Shown here one piece after another: positions 1 through 46,770 of a DNA stretch of 46,770 bases (positions are counted from its first letter, which is position 1; every line of letters starts with the position of its first letter). The DNA comes from Terriglobales bacterium (GTDB lineage Bacteria; Acidobacteriota; Terriglobia; Terriglobales; Acidobacteriaceae), in assembly GCA_025934025.1 (NCBI GenBank), contig JAICYU010000003.1:1-46770 (forward strand), written 5' to 3'. A program made the position numbers and the translations under genes. The notes below the pieces were generated by a model, which saw only the letters and a program-made list of their open reading frames with translations, did not search any database and was not told where the DNA came from.

Positions 1-721
1 CCTCAGCTTTCCCCGCCAGTTGCCAGGAAGTAACCGGCGTGACCCAATATTGATATGTGTTTTGCCACTCGATCCCTGAATCCAGAAACTCGATTTCGGA
101 GCCCACCGCCGGCGCCTGCCCCACCTTCACCGGTTCCTTGGTGCCTTCCGCTCGCCGCATAAGGCGATATAAGTAATTCGTTTGAAACCTCCCCGAAGCC
201 GCCGGCGCTGCGGCATTCTGCCAACTGATGACCACACCGCCAGGAATGACTTTCAGCACGATCTGCGGCTGCGGAAGGGTTGGAACCAACGGCACGATTG
301 CCTCTTCCGATGGGCCGCCATTTTTGCCCGAACTGCTCTTGGCCACCACCGTGTAGGTGACAAAGTTTGCAGGTTGGGAACCGGACAATAGCTGCGCCAG
401 GGAATCCGTCACGCTCTGTTTCACGCCCGGTTGCTGTTCCTTCAACGTCGGCTGGAGGACAACTTCACCCACACGTTGTCCCGAAGCGTTTGTATTGAGC
501 CGCCGGTAAATCGCGACCATGCCGCGTTTGCGAATCAGCTCTCCGTCAGTGGTTTCTCTTGGGTTGGTCCAGGTAAGCGTAACGGCAGAGCCAGCGCGGG
601 CAGCCTCAAGATCACTCACCGGCTTGGGGATGCCCAACGACGGCGGCAGCGGAGCACCTGGCGTTCCGCAGGCGGTTAACAAGGAGATGGCAATAGAAGC
701 CACAAAGCCCAGCAATCGCAT
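1..721 (-). CDS. Lipoprotein with fibronectin-III-like repeats, C-terminus cut by window edge
   Basis: The frame is open from an ATG at 721 to the left edge, giving about 240 residues with no stop, so the gene is partial. The N-terminus is a lipoprotein signal: a short basic start, a hydrophobic stretch and the lipobox LLTAC, with the lipidated Cys near residue 18. After a Pro-rich linker come two beta-rich stretches (about 35-145 and 148-240) with spaced Val-Thr-Leu-Trp and Tyr-Arg patterns typical of fibronectin type III modules. This suggests an envelope-anchored adhesion or scaffold protein. The substrate or partner is unknown. The gene is divergent from the small coiled-coil gene at 859. 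The Fn3 assignment is by pattern only; the lipoprotein call is firmer. Confidence 0.75.
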   Translation of the reverse strand, partial: MRLLGFVASIAISLLTACGTPGAPLPPSLGIPKPVSDLEAARAGSAVTLTWTNPRETTDGELIRKRGMVAIYRRLNTNASGQRVGEVVLQPTLKEQQPGVKQSVTDSLAQLLSGSQPANFVTYTVVAKSSSGKNGGPSEEAIVPLVPTLPQPQIVLKVIPGGVVISWQNAAAPAASGRFQTNYLYRLMRRAEGTKEPVKVGQAPAVGSEIEFLDSGIEWQNTYQYWVTPVTSWQLAGKAE

Positions 722-858
722 GAAGCAAGCAGAGTAAATTCTTGCCGTCAGCCAACGCAACACCTGCCCTCGCTATCCTTCTTCTTGTTGGCAAATCAAG
801 TGATTCTTTGCCATACTCTGATTGGTAAACTGATAGAGAGTTCTTACGAGGTGCACCG

Positions 859-1125
859 ATGAGTGTCGTAGGCGACGTCAGGACCGCGTTGCAGGACTTC
901 CTTGCTCCTGAGCTGCGCGAACTCAAGGCGCGCATGGACGCCATTGAGAAACAAATGGACAAGCTGGAAGAAAAGGTAGAGAGTGGGTTTGGCCGGCTTG
1001 ACGCGAAAATCGAGCGCCTCGATTCGAAGATTGACAACCGGATGGATCGCGTGGAGAACCTGCTCAATCTCAATCAGCGTATGGCTGAAGTCGAGGCACA
1101 TCTGCGAAAACACCAATCGCAGTAG
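859..1125 (+). CDS. Small coiled-coil protein of unknown function
   Basis: An 88-residue hydrophilic protein. Residues 15-85 form a nearly continuous amphipathic helix with Leu/Ile/Met every three to four residues (KLEEKVESGFGRLDAKIERL), predicting a coiled coil. It has no signal peptide and no membrane segment. An ACGAGG-like Shine-Dalgarno lies about 7 nt before the ATG. It ends 39 nt before the convergent hslU stop. Heptad proteins of this size are found widely but carry no assigned function; a role as an oligomerisation or scaffold factor would be a guess. A reading frame on the opposite strand over the same bases looks like a shadow. Confidence 0.65.
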   Translation: MSVVGDVRTALQDFLAPELRELKARMDAIEKQMDKLEEKVESGFGRLDAKIERLDSKIDNRMDRVENLLNLNQRMAEVEAHLRKHQSQ

Positions 1126-1164
1126 TTGTCCACTCGAAACTGCCCGACACTCCTCAATTCTCGG

Positions 1165-2565
1165 CTACAGAATGTACCGCGACAAATCCTGGTCTTTCAC
1201 GATATCAGTCAGCATTTTGCGCACGTAATCGGCGTCAACGCCTACCGTTTTTTCCTCAATCTCCGGAGCAGTGAAGCTGATCTCATCCAGCACCCGCTCC
1301 ATGATCGTGTGCAAACGTCGCGCCCCGATATTTTCGGTTGACTCGTTCACGCGAAACGCAAACCCGGCAATTTCATCCAGCGCTTCGCGCGTAAATTCCA
1401 GCTTCAATCCCTCGGTCTCCAGCAGCGCTGTGTATTGCTTCACCAGCGAAGATTTCGGCTCAGTCAAAATGGCAATGAAATCCGTCATGGTGAGCGACTT
1501 CAGTTCCACGCGAATCGGAAACCGGCCCTGGAGTTCAGGAATTAGATCGCTGGGCTTGGAGACGTGAAACGCGCCCGCGGCAATGAACAGGATGTGATCG
1601 GTGCGTACCATCCCGTAGCGAGTGTTCACCGTTGTTCCTTCCACAATGGGCAAGATGTCCCGCTGTACGCCTTCGCGCGAGACATCGGGACCATGACCGC
1701 TCTCGCGGCCGGCAATCTTGTCAATCTCGTCGAGGAAAATGATGCCCGACTGCTCCACGCGTTCCACTGCCACGCGCGTCACCTGGTCCATATCAATCAG
1801 CTTTGATTCTTCTTCCTGGATCAGATAGTCAAACGCCTCGCTCACCTTCATCTGCCGCTTTTTCGTTCGCTGGCCGAAGATGTTCGGCAGCATATCTTTG
1901 ACGTTGATGTCCATCTCCTCAACGCCCTGGTTGGAGATGATTTCAAAAGCAGGCGTGGAGCGCTCGCGCACTTCAATCTCCACCAGGCGTTCATCGAGCA
2001 GGCCCTCGTGCAACTGCTGGCGAAGCTTTTCCCGAGTTCGGGAACTGGAATCACCATCCTCCGCGGCGAGAGCAAACCCTGCGGTGGAAGTCGGAAGCGT
2101 GGAACTGCCCGGAAGCAGCAGGTCCAGCAGTTTGTTCTCCGCGCTTTCCTCAGCTTTTTCGGCTACTTCTTCCAGCCGCTCTTCGCGGATCATGTCAATC
2201 GCGATCTCAACCAGGTCTCGGATCATGGACTCGACGTCGCGGCCCACGTAGCCGACTTCCGTGAATTTTGAGGCTTCAACCTTGAGGAATGGTGAGTTGG
2301 CCAGACGCGCCAGGCGGCGGGCGATTTCCGTCTTACCCACGCCGGTGGGTCCGATCATAATAATGTTCTTGGGCATGATCTCTTCCGCCAGATCGGGCGG
2401 AAGTTTCTGCCGGCGCATGCGATTGCGCAGCGCGATCGCCACCGCGCGCTTGGCCTGGTGCTGGCCGACAACGTACTTATCCAATTCCGCCACTATCTCT
2501 CGCGGCGTGAGTTCATCCAACGTCACGTCAGAGTGTTCTGCTGTGCCGGGAAGATAAATTGCCAT
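1165..2565 (-). CDS. hslU: ATP-dependent protease ATPase subunit HslU
   Basis: The unfoldase ring of the cytoplasmic HslUV (ClpYQ) protease. It is 466 residues, slightly longer than the usual 440-450. Walker A GPTGVGKT is at 72-79, the pore loop GYVG at 105-108, Walker B FLDEID at 277-282, and the C-terminus ends in the RYIL tail that docks into HslV. The middle I-domain (about 120-250) carries a low-complexity Ser/Thr/Ala stretch near 150-175 that accounts for the extra length. AAGGAG lies 5 nt before the ATG. It is the last gene of hslV-DUF3052-hslU, 22 nt after the DUF3052 stop. Known family role: ATP-driven unfolding of substrates into the HslV chamber. Confidence 0.97.
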
Positions 2566-2587
2566 TACTGCTCCTTGAAACTTGTTG

Positions 2588-3037
2588 CTATCTGCGCGCT
2601 CCCGCCGCCTTGGCTTTGGCAGCAGACTTGGCGGGGCGGTCCTTCAGGCGAACAACAAACTTGAGCCCTGACCAGATTTCGTCAATGGCGCAGACCTTTA
2701 CGTCTACGAGGCCGCACTCCAGGCCGATTTCACGCACGATATCTTCGGTAAGATCAGTCGGCCGGCCGGAAGCTTTCTTTGGCCAGCCAATCCAGAGCAT
2801 GCCATTGGGTTCAATCTTGCGACCCCAGTTCTTGAAGTTTTTTGCCAGTTCTACCCGTGTCTCAGCAAAAGCGAGTACCACGCCCGCTTTTCCTGTGAGG
2901 CTCTCCGCTGACCGTGCACCGGCGGGCAGCGGGCCCAGTTCCTTGAGCAACCCTGCGGGCGGGTTTTGCAGAAGCACGCGATGGCCCGGCTTGATGCCGA
3001 TCTTCTGAATCAACGGCGTACCTGAATACCCTGCCAT
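2588..3037 (-). CDS. DUF3052-family protein
   Basis: A 149-residue soluble protein. It begins [20 protein letters not shown] and contains [20 protein letters not shown] and [18 protein letters not shown], which I recognise as the signatures of the DUF3052 family. No enzymatic activity is established for that family as far as I know. The C-terminus is a Lys/Ala/Arg-rich tail. It starts 2 nt after the hslV stop and is followed 22 nt later by hslU, so it is surely co-transcribed with and possibly translationally coupled to the protease genes. That placement hints at a link to proteolysis or stress, but this is inference. Confidence 0.85.
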
Positions 3038-3039
3038 AG

Positions 3040-3633
3040 CTAGTGCACCGGCTCCGGAACGGACGCAAGCTCTTCAACTATAAAATTCTCGTTGGTGTAA
3101 ATGCAGGTCGTGCCTGCAATTTTCATGGCCTCTTCCGCAATCCTGCGCGCGGAAAGATCAGTATTTTCAATGAGCGCCCGTGCGGCGGAGAGCGCGTAAG
3201 GACCGCCGCTGCCGATAGCTGCCACGCCGCCGTCTGGCTCGATCACGTCTCCCGCGCCGCTGATGAGAAACGTGAGCTTCGCGTCAGACACCAATAGTAG
3301 AGCTTCCAGGTGACGAAGCGCCTTGTCAGTCCGCCACTCCTTGGCCAGTTCCACGGCAGAACGGCCCAGTTGGCCGTGATACTGGTCCAGCTTGGCTTCA
3401 AAGCGGGCGAAGAGGGAAAAAGCGTCGGCGGTTGAGCCGGCGAACCCTGCCAATATTTTGTCGTTATAAAGGCGACGGATCTTGCGGGCCGTGTGCTTGA
3501 TGATGTTTTCACCCAGCGTAACCTGCCCGTCCGCGGCCATGACTACGGTGCCGTTGCGGCGAACACAAAGCACTGTAGTTGAGCGGATCCTTACAGCAGT
3601 TTCAGTGGGATTCCCTGATGATTTGCGGCTCAT
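3040..3633 (-). CDS. hslV: ATP-dependent protease peptidase subunit HslV
   Basis: The proteolytic core of HslUV, a proteasome-beta-like Thr protease. The mature N-terminus [20 protein letters not shown] is clear; the first Thr is the nucleophile, at residue 19 from the ATG at 3633. The later [14 protein letters not shown] block is also typical. A longer reading from TTG at 3648 adds five residues, but that codon coincides with a perfect TATAAT (3648-3653) that would place transcription start downstream of it, so the ATG at 3633 is preferred. The propeptide of 18 residues is longer than the single Met of the E. coli protein. First gene of the hslV-DUF3052-hslU operon. Confidence 0.96.
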
Positions 3634-3647
3634 GAGGACAATTCTCA

Positions 3648-3653
3648 ATTATA
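3648..3653 (-). promoter_or_regulatory. Perfect -10 hexamer upstream of hslV
   Basis: TATAAT reads on the minus strand 14 nt before the hslV ATG. No good -35 hexamer is visible at 16-18 nt. If used, the 5' leader would be only about 8 nt and hslV would have almost no room for a Shine-Dalgarno sequence. Confidence 0.4.
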
Positions 3654-3783
3654 CGCCGCCCGCGATTACCAAAGGTCATTGCCGGCGCCGGCGGGTGTCG
3701 TCACACTTCCGCTTGTTGTGCGGGCGCGGAGAGCGGCGCACTGCGGGGTACAATCCAGCATCCCCCAAAAACTGGAGGTTGAT

Positions 3784-4017
3784 ATGGTTCGAAAAGCAGG
3801 AATGATTTCAGCTTTACTGATTGGATTCTTTGTGATGTCGGCAGCAACCCCGGCCCAGGCCCGCTGGTTCAGCCGCGATTGCGAGTCACGCACCCGCAAA
3901 GCCGAGATGAGCCTGCACAAGGCCGAAGCCAAGCATGGCGAGCACAGCGCGCAAGCGGAAAAGAAGCGCCAGAAGCTCGAGCAGGTCCGTGAGCACTGCG
4001 GCCGCGACCACCGGTAA
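3784..4017 (+). CDS. Small secreted charged protein
   Basis: A 77-residue product. Residues 1-27 form a signal peptide (MVRKAG, hydrophobic core, cleavage likely after AQA). The mature part is about 50 residues, highly charged, with His, Lys and Glu spaced as an amphipathic helix and two Cys (in DCESR and EHCGR) that could form a disulfide. GGAGG lies 6-7 nt before the ATG, which fixes this start over longer in-frame readings. It is followed 18 nt later by a strong intrinsic terminator, so it is a self-contained unit. The family is not recognised. It lies in the periplasm or outside the cell by inference. Confidence 0.75.
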   Translation: MVRKAGMISALLIGFFVMSAATPAQARWFSRDCESRTRKAEMSLHKAEAKHGEHSAQAEKKRQKLEQVREHCGRDHR

Positions 4018-4035
4018 CGGTCTCGAAAAAGAGAG

Positions 4036-4073
4036 AACGGCCAGGCAAAACAGCCTGGCCGTTTCTTTTTTTT
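4036..4073 (+). terminator. Rho-independent terminator
   Basis: An 11-bp perfect stem (4036-4046 with 4053-4063) and a 6-nt loop, followed by an almost unbroken T run to 4073. It ends the small secreted-protein gene at 3784-4017. Confidence 0.93.
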
Positions 4074-4075
4074 GA

Positions 4076-4081
4076 TAGATT
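4076..4081 (+). promoter_or_regulatory. -10-like hexamer 7 nt before thioesterase start
   Basis: TAGATT lies 7 nt before the ATG at 4089, with no Shine-Dalgarno between. It is one of five such sites in the window (see findings). It lies immediately after the upstream terminator, so the thioesterase needs its own promoter here. Confidence 0.4.
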
Positions 4082-4088
4082 CTTCAGC

Positions 4089-4490
4089 ATGACGAAAAAA
4101 GGTCTTCCGCCCGGCTTGCGCGGCCAGGCCCAAATCGTGGTCAGGCACGAACACACTTTAAACCACCACAATTCCGCGCTGCCCGCGATTTTCTCCACCC
4201 CGCACATGATCGGTTTAATGGAAGTCGCGGCTGCTGAAGCAATGAAACCTTACTGCGGCCCCGGAGAGATCAGCGTAGGAACGGCCATCAATATCGAGCA
4301 CCGTGCGCCGACAATCCCCGGGCAACAGGTAACAGCCGAAGCGGAACTGGAATCAGAGAACGGACGCTTCTACGTTTTCCGCGTTCGCGCCCACAACGAA
4401 ACGGAAGAGATTGGCCGGGGAACCGTCACGAGGGCCTTCGTGAACCCGGCCGAGGTGGCAAAGAGACATGCGGTGAAAACCAGCCATTAG
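4089..4490 (+). CDS. Hotdog-fold thioesterase of the FlK-like family
   Basis: A 133-residue cytoplasmic hotdog protein, predicted acyl-CoA thioesterase. The motif FSTPHMIGLMEVAAAEAM followed by GTAINIEHRAPT matches the fluoroacetyl-CoA thioesterase (FlK) family. T37, E45 and H71 fall at the same spacing (8 and 26) as the known FlK triad Thr42/Glu50/His76. The residue six before the Thr, a lid Phe in FlK, is Leu here, so specificity for fluoroacetyl-CoA is unlikely; a general role in clearing small or toxic acyl-CoAs fits better (inference). It is a single gene between a terminator and the convergent gyrB. No Shine-Dalgarno is visible; see the hexamer at 4076. Confidence 0.85.
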   Translation: MTKKGLPPGLRGQAQIVVRHEHTLNHHNSALPAIFSTPHMIGLMEVAAAEAMKPYCGPGEISVGTAINIEHRAPTIPGQQVTAEAELESENGRFYVFRVRAHNETEEIGRGTVTRAFVNPAEVAKRHAVKTSH

Positions 4491-4590
4491 TACTGAGCCG
4501 TTAGCTCTTAGTCAATGCATCGCCCGAGCATCCCCGCGCGAGGGCCCGGATCTTCTAGAGAATCCGTGTCATCAATCAAGATCTGTGGTA

Positions 4591-4618
4591 AGAACTGCCG
4601 CGCAAGTTCGGCAGTTCT
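4591..4618 (-). terminator. Hairpin downstream of gyrB, possible terminator
   Basis: A perfect 10-bp stem (4591-4600 with 4609-4618) with an 8-nt loop lies 10 nt past the gyrB stop, between convergent genes. There is no real T tract on either strand, so it may be an mRNA-stabilising or weak terminator hairpin. Confidence 0.45.
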
Positions 4619-4627
4619 GGCAATGCT

Positions 4628-7297
<2,670 letters not shown>

Positions 7298-7454
7298 TCA
7301 AGGCTGTCAAATCGCTGACAAATATCTTAACATCAACACTTTAGCAGGAATCTGCGCGCAGCCTCTATTGTAACATAGGAGAGTTGCCGGGATTGGCCGG
7401 ATGGACAGGGTACCCGTGGCGATTTCTGAAAACAGGAATTGTCTAAAAATTTTC

Positions 7455-7482
7455 TTGCATTCAGGAACTTTGAAGGTATACT
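7455..7482 (+). promoter_or_regulatory. Sigma70-type promoter for small secreted peptide
   Basis: TTGCAT, a 16-nt spacer, then TATACT, about 62 nt before the ATG at 7545. Both hexamers are close to consensus and the site faces away from gyrB. Confidence 0.6.
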
Positions 7483-7544
7483 GCTCCCGCAGTTACCAAA
7501 GTAACCACCAAGATTTAAGAAAACACAAACAGGAGAACCTTCCC

Positions 7545-7679
7545 ATGAAAGCGTTACTTCGTTCAGCCATCCTCGGTTTGCTCGTGTTCGGCGGCTATGC
7601 GGCATTCTCGTCAGCCCCAATTAATGCCTCAATGCCGACTCTGCCTCGGCCAAATCCGTGCCCCGGAATTGTGAAGTAG
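7545..7679 (+). CDS. 44-residue secreted peptide
   Basis: A very short open frame with a good Shine-Dalgarno (AGGAGA, 8 nt before the ATG) and a near-consensus promoter at 7455-7482. Residues 1-29 look like a signal peptide (MKALLRS, hydrophobic core, SAPINAS), leaving a mature Pro-rich peptide of about 15 residues (MPTLPRPNPCPGIVK) with one Cys. No family is recognised. It could be a secreted signal, an envelope peptide or a leader for the membrane gene at 7800. The expression signals are better than expected by chance, but a peptide this short cannot be proven from one sequence. Confidence 0.55.
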   Translation: MKALLRSAILGLLVFGGYAAFSSAPINASMPTLPRPNPCPGIVK

Positions 7680-7799
7680 GTTTCGCAATTCGGATTAAGA
7701 GCCGACGTTAATTAGGAAGTTAATGTACCTTCGTGTTCCAGAGGACCTTGAACCATAGGGTTAAGGGTAGTAGGCTGTGTCCCTCTGGAGGGCGGTTCT

Positions 7800-8648
7800 G
7801 TGCATCTTCCTCTTATTACATCGCTTGTAGTGGCGTTGGCGGTTGTGGGTATCGCGGTTCAGGCGTCCATCCTTCGTTTCATATTTAAGCGGGGGCGTCA
7901 GGCTGAATTTTCAGTCTTTGCTACTTACAACGCCTTAGGTATTGCGGTGGCAGTGATCGGCTGGGCGGGCTATGCTCTGCAGGGCTGTAACGAGTACTTT
8001 TATCTTTGGTGGGTCTTGGGATTTCTCTATGTCGCCCTGGAATTTGGGTTGATGTATGAGATCTTCGTCAACGCTCTTAAGCCCTATTCGGCCCTGATTG
8101 ACCTCGGCAAGATGCTATTCGGCTGGGCCAGCGTTTTCCTTCTAATCGCGGCCACCCTCACTGCTTTTGCCAGCACCGGCTCGGGAGCTAACAAGATCAC
8201 AGCCGCGATGACGGTCCTGGAAAGGACCATGCGCCTCATTGAGTGCGGCCTCCTCCTGCTGTTTTTCCTTTTTGAGAAGCGGCTTCATCTTTCCTGGAAG
8301 AATGCCAACGTTGGCATTGCTGTTGGGCTGGGAATCAGCGGTGCTCTGGATTTAGCTGTATCGTATCTGACCGCTCATATGCCCTGGAGAGTGGGCGAAC
8401 TTGGCTTGATCAACAGTTTCGCTTATGTCGGCGTGCTGTTCTTCTGGGTGTATTGCATGAGTGCTCAGAAGAAGGAGCGCGTCTCCGTTCTGGACTCTCC
8501 GAATCGTCTAATCTTCCAGCGCTGGAACGAGGCTCTCTTGGGCTACAAGAACGGCGACTTCGCATTGGCATCGGGCCGCGTGGATTCCTTCCTTCCTGGT
8601 GTAGAGATGACCGTGGAGCGGGTAATGGCTCGCAAGATGGTCAACTAA
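7800..8648 (+). CDS. Polytopic membrane protein of unknown function
   Basis: A 282-residue protein with about seven hydrophobic segments (near 5-28, 42-60, 68-88, 105-127, 145-160, 172-192, 202-220) and a soluble C-terminal tail of about 60 residues ending ERVMARKMVN. It starts with GTG, with GGAGGG 7 nt upstream. I do not recognise a characterised family; proteins of this layout seem common among Acidobacteriota (from memory, unverified). It is encoded against the replication direction between dnaN and gyrB, where recF often lies, and ends at a bidirectional terminator shared with dnaN. It is not a transporter or sensor by any motif I can see. Confidence 0.8.
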   Translation: MHLPLITSLVVALAVVGIAVQASILRFIFKRGRQAEFSVFATYNALGIAVAVIGWAGYALQGCNEYFYLWWVLGFLYVALEFGLMYEIFVNALKPYSALIDLGKMLFGWASVFLLIAATLTAFASTGSGANKITAAMTVLERTMRLIECGLLLLFFLFEKRLHLSWKNANVGIAVGLGISGALDLAVSYLTAHMPWRVGELGLINSFAYVGVLFFWVYCMSAQKKERVSVLDSPNRLIFQRWNEALLGYKNGDFALASGRVDSFLPGVEMTVERVMARKMVN

Positions 8649-8670
8649 AAGTTAAGCCTCCAAAATGCAA

Positions 8671-8702
8671 AAAGGCCGGATTCGCTCCGGCCTTTGCTTT
8701 TG
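8671..8702. terminator. Bidirectional intrinsic terminator
   Basis: A perfect 10-bp stem (8671-8680 with 8686-8695) around the loop TTCGC. T-rich sequence follows on the plus strand, and a run of T follows on the minus strand. It separates the convergent membrane-protein gene and dnaN. Confidence 0.88.
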
Positions 8703-8713
8703 CTTGACATACT

Positions 8714-9832
8714 TCAGATCCGCATTGGCATAACGATGTATCGGTACTTGTATTCACTGTCACTCGGTTCATCAGGGCGGAGCTGGCCGGCGGATTGCGC
8801 ATCTTTGAATTCAAAGCGGACATCGCCGGTTCCCACCACCTTCAGAAATTCCAGAAGATATTGCGAGTTAAAGCCGATCACCATCGGATCCCCGCTGTAA
8901 GCCGTTTCCAACGAATCCTCCGATTCTCCGGTCTCGGTGTTCGAGGAGGAGACCTTCAACTCATTTTTTTCCAGTCGCATGCGAATTGCATTGGATCGCT
9001 CGTCGGCAAATTGCGCAACGCGCTGAATGGCGGAAGAGAGGTCCTCGCAGTGAACTGCCACAGCTTTGTTGTTGTCTCGCGGCAGCACTGCTTCATAGTT
9101 CGGGAACTGGCCGGTGAGCTGGCGCGAGGTCAGCAGCCGGCCGCCAATCCTGAAGAACAAAGTGGATTCATCGCGAGCAAACTCGACTGTTTGAGCATCA
9201 CTGCTGTTCAACAGAGTGCTCAACTCAGCCATGGCCTTTCTGGGAACCAGAATCTTCAATTCACCACTTACCGGCAGTTTGGAATTTGTGTGCTCCACAT
9301 GCGCCAGGCGATGGCCATCGGTGGCGACCATCACAATGGATTCCGGTTTAAGCACCATCAACGCGCCGTTGAGCGTGTAGCGTGATTCCTCATTCGAGAT
9401 CGCGAAGATGGTTTTCGCGATCAGATTACGCAATACCTGGGCCGGCAGTTCCAGCGCCGATTCCGAGGGGAACTGCGGCAGCGCGGGGAAGTTGGCTCGC
9501 GCCATCCCTACCATCTTGGTATTGGAGCGCCCGCTGCGGATTTGCACCCAATGGTTTTCCAGCAGCTTGATGCTGATATCGCCATCGCCCAGCAGCTTCA
9601 CGTAGTCGTAAAGCTTGCGCGCGGGAATTGTGCATGAGCCTTCCTTTTTTACCTTGGCGGGACAGGAGGTGCGCAAGCTCAGATCAAGGTCGGTTGCAGT
9701 GATCGAGAGCTTATCGCCGCCAACCTCAAAGAGAAAGTTCGAAAGAATCGGTATTGTGGTCTTGCGTTCCACAACACCCTGAGTCGCGGTGAGCTCTCTG
9801 AGCAAATCTGATTTGCTGACGTTGATTTCCAT
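8714..9832 (-). CDS. dnaN: DNA polymerase III sliding clamp (beta subunit)
   Basis: The ring-shaped processivity clamp of the replicative polymerase. It is 372 residues from the ATG at 9832, matching the usual 366-378. It starts MEINVSKSDLLRELTATQGV and contains TIPILSNFLFE, and ends YRYIVMPMRI, the conserved clamp C-terminus that helps form the partner-binding pocket. An in-frame ATG at 9868 would add 12 residues. It is less likely because the promoter at 9884-9912 would start transcription only about 9 nt before it, while GAGGTG lies 9 nt before 9832. It lies downstream of dnaA on the same strand, after a gap of about 310 nt with its own promoter signal. Confidence 0.97.
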   Translation of the reverse strand: MEINVSKSDLLRELTATQGVVERKTTIPILSNFLFEVGGDKLSITATDLDLSLRTSCPAKVKKEGSCTIPARKLYDYVKLLGDGDISIKLLENHWVQIRSGRSNTKMVGMARANFPALPQFPSESALELPAQVLRNLIAKTIFAISNEESRYTLNGALMVLKPESIVMVATDGHRLAHVEHTNSKLPVSGELKILVPRKAMAELSTLLNSSDAQTVEFARDESTLFFRIGGRLLTSRQLTGQFPNYEAVLPRDNNKAVAVHCEDLSSAIQRVAQFADERSNAIRMRLEKNELKVSSSNTETGESEDSLETAYSGDPMVIGFNSQYLLEFLKVVGTGDVRFEFKDAQSAGQLRPDEPSDSEYKYRYIVMPMRI

Positions 9833-9883
9833 CGTGGTTCCCACCTCAGCGGCAACAGCGGAAAGCATATCCTGGCCCCCTGA

Positions 9884-9912
9884 ATACTATTGTTTCTAAT
9901 TTAAGCCAACAA
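9884..9912 (-). promoter_or_regulatory. Candidate promoter of dnaN
   Basis: TTGTTG (9907-9912), a 17-nt spacer and TAGTAT (9884-9889) read on the minus strand. The match is moderate (3/6 and 4/6) but the spacing is ideal, in an AT-rich patch. It gives a leader of about 45 nt to the start at 9832. Confidence 0.4.
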
Positions 9913-10084
9913 CTAAATAAATACAGCAGTAATAGCAGATGCCTGAGGAAAAGTGGGAATCGGTCCCAAACCGTTTGCGCTGCTACGGTTTCCCTGTTTT
10001 TGCTCCCTGCATTTCCCGACCGCTATTGTGAACTGAACGTGGAAGCGAGGCATTGAATTTTCTTGTAAGCACGAATCTTGCACC

Positions 10085-10104
10085 GTTTCCACATTCACTC
10101 CACA
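10085..10104 (+). other. DnaA-box-like 9-mers in dnaA-dnaN gap
   Basis: GTTTCCACA at 10085-10093 differs by one base from the TTWTNCACA DnaA-box pattern; a weaker CACTCCACA follows at 10096-10104. The rest of the 313-nt gap (9833-10145) shows only the dnaN promoter signal and an AT-rich patch; the short open frames there look random. This could be a minor DnaA-binding cluster regulating dnaN, or chance. Confidence 0.3.
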
Positions 10105-10145
10105 AATGTCCTCAGAAGAACCTGGACTTACGGTGGAAATCCCGC

Positions 10146-11537
10146 TCAGTTGTTCAAAGTCTCCGTAAGCTTGTTGAGCATCCGATTGAGGTCTTTATCT
10201 TCCTGCCGCTGCTGTTCAATCTTATCAACCGAATGCATCACCGTGGTGTGATGCTTGCCTCCAAACTGCCGGCCGATTTCCGGCAGTGAAGCCTCAGTCA
10301 TTTGCTTGGCCAGGTACATGGCTACCTGCCTGGGAAAAACGATTGCCCGGGAGTTGCTCTTGGCCTTGATCTCCATCGCGCGCAGCCCGAACTGCTCAGC
10401 CACGGCCTTCTGGATGGCATCAATCGTGATCTTGCGCGCTTGCGAATCAATGAAATTCTTGAGCACCTGTTGCGCTGTGGCCAGGGTGATTTCCGCGCCG
10501 GTGAGGGAACAATAGGCCATCAAGCGGATGAGTGCTCCCTCCAGCTCGCGCACGTTGGTGCGGACATTAGACGCGATATAGAGCGCGAGATCCGTCGAGA
10601 GCGTAACTTTCTCTGATTCCGCCTTCTTCTGAAGAATGGCGACTTTGGTTTCGAGGTCCGGCGGCTGAATATCGGCGATTAAGCCCCACTCAAAGCGCGA
10701 GCGCAATCGGTCTTCAATCTCGGCTAACTCCTTGGGAGGACGATCGCTGGCGATCACGATCTGCTTCATGGACTCGTGCAGCGCGTTAAAGGTATGGAAA
10801 AACTCTTCCTGTGTGCGTTCCTTCTGGGCCAGGAACTGGATATCGTCAATCAGCAAAACATCAACGTTGCGGAATTTATCCCGAAAACTCGTCATGCGAT
10901 CATAGCGCAGCGAGTTGATCATCTCGTTGGTGAATTTCTCGCTCGATGCGTAGCAGATGGAGGCCTGCGGCTGATGCCGCTTCACCTCGTGCCCAATCGC
11001 CTGCATCAGGTGCGTCTTGCCCATGCCGACGCCACCATACAGGAAAAGCGGATTGTAGGCTTTTGACGGCCGCTCGGCGACAGCCTGCGCCGCGGCGTGA
11101 GCAAACTGGTTTCCCGCGCCAATTACGAAAGCTTCAAAGCGATATCTGGGATTCAGATGTGCCGCGGAATCCCAATCAAATTTCTGCTGTTTCACAGCGT
11201 TTGAGGCCGGCATGCTGGCGGAGACAGGAGCAAAGCCCCCATCGGGCCGCACCGGAGGACTCGAAGGATCCTCTTCCACGGTGACAAACCTCACGTCTTC
11301 GTACTCCGGAGTGAGGATGTCCACCGCCTCCTGAATCAGATCGCCAAACTTATCTCCAATGTGGCGAAACTCCGGCGTAGGGACGCGGACGAAAATAACT
11401 TTTCCGTTTGCGTGACTGAAGCGCGTGGGTTTGAGCCACGTGTCATAGGAATGACGGCTGATCTTTTTCTCCAACGCCGCCAGAATACGAAGCCAAGGAT
11501 TTGCGGTGGCGCTAACGGTCGCAGTAGTAACGGACAT
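10146..11537 (-). CDS. dnaA: Chromosomal replication initiator DnaA
   Basis: A 463-residue initiator that binds DnaA boxes and melts oriC. Domain I is at 1-85 (includes HSYDTWLKPT), followed by a Pro/Ser linker at 88-120 and the AAA+ domain at about 125-340 with Walker A GGVGMGKT (168-175) and Walker B VLLIDDIQF (227-235). Domain IV at the C-terminus has the DNA-contact signature GGKHHTTVMHSVDKI (426-440). In the usual GxRDHTTV motif the R-D pair is K-H here, a change in the region that reads DnaA boxes. AGGAAG is about 11 nt before the ATG. It faces away from rpmH across the proposed origin. Confidence 0.98.
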   Translation of the reverse strand: MSVTTATVSATANPWLRILAALEKKISRHSYDTWLKPTRFSHANGKVIFVRVPTPEFRHIGDKFGDLIQEAVDILTPEYEDVRFVTVEEDPSSPPVRPDGGFAPVSASMPASNAVKQQKFDWDSAAHLNPRYRFEAFVIGAGNQFAHAAAQAVAERPSKAYNPLFLYGGVGMGKTHLMQAIGHEVKRHQPQASICYASSEKFTNEMINSLRYDRMTSFRDKFRNVDVLLIDDIQFLAQKERTQEEFFHTFNALHESMKQIVIASDRPPKELAEIEDRLRSRFEWGLIADIQPPDLETKVAILQKKAESEKVTLSTDLALYIASNVRTNVRELEGALIRLMAYCSLTGAEITLATAQQVLKNFIDSQARKITIDAIQKAVAEQFGLRAMEIKAKSNSRAIVFPRQVAMYLAKQMTEASLPEIGRQFGGKHHTTVMHSVDKIEQQRQEDKDLNRMLNKLTETLNN

Positions 11538-11588
11538 TGATTTGATTGCTTCCTAATGCGAGCCGGCCAGGGGCCCGACTTCAAAAAA

Positions 11589-11707
11589 CCACAGTGAGAT
11601 TGAGATTTTTTGCTCTGATCTTGGGTTCTACAGAACGTTGAACACTTCGTTGTGCAACAAAATTCTCTTGGGCTGGTGGGCATACTAGCACAACGTTCTC
11701 ACTGTGG
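11589..11707. repeat. Nested inverted repeats in the oriC candidate
   Basis: CCACAGTGAGA (11589-11599) is the exact reverse complement of 11697-11707. Inside it, GAACGTTG (about 11633-11640) pairs with CAACGTTC (11691-11698), and CGTTGTGC (11649-11656) pairs with GCACAACG (11688-11695). The right outer arm overlaps the DnaA-box-like 9-mer at 11703. Symmetric arms around a 97-nt core suggest protein-binding sites rather than a terminator. Confidence 0.6.
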
Positions 11708-11948
11708 AAACGCGCGCGCGAAATTTTTTTGCAGAAAATTCCTTGATTGCTGATTGCAAAGAATTTTTCTTTTTCTCGTTCCATCTTCTTTGCTCCGCGC
11801 GTGGTGCAAACGTCGAAAATGCTTTTTCCGAAATTCATGCTGCACAGATTTCTGCTCAAGCAAAATGTTCGCCTGAACAGTGAGAAGCCGTCGCCAATAT
11901 CGTCGGGCCAAAGACATTGCGAGCTAGCGTGATGTGCCTCAATTCCTT

Positions 11949-11954
11949 TATACT
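11949..11954 (+). promoter_or_regulatory. -10 hexamer for the rpmH cluster
   Basis: TATACT lies 48 nt before the rpmH ATG, in the right place for the rpmH-rnpA-yidD-yidC transcript. No convincing -35 is found at 16-18 nt. Confidence 0.35.
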
Positions 11955-12002
11955 TCTCGTTTGCCCCGCGCAAAAATTTTTGAGTAGGAGCACCCTTGCT
12001 GC

Positions 12003-12158
12003 ATGCCTAAGCGCACGTTTCAACCGAACCGCCGCCACCGGTCCAAGACCCACGGATTCAGGACCCGCATGAAGACCAAAGGCGGCCAGGCAGTCCTTTC
12101 CCGCCGCCGGGCCAAAGGACGCAAACGAGTTTCGGTAAAACCAGGTTACAGGGACTAA
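12003..12158 (+). CDS. rpmH: 50S ribosomal protein L34
   Basis: A 51-residue, very basic ribosomal protein: [20 protein letters not shown], then [20 protein letters not shown], the full L34 signature. It has a C-terminal extension of a few residues (VSVKPGYRD) relative to the usual 44-47. It is the first gene rightwards of the proposed origin and is followed 15 nt later by rnpA, the standard order. The spacing from the upstream GGAG is long (about 14 nt). Confidence 0.97.
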
Positions 12159-12173
12159 CGTCAGCCGCTCGCT

Positions 12174-12554
12174 GTGGCCCAGCAAGGCGCAAACCTCTCG
12201 CAACGCTTTCCCCGGAACTCGCGGTTGTTGAAGCATGCTGATTTTCAGGCTGTCTACCGGCAGGGCAAGAAGAGGATTTCCGGAAACGTGATTGCCTTTT
12301 ATCTGGAGCGGGCTGATGGAGCGGGTCCGCGAATAGGATTTACGGTGGGAAAGGTGCTTGGCGGCGCGGTGGAGCGCAACCGGATTCGCCGGAGAATGCG
12401 GGCTGCTGTCCGGCATCGGCTGGCAGAGTTTAGCCGCTCTCTGGACGTGGTATTGCATCCCCGCAAATCGGTGCTTGATCTGGAATTCGCAGCTTTGGAA
12501 AAGGAAATCGGTGGTCTTTTCGCTGCCCTGGAGAAAGCCAGCGGACGCACATGA
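12174..12554 (+). CDS. rnpA: Ribonuclease P protein component
   Basis: The protein subunit of RNase P, which matures the 5' ends of tRNAs together with the RNA rnpB (not in this window). It is 126 residues from a GTG start. The conserved core reads [20 protein letters not shown] early on and [17 protein letters not shown], the RNR motif that contacts the RNA, near 65-80. It follows rpmH by 15 nt and overlaps yidD by 4 nt (ATGA), implying translational coupling. No Shine-Dalgarno is obvious before the GTG. Confidence 0.96.
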
Positions 12555-12766
12555 CCAAAGCAGTCACTCTAGTTCTGAAGTTTTACAAAGGGGCAGTTTC
12601 GCCCTGGCTGCCTATGGCCTGCCGCTATGTTCCTACCTGCTCTGAATACGCGGCCGAAGCAGTGGCCCGCCATGGTGCGCTGCGCGGAGCTGTGCTGGCC
12701 TGCCGGCGCGTGCTTCGTTGTAACCCCTGGGGCCGCGGTGGTTATGACCCGGTACCCAAATGTTAG
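12551..12766 (+). CDS. yidD: Membrane protein insertion efficiency factor YidD
   Basis: A 71-residue membrane-associated protein with the full family pattern: [24 protein letters not shown] and, at the end, [14 protein letters not shown]. Three of its Cys sit in the CRYVPTC and RCNPW blocks. YidD helps YidC-dependent insertion of inner membrane proteins. It overlaps rnpA by four bases and lies 13 nt before yidC, so the three are one transcription unit. Confidence 0.96.
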
Positions 12767-12779
12767 TTGAGATCAGAAA

Positions 12780-14534
12780 TTGAGCGAATACCACAACCCA
12801 CAACAAGACCCTGGCTCACAGAAACGGCTGATGCTGGCTTTTTTGCTCGTCTTCATCATGATCGCGGCGATGCAGTTTCTTCTTCCTAAGCCGAAGCCGC
12901 CGCAGCAGGAGAAGCAGGGCGCCACGCCGCAGCCCTCGGCCCAGGCAACTCCTGTTCCCGCAGCGGCCGCTACTCCCAAACCACGTGCACCGCGAGCCGC
13001 ATCAAGAGCGGCGATCAAGCAGGGGGGCAGCGAATCTGAAACCGTTTTGGAAAACGATTTCTACCGCGTCACGTTCAGCAATCGCGGCGCCGTAGCGAAG
13101 TCCTGGATTTTGAAAAAGTACAAGGACCAGAAGGGGAATCCACTGGATCTGGTCAACGGGGCCGCCGCTCCCGTGCTTGGCTATCCGCTTTCATTCTTTG
13201 CTTATGACAAGGACTTGGAAAATCAGCTCAACAACGCGCTATATGTCGGCAAAACGGAAATGGCCGGCACTTCCAAAGATCTGACGTTCGACTATTCTGA
13301 TGGCGATATCACCGCGCGAAAAACCTTTCGTCTGGAGAAGAACTATGTCCTCGCGCTTGAGACAGAGGTCACGCGCAATGGCGAAGCCATCACCGTCTAT
13401 CCGCAGTGGCCCGGCGGATTGGGCGATCAGGGTTCTTTAGGCTCTTATTCAGCGTCGCGTCTCGACTGGAATCAGGACGGCAATGTCGAGCGCAAGACCG
13501 CGACGTCCGGCTTCTTCCTGACCGGCAAGAAGTGGATCTCAGGCGGCCAGACTCTCAACGGGCCATTCCAGTGGGCGGCAACGGCAGACCAGTACTTTAT
13601 TGCAGCATTCATGCCCGCCAATCCCAATGGCACGGCGATGGTAACACTGAACAGCCAGGTTGAGGTTCCGAAGGACCCTGCCAATCCGAAAGAAACGACC
13701 AAGGTCTCAGTGCTTGGGCTGGCTTTCGGCCATTCTGGAGAAGCGAACCGGTTGCGACTTTATGCCGGCCCCAAGGCAGTGGACCAACTGGAGAGCACGC
13801 AGGCGCAACCCGGGGGGCCTGATCTTCGCGGTGCGATAGATTTCGGCTTCTTCGGCTTCATTGCGCGTCCGCTCTTCCTCTGGCTCAAGTGGACGCACGA
13901 CCACTGGATCTCCAACTGGGGCTGGGCCATTGCCTTCCTCACGATTGTCATCACGATGGCTCTGTTGCCGCTGCGCGTCTCCAGCCAGAAATCAGCGCTG
14001 AAGATGCAGAAAATCCAGCCACAGGTAAAAGCGATCTCGGAAAAATACAAACGCTACAGCATCACCGACCCGCGACGCCAGGAAATGCAGAAGGAGATGT
14101 CGGCGCTGTACAAGCGTGAAGGTGTGAACCCGCTGGGCGGGTGCTTCCCCATGCTGCTGCAGATGCCGTTCCTCTTCGCGTTCTACTCCATGCTGGGCAA
14201 CGCGATTGAACTGCGCCTTTCAAGCTGGCTGTGGGTCAAGGATCTTTCCGCGCCTGACCCGCTTCACATCCTGCCAATCCTGATTGTTGTAAGCATGTTC
14301 GTCATGCAAAAGAGCACACCCCAGGCGGGCATGGACCCGGCGCAGCAGAAGATGATGAACATGCTCGCGCCGTTGATGATCGGCGGCATAAGCTGGAGTG
14401 TCGCCGCCGGGCTCTGCGTTTACTGGGCCATCAGCAACGTTCTTGGGTATGCGCAGCAGGTCTGGATCAACCGCTCGGAATTGGGCCAGCAGGTACGGAA
14501 AGCGCAGGAGCGCCGCGCCACACGCAAGAAATGA
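12780..14534 (+). CDS. yidC: Membrane protein insertase YidC
   Basis: An Oxa1-family insertase that places proteins into the inner membrane, alone or with SecYEG. It is 584 residues from a TTG start. The first transmembrane segment is at 16-35 (LMLAFLLVFIMIAAMQFLL), followed by a Pro/Gln/Ala-rich linker, the large periplasmic beta domain (about 75-345) of the Gram-negative type, then the conserved membrane core from about 360 (WGWAIAFLTIVITMALLPLR, NPLGGCFPMLLQMPFLFAFY) with the hydrophilic-groove Arg in the LPLR block. The C-terminus is basic. It overlaps the khpB start by 4 nt. Confidence 0.97.
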   Translation: MSEYHNPQQDPGSQKRLMLAFLLVFIMIAAMQFLLPKPKPPQQEKQGATPQPSAQATPVPAAAATPKPRAPRAASRAAIKQGGSESETVLENDFYRVTFSNRGAVAKSWILKKYKDQKGNPLDLVNGAAAPVLGYPLSFFAYDKDLENQLNNALYVGKTEMAGTSKDLTFDYSDGDITARKTFRLEKNYVLALETEVTRNGEAITVYPQWPGGLGDQGSLGSYSASRLDWNQDGNVERKTATSGFFLTGKKWISGGQTLNGPFQWAATADQYFIAAFMPANPNGTAMVTLNSQVEVPKDPANPKETTKVSVLGLAFGHSGEANRLRLYAGPKAVDQLESTQAQPGGPDLRGAIDFGFFGFIARPLFLWLKWTHDHWISNWGWAIAFLTIVITMALLPLRVSSQKSALKMQKIQPQVKAISEKYKRYSITDPRRQEMQKEMSALYKREGVNPLGGCFPMLLQMPFLFAFYSMLGNAIELRLSSWLWVKDLSAPDPLHILPILIVVSMFVMQKSTPQAGMDPAQQKMMNMLAPLMIGGISWSVAAGLCVYWAISNVLGYAQQVWINRSELGQQVRKAQERRATRKK

Positions 14535-15103
14535 CGCGCGCGTTTAGAATCGAAACTTCAGCAGAATGGGAATTCGGAACTATGCTTCAAGATAAGGTCG
14601 CTGCGGCAAAGAAGATTGATTCGCTGCTGAAGAACATCATCGCTTCCGGCGGCTTCCGCTTGAAGTACCGCATTACGGTTAACCCGCCAGTCAATCCAGA
14701 TCAAGACTTGGAAACTCCGGAGGTCCTGGTGGAACTGGCCGGACCCGACAGCAGCCTTTTGCTGGAGCGCGGAGGCGAGATGCTGCGGTCCTTGGAACTG
14801 ATCGGCCATGAAATGCTGCACCTTCATTCGGAAGAGCATTCGCGCGTCGCTTTTGATTGCAAAGGATACCGTGCAGCCCGCCAACAGGAGTTGAAGCTCG
14901 CCGCCCAGGTAGCAGCGGAAAAGGTCGCCCGCACCGGCGTTCCCTACTCTTTTGCTCCGATGTCATCGCGTGAGCGGCGAATGCTTCACCTGGCTTTTCG
15001 TGACCACGCCTCACTGACTACCCAGAGCGAAGGCGAAGGCGGCCGCCGATACGTGGTTCTCTATCCCAAGGACTACAAGCCCGCACGGCCTGTTCGCCGC
15101 TAA
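14531..15103 (+). CDS. khpB: KhpB/Jag-like RNA-binding protein (KH-R3H)
   Basis: A 190-residue cytoplasmic RNA-binding protein. Residues about 22-112 resemble a type-II KH domain, although the GxxG loop reads LERGG instead of IGRRG. Residues 113-185 form an R3H domain (VAFDCKGYRAARQQELKLAA, then APMSSRERRMLHLAF). The N-terminal Jag domain of the Firmicute proteins is absent. It overlaps yidC by ATGA, so the ATG at 14531 is the natural coupled start; an internal ATG at 14582 is possible. The yidC-jag pairing is classical. Confidence 0.88.
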   Translation: MTRAFRIETSAEWEFGTMLQDKVAAAKKIDSLLKNIIASGGFRLKYRITVNPPVNPDQDLETPEVLVELAGPDSSLLLERGGEMLRSLELIGHEMLHLHSEEHSRVAFDCKGYRAARQQELKLAAQVAAEKVARTGVPYSFAPMSSRERRMLHLAFRDHASLTTQSEGEGGRRYVVLYPKDYKPARPVRR

Positions 15104-15157
15104 ATTCTCTCCTCGTGCCATTCGGAACTCAGGCTATCATCAGAGCGAGTTTGCCCC

Positions 15158-15991
15158 ATGACTGAAGTAAGCATGATCGGCGAAGTCCAGATCTTCGGGC
15201 TTCTGGACGAAGAGGAACGCGAAGCTCTCGCCCAGATGATGAACAGCCGCGATTTCAAAGCTGGCGAGGCGATCTTCCAGTACGGAGATCCCGGCGGCGA
15301 GATTTTTATTCTTCGCAACGGCAGCGTGGAAGTGTACGTGGAGAGCACCGATGGCGAGAAGATCATCCTGGCGGAAAACGAAAAGGGCGATGTGCTCGGA
15401 GAGTTATCTTTCCTTGATGGAGGCCCAAGAACCGCTACCGCCGTGGCGCGCGAAGATACGCAAACTCTGAGCATGCATCGCGAGCGCCTGCTCGAGTTTG
15501 TGGACAAGCATCCGCACGCCGCCATGGACCTTCTGACCGTGGTCGGGCGCAGGCTCCGCTCCACCGACGATCTCTTGCGTACCCGCGTCTCGCGCAACAT
15601 CAACGTGGAAGAAGAGCAGCGGATGACCCTGGGCCAGCGCGTTGCCGATCGCGTGGCGGCCTTCGGAGGTTCCTGGAAATTCATTGCCATCTTCGGCTCA
15701 TGTATGGTGATCTGGGTAATTCTGAACACGGTAGCCGTACTTTTCCGCCATTTCGATCCCTACCCTTTCATTCTGCTCAATCTGTTTCTTTCCATGATCG
15801 CGGCCATTCAAGCGCCGGTGATCATGATGTCGCAGAACCGCCAGGCGGCGAAGGACCGGTTGCAGGCGGATGCCGATTACGAAATAAATCTGAAGGCCGA
15901 ACTGGAAGTGGCGCATCTTCATCGCAAGCTGGACAACATCTACGAGCGACTGGAAGAGCACTGGTCGCGCCTGGAACGCACCCACGACTAA
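15158..15991 (+). CDS. Cyclic-nucleotide-binding domain fused to DUF1003 membrane domain
   Basis: A 277-residue fusion. Residues 8-125 are a cNMP-binding beta-roll (IFGLLDEEEREALAQMM, FILRNGSVEVYV, GDVLGELSFLDGGPRTATAV: the phosphate-binding cassette with GELSF and RTATA). Residues about 150-260 are a DUF1003 module with two transmembrane helices (FIAIFGSCMVIWVILNTVAV and FILLNLFLSMIAAIQAPVIM) and the NRQAAKDRLQADADYEINLK signature. The C-terminal helix is a short coiled coil. It probably senses a cyclic nucleotide at the membrane; the output is unknown. It sits between khpB and mnmE in the origin cluster, 54 nt after khpB. Confidence 0.9.
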   Translation: MTEVSMIGEVQIFGLLDEEEREALAQMMNSRDFKAGEAIFQYGDPGGEIFILRNGSVEVYVESTDGEKIILAENEKGDVLGELSFLDGGPRTATAVAREDTQTLSMHRERLLEFVDKHPHAAMDLLTVVGRRLRSTDDLLRTRVSRNINVEEEQRMTLGQRVADRVAAFGGSWKFIAIFGSCMVIWVILNTVAVLFRHFDPYPFILLNLFLSMIAAIQAPVIMMSQNRQAAKDRLQADADYEINLKAELEVAHLHRKLDNIYERLEEHWSRLERTHD

Positions 15992-15997
15992 ACGCTT

Positions 15998-16003
15998 TAA
16001 AAT
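15998..16003 (+). promoter_or_regulatory. -10-like hexamer 7 nt before mnmE start
   Basis: TAAAAT lies 7 nt before the GTG at 16011, and no Shine-Dalgarno lies between. It is part of the leaderless-type pattern described in the findings. Confidence 0.4.
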
Positions 16004-16010
16004 GTAGCCT

Positions 16011-17369
16011 GTGAACCTTGACGACACCATCGTCGCCCTTGCTACCCCTCAGGGGCGAGGCGGCATTGGAGTGGTGCGTCTTTCCGGGCCGGAGGCGCGT
16101 TCCATTGCCTCGCCCATGCTTCGCGTGAAGCGCGATCTTGAACCGGGACGAGCTCTCTTCGGGGAATTGCTGGATCCGGAGAGTAACTCGCGTATTGATG
16201 AAGTGGTCGTGACCTTCTTTGCCAAGCCGCATTCCTACACCACCGATGACGTGGTCGAGATATCGGCCCACGGCTCTCCTGTAGTGCTGCGCCATGTAGT
16301 CGAACTGGCAACTGCCCGGGGCGCGCGGCTGGCCGAGCCGGGAGAGTTCACCATGCGGGCTTTCCTCAACGGCCGCATTGATCTCACCCAGGCTGAGGCT
16401 GTGCGCGATCTCATCGAGTCGCAAACGCTCTACCAGGCCAAAGTGGCCTCACAACAGCTTGAAGGAGCGCTCTCTCGCTGCTTGCAGCCGATCAAGAAGA
16501 GGCTGGTGGACTTGATCGCCGTGATGGAAGCCGGTATTGACTTCGCCGAGGATGATGTCGCAGTCCTCCCCGGCGATGAGATACGCCAGCGCATCAACGC
16601 CGTTCAGGAGCCACTGGAGCATCTTCGGGCATCGTTCAGCTATGGCCGCATGGTTCACGAAGGGTTGAGTCTGGCGATTGTTGGCCGCCCGAACGTCGGT
16701 AAATCGAGCTTATTTAATCGCCTGGTCCAGCGCGAGCGCGCGATTGTGACTGCCACGCCGGGCACCACTCGCGATCTGGTGACGGAAACGGTCGCTTTGG
16801 CCGGCATTCCCCTCAAGCTGATTGACACCGCCGGCATTCGCCACAGCAGCGACGAAGCCGAAAGCATCGGCGTGCGCAAGTCGCAGGAGGCGCTCAGCGA
16901 GGCAGACATGGTGCTGGTGGTTCTCGACACCACACAGCAGATTTCCGAAGAAGATCGCGAGCTCCTGGCTTCCGCTCACTCGCGTCGTGCTCTGGTTGCC
17001 GCCAATAAATCAGATCTTTCCGCCAATGGCCTCTCGCCGGAGCTTGATGGATGTAAAGCGGTGAGAACGTCGGCCGTGACGGGAGAGGGAATCGAAAAGC
17101 TGCGCGAGCAAATCCTCGCTGAAATTTCCGGTTCGGCCGGCAGCGAGCAGGAATCCGGCTTTCTGACTAATGTACGGCATCAACGTTTGGTGGAAGAATC
17201 CATTGCTGGCCTCGATGCGGCGCGAGTGGCGGTCCAGCGAAGTGTGCCGCACGAAATGATCATGCTTGACCTCTACAGCGCGTTGCGTCCGTTGGACGCC
17301 ATCACCGGCGAGACCACGACAGACGATATTCTCGGCGTAATTTTCAGCAGTTTTTGTATTGGCAAGTAA
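16011..17369 (+). CDS. mnmE: tRNA modification GTPase MnmE
   Basis: A 452-residue GTPase that, with MnmG, adds (carboxymethyl)aminomethyl groups to U34 of certain tRNAs. The N-terminal folate-binding domain starts DDTIVALATPQGRGGIGVVR. The G domain, inserted in a helical domain, shows G1 GRPNVGKS (225-232), G2 GTTRD (251-255), G3 DTAG (272-275) and G4 NKSD. The C-terminus is the invariant FCIGK. It starts with GTG. It ends exactly one base before the stop of the convergent papain-like gene. MnmG, often nearby in origin clusters, is not in this window. Confidence 0.97.
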   Translation: MNLDDTIVALATPQGRGGIGVVRLSGPEARSIASPMLRVKRDLEPGRALFGELLDPESNSRIDEVVVTFFAKPHSYTTDDVVEISAHGSPVVLRHVVELATARGARLAEPGEFTMRAFLNGRIDLTQAEAVRDLIESQTLYQAKVASQQLEGALSRCLQPIKKRLVDLIAVMEAGIDFAEDDVAVLPGDEIRQRINAVQEPLEHLRASFSYGRMVHEGLSLAIVGRPNVGKSSLFNRLVQRERAIVTATPGTTRDLVTETVALAGIPLKLIDTAGIRHSSDEAESIGVRKSQEALSEADMVLVVLDTTQQISEEDRELLASAHSRRALVAANKSDLSANGLSPELDGCKAVRTSAVTGEGIEKLREQILAEISGSAGSEQESGFLTNVRHQRLVEESIAGLDAARVAVQRSVPHEMIMLDLYSALRPLDAITGETTTDDILGVIFSSFCIGK

Positions 17370-17999
17370 TTAAGAGGGCAGTACGGACATGGTTACGATT
17401 CCGCCAATCTCTGCCACGTCATCGCGTCCCTTTTCAAAGGTCGTTCCCGGCAGGTTGGCAATGGTGTTGGCCAGCCGAAGTTCTTTGATCTCGTAAAGAC
17501 GGGAGCCATCGCGGCCGATGTGTTCGTCGTAAGTGGCGCCAGCCAAATAGTAGGCGTGCCCGCGCACGATCACTAGAGCGATTTGCTGCCGTTCGAGTCC
17601 TGCAATCAGTGAATCCACATCGCGCGGAGCGCCTGAAGTGAAATCGAGTCGCAGTCTGACATGGCGGCCACCGTCGAGCACAAACTCGCCATCTACAGCA
17701 CGGGCCAGCGACTCTGCCGACGGAATCTCCTGCACGCACAGCTCCCCTCCATAGAGGCGCATGAGCCAGAAGTGCCGGTCGAGGTTCACTTTCTGCTGAC
17801 GCAACATGGCTTCCAAACCAGCCGCCACAGCCCAGCTCTCACACTGCTGGTTGGTGGTGATCAGGTCTTCTGGGTTCAAGTCTGCGGTCTGGTTCGGCTT
17901 GTAGAGATAGGCTTGTTGGGGCTTCTTTTTGTCGAAGGCGGAAACAGAGACTGCGGCGAGCAAAAACAAAACGACCGCAATGCGCATTGAGCTGGTCAC
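17370..17999 (-). CDS. Secreted papain-like cysteine peptidase domain protein
   Basis: A 209-residue protein with a signal peptide (MRIAVVLFLLAAVSVSA from the fifth codon; mature end near residue 22). The mature part contains NQQCESWAVAAGLEAML, like the papain Q...CxSWA nucleophile helix (C53, W56), then RGHAYYLAGATYDEH with H148 and D158 as a plausible His-Asp pair. This resembles C39/papain-like peptidases, but the family is not identified with certainty and the pieces could be a non-catalytic fold. The start is a GTG at 17999, or the ATG at 17987. It converges on mnmE without any intergenic base. Predicted periplasmic or secreted. Confidence 0.75.
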   Translation of the reverse strand: MTSSMRIAVVLFLLAAVSVSAFDKKKPQQAYLYKPNQTADLNPEDLITTNQQCESWAVAAGLEAMLRQQKVNLDRHFWLMRLYGGELCVQEIPSAESLARAVDGEFVLDGGRHVRLRLDFTSGAPRDVDSLIAGLERQQIALVIVRGHAYYLAGATYDEHIGRDGSRLYEIKELRLANTIANLPGTTFEKGRDDVAEIGGIVTMSVLPS

Positions 18000-18005
18000 C
18001 GAGTC

Positions 18006-18011
18006 AGTGTA
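18006..18011 (-). promoter_or_regulatory. -10-like hexamer 6 nt before papain-like gene
   Basis: TACACT reads on the minus strand 6 nt before the GTG at 17999, with no Shine-Dalgarno. If real, it supports the GTG start and a leaderless mRNA. Confidence 0.4.
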
Positions 18012-18055
18012 ACCCTGATGTAGGAGCCAGGCGATACGGCCTTTTGCCGAGGTTC

Positions 18056-18637
18056 TTACTTTGCCAAGGATGCAAGAGCCTTGCGAAAGAGCGAGTCAAA
18101 GCTCTCTCCGTTCATATCCCCCAGTTTCGCCAGTGCTTTTTCCGCCAAGGGACGCTGGTACCCGAGGTTCACCAGCGCTGAAATCACATCTTCTTCCACA
18201 GGGGATGCAGCCGCGGCCGTAGGCGTCACGCCAAAGTTTTCCAGCTTGTCGCGGAGTTCCAGCACCATGCGCTCCGCCGTCTTCTTCCCGATGCCGGGAA
18301 TGCGCGTGAGCGCAGCCACATTGTTGCCGCGAATGGCTGCGACCATGGTCTCGGCCGGCATGCCGCTCAGGATCGTGATCGCCAGCTTTGGGCCGATCCC
18401 GCTCACGCCGATCAGCTTTTCAAAGAACTGCTTCTCTTCCAGCTTAAGAAAGCCAAAGAGAGCCAGTGCATCTTCGCGGACGTGAGTATGAATGAAGAAC
18501 GCAGTTTCCGCTCCCAGCGCGGGCAGATCAGAGAAAGTGGGAACGCTGATGTGGACGTCATAGCCGACGCCGCCAGCCTCCACGATCGCCTGGTTGGGAT
18601 GCTTGGAGATCAACTTGCCGCGAAGATGGGCGATCAT
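18056..18637 (-). CDS. ruvA: Holliday junction branch migration protein RuvA
   Basis: A 193-residue protein from the ATG at 18637; the frame is open further upstream but the family start MIAHLRGKLISKHPNQAIVE and a four-base overlap with the preceding gene (18634-18637, ATGA) fix this codon. The OB-fold domain I is at 1-64. The helix-hairpin-helix motifs ISGIGPKLAITIL and IPGIGKKTAERMVLEL bind junction DNA, and the flexible linker and domain III (about 145-193) contact RuvB. RuvB and RuvC are not adjacent. RuvA tetramers load RuvB on Holliday junctions. Confidence 0.97.
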   Translation of the reverse strand: MIAHLRGKLISKHPNQAIVEAGGVGYDVHISVPTFSDLPALGAETAFFIHTHVREDALALFGFLKLEEKQFFEKLIGVSGIGPKLAITILSGMPAETMVAAIRGNNVAALTRIPGIGKKTAERMVLELRDKLENFGVTPTAAAASPVEEDVISALVNLGYQRPLAEKALAKLGDMNGESFDSLFRKALASLAK

Positions 18638-19371
18638 GTGCGCCGCTTGTAGAAGATGTTGAACTGAAATCCGGGATTTGGGGGGAACAGCTCGGCAATC
18701 TTTCTCAGGCGAACAGCGAGCGCCGGCGGCGTCAACAGAGGATATTCGCGCTCGCGCAACTCGTAGTAGTCCACATCCAAACAAAGCGAAAGAAGATAAA
18801 TGGCAATCGCGTCAGAAAACGTTGCGCTCAGATAGTCGGACTTGGCTTTTTCATCTACCCGGCCCGAAGCCGTGGCCTGCTTGCGGAATTCAAACGCATC
18901 AAAGCTGCTCTCGCCGCGAACATTGGCCCCCGCCTGTTGCCAGACCAGTTCGCCAAACTCAGAGGAAACTCCGGCCCGCTCCACAAACGCGTGGCCCACG
19001 TTGATATAGAACTCAAACGCGATGGAAAACCGGTCCTCCAGCAATCGCGTCGAGATGAAGACGCACTGCGCGTCGCCGGCATCAATGTTGCGATGGCAAA
19101 TCGCGGAATCCGCCAGGGCCGGATCAAAGCGCTCGGCAATCAACGTCTTGTCACCTTCACTCAGAGTCAGTGGAACAAAATAAAAAGCCTTGCGGTCAAG
19201 CGCGGGTGACATAGAGCGCGGGATGGCATTAACCATCCGCTCCAGGTCTTCTGAGGGAAGCGTCACCTCGCCGGCGGTGGTGTAGAGAATGCCGTTGGGC
19301 GATTGCTTCACCCTCGCATCGCGGATGACCTCCTGCGCGGTTCGCGTAGCTGCCTTAAGCGCCTGATTCAC
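18634..19371 (-). CDS. Conserved hypothetical protein coupled to ruvA
   Basis: A 245-residue soluble protein without signal peptide, starting at a GTG. I do not recognise the family. It is rich in Phe, Glu and Arg, mixed alpha/beta in appearance, with a long central segment (DAQCVFISTRLLEDRFSIAF) and a C-terminal FQFNIFYKRRT. It has no nuclease or ATPase motif that I can see. It overlaps ruvA by ATGA, so translation of ruvA probably depends on it, which hints at a shared function in recombination, though coupling alone does not prove that. A TAGAAT box sits 6 nt before its start. Confidence 0.8.
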   Translation of the reverse strand: MNQALKAATRTAQEVIRDARVKQSPNGILYTTAGEVTLPSEDLERMVNAIPRSMSPALDRKAFYFVPLTLSEGDKTLIAERFDPALADSAICHRNIDAGDAQCVFISTRLLEDRFSIAFEFYINVGHAFVERAGVSSEFGELVWQQAGANVRGESSFDAFEFRKQATASGRVDEKAKSDYLSATFSDAIAIYLLSLCLDVDYYELREREYPLLTPPALAVRLRKIAELFPPNPGFQFNIFYKRRT

Positions 19372-19377
19372 GGTATT

Positions 19378-19383
19378 ATTCTA
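19378..19383 (-). promoter_or_regulatory. -10-like TAGAAT 6 nt before the gene upstream of ruvA
   Basis: TAGAAT on the minus strand, 6 nt before the GTG at 19371, with no Shine-Dalgarno. The same hexamer at the same distance precedes the SDR gene (22310-22315). Confidence 0.45.
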
Positions 19384-19404
19384 GCTTACGGAATTCAGGA
19401 CTCC

Positions 19405-19638
19405 ATGGGTAAACTCATCGTAAGCGCCGGCATAGCAGTTATCAGCGCTGTTATCTGCTTCTTTCTCTCCGTCGCGTTTCTTTGCTTTGTGCTCTTGGTC
19501 GTTGGAGCTGTGGCGCACAATCATCCGGACATGACCTTGACGTATAAAGCGGCTGCGCCGGTGGCGCTGCTTGCCGGATTTTGCGCCTTCACGATTTCTC
19601 TGGTTAAGATGTTTCGCACTCCCGCCGCGCAGAAATAG
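19405..19638 (+). CDS. Small membrane protein with two transmembrane helices
   Basis: 77 residues with two clear hydrophobic helices (about 4-38 and 48-66) separated by a short loop (NHPDMTLTYKAAAP) and a basic tail (KMFRTPAAQK). AGGA lies 5 nt before the ATG, and the in-frame region further upstream has no membrane character, so this start is preferred. No family is recognised. It lies between two unrelated genes, divergent from the ruvA pair. Two-helix proteins of this size can be toxins, subunits or stress proteins, and nothing here distinguishes them. Confidence 0.6.
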   Translation: MGKLIVSAGIAVISAVICFFLSVAFLCFVLLVVGAVAHNHPDMTLTYKAAAPVALLAGFCAFTISLVKMFRTPAAQK

Positions 19639-19676
19639 CGGCGTATTGCGTTACACAAAACTTTACATTCTTCTGT

Positions 19677-19705
19677 TTGACCATTCCCAATCTGCCGTTT
19701 AGACT
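19677..19705 (+). promoter_or_regulatory. Sigma70-type promoter of the M28 peptidase gene
   Basis: TTGACC, an exact 17-nt spacer, then TAGACT. Predicted transcription start is near 19712, leaving a leader of about 29 nt with AGGAG just before the ATG at 19741. Confidence 0.65.
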
Positions 19706-19740
19706 TTTCTGCCCCACACGGTTCGAATAATCAGGAGCTC

Positions 19741-21492
19741 ATGATGAAGATTCCCCGGCAGCTCGCCGCAATACTTTTGTGCGCCGTTTGCGTTTTTCCG
19801 TTCAGCCACGCCTCCGCCCAGGAAAAAGTTGATCTCGATGCCATCACCAAAATTCGCTATGAAGGCTTCCGCAATTCCAAAATCATGGAGCTTGCCAGCG
19901 AGTTGATGGACCAGATCGGCGAGCGACTTACCGGCTCGCCCAACATGAAGCGCGCCAACGAGTGGACGCGCGACAAGCTGACGGAACTCGGCCTGGTGAA
20001 TGCTCATTTGGAGCCGTGGAGTCCGTTTGGCCGAGGCTGGGCCAACGAGTACGTGAACGTTCGCATGGTGTCGCCCGACATCACGCCTCTGCTGGCCTAT
20101 GCCAAAGCGTGGACTCCGGGAACAAGCGGCCCCGTCCGTGGACAGGTGGTGCGCGTGAATATTCGCCTTACGCCGGACATGGCCCGCGATATGGAGAAGT
20201 ATCGCGGCAAGCTGACGGGCAAGATTGTGCTGTTTGGGGAAGATCCCGAAATTAAGCCTTCGGTCGAGCCGCTGAGCGAGCGCTATACGGACAAATCGCT
20301 GGCTGACATTGAGCAGTACGAAATTCCCGGCGAGCGCAATATTGACCGCTTCCGCCAATTTCAGCGGCGCGCCGCGCTGCAGCGGCAACTGAACAAGTTC
20401 TTCGACGACGAGAAGGTGCTGGCCGTGATAGACCACAGCCGCGGAGCGGTCGGAGGAGGAACCGTTTTTGTCCAGTCAGGCGGGTCCTATAAAGACGGGC
20501 AAACCGTTGGCACACCTCAGCTCACCATGGCGCAGGAGCACTGGGACCGAATCGCCCGCATTGTGGCCGAAAAGAAGAATGTTGAACTCGAACTCAACGT
20601 CAAAAACAATTTCTACGATGATGCGATGACGCAGTGGGACACCATTGCTGAAATTCCCGGTACCGACAAGAAAGATGAGATCGTAATGTTGGGCGCGCAC
20701 CTGGATTCATGGCACACAGGAACCGGCGCAACCGACAACGGCGCGGGCACGGTGGTGATGATGGAGGCAGTCCGAATCCTGAAGTCGCTGGGATTGAAAC
20801 CGCGCCGCACTATTCGCATTGCGCTATGGAGCGGCGAAGAGGAGGGATTGCTGGGATCGCAATGGTATGTGGCCCATCATTTCGGATCACGGCCCGCTTA
20901 TACCGATCCTGAACGAAAAGGAGACCCCACGGTGATCCGCCGCGATGCCGGCCCGGTAACGACCAAGCCGGAGCAGGCCAAAGTCTCGGTCTATTTCAAC
21001 GTGGACAACGGAACCGGTAAGCTGCGGGGCGTTTACATGCAGGAAAACGCAGCAGTCCAGCCCATCTTTGAAGCCTGGATGAAGCCGTTCAACGATCTGG
21101 GCATGGACACGCTCACCATGCGCAACACCGGTGGAACCGATCATCTCTCATTTGACGCCGTGGGAATCCCAGGCTTCCAATTTATTCAAGATCCGCTGGA
21201 ATACGAGACCCGCACGCATCATTCCAACATGGATCTGTATGATCGTTTGCAGCCCGAGGACCTGAAGCAGGCGGCGGTGATTGTGGCTTCGTTTGTTTAC
21301 ATGGCGGCGCAGCGTGACCAGATGTTCCCGCGCAAGCCGATTGAAAAAGAGCTGCCTCCGCTGCCTCGGGCAGAGGATGAGGAGAATGCCCCCTCGCCGG
21401 TAACCCATCCCGCCGCGGCCGATCGTCCGCAACAACCAAAGCCGACACAGGAGAATCCACCGCCACAACAGCAAAGGCCGCCGCAGCATTGA
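19741..21492 (+). CDS. Secreted M28-family zinc metallopeptidase
   Basis: 583 residues. A signal peptide (about 1-26, ending HASAQ) is followed by a PA-type insert region (about 120-260) and the M28 catalytic domain. Zinc and catalytic residues: H320 in GAHLDSW, D332 in ATDNGAG, E366/E367 in SGEEEG, D422 in FNVDNGTG and H493/H494 in TRTHHSN. This is the dizinc aminopeptidase layout. The last 40 residues form a Pro/Gln-rich tail (PPQQQRPPQH) of unknown purpose. AGGAG precedes the ATG. It probably degrades peptides in the periplasm or outside the cell; substrate specificity is not readable. Confidence 0.94.
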   Translation: MMKIPRQLAAILLCAVCVFPFSHASAQEKVDLDAITKIRYEGFRNSKIMELASELMDQIGERLTGSPNMKRANEWTRDKLTELGLVNAHLEPWSPFGRGWANEYVNVRMVSPDITPLLAYAKAWTPGTSGPVRGQVVRVNIRLTPDMARDMEKYRGKLTGKIVLFGEDPEIKPSVEPLSERYTDKSLADIEQYEIPGERNIDRFRQFQRRAALQRQLNKFFDDEKVLAVIDHSRGAVGGGTVFVQSGGSYKDGQTVGTPQLTMAQEHWDRIARIVAEKKNVELELNVKNNFYDDAMTQWDTIAEIPGTDKKDEIVMLGAHLDSWHTGTGATDNGAGTVVMMEAVRILKSLGLKPRRTIRIALWSGEEEGLLGSQWYVAHHFGSRPAYTDPERKGDPTVIRRDAGPVTTKPEQAKVSVYFNVDNGTGKLRGVYMQENAAVQPIFEAWMKPFNDLGMDTLTMRNTGGTDHLSFDAVGIPGFQFIQDPLEYETRTHHSNMDLYDRLQPEDLKQAAVIVASFVYMAAQRDQMFPRKPIEKELPPLPRAEDEENAPSPVTHPAAADRPQQPKPTQENPPPQQQRPPQH

Positions 21493-21562
21493 TCATCAAA
21501 ACTGAGAAGGGAGCGAGGGTTCGCCTTACCTGCTTGTTTCAGGAACCGGCTCCTCCGGCAAG

Positions 21563-22303
21563 CTATACGGCCAGGTAACCGCCGTCCACGGGGTAAGCGG
21601 CTCCGGTAATCCAGGAGGAGGCATCGCTCGCGAGGAAAACCGCGAGACCGGCTACGTCCTCCGGCTTTCCGAAACGTCCTGCTGGATGCATCGCCAACCG
21701 CTGAGTGTAGGCAGCCTCGCTCATGTTGAAGTTGGCGACCATTTCTGTCTCAACAATTCCCGGGCAAATGCAGTTGACGCGAATCTTTTCCGCCGCATGG
21801 TCCAGAGCCATGGCGCGTGTCATGGCCAGCACCGCGCCCTTCGAGGCGGCATAAGCAACACGGTTGCGCGCGCCCACCAAACTCAGGACGGAGCCAATAT
21901 TGATGATGGATCCTCCCCCGTTCGCTCGGATGTGAGGCAGCGCTGCGCGCGACAGCTGCCAGAGGCCGCGCACGTTTACATCAAAGGTCTGCTGCCACTC
22001 TTCCTCATTGTGCGATTCCGCCGTTCCGGGCAGAAGGATGCCGGCATTGTTCACTACGATATCGAGGCGGCCCAACTGCGAAATGGCATTATTTACCAGA
22101 TTCTGCACTTCACGCGGATGCGCCACGTTGGCCCTCACCGCCCGGCAGTCCGCCCCGACCGCTTTCGCGGCGCCCTCCAGCTTTCCCGGATCGCGACCGC
22201 AGATCACAACCTTCGCGCCTTCACGTACAAACGCTGAGGCGATGGCTTTTCCGATCCCGCTTCCTCCGCCTGTGATGATGGCAGTCTTGCCGCTTAATTG
22301 CAT
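21563..22303 (-). CDS. Short-chain dehydrogenase/reductase (FabG-like)
   Basis: A 246-residue classical SDR. The cofactor-binding TGGGSGIG is at 11-18, NNAG at 85-88, and the catalytic set is N110, S138, Y151, K155 (YAASK). The PGIVETEM and SSWITGAAYPVDGGYLAV blocks are also standard. An Arg-Asp pair after beta-2 (CGRD) suggests NADP(H). The 3-oxoacyl-ACP reductase label is the usual annotation but is not proven here; any alcohol or ketone substrate is possible. The gene is monocistronic, lacks a Shine-Dalgarno and has TAGAAT 6 nt before the ATG. Confidence 0.93.
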   Translation of the reverse strand: MQLSGKTAIITGGGSGIGKAIASAFVREGAKVVICGRDPGKLEGAAKAVGADCRAVRANVAHPREVQNLVNNAISQLGRLDIVVNNAGILLPGTAESHNEEEWQQTFDVNVRGLWQLSRAALPHIRANGGGSIINIGSVLSLVGARNRVAYAASKGAVLAMTRAMALDHAAEKIRVNCICPGIVETEMVANFNMSEAAYTQRLAMHPAGRFGKPEDVAGLAVFLASDASSWITGAAYPVDGGYLAV

Positions 22304-22309
22304 TACGCC

Positions 22310-22315
22310 ATTCTA
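22310..22315 (-). promoter_or_regulatory. -10-like TAGAAT 6 nt before SDR start
   Basis: TAGAAT on the minus strand ends 6 nt before the ATG at 22303. No Shine-Dalgarno is present. It is identical in sequence and spacing to the site at 19378-19383. Confidence 0.45.
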
Positions 22316-22387
22316 AATTGTGCTCACGTATGGAGATTGAAACTCCAACAGCAAGCCCTCGTACAGCCTGTAGGAGAAGGCGAAGAG

Positions 22388-22897
22388 CTAGTGGCTTGCC
22401 GAAATGATGCGAAGCTGCGGAACCTGGCCGTCCCAGTCCGCGGTCACATGCTCAAGGGTCAAACGGAAATCGCTTGATTTCCCGGGAGCGAGCGGCGACT
22501 GAGTCAAGGGCCCGTAGTCTGTGTAGGGAGTGTTCGGCAGCACAACCATCACAGCAAGGGTCTCTTTTTGTGCAATCTCGCCCAGGGAGTTCTTGAACAA
22601 GACCTGCACCCGGGCATCACTTACTTTCTTTGCTCCAGCGTTGGTAATGGTGCCCTGGATATACGTGACCGAGCCTCCGGCAAAGCTTTCTGCTGTCGCC
22701 ATGTGCAGGTTCGAGAGCTGCAATTGAGCAAGATAGGGATCAGGTGCTGAACCGTTGGAGGCGCTCGAACGTCCAAAAATCACCAGCAGGACGACAACGA
22801 CAACCACCAGCGCTGCGCCAACCATCATGGGCGTCCAGTGGATCGCGTCGTGTTCGGCTGGCCGCGTAAATGGCTGCGGGTTTTCCGAATCACCCAT
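22388..22897 (-). CDS. Membrane-anchored DUF2393/FxLYD-like protein
   Basis: 169 residues: a short cytoplasmic N-terminus, one transmembrane helix (about 23-42, VGAALVVVVVVLLVIFG) and an extracytoplasmic beta domain of about 115 residues. The domain has the pattern 'GTITNAGAKKVSDARVQVLF ... LAPGKSSDFRLTLE ... WDGQVPQLRI', typical of FxLYD/DUF2393-type immunoglobulin-like domains that describe inter-residue contacts in envelope proteins. Function unknown. It is paralogous to the gene just upstream at 22928-23443 and lies 30 nt after it, so the two form a pair. Confidence 0.75.
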   Translation of the reverse strand: MGDSENPQPFTRPAEHDAIHWTPMMVGAALVVVVVVLLVIFGRSSASNGSAPDPYLAQLQLSNLHMATAESFAGGSVTYIQGTITNAGAKKVSDARVQVLFKNSLGEIAQKETLAVMVVLPNTPYTDYGPLTQSPLAPGKSSDFRLTLEHVTADWDGQVPQLRIISASH

Positions 22898-22927
22898 CAG
22901 AGGTGATTCTACTCCCGCATAGCAGGG

Positions 22928-23443
22928 TCACTTCTGGAGCGTCACTTGCAGCACAGAAAGGTCCGGTGGCTTATGGTCCCAGCCTGCGGGAATTTGCGTA
23001 TAGCTCACCCGGAAGCCGGCAGTCTTGCCCGGCTCGATCGGCTGTTCCGCGAGGTGCTTCGGAGCCGTGGCGCGGTCTTTGCTTTCAGCATTTACCCGCT
23101 CCATCGGCTGCTGCTGCACCAGGATGGACTTGCCCTCGGCATCATGGAATGCCGCAGACACAATGGCATTGGCGACGGGCTGAGTGCCGGTGTTGGTGAC
23201 CTCGCCGTAAACGTCCACGTTGGTTTGATCGTTTACCGTCTGCGGCGATAAATCCACATTCGACAGCACAAGCTGGGCTGGAGCGCTGGTATTGAGAGCC
23301 TTGGTTGCCGCACGATTGCTGCGCGGCGTGAGCCAGAGGGTCACAATCAGCAGCGCAGCGGCAATGATGAGCGCAATCAGCGGCCAGGGAATCCTGGTTT
23401 GTGGCGGCTTGGTAGCGTTGGGCGGAAAAGGCCTGTGCTCCAT
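22928..23443 (-). CDS. Membrane-anchored DUF2393/FxLYD-like protein, paralog
   Basis: 171 residues from the ATG at 23443, chosen because AGGAG lies 6 nt before it; the open frame continues 17 codons upstream without such a signal. It has a transmembrane helix at about 20-39 and an extracytoplasmic beta domain with 'VYGEVTNTGTQPVANAIVSA', 'IEPGKTAGFRVSY' and 'WDHKPPDLSVLQV'. The order and spacing of these blocks match the downstream gene, so one likely arose from the other by tandem duplication. No function is established. Confidence 0.75.
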   Translation of the reverse strand: MEHRPFPPNATKPPQTRIPWPLIALIIAAALLIVTLWLTPRSNRAATKALNTSAPAQLVLSNVDLSPQTVNDQTNVDVYGEVTNTGTQPVANAIVSAAFHDAEGKSILVQQQPMERVNAESKDRATAPKHLAEQPIEPGKTAGFRVSYTQIPAGWDHKPPDLSVLQVTLQK

Positions 23444-23508
23444 GGAGACTCCTGTGTCGGGGAACACTAGCAGAGATGAGTCGCCGGGCTGCACAGTTGG
23501 CTGCGCTT

Positions 23509-24891
23509 CTACTCGCCAGCGATGGTCATGCCGTCAATGCGCAGAGTAGGGCAGGCAACGGAGCCGCGAAATTCCAAGTCGCTGCCGATTTCAGAGATGT
23601 TGTTCAGCATGTCTTTCAGGTTTCCTGCCACGGTGATCTCTTCCACCGGGAACGTAAGTTCGCCGTTCTCGATCCAGATTCCGCTGGCGCCTCGGGAAAA
23701 ATCGCCGGTAACTAGATTCACGCCGAAGCCAAGGAACTCTGTGACGAACAGGCCGCGTTTGATGTCGGCGATGATCTGCTTCGGAGTACTCGTTCCGGGG
23801 TTCAGGAAGAAATTGCCGGAGCCGATTCCTGGATTTCCCGCGAGCCCGCGGGCTGCATTGCCTGTTGTTTTCAGTCCGAGCTTGCGCGCCGTGTAGGTGT
23901 TGAGCAGATACGATTGGAGCACGCCTTTCTCGATCACTACCGTGCGCCGTGTAGGAACCCCTTCGCCATCGAAAGGCGAAGTTCCAAAGCCGCCGGGAAT
24001 GGTTCCGTCGTCTACAACGGAGACGTTCTCGCCGGCAACTTTTTGTCCCAACTTGCCGACAAGAAACGACGACTGCCGGTAGATGGAATCGCCGGACGCA
24101 GCTTCAAAGATGTTGCCCAGGATAGAACCGGCGACGGTCTGCTCGAACACAATCGGCACCCTGGTGGAGCTGATCTTGCGCGCGCCGAGCCTGCGAAGTG
24201 TGCGTTGGGCTGCTTTATGGCCGACCGCCTCAGGCGATTCCAGCTTACCCAGCCGGCGCGCTACTGTGTACCAGTAATCGCGTTGCATACTGCCGTTCTC
24301 AGACTGCGCGATTGGAGCGGCGGAAAGACCGCAGTAGGAACGGCGGTACTCGCCCGCAAATCCAAGAGAGTTGGCCAGCACCTTGCGTCCGGTGGAAGCG
24401 TCAAAGCTGCCGCCATCAGAATTTTTTAGTCGCGTATCAAAATCGAGCGCAGCTTTTTCTGCCCGGCGCGCGTAGTCAATGCGCTGTTCCGGAGGCAGAG
24501 AGTAGACGTCATCGGAATAAAGCTGTAAGTCTCCAGCGATTAAGCCGAGTTCGGAGGGATCAGGGAGCGCAACGAACGGATCTTCTGACGTCACCTTCGC
24601 CAGCGCAAGCGCGCCGTTTACCAGATGGGAAATTCCATCTTCAGAAAAATCGCTCGAATAAGTGCTGGCCACGCGCTTGCCAACGAAAACTCGCAGGCCC
24701 ATTCCGCGAGAGCCCGCTTCCTTCAGGGTCTCGACTTCTCCCATGCGCACGACGGTGGAAAACTCGGTGCCATCGCGCACGATAGCCTCAGCGGCAGTGG
24801 CGCCCGATTTCATGGCGCGCTTAACAACGTCTTCTGCCAGCTCGCGAAGGTTGACTTCGGTCGTGCTGAGTAGATCTGCGTTCGCTGCCAC
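23509..24891 (-). CDS. pmbA: TldE/PmbA family protein, partner of TldD
   Basis: A 460-residue member of the modulator-of-gyrase family. Characteristic blocks: GMGLRVFVGKRVASTYSSDF near 62-82, DDGTIPGGFGTSPFDGEG, then GNFFLNPGTSTPKQII and WIENGELTFPVEEITVAGNL. It lacks the HExxxH zinc motif, as expected for the TldE half of the TldD/TldE heterodimer, a peptidase that trims unfolded or modified peptides such as microcin B17 precursors and CcdA in E. coli. It follows tldD by 2 nt, in one operon. Confidence 0.93.
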   Translation of the reverse strand: MAANADLLSTTEVNLRELAEDVVKRAMKSGATAAEAIVRDGTEFSTVVRMGEVETLKEAGSRGMGLRVFVGKRVASTYSSDFSEDGISHLVNGALALAKVTSEDPFVALPDPSELGLIAGDLQLYSDDVYSLPPEQRIDYARRAEKAALDFDTRLKNSDGGSFDASTGRKVLANSLGFAGEYRRSYCGLSAAPIAQSENGSMQRDYWYTVARRLGKLESPEAVGHKAAQRTLRRLGARKISSTRVPIVFEQTVAGSILGNIFEAASGDSIYRQSSFLVGKLGQKVAGENVSVVDDGTIPGGFGTSPFDGEGVPTRRTVVIEKGVLQSYLLNTYTARKLGLKTTGNAARGLAGNPGIGSGNFFLNPGTSTPKQIIADIKRGLFVTEFLGFGVNLVTGDFSRGASGIWIENGELTFPVEEITVAGNLKDMLNNISEIGSDLEFRGSVACPTLRIDGMTIAGE

Positions 24892-24893
24892 GC

Positions 24894-26324
24894 TCAGTTA
24901 CCCGTTCCGCCCACGGTCATGCGGTCGAGCTTGATGGTGGGAATACCAACGCCGACAGGAACGGATTGGCCGTCTTTTCCGCAGGTACCCACGCCTTCGT
25001 CAAGTTGCAGATCATTGCCTACCATGGAAACTTTGGTCAGCGCGTCAGGCCCGTTTCCGATCAGAGTGCAGTTGCGCAGAGGAGCTGTGACCTGGCCGTT
25101 TTCGATCAAGTAAGCCTCAGAAGCGGAGAAGACGAACTTGCCGTTCGTGATGTCTACCTGTCCACCGCCGAAGTTCACGGCATATACGCCGCGCTTTACC
25201 GAGCGAATAATGTCCTCGGGTGAGTCCTCGCCTGCCAGCATGTAGGTATTTGTCATGCGCGGCATGGGAATATGCTCGTAACTTTCGCGGCGGCCGTTGC
25301 CGGTATCAGGCATACGCATCAGTTTGGAAGAGAGCTTGTCGCTCAGATACCCCTTCAGAATTCCTTTTTCAATCAGCACTGTGTTCTGCGTGGGAGAGCC
25401 CTCATCGTCCACGTTGATGGAGCCCCGGCGCGAAGGCAGCGTGCCATTGTCCACCACCGTACATTTTTCTGACGCGACTCGCTTGCCGAGCAGCCCGGCA
25501 AACGCCGAAGTTCCTTTGCGATTGAAGTCCGCCTCAAGTCCGTGGCCGATTGCCTCATGCAGCAGGATCCCAGGCCAGCCCGGACCGAGCACAACTTCCA
25601 TTTCTCCCGCGGGAGCTTCGCGCGCGCCGAGCTGAATCAGAGCCTGGCGGCTGGCTTCTGCGGCGAAAAATTCGGGTGTCTTTTCAGTTTGAAAGTAGTC
25701 AATGCTAACCCGCCCTCCGCCACCGGACTGGCCTTTAGCAGAGATTTCTCCAGACTTAGCTATCGTCATAAGCGAGAACCGCGCCAATGGCTGCACGTCG
25801 GTCGCAAAGGTGCCATCAGATCCAACCACCAGGATCTGCCGCAGTTCGTCAGCGTATCCGGCGCGGACCTGAACGATACGAGGATCGTAAGCCCGGGCGG
25901 CGCGATCGGCGCGCATTACCAGTTCCAACTTGGCCGCAAGGTCAGCATCGGCGGAAGGTGTAGACACCTGATAAAGCTGGTGGGCTGCGCTCTCTTTGAA
26001 TCCCTGTACCGACTGCTGGGCGGGACCGCTGGCGATAAGAGCTGCCGTCCGGGCAGCCCGCAGGATCTTCTCCGGCGCGAGGTCGTCCGTATAGGCGTAA
26101 CCGGTGCGCTCGCCAGAGAGGACGCGAATTCCGCAACCGGCAGAGATGCCTTGCGAAGCAGACTTCACCAGCGACTCGTCCACCGTGATAGAGGTGGACG
26201 TCAGGTACTCGAAATAGAGATCCGCGTAGTCGCCGCCGGCTGAGAGGGCCTCAGAGAGATACTTCTCCAGATCGCCTTGGGTGATGCCAAACTTCTGAAA
26301 GAAAAGGGATTGATTTTGCGTCAT
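24894..26324 (-). CDS. tldD: Metalloprotease TldD
   Basis: The catalytic half of TldD/TldE, 476 residues. The zinc motif is HEAIGH (256-261), followed by GLEADFNRKGTSAF, and the conserved third-ligand Cys is near residue 448 in GTCGKDGQ. Other family blocks are DEGSPTQNTVLIEKG and RMTNTYMLAG. AGGAAT lies just before the ATG. It is divergent from the unknown gene at 26531 and leads the tldD-tldE operon. Cytoplasmic. A natural substrate is not identifiable here because no microcin or toxin gene is adjacent. Confidence 0.95.
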   Translation of the reverse strand: MTQNQSLFFQKFGITQGDLEKYLSEALSAGGDYADLYFEYLTSTSITVDESLVKSASQGISAGCGIRVLSGERTGYAYTDDLAPEKILRAARTAALIASGPAQQSVQGFKESAAHQLYQVSTPSADADLAAKLELVMRADRAARAYDPRIVQVRAGYADELRQILVVGSDGTFATDVQPLARFSLMTIAKSGEISAKGQSGGGGRVSIDYFQTEKTPEFFAAEASRQALIQLGAREAPAGEMEVVLGPGWPGILLHEAIGHGLEADFNRKGTSAFAGLLGKRVASEKCTVVDNGTLPSRRGSINVDDEGSPTQNTVLIEKGILKGYLSDKLSSKLMRMPDTGNGRRESYEHIPMPRMTNTYMLAGEDSPEDIIRSVKRGVYAVNFGGGQVDITNGKFVFSASEAYLIENGQVTAPLRNCTLIGNGPDALTKVSMVGNDLQLDEGVGTCGKDGQSVPVGVGIPTIKLDRMTVGGTGN

Positions 26325-26480
26325 GTATTCCTATTCGATGCGCCGCCCGCCCCGAAAGGAGCGACTGTACTATTGTCGCATTGTCGTTAACGAGCGCCAA
26401 ATGCCCAAAGTAAGGGGATGTGCCTCAACTGAGCAAAATGAACGGTGCGGATGGCCGACCATCCAACTCGATCAAATTAT

Positions 26481-26510
26481 TTGTTATAGGAAGCACTGCT
26501 TTTTTAGACT
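26481..26510 (+). promoter_or_regulatory. Candidate promoter of the 508-residue nuclease-like gene
   Basis: TTGTTA, 18-nt spacer, TAGACT (26505-26510). The predicted start near 26517 leaves a leader of about 14 nt without a clear Shine-Dalgarno. The 206-nt tldD gap upstream holds nothing else I can support. Confidence 0.35.
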
Positions 26511-26530
26511 AGCCGCCAAAGACGAAAACT

Positions 26531-28057
26531 ATGACTCCTGAGCTTCTCGCCCGGTCTTTGCAGCAATTCCTTTCCGAATCGCGCAACGGTGTGGTGATCG
26601 AAGATGGTCAAACTCTGTTCGATCTGGCTGCTGCGCAATACTCCATCTCTGCTGAGCGCGGGCGTTGCTTGCTTCATTTGTGGTCGGAAGAGCGCAACCT
26701 CGTCCGTGAAGTTGTGGATGCAGAAGCGAAGAGCGGAGTGCTTGCCCTGAGCGTTTGCCGGTTTGCGCAAGCTCGTCCTCACAAACTCGAAATTTGGCGC
26801 GACCGCGATCGCCGCTCTCCATCCGCCAGAAACGTAGCCCGAAAAACATATGCGCGGTTGCTCGAGCGTGTGCTGCGTCGCCAATCCCTGGACTGGGCGC
26901 TGGACAAACCGGGGCTGGTCACAACCATGGACCTTGAGCAGACCTTTTCTCCGGTATATGCGCGTGGGCTGCTGCGCAAGGGGAACACTACATTTGCGGT
27001 GTTGGGAGTCAATCGCCAGGAGACCCAGGGCTCGATTGACGCCGCTGTGACGTTTGCCTTGATTTGGCTCGACGCCTGCCGCGACCGCGAAGCCGGACGT
27101 TCCGTTGTCCAGGGACTGCGTCTGTATCTTCCTGCCCATAGCTCCACTGCTGTGCAAATCCGGCTCGGGCATCTGAACCATCAGCTTGCCAAATTCCAGC
27201 TCTTTGAATTCGATGAGCGAGACGAATCCATCACCGATATTGACTGCTCCGACACCGGCAATATCGAAACGCGGCTGATGCGATGCCCGGATGCGGCGCA
27301 GGCGCGAGCACGGTTCGGCGCCAGCGTTCAACAAATCCTCGCTGCTGCACCACAGGCCGAAGTAGCAGTGCTCTCGCCGACTGAAATCGGCTTCCGGTTG
27401 TACGGCCTGGAGTTTGCACGGGCTCGGGTAGTGAACGTTCCCGGAACCTTCCAGGTTGAAGAAGAGGTCATCTTTGGAACTGCGGGATTTCAGGAGCGGC
27501 TCACGGAGGACAAGCAGGAAATATTCGAGCATTTTATTAAGACGCTTTCTTCCGCTCGTTGCGTCTCGGGTGATCGGCGCGACCCGCTTTGGCGCATGTA
27601 TCCTGAACGTTGGCTGGAATCGCTGGTCTTTCGCAATGTAGCCGCTGTTGATGGGCGCCTAAATCGCCAGCATGTGTATTCGCAGGTACCGGCATTCTCA
27701 GCCGCTGACCGCGCCATGATTGACGTGCTCACCTGCACGCGGGAAGGGCGCCTTGCAGTGCTTGAGTTGAAAGCCGACGAGGACATCAACCTGCCGCTTC
27801 AGGGGCTCGATTATTGGGCGCGGGTCCGCTGGCATCACAATAGGGGCGAGTTTCCGCAGTTCGGGTATTTTCCCGGAGTACATCTTTCTGATCGCCCGCC
27901 GCTGCTGTTTCTGGTTGCGCCTTCATTGCGCGTGCATCCGGCGCTCGACACCGTCCTGCGCTATTTCTCGCCCGAGATTGAATGGATGCTGGTGGGAGTG
28001 GATGAGCGGTGGCGAGAGGGCATTCGCGTGATCTACCGGAAATCGCCGGCTATCTGA
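26531..28057 (+). CDS. Unknown protein with C-terminal PD-(D/E)XK nuclease-like motif
   Basis: 508 residues, cytoplasmic, not recognised as a named family. The N-terminal 340 residues are mixed alpha/beta without a visible signature. From about 355 the order fits a PD-(D/E)XK core: a helix with E363 (PERWLESLVF), a hairpin with D398 (RAMIDVLTC), the strand with E412-x-K414 (LAVLELKAD), and a helix with Q424 (LQGLDYWARVRW). This resembles restriction or repair nucleases of the NucS/DUF91 type. Substrate and specificity are unknown. It is divergent from tldD and its stop is 7 nt from the convergent UvrC-like gene. The nuclease call is an inference from motif spacing. Confidence 0.85.
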   Translation: MTPELLARSLQQFLSESRNGVVIEDGQTLFDLAAAQYSISAERGRCLLHLWSEERNLVREVVDAEAKSGVLALSVCRFAQARPHKLEIWRDRDRRSPSARNVARKTYARLLERVLRRQSLDWALDKPGLVTTMDLEQTFSPVYARGLLRKGNTTFAVLGVNRQETQGSIDAAVTFALIWLDACRDREAGRSVVQGLRLYLPAHSSTAVQIRLGHLNHQLAKFQLFEFDERDESITDIDCSDTGNIETRLMRCPDAAQARARFGASVQQILAAAPQAEVAVLSPTEIGFRLYGLEFARARVVNVPGTFQVEEEVIFGTAGFQERLTEDKQEIFEHFIKTLSSARCVSGDRRDPLWRMYPERWLESLVFRNVAAVDGRLNRQHVYSQVPAFSAADRAMIDVLTCTREGRLAVLELKADEDINLPLQGLDYWARVRWHHNRGEFPQFGYFPGVHLSDRPPLLFLVAPSLRVHPALDTVLRYFSPEIEWMLVGVDERWREGIRVIYRKSPAI

Positions 28058-28064
28058 CCAGAGG

Positions 28065-29273
28065 TCACGAAGGCGCCTCGTCTTTTGATTGTTCGTCTTC
28101 CTTGGTAGTTTCGGTTTGCGTCTTTGGGCCCACAATTCTATTCGCAGCATTGAGCAGCTTACGCATTGGCAATTCGCCATCGGGTTTAGCAAAGATAATT
28201 TCGCCGGTCCTATGGCTGCGGTAGTACCAGCGTTTCAGGATTGCCAATTCTTCTGTCGTCTGCGTGACGGATGGGGGTCTTGTCGGAATCAGCGCATCCA
28301 GTGCCGCGCACAGGCTCTGCGCCAGAGGTTCCGCTTGGGCTTCCGATTCGACCGCGATTCTCAACGAGGCCGGCCCCAATAGTGCGCCTTGATGGAAGCG
28401 GAAGAGGGCGGCGGTATCTTTTTCGTTCGAAGGTTGAATCATTACAGCATCGAGTTTGTCCAGGCGGCGGCAAATCTCATCCGCGCCAGAGAGAATACTC
28501 TTAACCTTCATGATCCTGGCATGCTGCTGGGCCGCGGCTTCAAAGTCCAGAGCGGCAGAGAGTTGGTCGCGCTCGGCTTCCAGTTCTGCGATCAGCGATT
28601 CGCCGCCCGTATCGAAGTAGGCCTGCACGCGCGCTACCTCCGCCGCATACGCTTCATCAGTACAGCCTTTGAAGCATGGGGCCAGGCACATCTTCATCTC
28701 CGAATAAACACACCCAGGGAAGCCAGGATCGGGATGCAGCTCAAAGGTGCAGCGCCGGACCTTGAACAGGTCGAGCGAATCGTTCATGAAGTTTTCCGCC
28801 ACGCCTCGTGACCGGAAAGGACCATAGTAGAGCGACTGGGCGCCCGCCCGTCCCAGCCGGGTGGTGACGTACGCGCGCGGGTATGCATTCTCCAAATTCA
28901 GCTTGATTACCGGAGCAGGATGCAGGCGCAGCCGCTTCTGGTAAGTTTCAGGAAACTCTTGTCGCAAAAGGCGGCAAAGCAGCAGGGCAGATTCAAAGTC
29001 AGAGCCGGTCAGCGAATACTCGATGTGTGCCACCCGCTCACGCAAGTTCAGGCGTTTTGATTGCATTTCTGCCGGCGCAAGCAGACGGTGCAATCGCCTC
29101 CTGAGGTTGGCCGTCTTGCTGACGTAAGGTTCCGAGCCGCTCTCCGCCCCACGCAATGCAAACACTGCGGGGGCTGCCGAGAATTGTGAAAAGAACTCTG
29201 CAGGGTCATCAGGCGAGAATGGAACTACGATCGGGCGATCGAAAGTCCGCGCGCCCTGTTGTTTCGCGCTCAC
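28065..29273 (-). CDS. UvrC-like protein with degenerate GIY-YIG domain, no RNase H-like nuclease domain
   Basis: 402 residues resembling the N-terminal half of UvrC. A GIY-YIG-like region (about 34-117) keeps YVSKTANLRRRL, but the catalytic Glu of UvrC (in ALLLE) is C100 here, and YVG is YVS, so cleavage activity is probably lost. Four Cys (175, 188, 196, 200) match within one residue the spacing of the Fe-S ligands known in E. coli UvrC (154, 166, 174, 178). A UVR motif lies at about 225-260, where UvrC binds UvrB. The C-terminal RNase H-like and HhH domains are absent. It lies 9 nt after the DnaC-like ATPase in one operon. A regulator or decoy of UvrB is one possibility. Confidence 0.85.
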   Translation of the reverse strand: MSAKQQGARTFDRPIVVPFSPDDPAEFFSQFSAAPAVFALRGAESGSEPYVSKTANLRRRLHRLLAPAEMQSKRLNLRERVAHIEYSLTGSDFESALLLCRLLRQEFPETYQKRLRLHPAPVIKLNLENAYPRAYVTTRLGRAGAQSLYYGPFRSRGVAENFMNDSLDLFKVRRCTFELHPDPGFPGCVYSEMKMCLAPCFKGCTDEAYAAEVARVQAYFDTGGESLIAELEAERDQLSAALDFEAAAQQHARIMKVKSILSGADEICRRLDKLDAVMIQPSNEKDTAALFRFHQGALLGPASLRIAVESEAQAEPLAQSLCAALDALIPTRPPSVTQTTEELAILKRWYYRSHRTGEIIFAKPDGELPMRKLLNAANRIVGPKTQTETTKEDEQSKDEAPS

Positions 29274-29282
29274 AACTGGAGT

Positions 29283-30080
29283 TTAGCGGAAATTGGCGCT
29301 CTGGACCTTCTGCCGAAAATCAACGCCATCCATTTGCACTACTCGGCACATCTCGTGCAAGCGCGACCGCATGCGCTCGGTAATGCGGTCTCCCAACGTT
29401 TCGCCGCGGGCCGCGTTGCGTGAGGCCTCAGCGTGAGAGGTGCGCCCACTCTGCATTTCGCCAGGCCCAAGATTAGGAAAGTTGGTGGTAATGATCGTAG
29501 TCTTCCGCTCGTTATAACGGCTGTTGAGAATATGGCTTACTGTATCCCAGACCCATTCGCTGGGCTTCACCGCGCCGAGTTCATCCATTACCAGGACCTC
29601 AGCCTCAAAGATGGGCCGAAGAATTTCAAGCTCGGTGGTCTGTACGGTGGGATTGTACGAGTTCTGGATTTCCTTAAGCAGCTCGCGGTAATCGCAGAAC
29701 CGGCAGGGGACACCCTTGCTGCGCACTAACTCCTGAATGATTCCGACTGCAAGATGGGTTTTCCCGGTCCCGACGGGACCAATCACAAGAAGACCAGTTT
29801 TTTCGATTGGATACTCTTCAACGAACCGGCCGGCTGCCAGCCGCGCTGCTGCCAGCGAACGGTGCGCCCCGGAAAAATCGGTTGCGAAATCCGCAAGGGT
29901 GCAATGCTCGTAGCGGGATGGGATTCGCGCCGCGTTCAGCAATCGCTCTGCCCGGGCCTCATTGCGGCAGTCACAACGTGCCACCCGTTTTGCTTTTCCT
30001 GGAACTTCGACGGCCTTCCATCCGGTGCCGCAGCACAGCGGACATTCTGAAGGGGAAGGTTGTGGGGCAGGCGATCCCAT
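29283..30080 (-). CDS. DnaC/IstB-like ATP-binding protein with N-terminal zinc finger
   Basis: 265 residues. The N-terminus has a CxxC...CxC pattern (C13, C16, C36, C38), a putative zinc finger. A AAA+ domain follows: Walker A GPVGTGKTH (101-109), Walker B VLVMDELG (162-169), then ITTNF as sensor I. Helicase loaders of the DnaC/DnaI type and transposon IstB proteins share this layout. No transposase is nearby, so a helicase-loader-like role is likelier than IstB, but this is not settled. GGAG lies 8 nt before the ATG. First gene of the operon with the UvrC-like protein. Confidence 0.88.
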   Translation of the reverse strand: MGSPAPQPSPSECPLCCGTGWKAVEVPGKAKRVARCDCRNEARAERLLNAARIPSRYEHCTLADFATDFSGAHRSLAAARLAAGRFVEEYPIEKTGLLVIGPVGTGKTHLAVGIIQELVRSKGVPCRFCDYRELLKEIQNSYNPTVQTTELEILRPIFEAEVLVMDELGAVKPSEWVWDTVSHILNSRYNERKTTIITTNFPNLGPGEMQSGRTSHAEASRNAARGETLGDRITERMRSRLHEMCRVVQMDGVDFRQKVQSANFR

Positions 30081-30193
30081 GAGAGTTTCTCCGCTACGAA
30101 CATAGCATTGATTGGTTCAGCAAAGGTGCGCTTTGTGAGCCTCAGGAACTCTGTTGTTCACAGGATTTACACAGCGATTGCACACACATTGTC

Positions 30194-31042
30194 TTATCCA
30201 GACAACACGGCCACATCCGCTTTGTCCGCAGCATGCAGGACCTTCTCGCCCTCGAGCAGCAGGCAACGCTCTGCGTCAATTGCAAGGCAGGTTGCTCCGG
30301 CGCTTTGCATGGTTTCGACTGTTTTCACACCGATCACGGGAACATCAAATCTCATATCCTGATTTGGCTTGGCGACCTTGACGACTGTAAGGGCGCGGCT
30401 GAACACGGAGCTTTCGATGCCAGCGCTGCGCATAATTTCCCCAGCGCGCAGGATGGTTGCGTCAGTACCTTCCATCGCTTCCACGGCAACGCAAGCAGCT
30501 TCCGCAATCACGACGGTTTGGCCAATATCATATTGCGCCAAGTGGCGGGCCACGGCTCGGCCATACTCGGTATTGCGTATCTCGGCTTCGGTTGGTCGGC
30601 GTTTCGAAAGCACGCCGGGTTTGGCCAGAAGCGGCTCAAGAAACGAGGTGGAGCTAATGAGATGGATGCCTTCGTCTTCCAGGACCTTGGCTACGGCGCC
30701 GATGAGCGAATCGGTGTTGCGGGTTCCGAGGGAAAACAGCACCTTAGCTAAACGCCAGTCCGGCCGGATGCTGGAGAAGATCTGCTTGTGCTTGACCTGG
30801 CCGGCCATCACGGCGGTCTGTACGCCTTCTCGCTGGAAGGTCTCAATCAGCTTGCTCAGCTCGCCCAGAGAAAGCCAGTAAACAGCCTCTGCGCCATGTT
30901 GCTCGATGAGGGGAGAAGCCTCTTCTTTGATGGCAGCTACGACCACCTGAGCCCCCTGTGCACGGGCCGCATCGAGCAACAGCAGAGGGAAGCTCCCGTT
31001 ACCGGCGATCAAGCCAAGTTTTTGACCTGCTTGCACTTCCAC
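30194..31042 (-). CDS. lpxI: UDP-2,3-diacylglucosamine pyrophosphatase LpxI
   Basis: 282 residues. LpxI hydrolyses UDP-2,3-diacylglucosamine to lipid X and UMP in lipid A synthesis, replacing LpxH in many lineages. Recognisable blocks are LGLIAGNGSFPLLLLDAARA at the N-terminus, AGQVKHKQIF, SLIGAVAKVLEDEGI and, near the end, PNQDMRFDVPVIGVKTVE and AGATCLAIDA. It starts with a GTG. LpxA and FabZ lie upstream on the same strand, separated by about 390 nt that contain an opposite-strand gene, so it likely has its own promoter. Confidence 0.93.
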   Translation of the reverse strand: MEVQAGQKLGLIAGNGSFPLLLLDAARAQGAQVVVAAIKEEASPLIEQHGAEAVYWLSLGELSKLIETFQREGVQTAVMAGQVKHKQIFSSIRPDWRLAKVLFSLGTRNTDSLIGAVAKVLEDEGIHLISSTSFLEPLLAKPGVLSKRRPTEAEIRNTEYGRAVARHLAQYDIGQTVVIAEAACVAVEAMEGTDATILRAGEIMRSAGIESSVFSRALTVVKVAKPNQDMRFDVPVIGVKTVETMQSAGATCLAIDAERCLLLEGEKVLHAADKADVAVLSG

Positions 31043-31107
31043 AGTCTATCAGCCCCCAAAAAGGCATCCTTTGGCGCATCCTGGCATCTCATTCGTAACA
31101 CTGACTA

Positions 31108-31413
31108 ATGCGAAAGAGCGTACTCGTGAAGCACTTGGACAGCAACAATCTTGTTCCATTCCGGAAGCGGCTTGATGGGTTCCATCTGGTCGGAACCAGC
31201 TCAGAAGAAGAGGAGCAGATGGTGCAGGAAGTGGACCCGAATCTCCGGCCGGATGAGCAGAGCTATATACGGCATTATCTCTCTCGCGCCGATACGTTGC
31301 TGAACGGGACAGAATCTTCCGAAAGTAAGACGCCAAATAAGAACGTTCTGAAGGAATTTCCAGTGAAAGGCGTGGGCGAAGAAGAACCGGACGAACGTAA
31401 GAAGGCAGCCTAG
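31108..31413 (+). CDS. Small acidic hypothetical protein
   Basis: 101 residues, very hydrophilic, with a Glu-rich segment (SSEEEEQMVQEVDPN) and a charged C-terminus (VGEEEPDERKKAA). Its codon choice resembles its neighbours (many GAG, GAA, CTG and AAG), which favours a real gene. However, it has no Shine-Dalgarno, lies opposite to the lpx genes and matches no family I know. No better reading frame exists on the minus strand over this 390-nt gap. Confidence 0.5.
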   Translation: MRKSVLVKHLDSNNLVPFRKRLDGFHLVGTSSEEEEQMVQEVDPNLRPDEQSYIRHYLSRADTLLNGTESSESKTPNKNVLKEFPVKGVGEEEPDERKKAA

Positions 31414-31430
31414 CAGTAGCAAGCTTCTCT

Positions 31431-32204
31431 CTATTTCACTATCCCGCGCTCTGACGCTTCAATGAACCGCAGCAGCATCGCGACATCCTGTCCCTGATCG
31501 CCTTCTGCCCGCAGTTTCTCCAGTGCTTGCGTGGTATTCAGTTTTGAATTGAGCAGCACGCGAAAAGCGTGATGAATAAGGCGGATCCGTTCCTTGGAGA
31601 ATCCGCGCCGCTCCAGGCCGACCGCATTCAGGCCGTAGGTTTGGGTGTGGCGGGGAGTCACACATTTTGCGAACGGCAGTACATCTTTTGTGACAATGGT
31701 CAGACCGCCGATGTAGGCGTGCGTTCCGATGCGGACGAACTGATGAACCGGACATAGCGCGCCCACCACCGCCCAATCCTCTACTGTGACGTGACCGGCG
31801 AGAGTTGCCGCGTTCACCAGCATTACATGATCCCCCACGACGGAATCGTGGCCGATGTGGGAATAAGCCATCAGCAGCGTATGGCTTCCCACGCGGGTGA
31901 CGCCTCCGCCCTTGGCCGTCCCCCGGTTGATGGTGACGGACTCGCGGATTACGTTGTGGTCCCCGATCTCGACCGCGGTCTTCTCGCCTTTATAGCTTAT
32001 GTCCTGTGGCTCGATGCCAATGGCGGAGAAAGGAAATAGGCGATTGTGGGAGCCGAGCTTCGCGCGGCCGTGGATTACGACGTGAGACATCAGTTCGCAG
32101 TTTTCTCCCAGTTCCACGTCTGCGCCGACAAAGCAGAACGGTCCCACGGAACATGAGGCTGGAATTTTTGCTGAAGGATCAACAACTGCGCTTGGATGGA
32201 TCAT
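31431..32204 (-). CDS. lpxA: UDP-N-acetylglucosamine acyltransferase LpxA
   Basis: 257 residues. It catalyses the first step of lipid A synthesis, moving an acyl chain from ACP to UDP-GlcNAc. Left-handed beta-helix hexapeptide repeats span about 1-190 (IHPSAVVDPSAKIPASCSVG). The catalytic His is H119 in AYSHIGHDSVVGDHV, aligned with H125 of E. coli. The helical C-terminus follows (RLIHHAFRVLLNSKLNTTQA). It overlaps fabZ by 4 nt (32201-32204), so the two are translationally coupled, joining fatty acid and lipid A synthesis. Confidence 0.96.
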   Translation of the reverse strand: MIHPSAVVDPSAKIPASCSVGPFCFVGADVELGENCELMSHVVIHGRAKLGSHNRLFPFSAIGIEPQDISYKGEKTAVEIGDHNVIRESVTINRGTAKGGGVTRVGSHTLLMAYSHIGHDSVVGDHVMLVNAATLAGHVTVEDWAVVGALCPVHQFVRIGTHAYIGGLTIVTKDVLPFAKCVTPRHTQTYGLNAVGLERRGFSKERIRLIHHAFRVLLNSKLNTTQALEKLRAEGDQGQDVAMLLRFIEASERGIVK

Positions 32205-32740
32205 TCGGCAGGTTCGCCCTCGCCGCTGTCAGATGATTTCTGCCGGCCCACAAGCTGGCAGCTCAGGGTGGCGTCGCAAACCAGCTTGTCTCCGACCGAT
32301 GCCTTACCCGAGAGGCGGACCGCCACGTTCGCTCCAAGGGCTTTCCATGCAAGCATCTCCACCTCAATGCGCAACTGGTCGCCGGGAAGCACAGGACGGC
32401 GAAAACGGGCACGCTCGATCCCGGTGAAAACAATCAGCTTGCCGTGCCGGTCTTCAATCTCTGTGAGCAAAAGCGCGCCGCCCGCCTGGGCCATGGCCTC
32501 TACAATCAGGACTCCGGGCATGATGGGATAACCAGGGAAATGGCCCTGAAAAAACTGTTCGTTAATGGTGACGCTCTTAACGGCAACGATTCGCTTCCTG
32601 CGCTCGATCTCCACCACCCGGTCAATCAGCAGAAACGGATAGCGGTGCGGAAGTATGGCCTGAATCTGTGTAATGTCCAGAGGCGCGCTTTGAACTTCCG
32701 GCGGAGCCACAGCGCTGTTCGACTTTGCGGTTTCGTTCAT
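32201..32740 (-). CDS. fabZ: (3R)-hydroxyacyl-ACP dehydratase FabZ
   Basis: 179 residues. A hotdog dehydratase of type II fatty acid synthesis, with the catalytic His (H67) and Glu (E81) in GHFPGYPIMPGVLIVEAMAQ. The usual length is 140-155. The extra residues are a Ser/Ala/Pro-rich N-terminus of about 20 and a charged C-terminal tail (QKSSDSGEGEPAE). The other conserved block is ILPHRYPFLLIDRV. A perfect TATAAT sits 11 nt upstream of the ATG (32752-32757), leaving little leader. First gene of fabZ-lpxA. Confidence 0.96.
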   Translation of the reverse strand: MNETAKSNSAVAPPEVQSAPLDITQIQAILPHRYPFLLIDRVVEIERRKRIVAVKSVTINEQFFQGHFPGYPIMPGVLIVEAMAQAGGALLLTEIEDRHGKLIVFTGIERARFRRPVLPGDQLRIEVEMLAWKALGANVAVRLSGKASVGDKLVCDATLSCQLVGRQKSSDSGEGEPAE

Positions 32741-32751
32741 CGTGACCGCGA

Positions 32752-32757
32752 ATTATA
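32752..32757 (-). promoter_or_regulatory. Perfect -10 hexamer upstream of fabZ
   Basis: TATAAT on the minus strand, 11 nt before the ATG at 32740. No -35 is recognisable. If used, the leader is only about 5 nt. Confidence 0.45.
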
Positions 32758-32940
32758 GAAGATTTTGATGGGCCGCGCTGGGGCCTGCTTCTACTCTGGT
32801 TGAGCATCCAAGTTCCCATCTTGTGCCTTGTTCTACTTTCCTTTTGCACTCGGAGGAGTTTTTCAGAGAGCAGCAGCTTGGCTTGTGAATTGCAATTAGA
32901 TGAACCAGAACGCAATTCAGCCATTCCGGGGTCTCGCCAC

Positions 32941-33909
32941 ATGAAGTTCCATCATCTCTCTCCTACAACCACACTCCACCTGCTAGCCGCATTGTTCGCG
33001 ATTGCAATGTTGCCGGTTACCGCTTCAGCAACATGCCCTGAGCCTTCGTCGGCAGGTGTAAGAATCTGCCAGCCCAGCGCCAATTCAACGGTGTATCAGG
33101 TGCCGCACGTTGAGGTGGTCGCCAGCCCCTCTTCGGGCAGCATCAGCTCAACCAAAGTATTTATTGATGGCAAGCAGGCGCTCGAGAACTTTGGGTCGGG
33201 AGTGGACCTGTTTCCCGGAGGCCTGACCAACGGAACGCATCATCTGGTGATCAAAGCCACGGACGACTTCGGACGCACGTATCAGGCGAGCGAGTATTTC
33301 GGCGTTACGGGCAATCTGCCGAGCTCCTGCCATCCTTCTGCGATTGGGGTGCGCCTCTGCTCACCCACGCCGGGCGCGGTGATCTCACAGAATCTTGCAT
33401 TTGCGGTTGGATTTCGCGGAGCTACAACGATCACGCATGTCCGCGCGTTCGTAGACAACAAACTCATGGCGGACTTCGCTCCACCATTCGGTAATCCCGA
33501 TGAAATTTTTCCCGAGGTAGGGTCGGTCACTGCCGGCCTGCACATGCTGAAGATTACGGCTACGGATTCGGCCGGCCACACCTATCAAAGCAGCGCCGGA
33601 TTCAAGGCTTATTATGAAGGCGATTGCCCGCCAAAGGGAAATACCTGCACGCCGGGAATCTACATGAATGGCCCGTTTGATGGCGATGACGTGGCTACGA
33701 CCTTCCGCGTTTCCGCCAGCGTGGAGAACAACCCTGCGGCTATCAATGCAATGAAGGTGTATCTGAACGGGCATCAGGTGGCGCAGTCGTCAGGGCCGGT
33801 TCTGGACCAGAAGATTACGACGGCCAAAGGAACAAAAATCATAGTAATTCAGGCTTGGGACAGCGCGGGAAAGCTTTATCGCATCACTCAGAATGTAAAT
33901 GTCCAATAA
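32941..33909 (+). CDS. Secreted protein with three immunoglobulin-like repeats
   Basis: 322 residues from the ATG at 32941. A signal peptide (about 1-29, LLAALFAIAMLPVTASA) follows this codon, whereas the open frame 5' of it has no signal, so the longer reading is rejected. The mature part is three repeats of about 90-100 residues, each beginning with a Cys pair (CPEPSSAGVRIC, CHPSAIGVRLC, CPPKGNTC) and ending in a strand such as 'HHLVIKATDDFGRTYQAS' or 'HMLKITATDSAGHTYQSS'. These look like bacterial Ig-like modules with an N-terminal disulfide. An extracytoplasmic binding or scaffold function is probable; a ligand is not readable. Confidence 0.8.
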   Translation: MKFHHLSPTTTLHLLAALFAIAMLPVTASATCPEPSSAGVRICQPSANSTVYQVPHVEVVASPSSGSISSTKVFIDGKQALENFGSGVDLFPGGLTNGTHHLVIKATDDFGRTYQASEYFGVTGNLPSSCHPSAIGVRLCSPTPGAVISQNLAFAVGFRGATTITHVRAFVDNKLMADFAPPFGNPDEIFPEVGSVTAGLHMLKITATDSAGHTYQSSAGFKAYYEGDCPPKGNTCTPGIYMNGPFDGDDVATTFRVSASVENNPAAINAMKVYLNGHQVAQSSGPVLDQKITTAKGTKIIVIQAWDSAGKLYRITQNVNVQ

Positions 33910-33950
33910 GCTCTGGGCGTAAATAGCCGAGAGCGCTCCTTCGTCGGAAG

Positions 33951-33984
33951 AAAAACGGCAGGCCAACCAGCCTGCCGTTTTTGT
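33951..33984 (+). terminator. Rho-independent terminator
   Basis: A 13-bp perfect stem (33951-33963 with 33970-33982) around a 6-nt loop, with a T run at 33978-33982. It ends the Ig-repeat gene. The A run on the opposite side could also terminate minus-strand transcripts. Confidence 0.88.
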
Positions 33985-34000
33985 ATGATGGCAGGCTTCC

Positions 34001-35152
34001 ATGTCTTCCCCGAATTCAGATCCGAGCTCGATGCTCGACTTTTGCCGGCAGCACCAGGCGGGTATGCTCGACTTGCTCCGGCGGCTAGTCGAGTTGGAAT
34101 CTCCAAGCGATAACAAGCCGGCGGTTGACGCTCTGGGCCGATTTCTGGAATCAGAGCTGGTTCGCTTCGGCGGCAAAGTCTCTTTTGTGCCGCAAGAGAA
34201 ATCTGGCAATCACCTGAAAGCGGTGTTTGCCGGGAACAGCGGCAGGCCTATTCTGCTGCTGGGTCATCTGGATACAGTCTGGCCCCTGGACACGCTCGGT
34301 TCCATGCCATTTCGAGTCGAAGGCGCGCGAGCGTTTGGCCCCGGAATCTACGACATGAAGGCCGGAATTGTGATGATAATTTTTGCATTGCGCGCGCTTG
34401 CCGCGGCCCGCGCCGAACATCCGCCGGTCTTGGTTCTCCTCGATAGCGACGAAGAGATTGGCAGCCCCACTGGGCGACCTCTGGTGGAAGCCACGGCGAA
34501 GGAGTGTCAGGCTGTGCTGGTTCTGGAGCCGTCACAAGGACCAACAGGGCATTTGAAGACGGCGCGCAAAGGTGTAGGCGATTACACGGTCCGCGTACGC
34601 GGGCGGGCCTCGCATGCGGGGGTGGACTTTGAAAAGGGGCGCAGCGCGATTGTGGAGTTGGCGCGCCAGATCCTTGAAGTGACTAGATTTACTGACATTA
34701 GCCGCGGAATTACTGTCAATCCTGGCGTAATTCAGGGGGGAACGCGCAGTAACGTGGTGCCAGCCGAAGCTTGGGTAGAAGTAGACATTCGCATCGCGCG
34801 CGCAGCCGACGCGCAGGAACTGGAACACAAATTTCAGAGGCTCAAACCGTTCGATCCAGGTTGCTCGATTGAAGTCGTGGGCGGATTGAACCGTCCACCC
34901 ATGGAACGCACGGAGGGCACGGCACGGCTCTTCCACCTCGCCAAGGAGCTGGGCGGGCGCTTGGGCATGATGCTGGATGAGGCTTCGACCGGCGGCGGCT
35001 CTGACGGCAACTTCACCTCAGCCCTGGATATTCCCACTCTTGATGGTCTCGGAGCGGTGGGTGAAGGTGCGCATGCAGTGGACGAGTCCATTGTGGTCGA
35101 AGAACTACCCCGGCGGACAGCCTTGCTGGCTTGCCTGATTCAGAGTCTCTGA
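34001..35152 (+). CDS. M20-family carboxypeptidase (glutamate carboxypeptidase-like)
   Basis: 383 residues. A cytoplasmic dizinc peptidase of the CPG2/ArgE type. Metal and catalytic residues can be placed: H89 and D91 in GHLDTVWP, D118 in GIYDMKAG, E151/E152 in DSDEEIGS, E176 in LEPSQG, and a C-terminal His in GEGAHAVDE. The dimerisation domain lies between about 190 and 300 (RGRASHAG). Glutamate-releasing substrates such as folates or Glu peptides are typical of close relatives; the exact substrate is inferred only. The ATG is 17 nt past the upstream terminator, with a TATGAT hexamer 11 nt before it. Confidence 0.93.
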   Translation: MSSPNSDPSSMLDFCRQHQAGMLDLLRRLVELESPSDNKPAVDALGRFLESELVRFGGKVSFVPQEKSGNHLKAVFAGNSGRPILLLGHLDTVWPLDTLGSMPFRVEGARAFGPGIYDMKAGIVMIIFALRALAAARAEHPPVLVLLDSDEEIGSPTGRPLVEATAKECQAVLVLEPSQGPTGHLKTARKGVGDYTVRVRGRASHAGVDFEKGRSAIVELARQILEVTRFTDISRGITVNPGVIQGGTRSNVVPAEAWVEVDIRIARAADAQELEHKFQRLKPFDPGCSIEVVGGLNRPPMERTEGTARLFHLAKELGGRLGMMLDEASTGGGSDGNFTSALDIPTLDGLGAVGEGAHAVDESIVVEELPRRTALLACLIQSL

Positions 35153-35209
35153 GTTTATTAAGAAGGTTAAGAAATCATCATGCTAAGTGCCTTATCTGTC
35201 ACTGTTTCT

Positions 35210-35239
35210 TTGACTCTGGCAGCGAAACTGGCCTACAAT
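35210..35239 (+). promoter_or_regulatory. Sigma70-type promoter of tatA
   Basis: TTGACT, 18-nt spacer, TACAAT (35234-35239), among the best promoter matches in the window. Predicted start is near 35246, giving a leader of about 60 nt to the ATG at 35305. Confidence 0.7.
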
Positions 35240-35304
35240 CAGACTTCAAATCATCCCTAATACTGCCTGGAGCGGGTTTGTGCGTTTCCGGCATGGAGCA
35301 AATC

Positions 35305-35475
35305 ATGTTTGGTGGAAAGCTTGGGATCACAGAGCTGATCTTAATTCTGCTGATTGCGCTTATCTTCTTCGGCCCGAGCAAGCTCGGCGACCTGGGCAAG
35401 GGCCTGGGCGATGCTATTAAGAATTTCAAAGGCGCGATGAAGGACGAAGAGAGCCAGCCAGCCGAAAAGAAGTAA
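35305..35475 (+). CDS. tatA: Twin-arginine translocase subunit TatA/TatE
   Basis: 56 residues from the ATG at 35305, preferred over an in-frame ATG at 35293 because GGAG lies about 8 nt upstream and TatA proteins usually start MFG. The sequence shows one transmembrane helix (LGITELILILLIALIFFG), the FGPSKL hinge and the amphipathic helix (GDLGKGLGDAIKNFKGAM), then a charged tail. It forms the protein-conducting pore of the Tat system for folded proteins. TatB and TatC are not in this window, so it is a lone or dispersed component. Confidence 0.93.
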   Translation: MFGGKLGITELILILLIALIFFGPSKLGDLGKGLGDAIKNFKGAMKDEESQPAEKK

Positions 35476-35485
35476 GCAATCGCGG

Positions 35486-36067
35486 CTATTGAAAGCCGCT
35501 TGCGCGCAACATCTCTGATACCAGCGTTAACGGTAATCCAACCACATTGGAATATTCCCCCTCCATGCGGATGGCCCATCGTCCAGCGCCGCCTTGGATG
35601 GCATACCCTCCCGCTTTATCCATCGGTTCTCCGGTTGCGATGTACTGCTGAATCTCCTCTTCCGCAAGCTCACGAAAGAAAACTTCCGTTGTGCTGGAGC
35701 GCGTCGCTTTCTGTCCTGAAGCGGAAATCAGGCTGACGGCAGTAGTCACCGAGTGTTCCCGACCGGAGAGCAGCCGGAGCATTCTCGCGGCATCCTCGTG
35801 ATCGCGTGGCTTGCCCAGAACCTCACCCCCCACCGCCACAATGGTGTCTGCGCCAAGCACGAAGCGGTGAGGAAACTTCCCTGCCACGGCTTCGGCTTTT
35901 TCCCGCGCCAGGCGCAGCGCGTAATCGAGCGGTCCCTCGCCTTCTCTCTGCTCCTCTAAAATATGCGCGGGATAAATTTCAATCGGGATGCCGGCCTCGC
36001 GCAATAATTCCTGACGGCGCGGAGAGGCAGAAGCCAAAATCAAGAAGCCTTGATCGTGTCTAAGCAT
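35486..36067 (-). CDS. maf: Maf-family nucleotide pyrophosphatase
   Basis: 193 residues from the ATG at 36067. A GTG at 36094 is possible but adds nine residues beyond the family start. It shows LILASASPRRQELLREAGIP with the Ser-Pro-Arg-Arg phosphate-binding turn, then VLGADTIVAVGG with the catalytic Asp, GKPRDHEDAARMLRLLSGRE and DKAGGYAIQGG. Maf/YhdE proteins hydrolyse dTTP/UTP or modified NTPs and influence cell division. It is convergent with tatA and divergent from the trehalohydrolase gene. Confidence 0.94.
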   Translation of the reverse strand: MLRHDQGFLILASASPRRQELLREAGIPIEIYPAHILEEQREGEGPLDYALRLAREKAEAVAGKFPHRFVLGADTIVAVGGEVLGKPRDHEDAARMLRLLSGREHSVTTAVSLISASGQKATRSSTTEVFFRELAEEEIQQYIATGEPMDKAGGYAIQGGAGRWAIRMEGEYSNVVGLPLTLVSEMLRASGFQ

Positions 36068-36129
36068 CCTTGGATGTGAAGAACTCCGTCTCACGATACG
36101 TGAAGAGCACGTTGCCAGGCAAAGTGATC

Positions 36130-37869
36130 ATGGGCATGCTCGGCGCCAACCTGCAAGGAGATGTCTGCGAGTTCCGCGTGTGGGCCCCTGCTGCCCGCAA
36201 CATGACCTTGCGCCTTACCACCGCGAACGGCACACAAGACCTGAAGATGCCGTACACGGAAAACGATCAGTTTGCCATTGAAGCGTTCGCCCGCGCAGGA
36301 GATCGGTATTCCTACATTCTGGATGACCACAAGCCCGTCCCTGATCCTGTCTCGCGCGTGCTGCCGGAAGGAGTTCACGGGCCTACGGAAATCGTGAATG
36401 CGTCGCAATTCCGGTGGACTGACCAAAACTGGCAAGGTCTGCCGCTGAGCGAGTACATCATCTACGAATTGCACATTGGCACATTCACTTCCGCTGGGAC
36501 CTTTGATTCGGCGATTGAGAAATTGGAGTACCTCAAGCGGTTGGGCGTGACTGTGATCGAACTCATGCCCGTCGCGGCGTTTCCGGGAACGCGCAACTGG
36601 GGTTATGACGGAGTGTCGCTCTATTCGGTGCAAGCGAGCTATGGCGGCCCAGAGGGACTGCGGCGGTTTGTGGATGCGGCGCACCGGCTTGGGCTGGCAG
36701 TGATGCTCGATGTGGTTTACAACCATCTCGGCAACGAAGGCAATTACCTGCGGATGTTTGGCCTGTACTTCACACATAAATACAAGACTCCCTGGGGCGA
36801 TGCTGTGAATTATGACCAGCCGGGGAGCGAGGGTGTTCGCAGCTATGTTGTAGAGAACGCATGCTACTGGATTCGCGAGTACCATCTCGACGGTCTTCGC
36901 TTGGACGCGGTGCAAACCATTCGCGATGACTCTCCGACGCACATCCTGGCAGAAATAAGTCAGGCGGTTCATGCGCTGACTCAAGAGCTTGGCCGGGAGG
37001 TGTGCGTCATCGCTGAAACCGATCAGAATGATGCCCGCATGGTGCAACCACGGCAGTCTGGCGGCTACGGCCTTGATGCCGTGTGGAGCGATGACTTTCA
37101 TCACGCAATCCACGCGTTCTTTACCGGTGAGCGCAAAGGCTACTATCAGGATTTCGGCAGCCCGCAGCAGATAGTGCGCGCGCTGAATGAAGGCTTCGTC
37201 TTTCAGGGAGAGCCATTTCAGTTCTGGCAAGGACGTCCGCGAGGAACCAGCAGCCGAGAAATGACTGCTCCGGCGCATGTGTTCTGCATGCAGAACCACG
37301 ACCAGACTGGCAATCGAGCCAAAGGCGAGCGGCTTACCACTCTTATTCCACGCGGCGCGCGAATGCTGGCTGCGGCCCTGCTGCTGCTTGCTCCGGAGAC
37401 TCCTCTGATCTTCATGGGACAGGAGTACGACGAAGCCAATCCTTTCCAGTTTTTCACCGACTACGGCGATCCGGCGCTCCAGAAAGCGGTGAGCGAGGGC
37501 CGTAGGGACGAGTTCAAAGATTTTGATTTCCGCGACGTTCCCGATCCGCAGAACCCGGCAACATTCGAGCGATCAAAATTGAACTGGGCGCTAACCACCG
37601 GCGAAAACGTGATGCTGCACTGGTATGCCACACTGGTCGAGCTGCGCAAGAAGTACGTCACCAGCGGCTCGCGCACTTGCCGGGCAGAGCTGCGCGATGG
37701 AGTGCTTGAGATGCAGGTTCCCGCTGATCAGCCAGTGCTTCGGGTCTTTGCCCGCCTGCAAAACGAAGCTGCGCTGCCGGAGCTTCATGGCGGATGGGAG
37801 CGCCTGCTCTCAGAAGAAGCTGATGGATACGCCGTTGCCGTTTGGGCGGAAGCGGCGGATTCGCGCTAG
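36130..37869 (+). CDS. treZ: Malto-oligosyltrehalose trehalohydrolase-like glycosidase
   Basis: A GH13 enzyme that releases trehalose from maltooligosyl-trehalose, 579 residues from the ATG at 36130. The frame also permits a TTG at 36070, which would overlap the divergent maf start, so the later start is preferred; it gives MGMLGANLQGDVCEFRVWAP, like known TreZ. The N-terminal CBM48-like domain spans about 1-95; then come GYDGVSLYSVQASYG, DVVYNHLG (region I), GLRLDAV with the nucleophile Asp (region II), VIAETDQND with the acid/base Glu (region III) and NHDQTGNRAKGERL (region IV), all typical of TreZ. The partner TreY is not nearby. A related GH13 branching enzyme is the main alternative. Confidence 0.9.
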   Translation: MGMLGANLQGDVCEFRVWAPAARNMTLRLTTANGTQDLKMPYTENDQFAIEAFARAGDRYSYILDDHKPVPDPVSRVLPEGVHGPTEIVNASQFRWTDQNWQGLPLSEYIIYELHIGTFTSAGTFDSAIEKLEYLKRLGVTVIELMPVAAFPGTRNWGYDGVSLYSVQASYGGPEGLRRFVDAAHRLGLAVMLDVVYNHLGNEGNYLRMFGLYFTHKYKTPWGDAVNYDQPGSEGVRSYVVENACYWIREYHLDGLRLDAVQTIRDDSPTHILAEISQAVHALTQELGREVCVIAETDQNDARMVQPRQSGGYGLDAVWSDDFHHAIHAFFTGERKGYYQDFGSPQQIVRALNEGFVFQGEPFQFWQGRPRGTSSREMTAPAHVFCMQNHDQTGNRAKGERLTTLIPRGARMLAAALLLLAPETPLIFMGQEYDEANPFQFFTDYGDPALQKAVSEGRRDEFKDFDFRDVPDPQNPATFERSKLNWALTTGENVMLHWYATLVELRKKYVTSGSRTCRAELRDGVLEMQVPADQPVLRVFARLQNEAALPELHGGWERLLSEEADGYAVAVWAEAADSR

Positions 37870-37919
37870 GCCTGTTTGCGGTGTCCTTTCCTTGGCCTTG
37901 TTAAAATCACTATTTCGCC

Positions 37920-39452
37920 ATGTTCCAGAAGGTGCTTATAGCCAATCGGGGTGAGATTGCGGTGCGCGTGATTCGCGCCTGCCGCGAGATGGGAATTTCC
38001 ACGGTTGCCGTGTTCTCCGATGTTGATCGCGCGGCCCTGCACGTCAGCATGGCTGACGAAGCTTACCTGATCGGGCCGGCCCCCGCGCGGGAGTCCTATC
38101 TCAACATTCAGAAGATTCTTGAGGTGGCCCGCCGCAGCGAAGCTCAGGCCATTCATCCCGGCTACGGATTTCTCTCAGAGAACGCAAACTTTGCCCGTGC
38201 GTGCGGCGAGGCAGGCGTGAAGTTCATCGGCCCTCCCCCTTCGGCGATGGAACTCATGGGATCGAAGACGCGCGCGCGCCAAGCCATGCAGGCCGCTGGT
38301 GTGCCGTTTGTTCCCGGCTCGTCACGCGGGCTGTCGCTTCAGGAAGCCGAGGCGCTCGCGGCCGAGATTCGTTTCCCGGTGATGATCAAGGCAGCGGCTG
38401 GCGGCGGCGGCAAAGGCATGCGCCTGGTGCGCAGCGCGACTGAATTCAAGAGCTCATTTGAAGCGGCACAGAGCGAGGCGCTACGCTCGTTTGGCGACGC
38501 CGAGGTTTATCTCGAGAAGTACATCGAGAATCCCCGCCATATCGAAATCCAGGTGCTGGCCGACGAACACGGGAATACGGTCTTTCTTGGCGAGCGCGAG
38601 TGCTCAGTGCAGCGCCGCCATCAGAAGGTGATTGAAGAAGCGCCATCCGCCATTGTTGATGAAGAAATGCGCCGGAAAATGGGCGCTGTTGCAGTCCAGG
38701 CCGCGAGTTCAGCCGGCTACACCAACGCGGGAACGATCGAGTTCCTGGTGGACCAGCAACGTAACTTCTACTTCCTGGAGATGAATACCCGCTTGCAGGT
38801 GGAGCATCCGGTCACGGAATTTGTGACTGGGCTCGATTTGGTACACCTGCAACTGAAGATCGCTTCCGGTGAGAAGCTACCCTTCGATCAGAAAGACATC
38901 GCGCTGCGCGGCCATGCCATTGAGTGCCGCATCTATGCTGAAGATCCGGAGAACAACTTCTTTCCTTCGCCGGGAAAGATCACCAGCCTGATTCGACCTT
39001 CCGGTCCCGGCATTCGTGAAGATAGTGGCGTGTACGAGGGTTGGACCGTGCCGCTGGACTACGATCCCATGCTGTCGAAGCTGATCGCTTTCGCGCCTGA
39101 CCGAGCGGCTGCTATCGCGAGGATGCGGCGTGCGCTGGATGAGTATTTTGTCGGCGGCATCAAGTCCAATCTACCGCTGTTCCGCCGCATTCTGGAGCAT
39201 CCGGATTTTATTTCGGCAAAGATTGACACGGGCTTTCTTGACCGGCTGCTATCGGGCGAGTCGCATCTCTCGCAAGCTTTCTCTCAGAACAAAGATGGGT
39301 TCAGCGACATTGCCGCCATTTCCGCTGCGCTGTTTGCCGCCACGGCTGCGCCGATAAGCAACGGCCCGAATGGGAACAGCTCTGCCGCACAGGGGAAAAC
39401 CGGCTCTGCGTGGAAGCGCGCCGCACGCGACGAGGGGGTAGCCGGCCAGTGA
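37920..39452 (+). CDS. accC: Biotin carboxylase subunit of an acyl-CoA carboxylase
   Basis: 510 residues. It carboxylates biotin using ATP and bicarbonate. The ATP-grasp fold shows KVLIANRGEIAVRVIRACRE at the start, HPGYGFLSEN (79-88), the glycine loop GGGGKGM (161-167) and EMNTRLQVEHPVTE (287-300). The core ends near 450; the remaining 60 residues are a Ser/Ala/Gly-rich tail. A TAAAAT box lies 12 nt before the ATG. It overlaps the biotin carrier gene by 4 nt (GTGA). Whether the partner is acetyl-CoA, propionyl-CoA or another acyl-CoA carboxyltransferase cannot be read here, since no carboxyltransferase gene is present; the gene symbol is therefore approximate. Confidence 0.92.
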   Translation: MFQKVLIANRGEIAVRVIRACREMGISTVAVFSDVDRAALHVSMADEAYLIGPAPARESYLNIQKILEVARRSEAQAIHPGYGFLSENANFARACGEAGVKFIGPPPSAMELMGSKTRARQAMQAAGVPFVPGSSRGLSLQEAEALAAEIRFPVMIKAAAGGGGKGMRLVRSATEFKSSFEAAQSEALRSFGDAEVYLEKYIENPRHIEIQVLADEHGNTVFLGERECSVQRRHQKVIEEAPSAIVDEEMRRKMGAVAVQAASSAGYTNAGTIEFLVDQQRNFYFLEMNTRLQVEHPVTEFVTGLDLVHLQLKIASGEKLPFDQKDIALRGHAIECRIYAEDPENNFFPSPGKITSLIRPSGPGIREDSGVYEGWTVPLDYDPMLSKLIAFAPDRAAAIARMRRALDEYFVGGIKSNLPLFRRILEHPDFISAKIDTGFLDRLLSGESHLSQAFSQNKDGFSDIAAISAALFAATAAPISNGPNGNSSAAQGKTGSAWKRAARDEGVAGQ

Positions 39453-39946
39453 TCTACGAGGTCACAGTAGCCGCCAAGGTCCGCAAGGTAGAGCTCACGC
39501 GCAGCGAGTCAGGCTGGCTGTGCAAGCTTGATGGGCGCGAGCTGCCGCTGGATGTCGTCACCACGCGCATCGGCGTGCTTTCACTGTTGCTCGACGGCAA
39601 ATCCTACGAGATCAAGCAGGAGCGAACCGCAGGCGAGACCAACATTGTTGTCGGCAACCATCGCTTTAACGCGGTGGTGCGCGATCCTCGTTCACTGCGC
39701 TCGCGCCGCGAATCAGAAGCCGGCGCTCAGGGACCGCGAAAAATCACAGCTCCCATGCCCGGCAAAGTTGTTCGGATTCTTGCTGCCGTCGGCGACGCGG
39801 TGGAAGCGGGCCAGCCGGTGCTGGTGATTGAAGCCATGAAGATGCAGAACGAGCTGAAGTCGCCGAAGAAAGGAGTGCTCAAGAAATTGAATGTCACTCC
39901 GGGAGCAGCGGTCGAGGCCGGTCAGGCGCTGGCCGAAGTGGAATGA
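39449..39946 (+). CDS. Biotin carboxyl carrier protein
   Basis: 165 residues from a GTG at 39449 that overlaps the carboxylase stop. An ATG further upstream in frame (39410) falls inside accC, lacks a Shine-Dalgarno and is not preferred. The C-terminal biotinyl domain (98-165) carries EAMKM with the biotin lysine K131. The N-terminal 95 residues are a beta domain (VTVAAKVRKVELTRSESGWL) like the linker domain of propionyl/methylcrotonyl-CoA carboxylase alpha chains. So this pair looks like an acyl-CoA carboxylase alpha subunit split into two genes. Confidence 0.9.
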   Translation: MIYEVTVAAKVRKVELTRSESGWLCKLDGRELPLDVVTTRIGVLSLLLDGKSYEIKQERTAGETNIVVGNHRFNAVVRDPRSLRSRRESEAGAQGPRKITAPMPGKVVRILAAVGDAVEAGQPVLVIEAMKMQNELKSPKKGVLKKLNVTPGAAVEAGQALAEVE

Positions 39947-39951
39947 TCCTG

Positions 39952-40536
39952 TCAGCCTGCGGGCTTGGCTCCTCCTGTGTGCTCCCCCGTCTTCAGGTCC
40001 ACTGTGAACTGCACCTCGCGGTCCGTGATTGCATCCCAGCCCGCGCCTTCGAGCACCATGTTCTCGATTTTGATCACACGAACTCCCTCCCAGGAGAGCC
40101 GACCTGTAGTCCACATAATGCCTGCTGCTCCCAGCGCGGTAATCGAGGTGAAGCCAACAAACGCCAGCAGTCCCAGTTCCACCACCGCGCGGATTTCCGT
40201 CACCGGACGCTGCTCAATCTGGAACCACTGCGCGGGGTCGGTGGACTTCACCACATAGGCGTAGCCGCCCGCGACCACGCAGACCGAATCAGGATCAGGG
40301 CAGGAGAAAATTGCGTTGAGCACGTGCGCAGAATCGAAACCCAGCGCAAAGAAACCGGTCCATGCTGCGCCGGCCGATGGGACCAGCCGCACGTAAGCGC
40401 CGGTGCGGTCGCCTTCTTCCAACTCCGCGGGATAGTGATGGAGAGTTTCAAGCGGATGAATCGGCGGAGCTGACTGCAGGAGCTTCGCTTCATAAATGTG
40501 AGGGAAGCTGAAGTCGAACCTGAAATGCGCCTTCAT
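39952..40536 (-). CDS. Conserved hypothetical protein coupled to gltX
   Basis: 194 residues, mostly soluble, with one hydrophobic stretch at about 118-145 ([20 protein letters not shown]) that may be a membrane helix. The C-terminal part has a short beta motif ([18 protein letters not shown]). The family is not recognised. It starts four bases before the gltX stop (40533-40536, ATGA), so translation is coupled to gltX and expression is tied to tRNA charging. The functional link is unclear. It converges on the biotin carrier gene 5 nt away. Confidence 0.75.
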
Positions 40537-42047
40537 TTCCTCTGCTCAAGCGCGGCAAGGAATTCCTGCACTCGCTCGCGCACGCTCTCCACGTGCACCG
40601 GAAGAGAAAGCCGGCTGCCTTCTTCGATCAGCGGAATCAGGCGGTCGAAGTCTGGGCCGGAGTGGGAGCCAATCAGAGCTATTCGCACGGGATGAAACAA
40701 ATCCTTGCCTTTTGCGCCGGTTTCGGCTTTGATTTCATTCGTGACGGCTTTGAATCGCTCCGCAGTCAGAGGCGAATCGTTGGCGATGCGTGGGCCAAAA
40801 CCCTGAACGACAACAATCGCTTTCTCATTAGCAAACACCTGAGAATTTTCTTCCGACGCGAGTGCTGCTTGGGGATCAGTGTGAAAAATGATGCTTGCCC
40901 GCTGCGGCAACTGCTCCAGCCGGTCCACGTAGGGCGCCAGCAGATCAATCAGGCGGTTGGCCCATGCGGTGATGCTCTGATCGGCAGTCTCAGGCAGAAG
41001 CCCCGCCCGCTGAAGAAATCCTGCAGCCAGCGAATGGATCCGTTCCGGCGGGCTCTGCTTCAGGTAATGACGGTTAAGCCAATTCAGCTTGTCATTGTCG
41101 AAAATCGCCGGGGCAGGCGTGACGCGCTCAAGAGAGAATTCCCGGATAAGATCGTCTTCGGGAAAGATCTCGCGGTCGCCGCCGCTCGGGGCCCAGCCCA
41201 GCAGCGCCAGATAATTCATCAACGCCTCCGGCAGCACTCCCATCTCGCGGAAATTCGCGACTGAAGTTGCGCCGTGCCGTTTCGAGAGACGCTCGCGGTC
41301 CGGCCCGAGAATGGTTGAAAGGTGCGCGAATTCGGGCACGGGCAGGCCGAGCGCTTCATAGAGCGCAACCTGCTTGGGAGTGTTGGAGATGTGGTCGTCG
41401 CCGCGAATTACGTGCGTGATCTTCATATCGGCATCGTCAATCACCACCACGTAGTTATAAACCGGCATACCGCTGGAGCGGACGATGATCGGGTCGCTCA
41501 CTACTTCGTTAGAAAACTCCACATTACCGCGTACGATGTCGTGAAAGCGGATGGGATGCTCCGGAATTTTCAGCCGAATTGCGGCAGCCTCGCCATCCGT
41601 GCGGCGGCGCTCGGCTTCATCCCGATCGAGTTCGCGGCATTTGCCTGAATAGATCGGCTGGCGGCCTTCAGCCATCGCCTGCTGCCGCTCGCGCTCCAGT
41701 TGTTCGGCCGTGCAAAAACAGTAGTAGGCCTTCTGTTCGCGGATGAGCCGGTCGGCATAGCTGCGGTAGACGCTCATTTTGTCAGACTGGCGATACGGTG
41801 GGTAAGGCCCGCCAACGTCAGGGCCTTCGTCCCAATCCAACCCCAGCCACTTCATGTCTTCCATGAGCTGGGTCTCGAAGCGTTTTTCGCTGCGCTCCAC
41901 GTCAGTATCTTCAATGCGCAACACAAAGCTGCCGCCGGTCTTGCGGGCGAAGAGCCAGTTGTAGAGCGCCGTGCGCACGTTACCGATGTGGAGCTGTCCT
42001 GTTGGCGAAGGCGCGAAGCGAACCCGCGGTTTGTCCGTCTTATCCAT
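40533..42047 (-). CDS. gltX: Glutamyl-tRNA synthetase
   Basis: A 504-residue class I synthetase attaching Glu to tRNA-Glu, and tRNA-Gln in organisms that use the amidotransferase route. The HIGH-type motif [11 protein letters not shown] is at 13-23 and the KMSKS-type LSKRHG at 254-259. The zinc-site cysteines C110, C112 and C137 match the spacing of the E. coli C98, C100 and C125; the fourth ligand (His in E. coli) is E139 here. The [11 protein letters not shown] and WLNRHYLK blocks are standard. It overlaps the following hypothetical gene by 4 nt. Confidence 0.97.
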
Positions 42048-42114
42048 CTAATTCTGATGGTAACAAACCGCTCGCCAGCAACGGGGTGCAGCTTTGCCGC
42101 ATCTTTACAGGGGC

Positions 42115-43416
42115 ATGTCGAACTCTGACTTGACCTCTGTTCTGTTTCTTTTGCTGCTCCTGGTAGGACTCGCTCAGCTTCTAGGTTTTCTTTTCGTCAA
42201 GATGCGCCAGCCCAAAGTGATTGGCGAGATCATGGCAGGAATCGTTCTTGGGCCGGCTCTGTTGGGACGCATTCACTTTGCCTCCACGTCCTTTCCGGAA
42301 CTGGCAAAGCAGCATGCCTCCATTCTGAACTTCGTCTACTGGATGGGGCTACTGCTGCTCATGTTCATGTCCGGCGCGGAAACCAAACAGTTGTTCAGCA
42401 GGAATGAGCGGCGCGAGGTAAGCTGGTTGGCCGCAGTAGGAACAGGAATTCCTTTCATCCTCGGACTGGTGTTCGGCCCCATGCTGGTCGGCCCCGCGAT
42501 TTCCGGTCCTAAGGGAAACAAGCTGTCCCTGGTCATCATTCTGGCGGTCGGCGTGGCTGTAACCTCGGTTCCAGTGATTTCCAAGATTTTTGCCGATCTC
42601 AAGATCCTGCACACGCGGTTCGCGCGATTGGTGCTGGGCGTGGCGGTGCTGGAAGACATTGTGCTGTGGGCAGCTTTGGCTATGGCGACGGCTGTTGCAG
42701 GAACTGCCGTGCTGCATCCCGGCCAGATGGCCTACCATCTGCTCTCGACCGTCGGTTTCTTCGTGCTGGGTCTCACACTGCTGCCGCGAGCGATTAAAAG
42801 AATCAACAAATCGAAGTACAACTTTCTCGCTCGACAATCACCGGTGGGTTATGCACTGGCGGTATTGCTTGCCTACTGCGTTCTGGCCGGCGCGTTGGAT
42901 GTGAATCTTGTGTTCGCGGCGTTCCTGGCGGCTTTCGCGGTGGTCCACAAGAAACGCCGCCTTTTTGCGGAAGCGCTGGACGCGATCGGCAAAGTTTCGT
43001 TTGCGTTCTTTATCCCGGTGTACTTCGCCATCGTCGGCTTGAAACTCGATCTGGTGAAGACCTTCTCGTGGCAACTGCTGGTGCTTTTCCTGGTTGGCAC
43101 CTGCGTCATCAAAATCCTGTCTGTTTCGCTCGCGGGACGGCTGGCTGGATTCCGCGGACTTGATCTGATCAATCTTTCGCTCACCACCAATGCGCGTGGG
43201 GGCCCCGGCATCGTGCTGGCGAGCGTTGCCTTCGATGCCGGAATCATCAACGCCAAGTTCTACACGGCTCTGGTGCTTGTCGCTGTGCTTACTTCGCAAA
43301 TCGCCGGCGCATGGCTGGAGCACGTGCTCCGTCGCGGCTGGCCATTGCTTTCGGGAGAAGATGCATTGCCGAATGCTTTGACTGCCGCGGAGAAAGCGCC
43401 GGAAGTGGCAGCGTAA
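42115..43416 (+). CDS. Cation/proton antiporter (CPA2/Kef-type)
   Basis: 433 residues from the ATG at 42115, where AGGGGC lies just upstream; a TTG reading from 42094 is less likely. About 12-13 transmembrane helices are visible. Family blocks are QPKVIGEIMAGIVLGPALLG near the start, LAVGVAVTSVPVISKIFADL with the helix-breaking TSVP, VLGVAVLEDIVLWAALA (the conserved Glu-Asp), and LSLTTNARGGPGIVLASVA near the end. The RCK/TrkA-N regulatory domain of KefC-like proteins is absent. It likely exchanges K+ or Na+ for H+ in pH and osmotic homeostasis. It is divergent from gltX. Confidence 0.92.
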   Translation: MSNSDLTSVLFLLLLLVGLAQLLGFLFVKMRQPKVIGEIMAGIVLGPALLGRIHFASTSFPELAKQHASILNFVYWMGLLLLMFMSGAETKQLFSRNERREVSWLAAVGTGIPFILGLVFGPMLVGPAISGPKGNKLSLVIILAVGVAVTSVPVISKIFADLKILHTRFARLVLGVAVLEDIVLWAALAMATAVAGTAVLHPGQMAYHLLSTVGFFVLGLTLLPRAIKRINKSKYNFLARQSPVGYALAVLLAYCVLAGALDVNLVFAAFLAAFAVVHKKRRLFAEALDAIGKVSFAFFIPVYFAIVGLKLDLVKTFSWQLLVLFLVGTCVIKILSVSLAGRLAGFRGLDLINLSLTTNARGGPGIVLASVAFDAGIINAKFYTALVLVAVLTSQIAGAWLEHVLRRGWPLLSGEDALPNALTAAEKAPEVAA

Positions 43417-43425
43417 GATATTCGC

Positions 43426-44547
43426 TTAAAATATCCACCCAAATCCGGCGGTGAGCTGGATGGTGTTGTTGGTGAAGCCGGCAGCGTGAAATTGGCCATT
43501 GCTCACGATTACATCTCTCGGACGATAGTAGATGTTGGTGTTTCCGGCATCGAACCGCAGCATGGTGTTGGGCGACGTATAAACTTCGATGACCCCGCCG
43601 GCATCCAGAGCGAAGTCTATAAAAGTAGAGTCAGCGAATGTGATCCCGTTGCCCTCGGTTGCTGTATAACCCTGGATCCCCGGCCTGAGCTTTCCAAAAA
43701 CACCGAAACGTTCTCGCCGGATGCCGCCAAGCAGCCCCGCTACCGCCTGAAATGTCCTGCCTCCCTGTTGAAAGTCTGCAATATGGAGCAGCCTGGGGAA
43801 GTAAGTCGCGCTTGAGTCCAGCGAAAAATGCTTGCTGAAATTCCAGGTAAACCATCCGCCAACCCCGGACTCGTCGCGAACAGTGTCAAGCCCTCGCTCG
43901 GAGGTGAACAGAGAATATTGAACGCCCGCAGCAAAGCGCCTTGGCCTGAATGAGGTTTCATGCCCGGTCTCAATTTTGCCTAGACGGTAGCTGAGTCCAA
44001 CCTCCAAATGCGAGGGACCGCCGATGAGACCGATTGCCTCCGGGATTTCGCCGTAGCGAATAAGCATCTGTCCAGCATCCAATCTGAGGATTGTGCGGGC
44101 CGAAGGATAAAACTCGCCCACAACACCTAAATCCAGGACTGCATGAGTTTTGCGTGTTCTCTCGCTGCCGCTGGTAATGATTGCGGCCCGCGTGGGAACG
44201 TTGCCGAAACTCATGATTCCCGGTCGTGCTTTGAAGAACACGCCAAACTTGCGCCGGCGAATGCCTGCTTTGACGCCTGCAACGAAGACAGTCGCCCTGC
44301 CTCCATCTTGAGTCGTGATTTCATTCAGGTTCGTGAAGTACGAATCGAACTCGGACTCAAACCCAATGCTCGGTGTTAGGTTGTAACTGAACCTCGCCCC
44401 AACACCCATGTCGGTAACCGTCAGAAGCCGGTCCCCGTGAAGAGTGGATGATTGTAATCCAATCTCCGTACGCGTGAATTCCTGTGCCGGAACACTGCGG
44501 GAGATCAGAAGTGCGACAAAGAAAGCAAACGATTTTGCATTGCGCAA
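43426..44547 (-). CDS. Outer-membrane-like beta-barrel protein with two tandem modules
   Basis: 373 residues from TTG at 44547, which has AGGAG 9 nt upstream; a TTG at 44565 is the alternative. A signal peptide (about 1-22, ending VPAQ) is followed by two modules of about 180 residues that repeat the order: GGR near the start, FAG-x3-GIRRxRFGVF-x-K-x-RPGI, then LDxGxxxE-x-R-x-DAG. The C-terminus ends in GWIF, and alternating hydrophobic residues fit a beta-barrel. The two modules repeat at 180-residue spacing (motif near 96 and 276 in the longer numbering). It overlaps nothing; the next gene upstream is a single-module paralog at 44569. Function unknown; outer membrane location inferred. Confidence 0.8.
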   Translation of the reverse strand: MRNAKSFAFFVALLISRSVPAQEFTRTEIGLQSSTLHGDRLLTVTDMGVGARFSYNLTPSIGFESEFDSYFTNLNEITTQDGGRATVFVAGVKAGIRRRKFGVFFKARPGIMSFGNVPTRAAIITSGSERTRKTHAVLDLGVVGEFYPSARTILRLDAGQMLIRYGEIPEAIGLIGGPSHLEVGLSYRLGKIETGHETSFRPRRFAAGVQYSLFTSERGLDTVRDESGVGGWFTWNFSKHFSLDSSATYFPRLLHIADFQQGGRTFQAVAGLLGGIRRERFGVFGKLRPGIQGYTATEGNGITFADSTFIDFALDAGGVIEVYTSPNTMLRFDAGNTNIYYRPRDVIVSNGQFHAAGFTNNTIQLTAGFGWIF

Positions 44548-44568
44548 AGGGTTGCAGCTCCTCAATGG

Positions 44569-45189
44569 CTAATGGAAGAGAAACATGAATCCAATGCCGA
44601 ACTCGAAATTGTGTGTAATTTCGGGACTGGTGGGAGGATCCCCGAAAAACAAATTTCTACCAGCGTATCTTATGATCGTATCGCCAGCTTCATACCGCGC
44701 AGCGAATCGCCTTGAGATACCAATCTCAGTAATACCACCGAAATCGAATGCGGGTGCAGTTAGTCTGCCCAGAAAAAATTGAAATTGCGGTGGCGGACCG
44801 ACCCTTGTGATTGCTGACCCAAAGCTCACTATTCCCGGACGGAATTTGCCATAGATTCTTAACCGCCCTTTTGAAAGACCTGCCCTTCCTCCCGCAAAGA
44901 ACTGTGTTAACCGGCCGCCAGCAAGGCTTGTCGCAGAGATTGGACTGGTTGGCGTAATGCTTATAGAAGAGTCAATCCCAAAGCTTTTCCTCAAGTTGAT
45001 GGCAATCAGAGCGCCTATTGCCGGTTGGTACTGCACACTGCCGACGGGATGAACCGGCAGGAATATTTGGTTGATCTCAGGCCCAAGTTCAATTTCATGT
45101 GTTTTGTACCCTTGAGCCACCCCGCTTTCACAAAGAAATAAAAGTCCAGCTACTAAAAGCAAACGAATTCCGCCAGATATGAGACTCAT
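44569..45189 (-). CDS. Single-module beta-barrel-like protein, paralog of the duplicated gene
   Basis: 206 residues. A signal peptide (about 1-26, LLLVAGLLFLCESGVAQ) is followed by one copy of the module seen twice in the neighbour: GGRLTQFFAGGRAGL, then LRIYGKFRPGI and the FDFGGITEIG-AGDTIIRY end. The spacing matches the neighbour's modules. AAGGA lies 12 nt before the ATG. The coding sequence is visibly more AT-rich than the housekeeping genes to the left. It lies 21 nt before the two-module gene, most likely one operon. Function unknown. Confidence 0.78.
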   Translation of the reverse strand: MSLISGGIRLLLVAGLLFLCESGVAQGYKTHEIELGPEINQIFLPVHPVGSVQYQPAIGALIAINLRKSFGIDSSISITPTSPISATSLAGGRLTQFFAGGRAGLSKGRLRIYGKFRPGIVSFGSAITRVGPPPQFQFFLGRLTAPAFDFGGITEIGISRRFAARYEAGDTIIRYAGRNLFFGDPPTSPEITHNFEFGIGFMFLFH

Positions 45190-45259
45190 TGTTTGATCTG
45201 TTCCTTATTAGATATAGAGGAGGGCAACCTTTCATAGTGGCCCTCCAGTATGCGAAAAG

Positions 45260-45553
45260 CTATATCGCAACTTTGCTCAAGCCGCAATCCTGGTGAGGGC
45301 CGCATGGCGGCGGATCTGGAGGCGGCGGCGGAGGTGGCTCAATACTCACGGCAGCCCCTCCTACTGCATCCCAGTTTCCGTTAGCGTCCATCACGTACAC
45401 GGTGGCAGAGAATCTGCCGTTGAATGTGAGCTGATTGCCCGGAAAAACGAGCGTAGTTCCGTCTGGTGAAACACTCAAGGCGCTTACCTCAAAATGGAGC
45501 GTATGGGCCGAGTCGTAGAAATCTACTTTTGGCATCGCGTAGGTCGCTACCAT
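45260..45553 (-). CDS. Ig-like domain fragment with Pro-rich tail, possibly the frameshifted 3' part of the upstream lipoprotein
   Basis: 97 residues: beta-rich (VDFYDSAHTLHFEVSALSV, SPDGTTLVFPGNQLTFNGR, VMDANGNWDAVGGAAVSI), then a polyproline stretch and two Cys. It has no signal peptide and no Shine-Dalgarno. Its ATG lies within the last codons of the upstream lipoprotein (7-nt overlap), and joined across the overlap the two would read as one Ig-like protein. Either termination-reinitiation or a -1/+1 frameshift, or a sequence error, could explain this. A free-standing function is doubtful. Confidence 0.6.
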   Translation of the reverse strand: MVATYAMPKVDFYDSAHTLHFEVSALSVSPDGTTLVFPGNQLTFNGRFSATVYVMDANGNWDAVGGAAVSIEPPPPPPPDPPPCGPHQDCGLSKVAI

Positions 45554-46059
45554 ATTCTGGCCGTGAGGGTTACTGTAGCTGGCGGATTGCCAGGATCAAT
45601 CTTGCTCGGGTTGGCAGTGAACGTATTAACTGCTGTACCACAAGGCAGGGGTACTGGCATGCCTGAGAATGTCACGTTCACTGGATCATTGATTGTAGGA
45701 ACTGGGCACTGGGCGCTTACGTCTCGTTGGAACTCCCAAGTGCAACTAGGTCCGATGGCAACTCCGCGGCTAGAATCGCTCACCGTGAACAAGCCAGAGC
45801 TATTTGTGTTATCGGGTCCAAACGCGGTTATTCCGTTCGGATTTTGCGAGCATGAATTTGCCAACAGTATTCCGAACAGGGGGACAAAACCGCCCACTGT
45901 AACATTCGATTCGTCTTGGCTAATTCCGTTGATAGTGATCGTAGTATGTACCTTGAAGAAAAGAGAGGTTGCTCCAGTGCCGCCTCCGCACCCACTGCAG
46001 AAGAACATGATCGGCAGCAACATTGCCAACCAGAGAGACTTTATTGTAAGTCCTTTCAT
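45547..46059 (-). CDS. Lipoprotein with beta domain, possibly truncated by frameshift
   Basis: 170 residues. The signal peptide ends in the lipobox CSGC with the lipidated Cys at 24, then Gly-rich residues. The mature part (FKVHTTITINGISQDESNVT, NSSGLFTVSDSSRGVAIGPS) is beta-rich and Asn/Ser-rich, like cell-surface adhesin domains. It stops abruptly after PATVTLTARIW, a phrase that normally continues into another strand, and the next frame (45260-45553) supplies that continuation. It overlaps the upstream 173-residue gene by ATGA. Envelope-anchored; function unknown. Confidence 0.75.
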   Translation of the reverse strand: MKGLTIKSLWLAMLLPIMFFCSGCGGGTGATSLFFKVHTTITINGISQDESNVTVGGFVPLFGILLANSCSQNPNGITAFGPDNTNSSGLFTVSDSSRGVAIGPSCTWEFQRDVSAQCPVPTINDPVNVTFSGMPVPLPCGTAVNTFTANPSKIDPGNPPATVTLTARIW

Positions 46060-46577
46060 TTGCCCTCTCCTTTCACGCCCAGCAGATCAAGTGATTTTCC
46101 GCATTGATTCAGCATGTCCGTAATGCTCATGGACGACGCGCCGCGTTGCACAATGTCCAGCATTTCCTGCCCGCGCTCTCCGTGCGAATTTCCCTTCGCC
46201 CGCGGGGAGTCCGAGGAGGAATCTTGCAACGATTTATCCTGTTTTTCCTGTTGGGTCAGTTGAAAATCAGGGTTGAATATCTTCTGATGGATCATGGTGG
46301 CCGTAACGTGGAACGCCTCCACCGGACTCATTTCGGATTCGAAATGAGGTTTGGAGTCGTCGCGCGTGGCGGCCGGGCCGCGGCCCATCATGCTGGGATA
46401 AAGCGTGAGCATGCGCACGCGAAGCTGCTTTACCTCGCTCACGTCGGTGTGGGCGTAAGCGGGTGCGGCAAAGCGGTCGGCAAGCTGGTTAACCGTGGCC
46501 GTAACCTTGTCTTCAGTAACGCCACGGCTCTTACCGTTCTGGAAGTCCACTTCCGCCCGGACCAGACGGTCCTTCAT
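46056..46577 (-). CDS. Hypothetical protein in the envelope gene cluster
   Basis: 173 residues, hydrophilic, no signal peptide, no known family. Charged and Ser-rich, with a central 'HVTATMIHQKIFNPDFQLT' and a C-terminal 'MSITDMLNQCGKSLDLLGV'. It overlaps the lipoprotein gene by four bases downstream and the partial gene by four bases upstream, so all are translationally coupled. Its meaning in the cluster is unclear. Confidence 0.7.
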   Translation of the reverse strand: MKDRLVRAEVDFQNGKSRGVTEDKVTATVNQLADRFAAPAYAHTDVSEVKQLRVRMLTLYPSMMGRGPAATRDDSKPHFESEMSPVEAFHVTATMIHQKIFNPDFQLTQQEKQDKSLQDSSSDSPRAKGNSHGERGQEMLDIVQRGASSMSITDMLNQCGKSLDLLGVKGEGK

Positions 46578-46770
46578 GGAGGGGCAGCAACAGAGACGGC
46601 TGGGTCAATGCCGTGATCAGCGAAGACCTCGTCCACCAGCGCTCCGGCGGCAACAGGATCCCCGCTCTTCATATTGTCGCGAGCGGCGCGGTTGGCACGC
46701 TCCCAACTGGGAAGTGGTTTTCCGTTGTTTGTGTCGGCTGCTGCGCTACTTTGTGCTGTGGCAAGCCAAA
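46574..46770 (-). CDS. C-terminal part of a hypothetical protein, cut by right edge
   Basis: The last 64 residues of a protein whose start lies beyond the window. It is open from the edge to a TGA at 46574-46576 and contains PLPSWERANRAARDNMKSGD and LVDEVFADHGIDPAVS. It overlaps the next gene by ATGA. No family is identifiable from this fragment; the sequence is Ala-rich and soluble. Confidence 0.65.
   Translation of the reverse strand, partial: WLATAQSSAAADTNNGKPLPSWERANRAARDNMKSGDPVAAGALVDEVFADHGIDPAVSVAAPP

Follow-up and report, generated by a model that had tools for sequence, protein, structure and literature searches.

In nucleotide excision repair, UvrC is usually regarded as the incising enzyme that is recruited last. 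The locus described here raises the question of what a relative of UvrC does when its nuclease sites appear to be gone. The window (the whole stretch of 46,770 nucleotides analysed, contig JAICYU010000003.1 of assembly GCA_025934025.1, Terriglobales bacterium) carries a short UvrC-like gene, which the first-pass annotation had described as keeping the binding parts of UvrC and losing both nuclease sites, with the catalytic Glu replaced by Cys100. Conservation across the family bears out the first part, while the replacement by Cys proved to be a misalignment by one residue. A conserved relative without nuclease sites beside a normal UvrC would mean that the UvrC-type parts have a selected job besides cutting, and this short family would permit a direct test of the roles of the UVR hairpin, the Fe-S segment and the GIY-YIG fold.

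Gene and domain layout

The open frame annotated as a UvrC-like protein is real and comprises 402 codons on the minus strand, and the start of most relatives lies about 11 residues downstream of its annotated start. The features of the gene are as follows.

28065..29273, minus strand: short UvrC-like gene of 402 aa (stop codon not counted), annotated with a GTG start
28929..29216, minus strand: GIY-YIG-fold domain, residues 20-115 (AlphaFold model and PDB fold matches)
29094..29096, minus strand: Arg60, counterpart of the Arg conserved in GIY-YIG domains, present in every aligned relative (alignments)
28977..28979, minus strand: Leu99, position of the UvrC catalytic Glu (three alignments)
28974..28976, minus strand: Cys100, one residue past the position of the Glu; most relatives have Tyr (alignments)
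28662..28751, minus strand: cysteine segment with C175, C188, C196 and C200 (UvrC-type four-Cys motif) and C204 (alignment)
28500..28601, minus strand: UVR (UvrB/UvrC-binding) helical hairpin, residues 225-258 (Pfam PF02151 and model)
28131..28490, minus strand: C-terminal linker domain, residues 262-381, the UvrC region preceding the EndoV domain (profiles and model)

In the NCBIfam profile search, TIGR00194 (UvrC) matched residues 50-320 with profile positions 26-288 of 574 (4.6e-31). This match spans the protein from the GIY-YIG-like domain to the UVR motif and ends ahead of the EndoV/RNase H part, and the UvrC GIY-YIG N-terminal domain was recognized by hhalign with 99.7% probability. After the linker no EndoV/RNase H or HhH domain was found, the last residue of the frame being 402. 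Of the two UvrC incisions, the 3' one is made by the GIY-YIG domain and the 5' one by the C-terminal domain that is missing here, so the annotated label "3'-side nuclease domain" names the wrong cut for it.

The AlphaFold model was built from 30 family members and has a mean pLDDT of 83.6, with the GIY-YIG-fold domain mostly over 80. From the N-terminus on, it shows a domain of GIY-YIG type, then the cysteine segment at low confidence, then a hairpin of two helices (225-240 and 244-261), and last a mixed alpha/beta piece. The best PDB matches to the first domain were UvrC GIY-YIG domains (1yd6, Z 6.2; 1yd3/1ycz, Z about 5), so that the fold assignment rests on modest Z values of 5.0-6.2. When the whole model was compared with the PDB by Foldseek, no match was obtained at E below 0.001.

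Both binding motifs are kept, as annotated. C175, C188, C196 and C200 are invariant in all 128 aligned rows, and a fifth cysteine after these four UvrC-type ones, C204 (28662-28664), is near-invariant (121 of 128 rows). PF02151 was found at residues 225-258 of the window protein with E 4.3e-4 and 20.4 bits, just under the Pfam cut-off of 21.5, and was recognized in 15 of 30 family members with a best E of 1.9e-7. By its sequence, the short protein is a truncated UvrC paralogue consisting of a GIY-YIG fold, a four-Cys segment, a UVR hairpin and a short linker domain.

With UvrC (TIGR00194) it shares the GIY-YIG fold, the four-Cys motif with near-identical spacing, the UVR hairpin and the linker up to the EndoV boundary. 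It lacks the EndoV/RNase H and HhH domains as well as the catalytic Glu, the first Tyr and the distal Asn, and at 402 aa it is shorter than the 645-aa UvrC encoded in its genome. The same domain architecture, namely UvrC minus EndoV-HhH and without an exonuclease, is listed in Table 1 of PMC1564403 (Dunin-Horkawicz 2006) for the "Cho-like" truncated UvrC (C4-UvrBb), which has one member, from Gloeobacter violaceus, and is counted there in the GIY-YIG nuclease family. This comparison is one of architecture and does not extend to the active sites of the Cho-like form; the short family differs in occurring in Acidobacteriota and in lacking the catalytic Glu. The best NCBIfam score, 140.5 bits over residues 28-381, was obtained with the Cho-like+Exo model of Actinobacteria (PRK07883, DEDD exonuclease; cut-off 495). 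Only the UvrC-like half is shared (profile positions 209-555), and the N-terminal DEDD exonuclease is absent. Descent from this exonuclease-fused family is unsupported, as the PRK07883 model gives genuine acidobacterial UvrCs more bits (about 190-259) than the short protein (140). E. coli Cho (b1741) likewise has a short UvrC-type GIY-YIG domain and a cysteine segment, but the Glu is retained there in the sequence ALLLE, a Cho-specific domain forms the C-terminus and UVR is lacking, while the short protein lacks the Glu and has UVR; its Cho profile score is 28.7 bits against a cut-off of 367. Judged by catalytic tests, the short protein is neither UvrC nor Cho. No description of such a family was found among the open-access papers searched for UvrC paralogues and Rv2191.

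Register and residues of the active site

The UvrC catalytic Glu aligned with Leu99 in three separate alignments, i.e. phmmer to 1yd6 (the solved domain of B. caldotenax), profile-profile hhalign with UvrCs, and an HMM of 21 genuine UvrCs. A plain MAFFT column count concurred, with the Glu in column 99 in five UvrCs. The structural superposition also fits the Leu99 register; its end points alone were reported, so the register is not settled by superposition by itself. Cys100 aligned one residue past the Glu, at a position held by Asn in the UvrC of the same genome. The reading of Cys as a replacement of the catalytic Glu was therefore rejected.

The loss of the Glu is nevertheless a property of the whole family. 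The catalytic Glu is present in 21 of 21 genuine UvrCs, whereas among 123 distinct orthologs its column holds Leu in 106, Tyr in 10, Gln in 4, Ala in 1, His in 1 and a gap in 1. The first-pass annotation had named homologs retaining the Glu, or a misaligned active site, as findings that would count against it: the site was misaligned, and yet none of the 123 has Glu in column 99 or column 100. The column after the Glu position is Tyr in 101 of the 123 orthologs and Cys in only 2, and since Cys is a rare variant at a neighbouring residue, no special role is to be read into Cys100. The claim of a putatively dead site is consequently stronger than a single sequence could have made it, and the Cys is incidental.

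Other residues of the site have also changed. In 112 of 123 orthologs Phe stands at the first GIY Tyr, in 105 Ser or Thr stands at the Gly of YVG (YVS in the window protein, as annotated), and only 1 still has the distal Asn. Retained are the second Tyr (114 of 123) and the GIY-YIG Arg (122 of 123, with one gap); the latter is Arg60, which corresponds to R39 of T. maritima UvrC. Tyr50, Arg60 and Glu94 are strongly kept in the short proteins, with Arg60, Glu94 and the four cysteines in every comparable ortholog, and no new invariant acidic residue was seen in the GIY-YIG domain of these proteins.

Distribution, selection and excision-repair genes

Of 37 sampled genomes from the host family (Acidobacteriaceae), 36 carry an ortholog, the exception being an 81% complete assembly, and orthologs were patchy among the sampled genomes across the remainder of the host class (Terriglobia). 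No ortholog was found in 217 sampled genomes from other parts of the phylum, where the best scores were not above 119 bits and the matches were UvrC-length frames. Orthologs score 275 bits or more, apart from two divergent members at 156-157. The best 80 named loci were all from Acidobacteriota, and a plasmid search returned UvrC-type proteins only. In a tree of 65 sequences the short proteins formed one clade (support 99/98, stem 1.5 changes per site) apart from all UvrCs used; the Cho row sat on a very long branch and its placement is unreliable. Pairwise dN/dS among congeners was about 0.08-0.18, values that are approximate since the synonymous sites are near saturation. The short gene is clearly under strong purifying selection and is thus not a decaying gene.

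The genome was searched piecewise for the excision-repair genes. As the first-pass annotation had asked, a true uvrC exists elsewhere: an intact UvrC of 645 residues with GVY, YVG, Glu and Asn all present. UvrB is also encoded, and two full-length UvrA-type proteins are located at 2288-5005 and 191-3046 on separate contigs (1358 and 1118 bits). Since the genome has these four proteins besides it, the short protein is an addition and not a replacement.

Proposed role and gene neighbourhood

We propose that the short protein may be a UvrC-derived pseudo-nuclease acting as a non-incising partner that binds UvrB, damaged DNA or both and modulates nucleotide excision repair, a reading that we hold to be about evenly balanced between right and wrong. 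By its sequence the protein descends from the UvrC/Cho lineage and has kept the GIY-YIG fold, the four-Cys segment and the UVR hairpin. It has lost the first GIY Tyr and the distal Asn along with the Glu that binds metal, and the 5'-incision domain is missing altogether, so that it would be able to make neither cut. Its UVR hairpin would bind the C-terminal hairpin of UvrB as UvrC does, although UVR hairpins are also known in proteins without UvrB binding. Since the UvrC-type cysteines are present, the cysteine segment is predicted to hold a [4Fe-4S] cluster, which would aid DNA recognition; a [4Fe4S] cofactor coordinated by UvrC is named in the title of Silva 2020 as cited in PMC11138216. The short protein might sit on UvrB, or on the pre-incision complex of UvrB with DNA, make no cut there, and so leave incision by UvrC delayed, channelled or protected, possibly near replication. 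The wider suggestion, that Terriglobia hold a dedicated non-cutting UvrC paralogue which competes for UvrB or shields pre-incision complexes, possibly with an Fe-S damage or redox signal and a link to replication, is offered tentatively and is more doubtful. We know of no case in bacterial excision repair of regulation by a non-cutting UvrC paralogue.

The retained Tyr50 and Arg60 speak against the pseudo-nuclease reading in that they might support some residual chemistry. Together with the strongly kept Glu94, and with truncated Cho-like UvrCs as a known architecture (PMC1564403), they would fit a Cho-like 3' nuclease that is still active through a rebuilt site, in which other residues such as the invariant Glu94 replace the Glu. 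Glu94, however, matches a Glu that genuine UvrCs hold besides the catalytic one. Three residues of the site have disappeared (the Glu that binds metal, the first Tyr and the distal Asn), the domain has gained no invariant acidic residue, and we consider such an enzyme quite unlikely. At the other extreme, the truncation and the missing active sites could mark a functionless relic of a duplicated uvrC; the purifying selection measured by dN/dS largely refutes this, the near-universal presence in the host family and the invariant cysteines and Arg also speak against it, and it is highly improbable. A stand-alone redox or DNA-damage sensor, in which the Fe-S-like segment signals oxidation or charge transport through DNA and UvrB is not needed, would suit the four invariant UvrC-type cysteines and the near-invariant C204. 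No output domain is present in the protein, though, the Fe-S cluster is a prediction, and the cysteine segment is of low confidence in the model, as expected without a cofactor; we regard this reading as unlikely.

The gene neighbourhood bears on a further reading, in which the pseudo-nuclease has a partner outside nucleotide excision repair and its UVR hairpin and Fe-S-like segment work in replication, for instance by loading the helicase together with a DnaC-like AAA+ protein. The immediate neighbours are as follows.

29283..30080, minus strand: DnaC/DnaI-like AAA+ protein resembling helicase loaders, on the same strand as the short UvrC-like gene and 9 bp upstream of it
26531..28057, plus strand: convergent neighbour of 508 aa with a C-terminal NucS/EndoMS-like PD-(D/E)XK domain (fold match)

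Among the best 80 named loci, 67 have a dnaC-like gene upstream on the same strand, and dnaA, dnaN and gyrB lie within the same window. Apart from the transposon IstB, no other DnaC/DnaI-like gene was found in the genome, and the protein is for this reason perhaps the replicative helicase loader of the group. Against a replication partner, the gap to dnaC varies from about 10 to 1600 bp, and in more distant orthologs the gene lies between TldE/PmbA-like and ribulose-phosphate epimerase-like genes (identified by reading the sequences), where dnaC is absent from the surrounding 2 kb. The pairing with dnaC has the look of lineage-specific synteny, and we find this reading rather doubtful.

The DnaC/DnaI-like protein carries an N-terminal Cys cluster. 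A TldD/TldE-like pair (23509-26324, minus strand) lies near the short UvrC-like gene in the window, and a TldE/PmbA-like gene directly adjoins the short gene in four more distant Terriglobia loci.

Control of the operon by the SOS response was considered and rejected. A conserved direct repeat close to TTCGCCTTTNATTCG is found just before lexA throughout the genus and could serve these bacteria as LexA operator. Matches to it in the window were no more than expected by chance and no LexA-type site was located at the short UvrC-like operon, so damage induction is unsupported.

Neither Pfam nor NCBIfam matched the 508-aa neighbour. In fold its C-terminal domain resembles the NucS/EndoMS repair endonucleases (Z 11.2, 113 residues, rmsd 2.8) with D398, E412-x-K414 and Q424 conserved, and a further PD-(D/E)XK-like domain is suggested by residues 96-243. 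The protein occurs in most sampled Terriglobia, with frequent synteny with the short gene; it is also present in genomes without the short UvrC, and the idea of an obligate partner was rejected as weak. Elsewhere in the window, gyrB, dnaN and dnaA stand together on one strand (4628-11537, minus), followed by yidC and mnmE at 12780-17369, and this is probably the origin region of the chromosome.
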